In this document: in pieces, positions 1-30,586 of the stretch
Layout: each line of letters begins with the position of its first letter
Position numbering within the stretch: position 1 is the stretch's first letter
Origin: a virus
DNA: 30,586 bases
IMG/VR virus record: IMGVR_UViG_3300000232_000002
Coordinates: 28,977-59,562 of that record
Strand: one strand, 5' to 3'
Translations under genes and position numbers: made by a program
The notes under the pieces: model-generated
The model's input: the letters and a program-made list of their open reading frames with translations, nothing else
What the model was told of the DNA's origin: nothing
Databases searched by the model: none

Positions 1-986
1 TTAACACTAAAAGGTGTTTGTTGGAAGTGATTCAATGCAGTATTGAATGTCTTCTCTACTTTTAAATCATCTCTATTTCTTATCCTAGCATCTTCTCTAT
101 TGTTGTTAGTAGTTTCTACTACTGATGGTATTGTTAGTCTATTTGCATACTTAGCTATATCTACTGAATTAGCTAATGCTGATTTACTATATACATCTCT
201 CTCCTTTAGGGATACATGAGACATCATTATGTCTTTTAATGCTTTGATATGTCTCATAGGTACTTTACCCTCTATGGGATTGAATCTAATTACATCTCCT
301 TGTAGTATACTATCTACTCTATCTCCTTTCTTATCTACTGCCATATTACTACTGTAGTTACCCTCACCTATTGAGATAATACCTGTAGTTGCTAGATTAT
401 CTAAAGCTACTCTACCAATATGCATATAGATAGATTCTACCTTATCAGCATCCATAGCTGTAGTAGTATTGATTCTAAGGTTATGGGATACTGCTATCTT
501 TCTACCTAAGGATGATACTACTCTATCTACAGGGATGTTTGGTATACCTGTATTAGCATCAATCAATAGTTCTGTATCATTTGCATTGTAGTGGTTATTC
601 TCTACAATATTAGCCTGTGAAGCAATATTAGATACTATCTCATGTAAAGCATGGATAGAGTTTAATTGTTCATCTACGGTCAAGCTAGATGTATTAAATA
701 GGCTATTAGTAGAATCCACATTGATTACATTCTTTATTCTGTTTATGATATAAGACTTCTCATATACTTCATTAGTAGCTTCTATAAGCTTACTGATTGT
801 AGCTTCTTTACTAGCAGTACTTGTATTAGGTTTTAATCCTAATAGAGTATGTACCTCATCCAATGATAATGAATCAGTGTTGTAACGTAGTACTTGTCCA
901 CCTTTTAATTCTAATTTACTTTTTACTTTAATACTCTCTAAGATGCTTCTAAACTGTTCTGCATCTAATATACAATCTTTTGCCAT
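1..986 (-). CDS. N-terminal part of a large virion protein, candidate virion RNA polymerase (truncated by window edge)
   Basis: An open frame starts at an ATG at 986-984, preceded by AAAGGAGTAAGAAT, and stays open for 328 codons to the left edge, so the gene is incomplete here. The product begins MAKDCILDAEQF. It is mostly helical, acidic/polar and has no signal peptide or membrane segment. A stretch around residues 165-215 (SSLGRKIAVSHNLRIN, then MDADKVESIYMHIGRVAL) resembles, to my eye, helical regions upstream of the catalytic core of phage virion RNA polymerases, but no catalytic motif lies within the visible part. The main argument is position: in N4 the giant virion RNA polymerase gene is the last late gene, downstream of the capsid and internal-protein genes, as here. 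It could equally be another large ejected protein. The identity is inference; the reading frame is secure. Confidence 0.6.
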   Translation of the reverse strand, partial: MAKDCILDAEQFRSILESIKVKSKLELKGGQVLRYNTDSLSLDEVHTLLGLKPNTSTASKEATISKLIEATNEVYEKSYIINRIKNVINVDSTNSLFNTSSLTVDEQLNSIHALHEIVSNIASQANIVENNHYNANDTELLIDANTGIPNIPVDRVVSSLGRKIAVSHNLRINTTTAMDADKVESIYMHIGRVALDNLATTGIISIGEGNYSSNMAVDKKGDRVDSILQGDVIRFNPIEGKVPMRHIKALKDIMMSHVSLKERDVYSKSALANSVDIAKYANRLTIPSVVETTNNNREDARIRNRDDLKVEKTFNTALNHFQQTPFSV

Positions 987-998
987 ATTCTTACTCCT

Positions 999-3890
999 TT
1001 AACATAATAGGTCTGCTAGACCTAGCTTCTTAGCTATACTCTTAATCTCTTCATCTGTTAGTAGTTCTTCAGTAGTATTGGTAGTAAATTCAAATACACC
1101 ATCTACATCTAAACTATCTAACTTCTGTTGTTGTTCTACCTCTATAGGTGCATCTATGTTAGTAGAAGCACTATTGATATACTCTTCATTACTTGTTAAT
1201 ACCATCTTCTCTAATAGAGCTTCTGCTTTACCTAGATTAGTAGTATGTCCATTATCTATAACGTGTCTTAGGAAGTCTCTAACAGTAGCTGTAGTATTAG
1301 TATCAAGCTTACTACCAATACTTAACATACTGTCTATGAATGTATCTATACCTTTTATAGTAGTATCCATATCTGGATATGCTTTATCTAGCATACCTCT
1401 GTTTACTGCATCTATATAGTTTACTAATGACTCTTCATTTATCTTACTAGTAGCTTCAATATTACCTTGAGTATCACTACCTCTTAGTTTGATACCAAAG
1501 TCTTTCTCAATCCTACTTCTATTGTTCTTTATCCTAGTTATGTACTCTATGTTTGTTTTGTTCAGTTGATACTGTTCAGTACTAATATTACTAGGGTCTA
1601 TATTAGCATCTATTAGTTCCATTAGCTTCATATCTAAATCTTTAGTATTCATGTTAGATAGAGTACTAGGTAATGTGCTTTTATTAGTATCACTGTTTAG
1701 TATTAAGTCCATAGCTTTAGTCTGTTTAAGACCTCTTTCTAGTAAGCTATTAGCTACTCTAGCTTGTGTTGCTAGACTAGATGTGAACTTATTAGTATCA
1801 TGAGTAATAGCCATATCATTATTACTTACGTTTGCATACGTTAGATATGATGCAACATTCCTTGTATCACCATCTACTGTAGCTCCTATAATCTGCATAG
1901 CATTATTGTAGAACGCTCTCTTAGATTCATTATCCTCTACTTTGTATGTTTCTGATAATCCATTAATCTGTTCTACAAATATCTCTTTATCATGTATATT
2001 AGAGAATAGAGGTGTTATTTCATCTATTTCTTCTTGAATGTTGTAATTACCCTCTTTTAGCTTAGCTATAATACCTTTGACCATTACATCAGACAATTTA
2101 CCATAGATATTGTCCTTTAGATTAATGAACTCTTCTTCATCGATATTTTCTATATACTCTTGATTTAGTCTATTGTATGCACTAGATACAGATGCTCTAC
2201 CTAAATCAGTAGTTAAATTACCGTAGTCTACATTACCCTCTTCATCCATATTGTCTCTAACATCTTGCATAGCACGAGAGTTATTGTTTAGGTTGTTTGT
2301 AAGTACTTCTTTGAGTTGTTCATTGTCTACTCTTAACCCTGTTACTTCTTCTTCTGTCATAGACTCTCTTAGTTCAGAGTTATAAGGTTTAGCTAGTTTC
2401 TCCATTAGGAATTCAGTTCCTAGATAAGTACCTCTAGCTACGTGTGGTAAACTACCCATTTGTAATCCCATACCTGTACCCATGAATCCTGCAGTAACTA
2501 CTTTCTTCATGTTCTCTTCTCTAAAGATACTACTATACTTAGGATACTTATCAGTACCATACTCATGAGTAAGTACTTCTGCTGTCTCTTGTATAATCTC
2601 TTGACTTCCCTCAATAGCACCTTTAGCTACTATACCTCCTGCTACAGTTAATGCCTTAGTAGCAAAGCTAGATATACTAGATGGTTGTAATGTCTTAACT
2701 ACATCTATATAGTCTTGTTTACCACCTACTATTCTTCTAAAGGCTACTTTATCTAAAGCTCCCATAGCTATATTGGTAACTAGTCCTGCTCCTACTTCTG
2801 CAAAGCTAACATCACCATTATCATTGTTTAAAGCTCTCTTCTCCATATCTGTATTCGTCTTAGCACTAGCCCATGCTAATAGTCCTGCATTGTTTAAAGA
2901 GATGTTCTTAACAGCATTTAGAGTCTTACTAGCAGTACTAGCTATCTCTACTGCTTTAGCACCTTTGGCTATCCAGCCTAAGCCTAAGCCTATCTCTGCT
3001 ATATCTCCACTACTACTAGCCAATACTTCATTACCTGCTACTAACCCTGTTAGTAATGCTCCTGTATAATCTCCTGTCTTATATTGATGATATATTTCAT
3101 CAGTATCAAACTGTAGATGTCTACCATCTAGTCCTACTAACTTATTAGCACCCTCACTAGTCTTTGCTTTATCAAAGAATTCATTATTACCTATAGTTAC
3201 TGCATCAGCTATTAAATCTAATAACTCACTACCTACTCTTACTCCTGATGCTTGTACTCCTTTGAATACATCAGTAGTATAATCTACTACTCCTCTACCT
3301 TGTAGTTTAGAATCTCTTAATGCTCTAATAGCTTCATTGGTTTCACCTGTTATCTCATACTTATGTTGTTGAGCTTTACGATAGAGTTCTTGTCCTATAG
3401 CATCTAGCTTATTCGTAGGTACAGCTACACCCTCTGCTATTAGTTGATTTGATATACCTCTTACTTCAGTAACAGTTCTACCGTAATCATCAAATCCAGA
3501 AGCATTACCATGTAGCATACTAGAAGTAAGACTATTGGTATCTACTAATCGTTGTAAAGCTTCTTTACCTTTCTTACCCTCATTGAGCATAGTATTGAAG
3601 TCTACACCTAGATTACTAGCTATACTTCTAGCTCTCTCATTTAGAGTAGTCTCTGCAGTATCTATACCTGCTAGTCTAAACTTAGTATCAGTCTCACTAT
3701 CATATACAGTATCCCCATCTATTACAGTAAGAGGAGTACCATTACTACGATTACCTATATCATTTAATATAGCTCTACCTTTAGCGATACTATTGTTATA
3801 TACATCCTCTAGTGTTCTAGGCTTGTTCTCCTGCATGAATGCATCTACTTGCTTCTCTGTAGCATAAGCTTGTCTATCTGCTTCATTCAT
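999..3890 (-). CDS. Large internal virion (ejection) protein with N-terminal staphylococcal-nuclease-like domain
   Basis: 963 residues. Residues about 52-160 read as a thermonuclease (SNase/TNase) fold: VIDGDT at 56-61, FRLAGIDTAE at 71-80, GKEAL at 108-112, DDYGR at 134-138 and a final helix with LIAEGVAV. By comparison with Staphylococcus nuclease, catalytic Arg35, Glu43 and Arg87 correspond to R72, E80 and R138, and metal ligands Asp21, Asp40 and Thr41 to D60, D77 and T78; all are kept, only the Pro before the Glu is Ala. There is no signal peptide. Residues about 275-500 are Ala/Gly-rich with several hydrophobic stretches, then a long polar helical C-terminus. This layout, and its place between the capsid gene and the probable virion polymerase, suggest a protein packed in the head and ejected into the cell. 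The start overlaps the upstream gene by 8 bases (GAGG site, 9-base spacing). The nuclease call is strong; the ejection role is inferred. Confidence 0.85.
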   Translation of the reverse strand: MNEADRQAYATEKQVDAFMQENKPRTLEDVYNNSIAKGRAILNDIGNRSNGTPLTVIDGDTVYDSETDTKFRLAGIDTAETTLNERARSIASNLGVDFNTMLNEGKKGKEALQRLVDTNSLTSSMLHGNASGFDDYGRTVTEVRGISNQLIAEGVAVPTNKLDAIGQELYRKAQQHKYEITGETNEAIRALRDSKLQGRGVVDYTTDVFKGVQASGVRVGSELLDLIADAVTIGNNEFFDKAKTSEGANKLVGLDGRHLQFDTDEIYHQYKTGDYTGALLTGLVAGNEVLASSSGDIAEIGLGLGWIAKGAKAVEIASTASKTLNAVKNISLNNAGLLAWASAKTNTDMEKRALNNDNGDVSFAEVGAGLVTNIAMGALDKVAFRRIVGGKQDYIDVVKTLQPSSISSFATKALTVAGGIVAKGAIEGSQEIIQETAEVLTHEYGTDKYPKYSSIFREENMKKVVTAGFMGTGMGLQMGSLPHVARGTYLGTEFLMEKLAKPYNSELRESMTEEEVTGLRVDNEQLKEVLTNNLNNNSRAMQDVRDNMDEEGNVDYGNLTTDLGRASVSSAYNRLNQEYIENIDEEEFINLKDNIYGKLSDVMVKGIIAKLKEGNYNIQEEIDEITPLFSNIHDKEIFVEQINGLSETYKVEDNESKRAFYNNAMQIIGATVDGDTRNVASYLTYANVSNNDMAITHDTNKFTSSLATQARVANSLLERGLKQTKAMDLILNSDTNKSTLPSTLSNMNTKDLDMKLMELIDANIDPSNISTEQYQLNKTNIEYITRIKNNRSRIEKDFGIKLRGSDTQGNIEATSKINEESLVNYIDAVNRGMLDKAYPDMDTTIKGIDTFIDSMLSIGSKLDTNTTATVRDFLRHVIDNGHTTNLGKAEALLEKMVLTSNEEYINSASTNIDAPIEVEQQQKLDSLDVDGVFEFTTNTTEELLTDEEIKSIAKKLGLADLLC

Positions 3891-5361
3891 TAGAGTTTAC
3901 CTCATCTAGTAGTGTATCTTTATCTATACCATACTTAGCAAAACTATCCTCTATAACCTTTTGTGTATATGGTGGTTTTATATTAAGCTTCAATAGCTTA
4001 TTACTAACAGTTGCAGATACATTAGCTAATTGAATATCATCACTTCTGTCTATATTGAATACTTTAGATACAGCAACATTGAGTGCTATAGAGTTACTAG
4101 AAGCTATTCTATTGTTCTGTACTCTCTGTTCTTTACTCTTTGTTTTCTGTTCTTCATTCTTTAACTCAAGATTAGCAGTAGCTGTAATAGCATCTAATTC
4201 AGCTTTATTCTTTGCTAATGCTTTATCACTAAGTTTCTCATATTCAGTAAACAGTTTATTGAATGTCTTCTCATCATCTACTTTCATTAGTTCATCATAC
4301 ATCTTAGCAAGTTTCTCTTTATCAGTAGTAGGTTTATTTACCTTTGTGGTTGATAGCTCTTTACGATAGTCTACAGCTACCTTTTTAGCGTTGTTTACCT
4401 TATCTAAGGTATCAGCACCTATACTCTTCTGATTAGCTGTATAATCGCTATTTAACTGCTTTAAATACATACCATTCTCTTGTATCTTAGCTGTAAGTAG
4501 TTCTATCTCTTTAGGGTCTTTAGAATGAGCAATCTGTTTACCTATTGCAACATTCTCCTTAGTCTTAACAATACTATTAGCTTTATAGGTATTCTCTAGT
4601 TCTTTAAGACTATTAGCTTTATCACTATCTATAGTAGCAAGTTCCTTAGTTAAATTACCATCTACTATTTTAGAGATTGTCTTACTACTATACTTTGGAG
4701 TTATCGTAGTACCTACTGCTTGTTTAATCTCCATAACTTCAGTATTTGCATTTTCCTCTTCTTTGAGATTCTTAAGGTCTAATGCTCTACCCTCTAAAGC
4801 CATTTGTAGTTTAGTATTTGATAAGTCAGTATTTGCATCTCTATATTTTCTTTGACTATCAGTATCTAAACTTCTAAGTTGAGTATTGATAGCTCTATCT
4901 TCAATTTGACTACCTACATTAGCTTCATTTAAGCTCATACGTCTATTATTCATATCAATAGTATTAGCTCCAATAGCACTGTTAAGTTGATGGGTTTCTC
5001 TTCTCATATCTTGATTATCATCTAAGTAACCTACAGTCTTTTCAAGACTCTTAGCTCTTTGAATATTTAAATCAGTATTAGCTCTTAATCCCTCTAAGGT
5101 TATACTAGCTTTAGCAAATCTATCATGGTCGTAGTTATCAAACTTAGGTACTACATCCCCACTTACTATAGCTTCTAGCATCTTACCTGTATTCTCATCT
5201 CTCTCAAACTTGAACTTCTTTTGAGCTGTTAGTAATTTATCATCAAGATATATACTAGTAGGCTTAGCAATCTTCATGAGAGAGTTATTGAACTGTTCAG
5301 TTTCTGGAGCTAATGACCTAGTCTGTTGGAAGTGTGCATTATAGCTTACAGGTGATGCCAT
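3883..5361 (-). CDS. Coiled-coil internal virion protein (hypothetical)
   Basis: 492 residues, very rich in Lys, Glu, Asp, Asn and Leu, with long heptad-like stretches between about residues 60 and 430 (for example the region of KELENTYKANS) and no hydrophobic membrane segment or Cys-rich site. I recognise no enzymatic motif. It is preceded by AGGAGATACTACA at its ATG and overlaps the start of the nuclease-containing gene by 8 bases, which suggests coupled translation. Long coiled-coil proteins in this position, beside the membrane-segment proteins and before the candidate virion polymerase, are typical of podovirus internal core/ejection proteins. The role is inferred from position and composition only. 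Confidence 0.75.
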   Translation of the reverse strand: MASPVSYNAHFQQTRSLAPETEQFNNSLMKIAKPTSIYLDDKLLTAQKKFKFERDENTGKMLEAIVSGDVVPKFDNYDHDRFAKASITLEGLRANTDLNIQRAKSLEKTVGYLDDNQDMRRETHQLNSAIGANTIDMNNRRMSLNEANVGSQIEDRAINTQLRSLDTDSQRKYRDANTDLSNTKLQMALEGRALDLKNLKEEENANTEVMEIKQAVGTTITPKYSSKTISKIVDGNLTKELATIDSDKANSLKELENTYKANSIVKTKENVAIGKQIAHSKDPKEIELLTAKIQENGMYLKQLNSDYTANQKSIGADTLDKVNNAKKVAVDYRKELSTTKVNKPTTDKEKLAKMYDELMKVDDEKTFNKLFTEYEKLSDKALAKNKAELDAITATANLELKNEEQKTKSKEQRVQNNRIASSNSIALNVAVSKVFNIDRSDDIQLANVSATVSNKLLKLNIKPPYTQKVIEDSFAKYGIDKDTLLDEVNSNE

Positions 5362-5372
5362 TGTAGTATCTC

Positions 5373-5738
5373 CTATAAGCTTCTAGCGTGGTATTTCTTC
5401 TTATACTCATCACTATTTTGCATAGCAGAAATCTCTTCATCAGACTTACCTGATGCTTTCATTCTTCCTCCCATGATTCTATCAACATCAAAGTCATATG
5501 CTTTCTTAGCATTAGTACTGTTAATAATGTTACTAGCTCTAGCTTGAGCATTATTGCGTTTAGCTTCACTAAGTGATTGCCAATTAGTATATGCACCAAT
5601 AGCACTTAGTGCAGTGTTAACTACAGGCATAAATGCTCCTTTTTGTTCAATACCTGTATTCTTATCTACAGAACCAAACCAATTGAAGTCATCATCATCT
5701 CTCTTCTTGTATTTGTTAAATACATCATACTCACTCAT
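5373..5738 (-). CDS. Small hypothetical virion-module protein
   Basis: 121 residues, no family recognised. The N-terminus is polar and Asp-rich (YKKRDDDDFNWFG). A short, moderately hydrophobic Ala-rich helix (NTALSAIGAYTNW, about residues 40-52) follows, then a basic C-terminus ending KKKYHARSL. It has a clear AAGGATATAAG ribosome site, lies one base after the stop of the 689-residue gene and 11 bases before the coiled-coil gene, so it belongs to the same transcript. A short protein with one amphipathic helix among ejection proteins could be a minor core protein. The function is unknown. Confidence 0.7.
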   Translation of the reverse strand: MSEYDVFNKYKKRDDDDFNWFGSVDKNTGIEQKGAFMPVVNTALSAIGAYTNWQSLSEAKRNNAQARASNIINSTNAKKAYDFDVDRIMGGRMKASGKSDEEISAMQNSDEYKKKYHARSL

Positions 5739-5739
5739 C

Positions 5740-7809
5740 TTATATCCTTGTTAGTAAATTTACGTCTAAACTAGCTTCTATAGCTTTCTCTGTAAGCTCT
5801 ATAGGGCTAGTAGACATAAGTATTCTAGCATAAAACTCATTAGGTGATTCAATTGGAGTGTACTTAGCTACTATGTCTACTATCAGACTACTATCAGATT
5901 CATTGAATCCTTGTTGGGTATTTAGCTCATTGATGTATTCCATATACTCTGTATACTGTTTATGCATATCTGCATTGTCTTCTAATATCTTAACCATATC
6001 AACGTCTACTGTTGTATTAATATAGGTATTCACAGCGTTTACTATATGTAGAGCTGTATCTAGTGTACTAAGATTAGAGAAATCTACATTACCTGCATAC
6101 ATACCCACTACTACCAATGCTACTACTGCTATTACCCTTAGAAATGCATTATCTGTATGCTGAAATACCCACTTAATAGCATAGCTTATTGCTACAGATA
6201 TTATTATAGTTTCTGCAACTGCTATGATAGCAACAGATATAGGAGTACCTGCACCTAGTGTACTTATCTCAAATGCTATTGCTACTGCATATAAAGTTAT
6301 CTGTACTATAGTACCAAATGCTCCTGTTTCATACCAATGAATATATGTATCCTTATAGTACAGTACTACCATATGCATACTAAGGTCTATTAGATTGTAT
6401 CTCTCACTAAATCCCATCTTACTTAGGATAGCTTCTTCAAAGAATGGTAGACATATACTACCTTTGGTTTGAGTACCAAATGCTATATCAGCTACACTAT
6501 ATGTGGAAGAATGAGATTTATCTCCTTTCTGTACGTTCTGTATTGTTTTAAGTGATGAGACTCTATATGACTGTGTATGGTTTGGATATACTATACTATA
6601 CTCTAAGAAGTAATCATCTACAGGTAGGTATATAGTATCCCCATATACCTCATCAATGACAGTTATAAGCTTAGTACGAATATCAGCTATTTTATCTACA
6701 TAATAGATATTATCTGATTTATCATAGTATCCTATCTTTCTAACAAACGTAGGATTACTATAGTCAAGTGGAGTACCATTACCAATATGAACATACTCAA
6801 TATCCATTTGATGTACTGCACTAATTCTACTAATAGCTTCATTGGTACTGCTCATTAACTGTTCTTGTATTATGGATGAGTTTATTTTACCTATTCTATC
6901 AGTAATAGCACTAGTTCTATAATCTCGGTATAGCTTCTCTATTGTGTAGAATATAGCCTTATTGATAAGAGGTACATCTCTTTCTATGTTTAAACCAAAG
7001 TTAATGAAGATGTCATCAGAGTTAGCTAGTGTTTCAGCCATACTATTATCTTCATCATTGTTGGTATCTGTAAACTGATTAGCTATACTGTTATATATTC
7101 TTCTACCTAGGATGTCTTTAGACGTTGTATATATGGTATGTTCCTTAGTACCTTTAGCACTACCTTTTATCATAGAACCGTCTAATTTAATAGGTATACT
7201 AGGATATGTATATTCCCTATTGAGTATCTCTATATCTGATTGTTGTGTATGTATTTCATCTAGTCTATTTTCAGTATATAGAATACCTAAAGTACTAGTA
7301 GTATCAGTTATAGGTATTTTAACGTACAGAATACCTCCATAGTCCTCATAAACTACATACCAATAGGTAGAGTCATATGTACCAATTAAAGCTATAAAAT
7401 CCAATCCTTGAGGTGATTCTAGTGTGAATTCTGTACCCGTATAGTGATACATATAATCAGCATATTGGTTAGATAGATATGTCTGTAAAGGGTCAGTATA
7501 TGTATCAGTGACATAACTACTTAGAGTATTTCTAAATTGAGGATTATCTAAGGATTTACGATATAGGTCTTTAGATAGTCTAGTTTTACCTTTTAGTATG
7601 TCTTCTCTAACTTGAGTACTTATAGACTTACCACTATACATTTTGATTGTATTGAAGACTGTAAGTGGACTATTTAAAGAGGTTTCCTTACCTAGTGGTA
7701 ATGATGGGTATGTAGTATGTCCTACTGTTATGACGTGTTCTCCATGTATACCTAATACATCAGATATATCATTGAAGATTCTATCTCTACGTCTAGTCCA
7801 CCAACTCAT
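5740..7809 (-). CDS. Internal virion protein with central membrane-segment cluster
   Basis: 689 residues. The first about 490 residues are soluble and mixed alpha/beta, beginning MSWWTRRRDRIFNDI with a basic N-terminus. Residues about 495-567 hold three or so strongly hydrophobic segments (around GTIVQITLYAVAIAFEI, ISVAIIAVAETIIISVAI and IAVVALVVVGMYAG). A polar helical tail of about 120 residues follows. There is no signal peptide. Proteins of this build in podoviruses are usually packed in the head and inserted in the cell envelope during DNA entry, which would fit its neighbours. The gene starts 2 bases after the upstream stop; its ribosome site is weak (GGTATCTAACA), so it probably depends on coupling with the upstream gene. 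The exact role is inferred. Confidence 0.75.
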   Translation of the reverse strand: MSWWTRRRDRIFNDISDVLGIHGEHVITVGHTTYPSLPLGKETSLNSPLTVFNTIKMYSGKSISTQVREDILKGKTRLSKDLYRKSLDNPQFRNTLSSYVTDTYTDPLQTYLSNQYADYMYHYTGTEFTLESPQGLDFIALIGTYDSTYWYVVYEDYGGILYVKIPITDTTSTLGILYTENRLDEIHTQQSDIEILNREYTYPSIPIKLDGSMIKGSAKGTKEHTIYTTSKDILGRRIYNSIANQFTDTNNDEDNSMAETLANSDDIFINFGLNIERDVPLINKAIFYTIEKLYRDYRTSAITDRIGKINSSIIQEQLMSSTNEAISRISAVHQMDIEYVHIGNGTPLDYSNPTFVRKIGYYDKSDNIYYVDKIADIRTKLITVIDEVYGDTIYLPVDDYFLEYSIVYPNHTQSYRVSSLKTIQNVQKGDKSHSSTYSVADIAFGTQTKGSICLPFFEEAILSKMGFSERYNLIDLSMHMVVLYYKDTYIHWYETGAFGTIVQITLYAVAIAFEISTLGAGTPISVAIIAVAETIIISVAISYAIKWVFQHTDNAFLRVIAVVALVVVGMYAGNVDFSNLSTLDTALHIVNAVNTYINTTVDVDMVKILEDNADMHKQYTEYMEYINELNTQQGFNESDSSLIVDIVAKYTPIESPNEFYARILMSTSPIELTEKAIEASLDVNLLTRI

Positions 7810-7811
7810 TG

Positions 7812-8585
7812 TTAGATACCACTACCCATACCACTAACTGCATTATTAACAGTAGTCATTAGGTTACTTACCTGATATGATGCATCTACTTCTTCTACTG
7901 CAGTAATAGTCCAAATATCAGTTAGAGTAGATAGTACATCTACTTTTGACTTATGTACAATACCCTCTTTCTGTGTATTGAATAAAGCTGTTTGAGCAAT
8001 TCTTAGATTATCAGATATAGTCTTAGAAGCTCTATCTTTAATTCCATTCAATTGTAGTTGGTTTATATTCTCTACACCTAAGTCTTTTTGAGTAATGTTG
8101 AGGTTATCTACAATAACCTTAGATGCTCTATCTTTCTCTCCGTTCAATTGCATTTGTCTTATATTCTCTATACCTGTAGCTACTTGTACTGATGTTAGGT
8201 TACGTTCAAGAACTACTTTATCTATTTGAGCTTGAGCAGATACTCTAGCTATTTCTGCTTGAACATTATTGTTTACTGCTGTATGCATTCCTAATGAGAA
8301 CTGTACAGATGATGTTAATAATGGATTCATAGACTCAATAAGTACCTTAGATACTACTTCACTATCTATGAGGTTATCATCTTTCATCTTTAGTAGTTTA
8401 TTTTCTAATACACATAGTAGATTATCAAATACTTCTGCTACTCTAGTACCACTATCGTACCTAATGAATTTTTGAGTATCTGGTTCTATATATCCGAATT
8501 GTTCTTGTGTTGTGTTTCCTATGGTAGGAGTAGGTATATTACAACCTACGTTACATAGTTCTGGAGTAGTTACTTCTGCTATCAT
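7812..8585 (-). CDS. Hypothetical virion protein with two 32-residue helical repeats
   Basis: 257 residues, no family recognised. The middle contains two tandem 32-residue units at residues 130-161 and 162-193, both built as helix - NI.Q.QLNG - KDRASK - I..DN, and a partial third unit from 194. The C-terminus is Gly/Ser-rich (SGMGSGI). The N-terminus has three Cys within about 60 residues. The repeats suggest a rod or helical bundle, as in internal or neck proteins. The ATG follows GATGAGGTATTATAGTC. An extended -10 sequence lies about 30 bases upstream, so this gene may also have its own promoter. The function is not known. Confidence 0.7.
   Translation of the reverse strand: MIAEVTTPELCNVGCNIPTPTIGNTTQEQFGYIEPDTQKFIRYDSGTRVAEVFDNLLCVLENKLLKMKDDNLIDSEVVSKVLIESMNPLLTSSVQFSLGMHTAVNNNVQAEIARVSAQAQIDKVVLERNLTSVQVATGIENIRQMQLNGEKDRASKVIVDNLNITQKDLGVENINQLQLNGIKDRASKTISDNLRIAQTALFNTQKEGIVHKSKVDVLSTLTDIWTITAVEEVDASYQVSNLMTTVNNAVSGMGSGI
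8007..8198 (-). repeat. Two tandem 96-bp coding repeats
   Basis: Inside the 257-residue protein gene, bases 8198-8103 and 8102-8007 encode two adjacent 32-residue units sharing QLNG and KDRASK at the same positions. The units have diverged at both DNA and protein level, so this is an old duplication rather than a recent expansion. Confidence 0.75.
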
Positions 8586-8615
8586 GACTATAATACCTCA
8601 TCTGTTTTTAGAGAT

Positions 8616-8624
8616 ATTATAGCA
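8616..8624 (-). promoter_or_regulatory. Extended -10 promoter candidate (TGCTATAAT)
   Basis: In the 50-base gap upstream of the 257-residue gene the minus strand reads TGCTATAAT, a perfect extended -10. No -35 match is found 16-18 bases upstream, which would fall in the end of the previous gene. A tandem TCTAATC TCTAATC lies just upstream of it. The site may boost expression of the internal-protein genes. Its activity is unproven. Confidence 0.35.
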
Positions 8625-8635
8625 TAGATTAGAGA

Positions 8636-9238
8636 TTAGAGTTCTTCTAGTGGATTTAGTCTATTTGTAGCTCTTTGTTCTTTAGCTAATTCTTTGAGTT
8701 CTAAAACAGTTAAAGGAGGTAATACAAGTACATTATAGTGTTCAGCTTGAACAGTACGTGTAGATTTAATTACTCCTGTTTGAGCATCTCTAATAGGTAC
8801 ACTCTTAGCATACTTCTCATTTCTTAGGAATTCTACCATTGGTGCTGTAACATGAGTAATGACGTTAAATTTTATAAGTCTTGTTGGTGGTCTTACTCTA
8901 CCATTTGCTATAGTCAATGGCATACATGAAAGCTGTGTTTGATTAGGGTTTAAATTAGTAATCTTAACTCTAATTAGTCTACTCATCTTCTCTTCTGTAG
9001 TTAATAAATCTAAATCTTCATTTGCATATGGGTCTTCTGTTAATATAGTATTCTTGAGTAGTTTTAAGTTAATACTCTCCTGTCTTGCTACTGCCTCTCT
9101 AACCTCTTTAAAGCTCTTACCAACAATATTTACCTGTAAGTCTTTAGCATATGTTCTAATAGTGTTCCAATCCATTGCTTCAATATGGTCAGGGATTACT
9201 ATACTGTTTTCTACCAATTCGTTATCTTGTTCTTTCAT
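8636..9238 (-). CDS. Hypothetical head-module protein downstream of the major capsid gene
   Basis: 200 residues, no confident family. Residues about 23-52 (MDWNTIRTYAKDL, then GKSFKEVREAV) look like a short helix-extended-helix unit of the SAP/HeH type, which is often used for nucleic-acid or protein contacts; this is a weak resemblance. Residues 75-175 appear beta-rich, and the C-terminus is a charged helix (LELKELAKEQRATNRL). It follows the capsid gene after a stem-loop and uses an AAAAGGAATTAAG ribosome site. By position it might be a capsid-associated or head-completion protein. Confidence 0.7.
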   Translation of the reverse strand: MKEQDNELVENSIVIPDHIEAMDWNTIRTYAKDLQVNIVGKSFKEVREAVARQESINLKLLKNTILTEDPYANEDLDLLTTEEKMSRLIRVKITNLNPNQTQLSCMPLTIANGRVRPPTRLIKFNVITHVTAPMVEFLRNEKYAKSVPIRDAQTGVIKSTRTVQAEHYNVLVLPPLTVLELKELAKEQRATNRLNPLEEL

Positions 9239-9252
9239 CTTAATTCCTTTTG

Positions 9253-9261
9253 ATTTAATTT
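9253..9261 (-). promoter_or_regulatory. AAATTAAAT leader element before the 200-residue gene
   Basis: Minus strand AAATTAAAT directly after the capsid stem-loop and before the AAAAGGAA ribosome site. It is one of four near-identical leader elements in this window (the others at 12033-12041, 15304-15312 and 17005-17013). It may act as an A/U-rich translation enhancer or mark a transcript start. Confidence 0.4.
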
Positions 9262-9285
9262 ACTACAGGGTATTTCACCTGTAGT
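9262..9285 (-). terminator. Stem-loop after the major capsid gene
   Basis: Perfect 8-bp inverted repeat (ACTACAGG / CCTGTAGT on the plus strand, 9262-9269 and 9278-9285) with an 8-base loop, 6 bases past the capsid stop. On the transcript it is followed by AAAUUAAAUC rather than a U-tract, so it may be a weak terminator, a 3'-end protecting hairpin or a processing site. Any of these would help set high capsid mRNA levels over downstream genes. Confidence 0.45.
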
Positions 9286-9291
9286 GTGTGA

Positions 9292-10551
9292 CTATACTAG
9301 TTCTGCTACTACTTCCATTCTCATGATTCTCTCTGGACGTAAAGCCATGAAACCGTAGTACCATGATAACGCAGAGAAGCCTACTTTAGAGAATGGGTCT
9401 GATAATGTTCTACCTGATTGTTGCTTAGGAGCTTGGTCATAGTACTCAAACTTATTACTACCAGAATTACTATTCTTAAATGAAATAGTAGTATATGTCT
9501 CTGATGGTACACAAAGCATAGGGAATACATCAAATCTATGCTCACCTGAAGCATTGAGAGATGACCTATAACCATTAGGGTTGTTGTTAGCTACTAATGC
9601 TCCTTGAGCAGAGAATTGTACCATATCCTTACCTACTTTAATAACTCTATAACTACCTACTGCTCCATGTTCTCCATGAGCAATATTAGTTGCTGATGCA
9701 TATTGTCTTACTTCTGTATATGCTCTCTCATTGTGATAGTCTTTAAGCTTCATCAATTGAGGAATAACAGGAGTACCTACATATAGTAATCTAGCTTCAT
9801 TAATTGTAACAGTATCAGAGTATGTACTACCCTTAACTACTTTAGTATTGGTAGATGCATCTAAATCATCTAACATCAATGCTGAAGATACAATTGATGG
9901 ATAATCAACTACTGATGCTACTTCACCAACGTTACCTGTTAGTGTAGCTCTACTTGTAGCTTCTCCACCATAGAAGATAGCTCTAGCAGAGTTAATAAGG
10001 TCAATCTGTAGTCTATCTTCACATATCTTAGTAGCACCTCTCATTGCTTCTCTAACGTTGTGTTGATGTAATTCTGCATCTGTATCAAATTGTAAAGAAT
10101 CTTGTGTATAGATGTAGTGGAATCCAAATTCTTCAAATGAACCCTCTAGCTTAATACGCTTAAAGCTAACTCTGTTTACTTCTCCACCATACTCGGTTAG
10201 TTGTGGTTGAAACTTGAGAATAGCATTTACATCTCTACTAGACCCATACAAATTCCCATTAGCTATTCTAGCTCCTGAAGCATCTATACCTTGGTCATTA
10301 TCGTTTCTATCATCTAATAATGGTAGATATAAGTATCTAACTAGTTTCTTACCCATATGCTTAGGTGCTTCAATAGTAGATGCTGTTTGTGTAAACCACA
10401 TAGTAGGTGCAAGTTCAATCAATGCATCCTTTATGTAGAACTGTGTGTTAAATTGTTCAGCACCTACAGTAGAGTTTGTTCCATCCCCATAGTGTGCAGG
10501 ATTACTTGCAGTGTTTCTTAATGCAGTAATCTGTGCTTGTGTTAGTGCCAT
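9292..10551 (-). CDS. Major capsid protein (N4-gp56 family)
   Basis: 419 residues. It fits the N4-gp56 type of HK97-fold capsid protein: a short N-terminus (MALTQAQITALRN), then a region with QFYIKDALIELAP and MWFTQTAS, then GKKLVRYLYLPLLDD, corresponding to the family's pattern of a start helix, a hydrophobic-Gln segment and a Gly-Lys-aromatic beta strand. Length fits the family. No cleaved prohead peptide is evident. The ribosome site AAAGGAACTATT is good, and the gene directly follows the scaffold gene by 12 bases, the usual order. A stem-loop follows the stop. It forms the icosahedral shell. Identification rests on sequence pattern and on the scaffold/portal context. Confidence 0.85.
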   Translation of the reverse strand: MALTQAQITALRNTASNPAHYGDGTNSTVGAEQFNTQFYIKDALIELAPTMWFTQTASTIEAPKHMGKKLVRYLYLPLLDDRNDNDQGIDASGARIANGNLYGSSRDVNAILKFQPQLTEYGGEVNRVSFKRIKLEGSFEEFGFHYIYTQDSLQFDTDAELHQHNVREAMRGATKICEDRLQIDLINSARAIFYGGEATSRATLTGNVGEVASVVDYPSIVSSALMLDDLDASTNTKVVKGSTYSDTVTINEARLLYVGTPVIPQLMKLKDYHNERAYTEVRQYASATNIAHGEHGAVGSYRVIKVGKDMVQFSAQGALVANNNPNGYRSSLNASGEHRFDVFPMLCVPSETYTTISFKNSNSGSNKFEYYDQAPKQQSGRTLSDPFSKVGFSALSWYYGFMALRPERIMRMEVVAELV

Positions 10552-10563
10552 AATAGTTCCTTT

Positions 10564-11640
10564 CTATTTTCCATAAATTCGTCTATACTCATCATCACTC
10601 ATACCTGCAAGTTTAGCAGTAGCATCTAGTAATAACTCTTTTGTAACCCCTATAGGTTTATCATTACCACTACCTCTAAGGGTAGAGCTTACTGCTTTAG
10701 GACTCTTAACTTTAGGAGTACTTTGCTTAGCAGAGTTTTGAAACATCTCATTGTGTGTTACACCATAATTCACTATTGCAGGAAGTTCATGCATATATGT
10801 ACCTTTCATCTTTCTAATAGCTAATTCATTCTGTACCTTATTATAAGAACCATCTTTAATATCATCACCTAGTCTAGCTAATAGATTAGGGTTTTGAGTT
10901 AATATAGCTCTTGAATCTTCAGAATGACCTTTACCATCATCAAACGAAACAAATCCCTCAAATGCATCATTAACAGCTTCAAACGTACCATTACTCTTCA
11001 GTGTATCTATTGTGTCACTGAATGCTAATTCACTTACTGTTCTCTCTGCAATTTTTGGTTTATATGTATCTACACTCTTAGCAGTAACATCAATATCAAA
11101 CTTAGCTACTAGGTCTTTAATAGCATCAGGGTCTCCTTTAAAGGCTTCAATCATTCTAGGTAATGCTTCAGGGTCAGTTAGTAGCCCATTGACCTCTAAT
11201 AGGCTAATCTTAGCTTTCTGCTTAGATAAGTCTTGCATCTTTCTAGTATAATCAGTACCTTGTTGAATTAATCTTATTGCTTCTTCCATACTCTCAATCT
11301 TCAAACTTACTCCTGTAGCTTTAATAGGATTCTTAAAGACAATATCAAAGGCTTGTTGAAATGAGATAGCATCTTCATCTTCAGTGTCTTCTATATCTTC
11401 TTTCTTATCACCATCTTCTTCAGTTTCATTCGATACCTCTTGTTGAGTAGACTTACTATCAGCTACTTCTGTAGTTGTTGGAACTTCTGCATTAGGTTTG
11501 CTTACTTCCTGTACATGGGTCTTCCAATTACCACTTAAGTATGCTTCATCACTCATACTTGCAAAGGGGTCTATATCAGTTATATTGTTATCAATGTCTG
11601 TATGTACTTGTCCTATACTTTCTGTTGTTGTAATACTCAT
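10564..11640 (-). CDS. Scaffolding protein
   Basis: 358 residues. The N-terminal about 95 residues are disordered-looking and strongly acidic (EETEEDGDKKEDIEDTEDED region at about 71-92, longer than shown). Then come helical segments, including MEEAIRLIQQGTDYTRKM and LPRMIEAFKGDPDAIKDL, and a basic C-terminus with SPKAVSSTLRGSGNDK. Acidic N-terminus, helical middle and basic C-terminal end located directly before the capsid gene are typical of internal scaffolds that shape the procapsid and leave before packaging. There is no protease motif. The ATG has GAGGAAATAAGACAA before it. Confidence 0.75.
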   Translation of the reverse strand: MSITTTESIGQVHTDIDNNITDIDPFASMSDEAYLSGNWKTHVQEVSKPNAEVPTTTEVADSKSTQQEVSNETEEDGDKKEDIEDTEDEDAISFQQAFDIVFKNPIKATGVSLKIESMEEAIRLIQQGTDYTRKMQDLSKQKAKISLLEVNGLLTDPEALPRMIEAFKGDPDAIKDLVAKFDIDVTAKSVDTYKPKIAERTVSELAFSDTIDTLKSNGTFEAVNDAFEGFVSFDDGKGHSEDSRAILTQNPNLLARLGDDIKDGSYNKVQNELAIRKMKGTYMHELPAIVNYGVTHNEMFQNSAKQSTPKVKSPKAVSSTLRGSGNDKPIGVTKELLLDATAKLAGMSDDEYRRIYGK

Positions 11641-11654
11641 TTGTCTTATTTCCT

Positions 11655-12020
11655 CTATTTGTTATGATTTGCTATATTATTATCCATAGCAGTAATGAAC
11701 ATCTCTAAGTCTTTTACTTCTGACTTCACCATATTAGCTACATTTGGAAGTGAACTAACGAATTCATTAAATTCTCCAATCATAGTAATCTTATCATCTA
11801 ACTGTCTCTTTAATACCTCATCTGATGATTTAGATGCTCTTAGTAGTACTACTCTCTTAGATTCATATTCTGTAATGAACTTAAATAGTATTTTCCAATC
11901 TTCACTATCTCTTAGTCTGTTGTATGCTTCACTAACAGCTAATACAGGAGATGTTGATAACTCCTCTAATCTACTCTTAGCTAGTTGCTGTTTACTTACC
12001 ATGTCTCTAATTTCCATCAT
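11655..12020 (-). CDS. Small helical hypothetical protein between portal and scaffold
   Basis: 121 residues, nearly all helical and charged, no Cys, no membrane segment. The start is MMEIRDMVSKQQLAKS at an ATG preceded by CTAAGGAAATAA; the second Met is a possible alternative start. The centre contains hydrophobic heptad-like spacing (VKSEVKDLEMFITAMD). Position after the portal and before the scaffold suggests a head-assembly or chaperone-like role, but I recognise no family. Confidence 0.7.
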   Translation of the reverse strand: MMEIRDMVSKQQLAKSRLEELSTSPVLAVSEAYNRLRDSEDWKILFKFITEYESKRVVLLRASKSSDEVLKRQLDDKITMIGEFNEFVSSLPNVANMVKSEVKDLEMFITAMDNNIANHNK

Positions 12021-12174
12021 TTATTTCCTTAGGTTTAATTTCGATGTACTCGTATAATAACAGCATTACTGTTAATACTATTTTAAATGGTACTGTAATA
12101 GGCAATAAACGTTCAATATTAGCTTTTAAGAGTGTTTTAGATGATGAGGTATAGTATGTATTAGGTAGATTGAT
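12007..12174 (-). other. Possible unannotated small ORF (hydrophobic peptide), no ATG until 12066
   Basis: The gap after the portal gene holds an open frame of 55 codons ending at TAG 12009-12007, overlapping the next gene's start. Its translation has a hydrophobic stretch (LLPITVPFKIVLTVMLLLY) and a charged end (EIKPKEINDGN). The first ATG is at 12066-12064, giving only 19 residues and no hydrophobic anchor; a TTG lies at 12105-12103. Neither has a clear ribosome site. It could be a small membrane protein using an unusual start, a decayed gene or chance. Confidence 0.2.
12033..12041 (-). promoter_or_regulatory. AAATTAAAC leader element before the 121-residue gene
   Basis: Minus strand AAATTAAAC sits 12 bases before the ATG and just ahead of the AAGGAA ribosome site. 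It is identical to the elements at 15304-15312 and 17005-17013. A TATTAT sequence (12054-12059) lies 12 bases upstream of it and is at best a weak -10. Confidence 0.4.
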
Positions 12175-12196
12175 TTAAAAGCATTTAAAAGCTAAT
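12118..12196. repeat. Perfect 12-bp inverted repeat with tandem 10-bp repeat
   Basis: Plus strand ATTAGCTTTTAA (12118-12129) is the exact reverse complement of TTAAAAGCTAAT (12185-12196), separated by 55 bases. The right arm overlaps a perfect tandem repeat of ATTTAAAAGC (12173-12182, 12183-12192), so the left arm could also pair in part with the first tandem copy, giving two alternative RNA stems. The sequence is non-coding apart from the doubtful small ORF. It lies just downstream of the post-portal hairpin in the transcript. Confidence 0.7.
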
Positions 12197-12200
12197 TATG

Positions 12201-12235
12201 GAGATACTACTACAAATGCTTAAGTAGTAGTTCTC
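12201..12235 (-). terminator. Strong stem-loop after the portal gene
   Basis: GAGA plus ACTACTAC (12201-12204, 12206-12213) pairs with GTAGTAGT plus TCTC (12224-12231, 12232-12235): 12 pairs with one bulged base and a 10-base loop, starting 6 bases after the portal stop. On the transcript it is followed by an A/U-rich stretch with UUUUAAAU repeats but no clean U-tract. It may be a partial terminator or a processing hairpin between portal and head genes. Confidence 0.45.
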
Positions 12236-12241
12236 TACTGA

Positions 12242-14158
12242 TTACTTAGTATCTTCTCCTGCAAACTTAGATAACCACTCTAACTCTTTTAAATCACCAC
12301 TCATACCTTTATCTTTAGCATTAGCCATTCTCTCTAATGCTTCTGCTTTCTTGAGTAGTATATCAGCTCTTAAACTCTCTAGTTCTAACTCTCTTAAAGC
12401 TTCTGTATGAGGGTCTGGTTGAGGTTTATAGTTCTCTATCTTATAAGCTAAATCCTCAATACCATTCAGTCTATTAATCTTAGCTAGTATAAGCTGTGTA
12501 ATATCAGTACCTATACTACTACCAATAGTCTGTAACATGAATGATAGTTGTTCTGCTTTACTAGCATTTAGTTCTGGAGTTGATATATTAATATTTACAC
12601 TAGCTAGTGATTGAAATTGAGTTCTCTTTAGTTTAACTTCTTCCTTACCTGTTATCTGCATAATATCAGTATCTTCTAAATACTCTATATTTAATCTAAT
12701 AACCTTTCTAGCTACTTTAGTAAGTCCTGAAGCTAATCTACGTAGTATGGACAATTCCCTCTTAGATACAGCATCCATAGCTCCTCTAACTGCTGTAGCA
12801 GTACTACCCATAGCATTATATGATATTCCTCTACCTCCACCAAAACCTACTACTCCTGATAGAGCTTCTGATTCTTTTTCATACTTATATGTAAAGTTCT
12901 CTATACTAGGGGGTAAATCTGGATAAGCTACAGTATGTACTGAACTACTAGCATTATATCCCTCATTAATATAACAGTGTTCTCCTCTCTCTAGCTTGTC
13001 TTGTTGTACTACATCAAATGCTCCTTTAGTAGCTATAGTTTGACCTGTAGCAGTTCTACTAAACGTATCTATAGTACCCCTAGCTATAGCAGATAATATC
13101 TCTTGATTGTCACTTAGTAGTTCAGCATCATTACTTCCATAGTTATCTGTAGTAGCTAAGTACTGTACTAATACAAATGGTTTCTCTTGTAATGGATATG
13201 GATTCTCTTCCATACGTATAATAGTATCTCCTACCCAAGCAATAACTACTTGTTCTACTACTCCATCACCATCAATATCATACTCTCCCCAATACTCATT
13301 TACTTTAATAGTCTTTCTTGGTAAGTCTGTTATTGCTACATCTATTAATAGTGTCTTACCATCATATGTAGTAGTACTAGGTATCTCTGCTGTTATATCT
13401 CCTAAACTAATATTACCTAGATTACTATATCTACCATCCTCTACTAATTCTGATAGTGTAGTAGTAACTTCATGTAGTATTCCTCTAGCATTAGACAAAT
13501 CTCCTCCACAACTAGGGTCAAAGTGTATATTACCTAATTCACATATTTCTATATTAGGAGAGTTCTTAACCTTATGTTGTATATCTACTACCATTACCTT
13601 ATTGAGCTTATCCTCTTTAGTTAATAATGACTTATTTGTATTTATAATATGAATACTCTCATCATACTCTGATATATGAATCTTCTTAGTTTCTGTTACG
13701 AATCTAATATCCCATCCTACTTTAAGTACTACACTACCTTGGTCACCTGCTTTACGTATGTATCTATTAATGAATCCTACTAAGTCCATCTCTTTAGTAA
13801 ATTGATGATTGAGTATCTGATTCATCTCTTCTACATCTTCTTCGTATATAGTAACTCCATCCAATTCAAACAGATTGTTGTTAGATAGGAAAGGTTCTTC
13901 CAATGATGGGTATCTCCATTCATTAGTCTTCTTAATTAACTTATGAACGATATTACTCTTATTAGATGGTAATCCTCTCAATGGTCTAGCATCTATATTC
14001 TCTTTCCACTTAGTTACCAATTGCATTTGTTGATTTGTATGGTACTGATAAGACTGTACTTCTAATCGTAGTTGGTCTAATGTTGGTGTATATAACCAAT
14101 TCTGTAATTTAGAATCATCCTTACTATACAACTCACTAAGTTGTTTATCCTGTATCAT
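12242..14158 (-). CDS. Portal protein
   Basis: 638 residues, in the range of podovirus portals. Portal-like features are: a helical N-terminus with a run of Trp/aromatic-rich segments; a mid region (IHFDPSCGGDLSNARGI, about residues 215-231) followed by TTLSELVEDGRY; a stem/crown-type region (QEILSAIARGTIDTFSRT) and GAMDAVSKRELSILRRL, like the long helix of portals; and a charged helical C-terminus. It forms the dodecameric ring through which terminase pumps DNA and to which the neck attaches. The start ATG overlaps the previous stop (ATGA). The order portal, scaffold, capsid is the standard head operon. Family assignment is by general pattern and context, not by a specific catalytic motif. 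Confidence 0.8.
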   Translation of the reverse strand: MIQDKQLSELYSKDDSKLQNWLYTPTLDQLRLEVQSYQYHTNQQMQLVTKWKENIDARPLRGLPSNKSNIVHKLIKKTNEWRYPSLEEPFLSNNNLFELDGVTIYEEDVEEMNQILNHQFTKEMDLVGFINRYIRKAGDQGSVVLKVGWDIRFVTETKKIHISEYDESIHIINTNKSLLTKEDKLNKVMVVDIQHKVKNSPNIEICELGNIHFDPSCGGDLSNARGILHEVTTTLSELVEDGRYSNLGNISLGDITAEIPSTTTYDGKTLLIDVAITDLPRKTIKVNEYWGEYDIDGDGVVEQVVIAWVGDTIIRMEENPYPLQEKPFVLVQYLATTDNYGSNDAELLSDNQEILSAIARGTIDTFSRTATGQTIATKGAFDVVQQDKLERGEHCYINEGYNASSSVHTVAYPDLPPSIENFTYKYEKESEALSGVVGFGGGRGISYNAMGSTATAVRGAMDAVSKRELSILRRLASGLTKVARKVIRLNIEYLEDTDIMQITGKEEVKLKRTQFQSLASVNINISTPELNASKAEQLSFMLQTIGSSIGTDITQLILAKINRLNGIEDLAYKIENYKPQPDPHTEALRELELESLRADILLKKAEALERMANAKDKGMSGDLKELEWLSKFAGEDTK

Positions 14159-14451
14159 TTTCTTACCTCCATTCTAATATCTTCTATTGTAGTATTCTGT
14201 CCATGTAATATATGCACTCTTAAGTAGTACATTCCTAATAGGTTAGTAGTTACTGCTGAAGATACGAATACTGTACTACCTACAATTGGAGCATTCTTAG
14301 CTACTACTACATCCTTACTAGGGTCTTTAACTATCTCATAGGATACCTGCATAGTAGATGCATCTACAGGACTACCTCTAAATGTAAGCTCTATAGTAGC
14401 ATCTATAGTCTCACCACGAATTATGTTTATCTCTGTACACTTACTGCTCAT
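14155..14451 (-). CDS. Small beta-rich protein, baseplate/fibre-attachment candidate
   Basis: 98 residues, predicted all-beta: INIIRGETIDATIEL, then RGSPVDASTMQVSYEIV, then a closing GMYYLRVHIL strand. The pattern (I.RG.T, a G.P.D turn, late G.Y strand) resembles small immunoglobulin-like or BppU N-terminal-type domains found beside receptor-binding proteins in phages. It starts inside the previous fibre-like gene (11-base overlap, GGAGATTAAGA site) and ends with an ATGA overlap with the portal start, so all three are translationally coupled. The function is inferred. Confidence 0.65.
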   Translation of the reverse strand: MSSKCTEINIIRGETIDATIELTFRGSPVDASTMQVSYEIVKDPSKDVVVAKNAPIVGSTVFVSSAVTTNLLGMYYLRVHILHGQNTTIEDIRMEVRK

Positions 14452-15286
14452 TCTTAATCTCCTTAATTTTAAGTATTATACTCTCTTTATTTATAACACA
14501 TCTAACCATGTCTACAGCCTCTGTAAGCGTTATATCCTTATTACAGGTAGCAACCATTAGGTTAGCTCTCCTAACCGATACACACTGCACTGTAGGCTTA
14601 CTAATAGATACTACTACTTTACTACCTATACCCTCTGTTATAGTTACTACTATAGCTTGTATGAAAGCTTCATCTGTTAATAATCTATTTAAGATTGTAT
14701 CATAATCAACTACTGCATCTCTACCATGAAGTGATGCTAACCATTGTATCTCATTCCCTATAAACCCATTTCTAACAGCTAAGAGATATGCAGATTCTCC
14801 TTGTCCTTTAAGAGACTCTAACCATTGTACTTGTGTTCCTATATAACCATTATCTACTGCAATCTGATATGCACTCTTACCATCAGTTGAGGTATTGAGT
14901 GTACATAGTTTCTCTACAATAAACTCAAATACTTCTTTAGTAGGTAATTGTAATAATTCCTCTACTGTACTTGCAGTACCTATAGTACATTGTGTAGTAT
15001 TCTCTACAGACACTGTAACTGTTATACCTGTACCTGTACTATTAATAGCATCACTTGTGAATATGGTAAATATGTTGTTAGGGTCAGTTAGTATGATTGT
15101 TTCATTGATAATACCTGTGTAGGTATTTACTAAAGTATCTCTGTTAAAGAGTTTTAAGAAGTCTTTGTTATGTTCTATAAATCCATCTATCTTTACACGT
15201 ACTTTAGGGGATACTACATCATAGAAGTGTGTATGACTGTAGTTAGGACTGTAATTATCAATATGCCATGTAATTGATGTACTCAT
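14441..15286 (-). CDS. Fibre-like protein with two SAY...WL.SL.G repeats
   Basis: 281 residues. Residues 136-161 and 163-188 are two copies of a 26-residue motif, GKSAYQIAVDNGYIG...QWLESLKG and GESAYLLAVRNGFIG...QWLASLHG. Such motifs are common in phage tail-fibre and other fibrous proteins, often beside collagen-like stretches. The N-terminal about 120 residues are beta-rich and would be the attachment part. The region after the repeats is a short helix and strands with three Cys. The ribosome site TATGGAG is moderate and an AAATTAAAC element precedes it. It may be a virion fibre or spike; binding specificity cannot be told. Confidence 0.7.
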   Translation of the reverse strand: MSTSITWHIDNYSPNYSHTHFYDVVSPKVRVKIDGFIEHNKDFLKLFNRDTLVNTYTGIINETIILTDPNNIFTIFTSDAINSTGTGITVTVSVENTTQCTIGTASTVEELLQLPTKEVFEFIVEKLCTLNTSTDGKSAYQIAVDNGYIGTQVQWLESLKGQGESAYLLAVRNGFIGNEIQWLASLHGRDAVVDYDTILNRLLTDEAFIQAIVVTITEGIGSKVVVSISKPTVQCVSVRRANLMVATCNKDITLTEAVDMVRCVINKESIILKIKEIKNEQ

Positions 15287-15303
15287 TGGTTATTCTCCAT
15301 ATA

Positions 15304-15312
15304 GTTTAATTT
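15304..15312 (-). promoter_or_regulatory. AAATTAAAC leader element before the fibre-like gene
   Basis: Minus strand AAATTAAAC, identical to two other intergenic leader elements. Here it begins 6 bases after a perfect extended -10, so its first A could be the transcription start. Confidence 0.4.
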
Positions 15313-15318
15313 TAGTAG

Positions 15319-15327
15319 ATTATACCA
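15319..15327 (-). promoter_or_regulatory. Extended -10 promoter candidate (TGGTATAAT)
   Basis: Minus strand TGGTATAAT in the 58-base gap between the lysis cassette and the fibre-like gene. There is no clear -35. The predicted start would fall at the AAATTAAAC element about 25 bases before the ATG. It may drive the fibre, portal and head genes separately from the lysis genes. Confidence 0.4.
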
Positions 15328-15336
15328 TATGGAATA

Positions 15337-15358
15337 GTGGTAGCTTACTTACTACCAC
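15337..15358 (-). terminator. Stem-loop spanning the o-spanin stop codon
   Basis: GTGGTAG (15337-15343) pairs with CTACCAC (15352-15358) around an 8-base loop that contains the TAA stop of the o-spanin gene. It is followed on the transcript by UAUUCC, not a U-tract, so it is a weak terminator or RNA-processing candidate at the end of the lysis cassette. Confidence 0.4.
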
Positions 15359-15656
15359 ATAGTTCGTTAAATGTCTGTATCTTATGTCTATACAGTATTA
15401 ATTCCTGTTTAGCTCCATATAGATACCCTTGATACCTATAGGATAGATTAATGAAGTTATTAAGTGTAGTACCACTAAGACCATGTACTATGTTATCACT
15501 ATCAACATAGTAACTCAATCTAACAGTCTCATTTATATCATAACTAACATATTCAGGTAATGATATAGTAGGACAAGTAGTAGGTTTAATTACAGTTTGA
15601 GTAGTACACCCAACTAATCCAAGTATTGCACATATGGATAATCCAATATTCTTCAT
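15345..15656 (-). CDS. Outer-membrane lipoprotein, o-spanin candidate (Rz1-like)
   Basis: 103 residues. The N-terminus is a lipoprotein signal: MKNIGLSICAILGLVGC, with lipobox LVGC, so cleavage would leave Cys17 as the lipidated residue. The mature part is short and Thr/Pro-rich at first (TTQTVIKPTTCPT), then polar, with further Cys at about residue 28 and near the C-terminus. Following the holin and a membrane-anchored small protein, this fits the outer-membrane subunit of a two-component spanin, which links to the inner-membrane subunit and fuses the membranes in the last lysis step. It is longer than lambda Rz1 and not embedded in its partner's frame. The lipoprotein call is strong; the spanin role is inferred from context. 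Confidence 0.75.
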   Translation of the reverse strand: MKNIGLSICAILGLVGCTTQTVIKPTTCPTISLPEYVSYDINETVRLSYYVDSDNIVHGLSGTTLNNFINLSYRYQGYLYGAKQELILYRHKIQTFNELCGSK

Positions 15657-15668
15657 GATAAACCTACT

Positions 15669-15935
15669 CTAATAATCTACTGTAACATTACAGTCTAAGC
15701 AATGTACTACATGGTCTAGTGATTGATGTTCTCTCCATGTAATAAATTCTTCTGTATCTCTTTTATCTACAGTCTCTATAGCTTCGTTATACTTAGAGGT
15801 AACCTCATCATACACAGTCTCTACATTATCTGCATTGAAGTAATTAACTATAGATACAGTTGCTATTACAGTTATGTTTAGTATTGCTACTATAACAGCT
15901 ATAGCTAAGTATCTAGTCCATCTGTTTAATATCAT
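15669..15935 (-). CDS. Inner-membrane-anchored small protein, i-spanin candidate (Rz-like)
   Basis: 88 residues. After MILNRWTR comes one strong hydrophobic segment (YLAIAVIVAILNITVIATV, about residues 9-27). The remaining about 60 residues are polar and helical (VETVYDEVTSKYNEAIE), ending with a CLDC pair. This type II anchor with a periplasmic helix is the layout of an i-spanin, although it is shorter than most. It overlaps the holin gene by 23 bases and is followed 12 bases later by the lipoprotein gene, the usual i-spanin/o-spanin order. An AGGAGAGAAATACG ribosome site precedes the ATG. An alternative is a second holin or antiholin. Confidence 0.65.
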   Translation of the reverse strand: MILNRWTRYLAIAVIVAILNITVIATVSIVNYFNADNVETVYDEVTSKYNEAIETVDKRDTEEFITWREHQSLDHVVHCLDCNVTVDY

Positions 15936-16197
15936 CGTATTTCTCTCCTATCTTAATTTTCTTTTCGATTGTACGTAAACCCATTATACCCAAAGCCATG
16001 TATACTATAGGTTCAGATAATACATTGATTAACTCTTTATCCATTACTACACCTAGATTCCATATAGTATTAATATAGGATATTGTTAAAGGTACAGGGA
16101 ATAGTAATACTAACGTAATGGTAACTATCCATCCAATAGTAGGTCTATAACCTACATAATAGAGTGTAGTTTCAAAGGCTTTAACTAGATTTGACAT
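15913..16197 (-). CDS. Holin (two or three membrane segments)
   Basis: 94 residues. There are hydrophobic segments at about residues 20-42 (WIVTITLVLLFPVPLTISY) and 61-76 (IVYMALGIMGL), followed by GLRTIEKKIKIGEKYDD. The RPTIGW start of the first segment and the G.RT.EK ending after the last one resemble the small 3TM holin family of phages. The charged C-terminus would face the cytoplasm. Located directly after the endolysin gene (ribosome site GGAGGAGTAACT), it would form the membrane lesion that lets the signal-less endolysin reach the wall. Confidence 0.75.
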   Translation of the reverse strand: MSNLVKAFETTLYYVGYRPTIGWIVTITLVLLFPVPLTISYINTIWNLGVVMDKELINVLSEPIVYMALGIMGLRTIEKKIKIGEKYDDIKQMD

Positions 16198-16199
16198 AG

Positions 16200-16619
16200 T
16201 TACTCCTCCATAATATGGAGATAGTCATAACCATCTCTATACTCTAGGTTTAGTTGATAGTGAGGTTTATCTACTAACTTCCAATCTCCACCCCAAGTAA
16301 TATCTACATCATACTTAGCAGATGCTTCAAGCATACATCTATGTATATCCTCAAACACCTCTTTAGTATTATATCCCTCCCATCTAGGGTATCCATCAAT
16401 CAATGGTACTAAGTCTACTGCATTACCTGTAATATGATTACTTCTCATAGTCCAACTTCTACCTGTATCTACAAGCATTCTTTGTCTCTCAATAGTCCTA
16501 ATACCCTCAAATACTGTAAAATCAAATCTAGCTTTACTGATAGCATATACTACTAATGAAGATAGAATTGGATTTACTCCTATAAGTCTTTTATAGCTTT
16601 GTCTACCTAACTTATACAT
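16200..16619 (-). CDS. Endolysin, M15 L-alanyl-D-glutamate/D-Ala-type metallopeptidase
   Basis: 139 residues, the normal size of a single-domain M15 endolysin such as that of phage T5. It has EGIRT at 38-42 (substrate Arg), SNHITGNAVD at 60-69 with zinc ligands H62 and D69, the W-G-G-D-W block at 109-113, and DKPH at 117-120 with catalytic acid D117 and zinc ligand H120. All key residues of the VanX/VanY/T5 Lys fold are present. There is no signal peptide, so it needs the adjacent holin to reach peptidoglycan, where it cuts peptide stems. The ribosome site is AAAAGGAACATACA. There is no separate wall-binding domain, as is usual for Gram-negative hosts. Confidence 0.9.
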   Translation of the reverse strand: MYKLGRQSYKRLIGVNPILSSLVVYAISKARFDFTVFEGIRTIERQRMLVDTGRSWTMRSNHITGNAVDLVPLIDGYPRWEGYNTKEVFEDIHRCMLEASAKYDVDITWGGDWKLVDKPHYQLNLEYRDGYDYLHIMEE

Positions 16620-16631
16620 TGTATGTTCCTT

Positions 16632-16991
16632 TTATCTGAAAAGTCCAAAGTATTCTACAACAGCTAGTCCACCTAGTGCCATAGCAGAGTACAACATAAG
16701 TCTATTTATCTTCTCATCCATACTGTATAACTTCTCATTTGAGAGTGTATGTATAGATAGAGTCTTTTCTACCTCAATAAAGTTATCAGTTATCTTCTCT
16801 AATTTCTTTACTAGGGTTTTTAGTGTTGTATGAGCTAACTCTCGTTCTATTAGTTTATCTACTGAACAACACTCATTCATCAGTGTGCTAATTGATTCTA
16901 CTCTATTATGGAGTCTATCATGTGATAAGGCTAGTTTATGATAATCCTCAAATAGATTATCCAATTTCACTTTCTCCTCTGGTGTTAACAT
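16632..16991 (-). CDS. Coiled-coil protein with C-terminal membrane segment in the lysis cassette
   Basis: 119 residues. Residues 1-95 are charged and helical with coiled-coil character (VKKLEKITDNFIEVEKTL), two adjacent Cys near residue 38, and MDEKINRLMLY leading into one C-terminal hydrophobic segment (SAMALGGLAVVEYFGLF). The layout, coiled coil then KINR and a terminal anchor, recalls XhlA/haemolysin-type holin accessory proteins. It is the first gene of the lysis cassette, 12 bases before the endolysin. It could be a holin accessory, an antiholin or a tail-anchored virion protein; I favour a lysis role because of its place. Confidence 0.65.
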   Translation of the reverse strand: MLTPEEKVKLDNLFEDYHKLALSHDRLHNRVESISTLMNECCSVDKLIERELAHTTLKTLVKKLEKITDNFIEVEKTLSIHTLSNEKLYSMDEKINRLMLYSAMALGGLAVVEYFGLFR

Positions 16992-17004
16992 TTACTTCCT
17001 TTGT

Positions 17005-17013
17005 GTTTAATTT
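17005..17013 (-). promoter_or_regulatory. AAATTAAAC leader element before the lysis cassette
   Basis: Minus strand AAATTAAAC, 13 bases upstream of the first lysis gene and just before its AAAGGAAG ribosome site. It is identical to the elements upstream of the 121-residue gene and the fibre-like gene. Confidence 0.4.
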
Positions 17014-17026
17014 GTCTAGCAATATG

Positions 17027-17046
17027 ATTATACTTTAAATAGGGTA
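17027..17046 (-). promoter_or_regulatory. Promoter candidate: TACCCTATTTAAA next to TATAAT
   Basis: Minus strand TACCCTATTTAAA (17046-17034) is followed by G and a perfect -10 TATAAT (17032-17027), in the 154-base gap before the lysis genes. The same 13-mer occurs upstream of the first late gene at 30379-30391. No -35 hexamer is seen. It may be a host-type promoter with a phage activator site or a phage-specific promoter element. Confidence 0.4.
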
Positions 17047-17082
17047 AGGAGAGGTTATAAGTAAGGAGGGATAGGATTACTA

Positions 17083-17100
17083 TAGGGAAAAGATTCCCTA
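17083..17100. terminator. Stem-loop TAGGGAA/TTCCCTA
   Basis: Perfect 7-bp inverted repeat with a 4-base loop (AAGA on the plus strand). It is the second of two hairpins downstream of the 341-residue gene, upstream of the lysis promoter candidate. The transcript downstream is C/U-rich (UAUCCCUCCUUAC), not a simple U-tract. It may stop or process the structural transcript before the lysis genes. Confidence 0.4.
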
Positions 17101-17116
17101 CAGTATTTGGATACAT

Positions 17117-17138
17117 TACTACACGTTAAAGTGTAGTA
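17117..17138. terminator. Stem-loop TACTACAC/GTGTAGTA
   Basis: Perfect 8-bp inverted repeat with a 6-base loop, beginning 7 bases after the stop of the 341-residue gene. It is the first of two consecutive hairpins in this gap. No U-tract follows. It is probably a termination or RNA-end signal. Confidence 0.4.
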
Positions 17139-17145
17139 GTTACTT

Positions 17146-18171
17146 TTAGGTAAGTGGTTCTCCATCAAGGTTAGGAACTACTCCTACAACTCTTCCTGCA
17201 TCAAAGATTTTACTAACTACAAGGAAGTCTTCTGGATTACTTGGGAAACCTAATTCCCATAGGTCAGATACTCCTGTCATAGCATCAGTTAATTCAATAT
17301 ACTTAACCCTTGTATGATTACCTAAAGGAGCTATAAATGCAGTATCATGTAATCCTTGTCCTTGAACAGGTACTTCAACTAAATCATAGTTAACGTCTAA
17401 TAGTCTAGCAGTTATTGGTACAGAATGTGGATTACGTACTTCTACAGCATATTTTGTAATATCTTGATACCATACTCCCCAACCTGTTACTGTTGCTAGT
17501 ACCACTGGGTATAGTCTAAATGCTGATGTATCAATAGTAAGAGCAACAGGTTTAGTTGTGTGAACTACCATCAATACTACACTTAATTCACCCTCTACAG
17601 ATGCATCATAGAATGAAGTAGCAATATTCTTACCTTGGAATACATCTTCATTTCTTAATGTAACTTCTGCTTGAGTAGCTGATACAACTCTACAAGTAGC
17701 AGAGATAGCTTCACCACTAAGTGATGTAGGTACTTTAGCAATGATTGTGTAATCTGAAGCAGATGCAAAACCATAAGCTGAAACATCTACTAAGAACTTA
17801 CCGTTAGGAGATGACTGTACATCGGTTCTAAAAGCATTTGTAGTCTTTCTTCTATCTAACTCTCTCTCAAGTACTCTAAAGGCTTCTAGGAACGTTTCTG
17901 AACCTGCTACACCTACTTGTAACTTGATGATGTTTTTGATTGAATCACTAAGACCATCAATGTCTACTTCTGAACCTGCTTTAATGTTATTAACTGTAGT
18001 AATAATCTCATTGAGTTTACTCTCTGCACCATCACTAAAGATTGTTGTAATATCTTTGTTGTCTCTTATATTTCCAATAATGGAGTTAAGAAGATTTTCT
18101 GTAGTGTCAGTCAACGTCATAGGTGAAAGTATGATTGTTGATGCATCTAAGTCTGCTGATGTAATTGGCAT
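17146..18171 (-). CDS. Virion surface/fibre protein, paralogue 3 (shared N-terminal module plus unique C-terminus)
   Basis: 341 residues. Residues 1 to about 215 match the other two paralogues: start MPITSADLDASTIILSP, a helical segment with NEIITTVNNI and VDIDGLSDSIKNIIKLQ, FRVLERELDRRK, SSPNGKFLVDVSAYGF, then SFYDASVEGELSVVLMVVHT. The remaining about 125 residues are unique and beta-rich (VVLATVTGWGVWYQDI, VEVRNPHSVPITARLLDV). The common part would be a shared docking or oligomerising module and the C-terminus a displayed domain. No known family is recognised. ACAAAGGACAAAAAT precedes the ATG. Two hairpins follow the stop. Confidence 0.75.
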   Translation of the reverse strand: MPITSADLDASTIILSPMTLTDTTENLLNSIIGNIRDNKDITTIFSDGAESKLNEIITTVNNIKAGSEVDIDGLSDSIKNIIKLQVGVAGSETFLEAFRVLERELDRRKTTNAFRTDVQSSPNGKFLVDVSAYGFASASDYTIIAKVPTSLSGEAISATCRVVSATQAEVTLRNEDVFQGKNIATSFYDASVEGELSVVLMVVHTTKPVALTIDTSAFRLYPVVLATVTGWGVWYQDITKYAVEVRNPHSVPITARLLDVNYDLVEVPVQGQGLHDTAFIAPLGNHTRVKYIELTDAMTGVSDLWELGFPSNPEDFLVVSKIFDAGRVVGVVPNLDGEPLT

Positions 18172-18205
18172 ATTTTTGTCCTTTGTTTTTGTTATTATAG
18201 ATAGC

Positions 18206-18219
18206 TATACCAAGGTATA
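18206..18219. other. Palindrome TATACC AA GGTATA between paralogues 2 and 3
   Basis: A 14-base near-perfect palindrome (two 6-base arms, 2-base centre) in the 72-base gap. The very short loop disfavours a hairpin with all six pairs, so it may instead be a protein-binding site or a small stem with a 4-base loop. Confidence 0.3.
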
Positions 18220-18243
18220 ACTACTATGTTGGGTTTGGAGAGA

Positions 18244-18918
18244 TTAAGCTCCAAATGTTCTTTCGTCACCATCTACTTCTGTAATACTAGCTGTAATAGG
18301 TCTAGCAGTCTTAACTACAATTACTGTAAGCATAACCATACCTTTAACAGATGCATCATAGAAAGATTCAGCATTCTCTACAAATGAAAGTCTATCTTTA
18401 TCTCTCAATGTAATAGTACCACTTGTTAATGTGTCTTTGAAGAACGTAGCATCCAGTGCTTGTCCATTAGGAGCAGTTACAGGTTGAACGAATACTTCAT
18501 ATTCATTATGAGATGTGAAACCAAAGTTTGATAAGTCTAAAGCAACTCTACCATTAGGAGATGAACGTACTCCCATAGTAAATGCATCAGTCTCTTTTCT
18601 ACCATTAATAGCTGTAAACAGCTTAGTAAATGCTCCTACGAATGAATCATTACCTGCTTCAGATTCTAAGAATAGCATAGCTTGAATTTTAGCTTCTAAT
18701 GCATCAATATCTACAGATGTACCTGATTGTAAATCATTAACTGCATCAATAACTTCATTCATCTTGTCTTCTGTATCATGTGATACATCACCAATTAGGT
18801 TTCTGTTAGCTTGAATGTTGTTGATGATGTTACTGATTAATGTCACTTGTCTGTCTGTAAGTGACATAGGGTCTAATACAAATGTATTACCTGAAAAGTC
18901 TGCGTTTGAAATTGACAT
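18244..18918 (-). CDS. Virion surface/fibre protein, paralogue 2 (module alone)
   Basis: 224 residues from the ATG at 18918-18916. The frame is open to an earlier ATG at 18951, but the internal start is chosen because it has AAAGGACATATA in front and aligns with the starts of both paralogues (MSISNADFSGNTFVLDP against MAIQNIDLSGNTFTLTP). It is essentially the shared module alone: helical NEVIDAVNDLQSG with VDIDALEAKIQAML, FTKLFTAINGRKET, SSPNGRVALDLSNFGF, ESFYDASVKGMVMLT, and the end ITEVDGDERTFGA. It could be a cap, a linker or a minimal form of the fibre family. No outside homologue is recognised. Confidence 0.75.
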   Translation of the reverse strand: MSISNADFSGNTFVLDPMSLTDRQVTLISNIINNIQANRNLIGDVSHDTEDKMNEVIDAVNDLQSGTSVDIDALEAKIQAMLFLESEAGNDSFVGAFTKLFTAINGRKETDAFTMGVRSSPNGRVALDLSNFGFTSHNEYEVFVQPVTAPNGQALDATFFKDTLTSGTITLRDKDRLSFVENAESFYDASVKGMVMLTVIVVKTARPITASITEVDGDERTFGA

Positions 18919-19007
18919 TATATGTCCTTTGAATAGGGATTTTAGGGACAATCAGTATTACTACTAATCATCCCCAGAAGAAGTATATCTTATATGCTCT
19001 TAAAACT

Positions 19008-20465
19008 CTATGCTAAAGCAACAATAACCTTACCATCATCATCTAAACACAATTTCATAGAAGTTACTCCAGATTCAATAGGTTTACTATTTGCACCATT
19101 ACTTACTGAACCAGATGAAGTTACTGTATCAGGAGTTGTTGGTAAATATGCCCCTAACTCATCAAATTTCATAAAGATAGTACCGCTAAAACTATCAACT
19201 TTAGTTGACTCTGCTGTAATACCGTTAAAGTTAAATCCACTATTTGCTAATGCTCCTTCAGTAGTGAAGTTAGGGTTAGACATAGTAATTAGTATCGCAT
19301 TTGAATCTGAATAACTAGATGCTGTGTAAGTATATCCATTAATGGTAAGTCTACTAGTATCAGGTATTGAAACTTCTGTTTTAGTAATTGGGTATGCAGA
19401 TGGATAAGTTAATGGATTAGCATTAACTACTTTTGAAAATACATCCATTACTACACCTTTTGTAGGTGTTGTATAACCTGTTACATTAATACCTTTACCT
19501 AATATGTTAAATGTAAATGGATATGAGTTAATCATATTAGCTGTAGCACCATTACCATCATACATTTCAATTACCAAATCTGGTGATGATGGCATAGCTT
19601 CATTAATAGTATTGTAGTAGAGTCTATTAGTCTCTACATCATACGTAATGTAAGGCTCATTATCATTTCTCATACCTACTGCTTGATAAGAGTTAAAGTA
19701 TCCTTTAAATACTGTAGTAAATGAACCATTAGCATTCTTAAGTAATAGCTCTATCTCATTAAGTCCATCTTCATTCTTATATGCTGTAGTATGAGGAATA
19801 ATAAAACCCTCATAACTATTAGGGTCATTAAGATTAAGACCTAATTCTAAAGCACTACCAACAACTATAGGTAACCCTATAACTCCATTGGTTATAGGAA
19901 TGAATGTACTGTTTATATTTTTTATAGTAGCATTAAGATAAATAGAAGCATGATTATGTTCCATAATGATAGGCATAGTAGAAGAACTACCTACAGTAAT
20001 AGTACCATCATTGATATTAGATTGAACCTTAGTAACAATTCTATTATCAATTGAACCGTTATTAACAAATTGGTTCAAACTGCTAGAGATTATAAAACCA
20101 AGAGAACCATTAGCAAAAGTATTAATCTCATTAGTTACTCTATCTCCAATACTATCAATACCTACCTTATCAATAGCCAAAGACCACCAATTAGCCATAC
20201 TATACTTAGTACAATATGCATCAGAGTAAATGTCATACACATTCCCTCTACCCACTCCCTCTGTAATAGCTACTTCTGATACTCTTCTATCAAGCATCTT
20301 AGCTACTACCTCTACATCTGGATTACTCTCTTGTAATGCATTTACTTGTCCTCTAAAGTAGTCTAATGCTCCTTGTAGGGTATAAGTACTATCACTCTTA
20401 ACACCTACCTCTAAGATAAGCTTTCTTGTAGAGGTAAGTAATTCTTGAACTGTTGAAATTGCCAT
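19008..20465 (-). CDS. Hypothetical virion protein, beta-rich, between the paralogues
   Basis: 485 residues, not related to the flanking paralogues by eye. The first about 130 residues are helical (MAISTVQELLTSTRKLILEVG, split by polar turns). From about 150 onwards the protein is beta-rich with many Asn, Thr, Ser and Gly and few charges, typical of phage fibres or appendages, including a region with ITNGVIGLPIVVGSALELGL. The C-terminus (SMKLCLDDDGKVIVALA) resembles a terminal strand. It lies 11 bases after paralogue 1, with ribosome site AAAAGGATAAAGA. A receptor-binding or appendage role is possible but unproven. Confidence 0.7.
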   Translation of the reverse strand: MAISTVQELLTSTRKLILEVGVKSDSTYTLQGALDYFRGQVNALQESNPDVEVVAKMLDRRVSEVAITEGVGRGNVYDIYSDAYCTKYSMANWWSLAIDKVGIDSIGDRVTNEINTFANGSLGFIISSSLNQFVNNGSIDNRIVTKVQSNINDGTITVGSSSTMPIIMEHNHASIYLNATIKNINSTFIPITNGVIGLPIVVGSALELGLNLNDPNSYEGFIIPHTTAYKNEDGLNEIELLLKNANGSFTTVFKGYFNSYQAVGMRNDNEPYITYDVETNRLYYNTINEAMPSSPDLVIEMYDGNGATANMINSYPFTFNILGKGINVTGYTTPTKGVVMDVFSKVVNANPLTYPSAYPITKTEVSIPDTSRLTINGYTYTASSYSDSNAILITMSNPNFTTEGALANSGFNFNGITAESTKVDSFSGTIFMKFDELGAYLPTTPDTVTSSGSVSNGANSKPIESGVTSMKLCLDDDGKVIVALA

Positions 20466-20476
20466 TCTTTATCCTT

Positions 20477-21715
20477 TTAGATTTCTGATTGATTAGGGTC
20501 TGCTACTATTGTAAATATCTTAGATTTACTGACAGACTCAAGGTTAGAAGTAGATGTAACTGTAAACACAATAGTATGTTGAGTACCATCTTTAGCTATT
20601 GTATTAAATTCAGTAGTTGTACCTACACCATTAGCATCTAATACTATAGGAGTATATACTGAAGTACCATCCATAGTCATTTTCAATGTATAACCACTCA
20701 TACCTACGTTACCTGTAAATGTTACGTTACCACTATTAGCTACAGCTACCATGTTTACCATAGGTTGTGGGTATGGAGATACATAGTTAAATGTTCTACT
20801 AGGAGCATTAACAGTATTTACAGCCTTATATACAGTGATACTACCATTCTCTTTAAGTACTGCATTAGATACAATAGACATAGCATCTGTACCATCTACA
20901 GCAGTAATAGTAAAGCTTACGTTAGGGTCTGTATCTACCATAGTAATTACTGTACCTGTTAAAGTACCTTGTAATCCATTAAATGTATACATACCACTAG
21001 CATCTACAGTTGAGTTAACTAATACTACAGGAGCTATTAGAGGTTCACCAAACTCATCTAAATCACCATCAATCTCTGTAATACTACCAAAGATAGGAGT
21101 AGCAGTTTTAGATAGGAGTAGAGTCAATTGTACCTTATTGTCTGTAGCATTTGCTGTGAAGAATGAGTTAGCATTAGTAGCAAAAGAGATATGGTCATTA
21201 CTTCTAATAGTAACCACTCCTGAAGTAGCTGATACTTTCTCAAATGTAGCTGATAGGTTTTTCAACCCTTTAGTTCTGATGTTACACATAACCTCATAAT
21301 CATTGATAGAACTGAATCCATATTGAGTTAAGTCAATTCCTACTTTACCCTCTACTGTACTAGTAACATCAAGAGTCCATACTAGAATCTCTTTACGAGA
21401 GTTTAACTCATCAAAGAGTGTTCTAAACAAACCTACAAAGGTATTATCACCTAATTCACTCTGTAAGTTAACGATAGCTTGAATCTTTTGTTGTAGTTCA
21501 CCTAAGTCTACGGTTAATCCAGAATTGATAGCATTAACTGCACCAATTACTTCGTTTACTTTAGTTTGAGCTTTCTGTGACATCTGTTCAAATGTTGTCT
21601 TATCTTGTGCAATGTTAGTAATAATTGACTCTAATAGTTGTTGAGCTGTATCAGTCATAACCATAGGTGTCAATGTAAACGTATTACCAGATAAGTCAAT
21701 GTTTTGTATTGCCAT
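20477..21715 (-). CDS. Virion surface/fibre protein, paralogue 1 (shared module plus Ig-like C-terminus)
   Basis: 412 residues. Residues 1 to about 225 are the shared module: MAIQNIDLSGNTFTLTP, NEVIGAVNAINSG, VDLGELQQKIQAIVNLQ, FRTLFDELNSRKE, KVGIDLTQYGF, then ITEIDGDLDEFGEP. Residues about 230-405 look like two immunoglobulin-like beta-sandwich domains: a first with SGMYTFNGLQGTLTGT and SFTITAVDG, a second with GNVTFTGNVGMSGYTLKM and QHTIVFTVTST. Ig-like domains are frequent on phage capsid decoration and tail proteins and bind weakly to carbohydrates. The ATG follows AATAAGGAAACACT. It is the first of the family in the transcript, after a stem-loop. Confidence 0.75.
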   Translation of the reverse strand: MAIQNIDLSGNTFTLTPMVMTDTAQQLLESIITNIAQDKTTFEQMSQKAQTKVNEVIGAVNAINSGLTVDLGELQQKIQAIVNLQSELGDNTFVGLFRTLFDELNSRKEILVWTLDVTSTVEGKVGIDLTQYGFSSINDYEVMCNIRTKGLKNLSATFEKVSATSGVVTIRSNDHISFATNANSFFTANATDNKVQLTLLLSKTATPIFGSITEIDGDLDEFGEPLIAPVVLVNSTVDASGMYTFNGLQGTLTGTVITMVDTDPNVSFTITAVDGTDAMSIVSNAVLKENGSITVYKAVNTVNAPSRTFNYVSPYPQPMVNMVAVANSGNVTFTGNVGMSGYTLKMTMDGTSVYTPIVLDANGVGTTTEFNTIAKDGTQHTIVFTVTSTSNLESVSKSKIFTIVADPNQSEI

Positions 21716-21738
21716 AGTGTTTCCTTATTTTTAAAATA

Positions 21739-21758
21739 TGAGAGCTTTCACACTCTCA
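21739..21758 (-). terminator. Stem-loop after the 881-residue gene, followed by a U-rich run
   Basis: TGAGAG (21739-21744) pairs with CTCTCA (21753-21758) around an 8-base loop. On the transcript it is followed by UAUUUUAAAAAU. This is the most terminator-like of the stem-loops in the window, although the stem is short. It separates the tail operon from the paralogue family. Confidence 0.4.
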
Positions 21759-21781
21759 ATAGTATATTACTACAATAAGGC

Positions 21782-24427
21782 TTATGGATATACTTTATAG
21801 ACATACTCACCCTCATATAGGCTATCCTTACCACCAATAATTACTTCTCTTGATACTACAAACATATAGTAACTACTTCCAAGTAACACATTATCTTCAA
21901 TCCACTGTTTAGGTAGGTTATTAACTACCATAGTATTACCATCATCTTCTGTACTAAGATAGGTACTAGGTATAGTAATATCTTCTCCATCACCATCTCT
22001 TAATATGAATTTATTTCTAGTAGTAGTACCACCTGTTATAGATAATACAAAAGACTCTAACCTAAATGAATAGGTTAATCCATCCTCATTAAGTACAAGT
22101 GTTTGTACCATACTATTTACCTCTGATTTAAACAGTACTATAGGATTACTACTAATGATGAAATTAGAACCATTATCTATAACTACACTTGTACCAGAAT
22201 CTCCTATCAGTACACCATCTTTATATACTCTCATAATAGTATTTTTATTACTAGTATTCTTCTTCTCCATGATAAAGGATACGTCTGTACCTATACTAGG
22301 GTCATAGTTAGGAATTACTTCACCATTCATATCCATTACTCTATAATCAGTATTATAGGTAAAGTTAGGCATTTCTACTTTTATACCTATAGTTATTGCT
22401 TTCTCCTTACTCAAATAACAATGTATGGTTCTTTTAAATATTGATTCAGAATAAACACTATAGTGATTCCTATTATAAACCTCTAATTCTATATCATAGA
22501 TGTGACGATTAGTAAACTCATCACTACTAGCATACTCTACAATATAATCAGTCAAATTAACTGTACTACCTACTGTATAATTTCCTGTATGTGAAATCCT
22601 ATCTCTAGTAATATCCATTAATACAAACCTACAATTATATTGTGAAGACATAATACCTAACTCTGGGAATACTACTTGAATACTACCTAGACTGAATTTA
22701 ACTGAACCTCTAATAGCTGTATGATAACTATCCATATGGAGATGGTTTCTTTCAATAAAGAGTCTATTTATGTTTATAGTAATAGGCTCTTCTTCTCCAT
22801 AGTATAAGAATAGAGTGTTATTCATCATACTAGGTATAAATCTACTATTGTTAAATATATCTATCCCTAATGGAATAGTCTTATTTATCTTAGGTAGTTC
22901 TCCATATCCAAAGAACTCTAAACCCTCTAAAGGAATCATATCATCATTGATTGTAGTATATGTTGTAGTAGTTAACCGTAAGTACTTCTCATCGTCATCC
23001 ACTATTAAATCATCATAATAGTCCATAGGCTGTTTATTATCCCATACTGAACACTTAGGTCTACATGAGTTAAAATCTCTGTAATTTACCCTTATTACTT
23101 CATTCTTTTTGTCTATGTTTACTAAGTAGTATGCATCACCATTACTATCAGGATAGGGTAAAAGTTTACCATACTTATAGAAGTTATTGGTAAGCGATGC
23201 TTGAAGAGCAGGAACTATGTATTTAGACAATAACTCATGTCTCTTTGTCTTTGTATTAATTATATTTAGACCATCACTAGTGACAAACTTACAATCACTA
23301 AATTTTTGTGTATGTCCTAATTTATCTTTCTCATTAGGGTTTATCTTAAACTCAATATACTCTCTATAATCTTTTATAGGTAAATGTACCCACACATCAA
23401 CATCAAGTGCATCTGTATGTATTCCACCTGTACTTACTATAGGTTTATGAAAATAAATATCACTATAATCTATTGCATAGCTCTCAAAATCATCATCTGA
23501 TAGGTAACTAGATACTTTCATAATATTAAGTATATTAATAAGCTTATGTTTATGGTAAGAATGTCCAGATACAGCTCTAAGTGAATATGCTCCAAGAATA
23601 CTAGGTACAAGAATAAGATGAGGAGCAATAGGAGAATTATAGAATCGAATATCTGGAGCAATAGCAGATATATCCACAAAATCAATAAACCCATAACTTA
23701 TCTCTGGGTCTAGTCTAACAGCTATCTCCACGGAGTAATCACTGCTTCTATTTAGTTTATTAAGTCCACTAATACTTTCTAAGTATAGTGTAGATACAGC
23801 ACAAGTCATATATGTAAACTGTAAATGTCCATATCTAAATGTTAATACAGGTTCTCCACTAGCTACTGTATTTGCAATTTCCCCATGTTTATTGAAGTAC
23901 CTATGTGTATGAAAGTATATACCATTTATATTAACAGCATAGTTAGGGTCTATAGCTCTTGCTACCATGTCAAATCTTCTAATTGTAATACAATCAATAG
24001 AAGTATCATACCCTTTACAATATGCATATTTACCATACATCCCTATTATACTGTTATATATTGGTATAGGTATAAACAAATCAGCAGTAACATCTTCTTC
24101 TGCAAATGTTGTACGTATGTTTGGTATACCTTTAAAGTCATAGTTCATTTCTATGTATGCTGATTTATATAGGTTATCTAATTGATTATCTTCTTGTACA
24201 TACTCATAGTTCATAGCCTTATAGTCTAAGAGTCCTGTAAATCCATAGAACTGATTAGATTCAATATGACAACAGTAAGCCCATTTCTTTGCTACATTAT
24301 TATAGTCTAGTATTCTCTCATCATTATAGGCTGTTTTAACCACTTCACTACCATCAGCATAGGTAAACACTATGTCAGTCCTAAAGTCGTTAATTACCAC
24401 TGTTTTTACGCTTACTATAGGTATCAT
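21782..24427 (-). CDS. Large putative tail protein
   Basis: 881 residues, the largest protein between terminase and portal. It is rich in Tyr, Asp, Ile and Asn, almost wholly beta by appearance, and has no membrane or coiled-coil segment. Two late regions look like separate beta-sandwich modules (around NPIVLFKSEVNSMVQTLVL and FVLSITGGTTTRNKFIL). I recognise no family. In N4 the large tail sheath-type gene occupies a comparable place, so a tail tube, sheath or appendage role is a reasonable positional guess. The ATG overlaps the previous stop (ATGA) and has AGGAGTAGATTAAG before it. Confidence 0.75.
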   Translation of the reverse strand: MIPIVSVKTVVINDFRTDIVFTYADGSEVVKTAYNDERILDYNNVAKKWAYCCHIESNQFYGFTGLLDYKAMNYEYVQEDNQLDNLYKSAYIEMNYDFKGIPNIRTTFAEEDVTADLFIPIPIYNSIIGMYGKYAYCKGYDTSIDCITIRRFDMVARAIDPNYAVNINGIYFHTHRYFNKHGEIANTVASGEPVLTFRYGHLQFTYMTCAVSTLYLESISGLNKLNRSSDYSVEIAVRLDPEISYGFIDFVDISAIAPDIRFYNSPIAPHLILVPSILGAYSLRAVSGHSYHKHKLINILNIMKVSSYLSDDDFESYAIDYSDIYFHKPIVSTGGIHTDALDVDVWVHLPIKDYREYIEFKINPNEKDKLGHTQKFSDCKFVTSDGLNIINTKTKRHELLSKYIVPALQASLTNNFYKYGKLLPYPDSNGDAYYLVNIDKKNEVIRVNYRDFNSCRPKCSVWDNKQPMDYYDDLIVDDDEKYLRLTTTTYTTINDDMIPLEGLEFFGYGELPKINKTIPLGIDIFNNSRFIPSMMNNTLFLYYGEEEPITININRLFIERNHLHMDSYHTAIRGSVKFSLGSIQVVFPELGIMSSQYNCRFVLMDITRDRISHTGNYTVGSTVNLTDYIVEYASSDEFTNRHIYDIELEVYNRNHYSVYSESIFKRTIHCYLSKEKAITIGIKVEMPNFTYNTDYRVMDMNGEVIPNYDPSIGTDVSFIMEKKNTSNKNTIMRVYKDGVLIGDSGTSVVIDNGSNFIISSNPIVLFKSEVNSMVQTLVLNEDGLTYSFRLESFVLSITGGTTTRNKFILRDGDGEDITIPSTYLSTEDDGNTMVVNNLPKQWIEDNVLLGSSYYMFVVSREVIIGGKDSLYEGEYVYKVYP

Positions 24428-24909
24428 CTTAATCTACTCCTAATGTCATTATGACCTTTATATACACCATAGCTATCTATCTTACCACTTACTTGTAAAG
24501 CTCTTGTACTAGGCTTATTACACTTAAGCATCACTCTACCATACTGTCCTGCTAAAGGGTCAACAATACTCAATCCTGCAGTTACTACATATACATTATC
24601 ATTCCCATCATCCACTATACTACCTGTGGTAGTAGTAGCTACTAAGGTATCAGTCTTTATGTTTATTACTGCACCTAGTGGTATATGTCTTTCATATGGT
24701 GATAATTTCATCTCTCTATGTGCATGAGGTATATACCCATAGGTTGGAAGTGGAAAACCTACCTTAGTATACTTAATCCTAGTTATCTGCTTACCTAACC
24801 CTGTAGTACAGTTTAAGTCTACATAACCATTACAATCAACTACTGCATTATCCATAGTAAACTCTAGTGAGTTCACTGAAGCACTATTTACATCTGTTAT
24901 ACTACTCAA
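24424..24909 (-). CDS. Hypothetical small virion protein (TTG start)
   Basis: 161 residues. The reading frame begins at TTG, in a TTGA overlap with the previous stop, with AAAGG 8 bases before it; the next in-frame ATG comes 18 codons later and would cut into a conserved-looking strand. It is beta-rich (VVDCNGYVDLNCT, VTAGLSIVDPLAGQYG) with an Arg-rich C-terminus (NDIRSRLR). There is an ATGA overlap with the next gene. Tight coupling on both sides suggests fixed amounts with its neighbours, for instance a neck or tail component. No family is recognised. Confidence 0.7.
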   Translation of the reverse strand: MSSITDVNSASVNSLEFTMDNAVVDCNGYVDLNCTTGLGKQITRIKYTKVGFPLPTYGYIPHAHREMKLSPYERHIPLGAVINIKTDTLVATTTTGSIVDDGNDNVYVVTAGLSIVDPLAGQYGRVMLKCNKPSTRALQVSGKIDSYGVYKGHNDIRSRLR

Positions 24910-26513
24910 AATTCAAACCTTTCTATTACTGATTTACTCTTAAAGACAGCTCTATACCAAAAATCATCTTTATTATTCACAGCTTGTATAGTCATGTAAT
25001 CGAAGTCATTTAGTATGGTTAAATCAGGTGGAAGATGATATGAGAAATCTGGTATCTCTGGATTTCTTAGTGTAAAGACAACTTCTCCCTCAAAGAGATT
25101 ATAGTATACCTCTAAATTAAAAATACCTATTATAGGAGCTTGATATGTTTCACCAAGTACAAGCTTAGTATACTCTATCTGATTACTGTATATATCATCT
25201 GATATTCTACGTATTGAACCATCCATACGTACTGTATAAGTCTCTAGTCCATTACCCTTAGCTACTATATAAATACTTCTCATAGGATAAGTAGGTATAA
25301 TACCTGCAGTGAGAGCTACAAATTGAGCTTCACTAATTACTGATGTAACAGGCATTGTATGACTAGGGTCTACCATGTCATGATAATGAATGTGTTCTGC
25401 TGTACCTATACCATAGTCTATAGCTTCTACACGTTCGCTAGTTATTGAGAAGTTCAAATCATCAATACTTCTTATAAGATAACAATCATTCAATGTAACC
25501 ACACAGGTATAGGTCTTATAATATACATCTATTATAGTAGTTATACTAGGTAGTCCTGTAGTACCTGATACTGTAACATTCCCATCTCTAGGGATTACAT
25601 CAGTAACTATCTCTATAAATATAGTAGTATCTAAAGGATTCTTTACTACAGTATATCCTGCAGGTAATTGTGTTACTATCTCATCAATAATACATGGCTT
25701 ATATAATCCAAGATAGAATAAACATACAGTATCTCCACTAACAATGCGTAATCTAATAGGTAAGTTATATAGATTATTATATATGCCTATATCCTGTATA
25801 CTCACTGAATAGAAAGTACCATTAGAACTCACAGGATGACTAATATTCCCTATAACAACACTATATGTAGTATTAAACCCTACTAATTGACTACTAACCT
25901 CATCTGGTAATGAGAACTTTACAAGTGTTGGTATATTTACTATTATAGGAATAACTACATCTAACTCATGACAAGTACCTGTATTGTTCCGTATAGGAGT
26001 AACTCTATTATCATCTCCTCCATTACCTCCACCATTATTACTACCATCATCTCTATTACTAAATCTACATACTACACCATCAAGTACAAAGGTAATTACA
26101 ACAGTTAAACTACTATTAGTATACCCTACTACACTAAACCCATTTATACGATAAGTATATCCATCAGTAGTAGAAATACTATAAGGAGCATCATTGATAC
26201 TAACAGTTATTGTAGAGTTAAATACTCCTATAGTACTCTTAACATAATCATCTACTAAGAACGATAAAGAGTTATCTGCATTGATATACAGTATAGGAGG
26301 ATTACCACAAGCAAATTCAGGAGAACGAGGTATTAATCTACCACAGAGTATCTCCATTCGATGGAAGTATACTTTGATTAGAGTAGATGCTGATGGATGT
26401 AGTACTCCATTCTTCTGTAGGTATCTATAATGTAGTAGTATACTCTCCACATCTTCACTATCTCTACCTGACAAGTCCCTAGAGTACTTTAATAATTCAA
26501 CATCAGGTATCAT
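24906..26513 (-). CDS. Hypothetical virion protein, Gly/Asn-rich hinge between helical and beta domains
   Basis: 535 residues. Residues 1 to about 85 are helical (VESILLHYRYLQKNG, IKVYFHRMEILCGRL). A beta region follows to about 155, then a flexible linker GSNNGGGNGGDDN (about 157-169), then a long beta-rich part with several Cys. There are no enzymatic motifs. The start overlaps the adaptor-candidate stop by 4 bases (ATGA) and the stop overlaps the next start, so it is in the same translational unit. It is likely a neck or tail component, as N4 relatives have several such genes between terminase and the tail sheath gene. Confidence 0.7.
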   Translation of the reverse strand: MIPDVELLKYSRDLSGRDSEDVESILLHYRYLQKNGVLHPSASTLIKVYFHRMEILCGRLIPRSPEFACGNPPILYINADNSLSFLVDDYVKSTIGVFNSTITVSINDAPYSISTTDGYTYRINGFSVVGYTNSSLTVVITFVLDGVVCRFSNRDDGSNNGGGNGGDDNRVTPIRNNTGTCHELDVVIPIIVNIPTLVKFSLPDEVSSQLVGFNTTYSVVIGNISHPVSSNGTFYSVSIQDIGIYNNLYNLPIRLRIVSGDTVCLFYLGLYKPCIIDEIVTQLPAGYTVVKNPLDTTIFIEIVTDVIPRDGNVTVSGTTGLPSITTIIDVYYKTYTCVVTLNDCYLIRSIDDLNFSITSERVEAIDYGIGTAEHIHYHDMVDPSHTMPVTSVISEAQFVALTAGIIPTYPMRSIYIVAKGNGLETYTVRMDGSIRRISDDIYSNQIEYTKLVLGETYQAPIIGIFNLEVYYNLFEGEVVFTLRNPEIPDFSYHLPPDLTILNDFDYMTIQAVNNKDDFWYRAVFKSKSVIERFEF

Positions 26514-27103
26514 GGTAGTATAAACCCATTTGTAGATGCTCTAATATCTCTCTCTGATACTACTCTTGTTTTATACCCATTATCCTCAATTCTCTTCTTC
26601 TCATACAAGTACTCATTCTTAGATATACTTAATGTATTTAAATCTTTAAATCCTACCATTCTATGTAATAGGAAGTTTAGGTATGTAGAGAATGTCTCTA
26701 AGTACTTAAAACTAAACACTGTCATAGCATCACAGAATGGTTCAGGATAGGCTATATAGTGGATAAAGAGTCTATCTAAAGGATAGTCCTTATTTCTAAT
26801 CTCTAATCGTTGTCCTCCATCGTAGAAGATAAAACCATTGTTCTCATCATTATAGTTAAGTGTATTACCTTTCTCATCAAAGAACCTAACAGGTCTAATA
26901 AAGTCATCTGGTAATGTATAGAATATTCTATTAGCTTCCATATCTACTATATAATCATACTTAGCATAGAGTTCAAACTCTTCATATATCCTATTAATAC
27001 ATACCCTTAGTAAGGTATCTACATTACCATCTTTAATAGTAATACCCTTAACATTGGTAGTAAGCTCTGCGTAGTCTCTTAACTCATTATACTTCATCAA
27101 CAT
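26510..27103 (-). CDS. Head-tail adaptor candidate
   Basis: 197 residues. The pattern is that of podovirus adaptor/head-completion proteins (P22 gp4-like type): an N-terminal helix (MKYNELRDYAELTT), helical DTLLRVCINRIYEEFELYA, then a YTLPDDFIRPVRFF strand, GGQRLEIRNKDYPLDRLFIHY, and a C-terminal helical pair (FKYLETFSTYLNFLLHRM). In such proteins the central DF..P motif is common. It would sit on the portal ring and connect it to the tail. The first Met is used with AAGGATATAGAT in front; a second Met at residue 3 is possible. Identification is moderate. Confidence 0.65.
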   Translation of the reverse strand: MLMKYNELRDYAELTTNVKGITIKDGNVDTLLRVCINRIYEEFELYAKYDYIVDMEANRIFYTLPDDFIRPVRFFDEKGNTLNYNDENNGFIFYDGGQRLEIRNKDYPLDRLFIHYIAYPEPFCDAMTVFSFKYLETFSTYLNFLLHRMVGFKDLNTLSISKNEYLYEKKRIEDNGYKTRVVSERDIRASTNGFILP

Positions 27104-27113
27104 ATCTATATCC

Positions 27114-29573
27114 TTATTCCTGAACTGTATAGCTATTATATCCCTTAGGAACTATACTCATCCTTTTACCAAATATCCTACGACTATCAGCTACTTCAGA
27201 TATATCCTCCTTTGTTATAGTAAAGTATGTTCTACTTAAAGGCATATACTGTATTTGACTGAATGCATCAATGAAGTCATCATGAGTAGATGTAATACCC
27301 TCTGGTACTATAGATAGTAGTTCTTTCATAGCCTCTATATACCATTCTGATGTAGTACTCTCTCTCATAAATATGAAATTACCTTTTGCTACATCTGGAT
27401 ATACTACTGAAAATCTAGTCATCTTATTACCACTACTTCTAATACCATCTACAGATGATATTTCATTATCATGGTTATCATTTATATTACTACTAGCAAA
27501 TTTGAAATGAATACCTCTAAGCTTCATCTCTCTGTTTAACCAAGGAATAAATCCTCCTTGTTGTCCATTTATCTCTACACCTACTCTCTGTGGTTTCCAC
27601 TTCTGTACCAATCTAAATAACTCATCTATATTCTTATCCATTAGATTCTTACCACAGTATCCATCTACAATGTACTTTTTACTATCATCTCCATATGCCC
27701 ATACTAAGATAAATGAATAGTCACTACTCTCTTTATCACTTGTTGCAAAGTCAGTAGTAATATAGAAGTTCCACATACCATATGGAGCATCTAGGAATCT
27801 GTTTTGTGTATCCATACCAAACATATGAGCTTCTACCATACGTCTCTCTTTAGATGTAGGAGTTAACATTAACTCTTGATAGAATCCTTGTAATGTAGTC
27901 TTATCTCTACCATTCTTAGCCTTATTGTACTTCTTTGCTATAATATCATATGGGAATCTATCTTCCCAACTACCTCTAAACTCTTCTCTCCTACAAGGGA
28001 ACTTCTCACATATAGGAAATACTACATTAGTATAATTACCACTAGCTACTGCTTCTGATACAACACACTTACTATGAAATGGAGTACCAATAAGTATCTG
28101 TAATGCATTAGGATGCATAGCTTCCTCTATAGCCTTGAATATAGTATCCTTAATGCTCTCTAGCTTAGCCTCTGATACAGCAGTAGTATCCGATAATACG
28201 TCATCTATAACTGCTAACTTAGGTCTTCTATTCTTCTCTCTACCACCTCTAATACCTGTTAATGCTCCATATGTACGTACAATTAACTCATGACCATTTA
28301 AATTAGTCATTGTCCATCTACCCATAGTAAACTTAGCCTTAGGTATTAACTTCTGTAGTATTTGACTAGTATTCCATGTATACTCCATATTATTAGTCAT
28401 TGTCTTACATCCATTATCTACTGTATCAGATACATATATAGCAAAGTCTACCTTACCTATTCTAGGTAGTTCCTCATAGATAGCTAGGTAGAAGAATAGG
28501 TTTTGAGCCATAGAAGTACTATTAACTGTAGCTACATAATTAGTAGTCAAGAACTGTTTATCAATATGGTCTACACTGATACATTGTGTAGGTACTATAT
28601 CTACAGGCTTTACCTCTGTTATAAGAGCATACTTTCTATCCACACCAATAGTAACTGTAGCTTTATTAAATGAGAAACACGTAGTACTATATAATCCTAA
28701 GGTTCTAGCTACTTCACATATATCAGTAGCTAACTGTCTACTTACTAAGTACATGGATATAGACCTAACAGCAGTATCAAGTGATGAACCTACATATCTA
28801 CTATCTATAAGAGCATTGAGTAGTTCAGTCCTATATTCTATTGAAGTATGTTTATACCTCTCTGGTATGAATAATTTCTTACGTGGAGTACTAACATTAA
28901 CACCCTCTAAGTCTCTGGCTAAGAATACTTGTTCAATTCCTCTATTATCTAATATACCCTCACCTAATATCTTACCTAAGTACTTAGCCTCAACATCTGG
29001 TATATGAGTATTCTCAAACTCTATAGGAGCATTGTTCTTTACTCTATAGACAAATTTATTACTACCTTGTCTATATGTATTCTTAGATTTGTATGCTCCA
29101 AATAGTTCTTCTGTAGTGAATATGTAGTTCTCTGTATATCTCTTTAGTCTGTTCACTTTCCAAAAGTGATGTTTACAAGCTACTACACTTCTACCATCTT
29201 CAAATGTTACTCTATAAGTATTGTTTCTAAATACCTTACTCTTCCATATAACCTTAGTAGTAGTACCATCTGGAGCTAGTATTCTCTCACCTAACTTAAC
29301 ATCCTCAATGGTAACCTTAGTACCATCTGCCTTATATACTACCTCATCTAATGCTAATGCTTTACCACTACCTCTATGAGCTACTATACATATATCTTTC
29401 TTTCCAAACATAGCATCAAACATCTGATAGTGCATTATAGGTGTTTGATTCTCTAACTGTTCTCCATATATCAAGTTAACCAAGTTAACATACTGTAATG
29501 CTTCTGTAGATGGATGATAATTCTTATAACTGTCTCCATAGTCTACCTTTTGTACATAATCATCTAGTGTCAT
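27114..29573 (-). CDS. terL: Large terminase subunit interrupted by an intein
   Basis: 819 residues, of which 72-351 are an intein, leaving a normal 539-residue terminase. Motifs: Walker A AHRGSGK (65-71) continuing after the intein as ST (352-353), Walker B LAVIDD (453-458), coupling motif LIGTP (494-498), nuclease acids D608 (TTDFA), E667 (GVEING) and D766/D769 (HDDFIDA). It cuts concatemeric DNA and powers packaging through the portal. The ATG is 2 bases after the upstream stop with AAGGTATAAAG. Without splicing, the ATP site would be split and packaging should fail. The terminase call is firm; splicing is inferred. Confidence 0.95.
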   Translation of the reverse strand: MTLDDYVQKVDYGDSYKNYHPSTEALQYVNLVNLIYGEQLENQTPIMHYQMFDAMFGKKDICIVAHRGSGKALALDEVVYKADGTKVTIEDVKLGERILAPDGTTTKVIWKSKVFRNNTYRVTFEDGRSVVACKHHFWKVNRLKRYTENYIFTTEELFGAYKSKNTYRQGSNKFVYRVKNNAPIEFENTHIPDVEAKYLGKILGEGILDNRGIEQVFLARDLEGVNVSTPRKKLFIPERYKHTSIEYRTELLNALIDSRYVGSSLDTAVRSISMYLVSRQLATDICEVARTLGLYSTTCFSFNKATVTIGVDRKYALITEVKPVDIVPTQCISVDHIDKQFLTTNYVATVNSTSMAQNLFFYLAIYEELPRIGKVDFAIYVSDTVDNGCKTMTNNMEYTWNTSQILQKLIPKAKFTMGRWTMTNLNGHELIVRTYGALTGIRGGREKNRRPKLAVIDDVLSDTTAVSEAKLESIKDTIFKAIEEAMHPNALQILIGTPFHSKCVVSEAVASGNYTNVVFPICEKFPCRREEFRGSWEDRFPYDIIAKKYNKAKNGRDKTTLQGFYQELMLTPTSKERRMVEAHMFGMDTQNRFLDAPYGMWNFYITTDFATSDKESSDYSFILVWAYGDDSKKYIVDGYCGKNLMDKNIDELFRLVQKWKPQRVGVEINGQQGGFIPWLNREMKLRGIHFKFASSNINDNHDNEISSVDGIRSSGNKMTRFSVVYPDVAKGNFIFMRESTTSEWYIEAMKELLSIVPEGITSTHDDFIDAFSQIQYMPLSRTYFTITKEDISEVADSRRIFGKRMSIVPKGYNSYTVQE
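28521..29360 (-). mobile_element. Class 3-type intein in the TerL Walker A motif, with degenerate LAGLIDADG endonuclease
   Basis: 280-residue in-frame insertion from A72 to N351 between Walker A Lys71 and Ser352. It begins with Ala instead of Cys/Ser/Thr. The class 3 W-C-T set is present: W138 two residues after block B His136 (CKHHFW), C331 in VPTQCISVD (block F), and T349 two residues before terminal N351. The block B Thr is Cys133, and the penultimate His is Val350. The middle carries two LAGLIDADG-like motifs, YLGKILGEG (198-206) and LLNALIDSRY (251-260); the first acid is Glu, and the second lacks the usual ADG, so the endonuclease may be dead. The extein junction restores GSGKST. The intein is well supported; splicing activity needs testing. 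Confidence 0.9.
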
Positions 29574-29575
29574 CT

Positions 29576-30289
29576 TTATACCTTATGTGATATTTGAGCT
29601 TTGAATTGGTTATCTACCTCTATAAGGGTAAGTTTACCATCTGCTATTAATCTACTACTAGTAGTAGCTAACTCTCTATTCATCTGCTTGAATGAATCTA
29701 ATGTACTAAGTATGGTTTCCTCATTGATGGTATGTTCTACCTCTAATGTAGTTGGTTTTCTTAGTTCCTGTAAGATAGTTTGACAAGCTCCTAGTTGTAT
29801 CTTCTCATCCTTACTATGATTTACTAGATATTCTAGTTTATCTATAGCACACTGTACCAATGGTGAGTTAGCTACGTGTAAAGGAACACTGTTGAAGCTC
29901 ATTACCTTAATTACCATAGCATCCTTAGATACCATTCTTCCTCTACGTTGTATACTACTCTTATATGCTCTAGGTGATGCATATTTGACTGAAGCTTCAC
30001 TAGCTTTGTCTGGGTAGGTTAACTCATATGCAGTACCCTCATTAAGTCCTAATAGCCTATATGAAACGAATTTACAAGCATATGCATACTTAGCATTCAT
30101 CTCACTAATATCTAGTGTAGACATACCACTAAAGAACTTCTCAATGAACAGTGTTACTGTCTCTTCTTCATCATATAGACTATTCTCATTGTCTTTAAGT
30201 AAGACATCTATAGCCTTCAATAATTGACCATTGGTATTAGCACCCTCTGGTAACCTCTTGAATATAGCTTCACGTAGTAAATTATTCAT
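29576..30289 (-). CDS. Putative terminase small subunit
   Basis: 237 residues, directly upstream of and co-transcribed with terL. Helical: an N-terminal part (MNNLLREAIFKRLPEG, LKAIDVLLKD) then a mid region with EASVKYASPRAYKSSIQRRGRM rich in basic residues (about 96-117), which could contact DNA, and helices with IDKLEYLVNHSKDEK and ILQELRKPTTLEVE. The C-terminus is a polar helix. There is no clear winged-helix motif, but the position, size and basic centre fit a small terminase that recognises the packaging site. The ribosome site is AAAGGAGTAGTGT. It is the first late gene here, and the region upstream may contain its own recognition site. Confidence 0.6.
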   Translation of the reverse strand: MNNLLREAIFKRLPEGANTNGQLLKAIDVLLKDNENSLYDEEETVTLFIEKFFSGMSTLDISEMNAKYAYACKFVSYRLLGLNEGTAYELTYPDKASEASVKYASPRAYKSSIQRRGRMVSKDAMVIKVMSFNSVPLHVANSPLVQCAIDKLEYLVNHSKDEKIQLGACQTILQELRKPTTLEVEHTINEETILSTLDSFKQMNRELATTSSRLIADGKLTLIEVDNQFKAQISHKV

Positions 30290-30586
30290 ACACTACTCCT
30301 TTACTGTTGATTTATTGCATATTGTACCCTAATTACCCCTATATAGGTGTTTAGTGGTATTTAGTACCATTACGTTCGTTTAAATAGGGTATATGAGTAT
30401 TGTTTAGTCTATAGATTAGTTAATTAGTATTTAGTCCTAGAATACGTTTAAATTGACTTAGGTAGGTAAGAGTATACCCTAGGTGATTAGAATGGGTTTA
30501 AGAGGCTATTCTGTGTGTTTATAGTAGGTATATGTAGGTTTATTAGTTGTTTAGTTGATTATTTATTTTTTTTTTTTTTGGTTTTT
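30290..30586. promoter_or_regulatory. Non-coding leader of the late operon with repeated ACTAA-type motifs; window edge with poly-T
   Basis: 297 bases without a gene. On the minus strand it has about eight ACTAA motifs. A composite direct repeat, TTTAAACG followed by 9 or 11 bases and ACTAAATAC, occurs at 30445-30452/30427-30435 and 30377-30384/30357-30365. TACCCTATTTAAA (30391-30379) is shared with the lysis leader. A palindrome CCTATATAGG is at 30338-30347, and a stem TGGTA/TACCA at 30355-30369. A run of 14 T lies at the far end. It is probably a promoter and possibly a packaging-recognition region. No -10/-35 pair is convincing. Confidence 0.5.

Follow-up and report, generated by a model that had tools for sequence, protein, structure and literature searches.

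We analyzed a stretch of 30,586 nucleotides (hereafter, the window; positions 28,977 to 59,562 of IMG/VR record IMGVR_UViG_3300000232_000002), which covers the minus-strand late region of an uncultured virus (record length 59,753 bases). The ejection-cassette, capsid, and portal genes described below are encoded on the minus strand. The virus carries a portal protein resembling N4 gp59 (12242-14158; PF23899 (SU10_portal), E 1e-92; phrog_1216, E 7e-142) that is ~35% identical to Schitoviridae portals, a major capsid protein resembling N4 gp56 (9292-10551; phrog_1357, E 7.6e-86), a gp57-like protein matching phrog_2120, and a 689-aa gp53-like protein (5740-7809), assigned by phrog_2220 (E 4.8e-22) and gene order, whose N4 counterpart is the tail plug. 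Based on these matches, together with those to phrog_2130, phrog_2050, and the terminase, sequence comparison identifies the virus as an N4-like (Schitoviridae-type) phage; the N4-type portal, capsid, and late gene order were all found in it. A DNA-level search of 50,697 phage records returned no match. In contrast to the remaining late region, the tail and appendage region (17146-26513) holds large ORFs (341, 235, 485, 412, 881, and 535 aa) without a PHROG match at E 0.01. In a 281-aa ORF (14441-15286), a short repeat-rich part (residues ~130-220), collagen-like by eye, matched several PHROG families of tail fibres. Beyond the window, a helicase-like ORF of the same genome (L004:9928-12084) appears, by eye only, to contain an intein-like insert within its Walker A motif (GCGK/EQPLTSL...FTTTHN/TSTIF).

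The ejection cassette reads gp53-like, gp52-like, gp51-like, a 963-aa protein with a staphylococcal nuclease (SNase) domain, and virion RNA polymerase (vRNAP), compared with gp53, gp52, gp51, and gp50 (the vRNAP, 3,500 aa) in N4. The 121-aa gp52-like protein (5373-5738), a proposed outer-membrane channel, was assigned by position and by similarity to the proteins at the same place in two uncultured contigs (z 5.8 to G040 and 4.8 to L134). The 492-aa gp51-like protein (3883-5361), a proposed periplasmic tunnel, was assigned by position and weak similarity to N4 gp51 (z 4.7). Only the best pairs in the gp51 and gp52 comparisons reached z 4.7-5.8, most pairs being not significant, and hhalign found no match between the gp51 group and the gp51s of N4-like phages; both identities, drawn from gene order and weak similarity, are putative. 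No separate inhibitor gene was found in the contiguous cassette.

The vRNAP ORF begins 12 nt downstream of the 963-aa ORF. Its N-terminal 328 residues lie in the window (3-986), and the full ORF of 1968 aa (L005:5057-10963), recognized by phrog_2206, relatives, and motifs, extends beyond it. The C-terminus matches phrog_2206 (E 2.3e-12), and the protein matches the vRNAPs of Alteromonas phages R22Y and PT11-V19 across much of its length, sharing with them candidate polymerase motifs around D558, K644-TMT-Y653, and H948-D949. When five vRNAPs were aligned, the motif-B lysine fell in one column in all five; the alignment at motifs A and C was not clean, so these two assignments are tentative. 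A vRNAP alignment used as bait retrieved no relatives. The position of the motif-B lysine, 644 in this protein as against 1667 in N4, indicates that the ORF lacks the ~1,000 N-terminal residues corresponding to the N-terminal domain (NTD) of N4 gp50. The vRNAP is unusually short, 1,968 aa compared with ~3,500 aa for the giant vRNAP of N4, with the putative NTD on a separate chain.

The 963-aa protein (999-3890) sits between gp51 and the polymerase core, where the NTD of gp50 is found in N4. The vRNAP ORF here begins where the N4 polymerase core begins, which places the 963-aa protein in the position of the NTD. This order, and the split seen by comparison with N4, PT11-V19, and R22Y, suggests that it stands in for a split-off gp50 NTD. 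The two share their place in the cassette after gp51 and beside the polymerase core, but here the protein is separate and fronted by an SNase, which is not detectable in N4. The body of the protein (residues 161-963; 999-3410) may be NTD-like, since a group profile of the window body, PT11-V19, and R22Y matched the fused N4-like NTDs with a score of 43.8 (shuffle maximum 21.0). The window body alone scored 19.2 against N4-like NTDs, not significant against a shuffle maximum of 21.1. The 963-aa protein had no phrog_2206 match, full-length searches against phages, the PDB, and viral contigs gave no matches, and no relative turned up among phages or in IMG/VR when the SNase piece was searched by sequence on its own. 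The initial annotation had described an apparent ejection protein with hydrophobic Ala/Gly-rich segments typical of internal virion proteins. Gene order and relatives back the ejection role, with the refinement that the protein occupies the position of a split-off vRNAP NTD and is not a generic internal virion protein. The hydrophobic segments do occur, although mean hydropathy exceeds 1.2 in only a single 21-residue span (406-426).

Residues 52-160 of this protein (3411-3737; VIDGDTV...FRLAGIDTAET...DDYGR) are, by profile comparison and structural modelling, an SNase domain. Such a domain, with its active site preserved, had been proposed in the initial annotation, whose named residues are all present: R72, E80, and R138 correspond to SNase catalytic R35, E43, and R87, and D60, D77, and T78 to the Ca ligands D21, D40, and T41. 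The active-site stretch (3477-3719) runs from D58 (codon 3717-3719) to R138 (3477-3479). Pfam SNase (PF00565) matched the domain piece at 21.0 bits (cut-off 21; E 4.9e-4) and a slightly longer piece at 20.7 bits, and missed the domain in the whole 963-aa protein; the score just at the curated cut-off and the miss on the whole protein mark it as divergent. A profile of 12 SNases built without the window sequence agreed with Pfam, scoring the window domain at 71.5, 25 SD above 100 shuffles (mean 12.5 +/- 2.3, maximum 19.7; P 1.1e-11). The structure prediction suggested with the initial annotation was also run. AlphaFold2 with a 13-sequence alignment modelled the domain at pLDDT 79 and pTM 0.69 (from the single sequence the model was poor, pLDDT 51), and in a Foldseek search against the PDB every top match was staphylococcal nuclease (probability 0.99-1.00, best E 1.9e-4), with TM values of only 0.37-0.47 that make the model family-consistent but not precise. 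A Klebsiella plasmid thermonuclease (L013) served as a yardstick and was excluded from the alignments and HMMs. A hand-made SNase motif search, which gave 0 shuffled matches, was set aside as evidence because the motif had been composed after the sequence was seen.

Compared with staphylococcal nuclease and other PF00565 thermonucleases, the domain keeps the OB-type fold, according to the profile and structure searches, and all catalytic and metal residues, but it carries a ~13-residue insert after the DTAET motif, has a shortened hairpin after YGR, and forms part of a putative phage ejection protein. The SNase family is well known, and phages frequently encode it as a gene by itself; most other phage SNases differ from this one in that respect.

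To characterize relatives, a portal alignment was used to retrieve 80 N4-like loci, whose ejection cassettes were read, and one further search was made. In 18 further uncultured contigs, several of them near-duplicates (G005, G006, G007, G009, G023, G025, L132-L138, L140-L143, and L145), the protein that follows gp51 has an SNase-like N-terminus. The relatives have two layouts, in which the SNase-like domain is either split from the vRNAP, as in the window, or N-terminal on the vRNAP polypeptide. In split relatives, the SNase-like N-terminus belongs to a separate protein (693-1,298 aa), and the next ORF matches the vRNAP profile; this match starts at position 931 in L145, 929 in L135, and 493 in L144, and L111 matches too. 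The fused layout is seen in L131, where residues 181-2215 of a single ORF match positions 22-1577 of the vRNAP profile (E 2.3e-253). The domains that share a chain, as candidate effector domains of a polyvalent protein, are the SNase and the NTD-like body in the window, and the SNase-like domain and the vRNAP in the L131 ORF. The domain, the active-site residues, the gene position, and the architecture kept in relatives are all directly observed.

The initial annotation had also called for a check of relatives, among which essentially only the active-site residues proved invariant. Across 15 distinct sequences with a mean pairwise identity of 36%, the only invariant gap-free columns were M1, D58, D60, D77, E80, R138, and P158. 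Five of these (D58, D60, D77, E80, and R138) correspond to D19, D21, D40, E43, and R87 of SNase, and their invariance at such low identity points to selection for catalysis and not for the mere fold. Each of the aligned N-termini also has an Arg 5-13 residues before D77 that is compatible with R35 by eye, in no single column, and the glycine of the DGD motif is replaced in many relatives. The sequence closest to the window domain is that of L145 (TIDGDT...LDTAET...HARSIAATRGL...DKYGREVAE), at 24% identity.

The N-termini of the relatives outside the window are too divergent for Pfam, which gave no match to them. A profile of these N-termini scored 31.9 against the SNase profile (shuffle maximum 15.0), and the window domain scored 26.4 against the N-terminal profile (shuffle maximum 18.5). 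The window SNase and the G005 protein showed no significant similarity when aligned as a pair; the case for kinship is carried by the profile comparison and by later relatives such as L145. The window domain scored higher against ordinary SNases (71.4) than against the other N-terminal domains (26.4), and so it and the domains of its relatives may have been gained independently at the same place.

A second type of fusion was found in two uncultured N4-like contigs, G034 and G040, whose gp51-like protein ends C-terminally in a canonical SNase (L093:19883-21847 and L108:8560-11007). PF00565 matched these fusions in the genome search at 75.6 bits (G034) and 60 bits (G040), and the G034 protein at 71.6 bits. 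In the G034 SNase T41 is replaced by Ala and the YGR motif reads YAGR, while the G040 SNase keeps YGR. The two gp51 SNases resemble one another and not the N-terminal family, so judging by sequence the SNase was probably gained at least twice in N4-like ejection cassettes. Another N4-like group carries small free-standing SNase genes, located upstream of the portal by a few kb (L023:6088-6642, L034, L035, L044:5632-6129, L075:82-492, and L090:6895-7497). We considered whether these genes of six other N4-like contigs represent the same phenomenon and dropped the idea, as both position and subfamily differ.

Neither ejection-protein fusion was found in a cultivated N4-like phage by tblastn with the proteins of the window, L129, L145, and G034. 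The Alteromonas phages vB_AmeP_PT11-V19 and vB_AmeP-R22Y have the same two-chain split, with a separate protein of 1,000 and 1,008 aa, respectively, directly upstream of a ~2,080-aa vRNAP. However, both are without an SNase, and the window SNase aligns to a gap in them. As these are the closest cultivated relatives, the SNase is not essential for this type of ejection. That the domain was lost from these two phages and not simply never present was dropped as a proposal, because the data cannot tell which. Iyer et al. (2017; PMC5512222) described N4-like RNA polymerase polyvalent proteins fused to peptidase, ART, lysozyme, and predicted BECR-type RNase domains, and suggested that other nucleases within injected polyvalent proteins attack host DNA. 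The arrangement in the window resembles these systems in joining effector and nuclease domains to a presumably injected RNA polymerase; it differs in that the SNase lies ahead of the NTD, possibly on a chain of its own. Neither SNase nor staphylococcal nuclease nor thermonuclease is mentioned in the main text of that paper (PMC5512222). Within the open-access literature searched, we found no relevant report linking SNase with N4-like phages or with ejection.

SNases are Ca2+-dependent, and cytosolic free Ca2+ is low. According to a 2025 preprint on N4 (PMC12633501), gp52 is the outer-membrane channel, gp51 is the periplasmic tunnel, and gp50, the vRNAP, is packed and injected. In the model put forward there, the gp50 NTD, which is thought to bind membranes, associates with the C-terminus of gp51; together they make up the inner-membrane part, tethering the polymerase. 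The ejected chain, according to this proposal, is molten inside the capsid and regains its fold in the host (PMC12633501). By analogy, we lean towards the view that the 963-aa protein is an injected, Ca2+-controlled nuclease at the inner-membrane end of the ejectosome, standing in for the gp50 NTD and cutting near the entry site. The virion would contain it along with gp51, gp52, and the vRNAP; it would exit through the tail and lodge beside gp51 at the inner-membrane end, as proposed for the N4 NTD. The SNase would be silent in the virion because it is unfolded; it would refold at the membrane and cut non-specifically around the entry site, and low free Ca2+ would restrain it in the cytosol. 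The leading candidates for its target would be host DNA or RNA at the entry site, or rival DNA. We infer packaging, injection, nuclease activity, Ca2+ control, and target from the features above. A nuclease tethered at the inner-membrane mouth is favoured because both types of SNase fusion map to the proposed contact between the gp51 C-terminus and the gp50 NTD. The wider proposal, that N4-type ejectosomes have been armed at least twice with an SNase at this contact, and hence inject a membrane-tethered nuclease with the polymerase to remove or break down nucleic acid where entry takes place, is one to which we give slightly less than even credence.

Other readings of the domain were weighed against this one. 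The injected nuclease might attack host DNA or RNA across the whole cytoplasm, well past the entry site, for take-over or nucleotide supply. Non-specific cutting of DNA and RNA by SNases and the conserved active site would fit such an attack, but an SNase normally requires far more Ca2+ than is present in the cytosol, and the incoming phage DNA shares that compartment. Even with the precedent suggested for other injected polyvalent-protein nuclease domains (PMC5512222), we regard cytoplasm-wide attack as unlikely. It appears less probable still that the domain binds nucleic acid without the need to cut, for example by holding the genome end or guiding DNA to the vRNAP, as the catalytic carboxylates and R138 are kept while almost all else varies. 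The adjoining DNA-dependent polymerase and the replaced DGD glycine would suit a binding role, for which eukaryotic Tudor-SN proteins, with SNase folds able to bind rather than cut, offer a precedent.

The nuclease could instead be directed at nucleic acid of the phage itself, for example to nick or trim early transcripts or the end of the incoming genome, in keeping with its tie to the vRNAP, the first enzyme acting on the entering genome. SNases have no known sequence specificity, however, and PT11-V19 and R22Y run the same split vRNAP without an SNase, and we find this reading quite improbable. We give least weight, and very little, to the idea that the 963-aa protein is not ejected and that its nuclease is made late and acts within the producing cell. 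The split window protein alone lacks significant similarity to known ejection proteins, which would leave room for this idea, but fused relatives carry the domain on the vRNAP chain, which is packed and injected in N4 (PMC12633501), and the gp51 fusions point to the same place.

The N4 vRNAP NTD has no resolved structure (PMC12633501), and a naturally occurring fusion between this domain and a small, well-understood enzyme offers a handle on where the NTD goes and on what happens at the mouth of the ejectosome. If the proposed tethered nuclease is correct, injecting a nuclease beside the polymerase would be an unusual first strike on host nucleic acid, or on rivals or defences, and would raise the question of how the phage DNA is spared.
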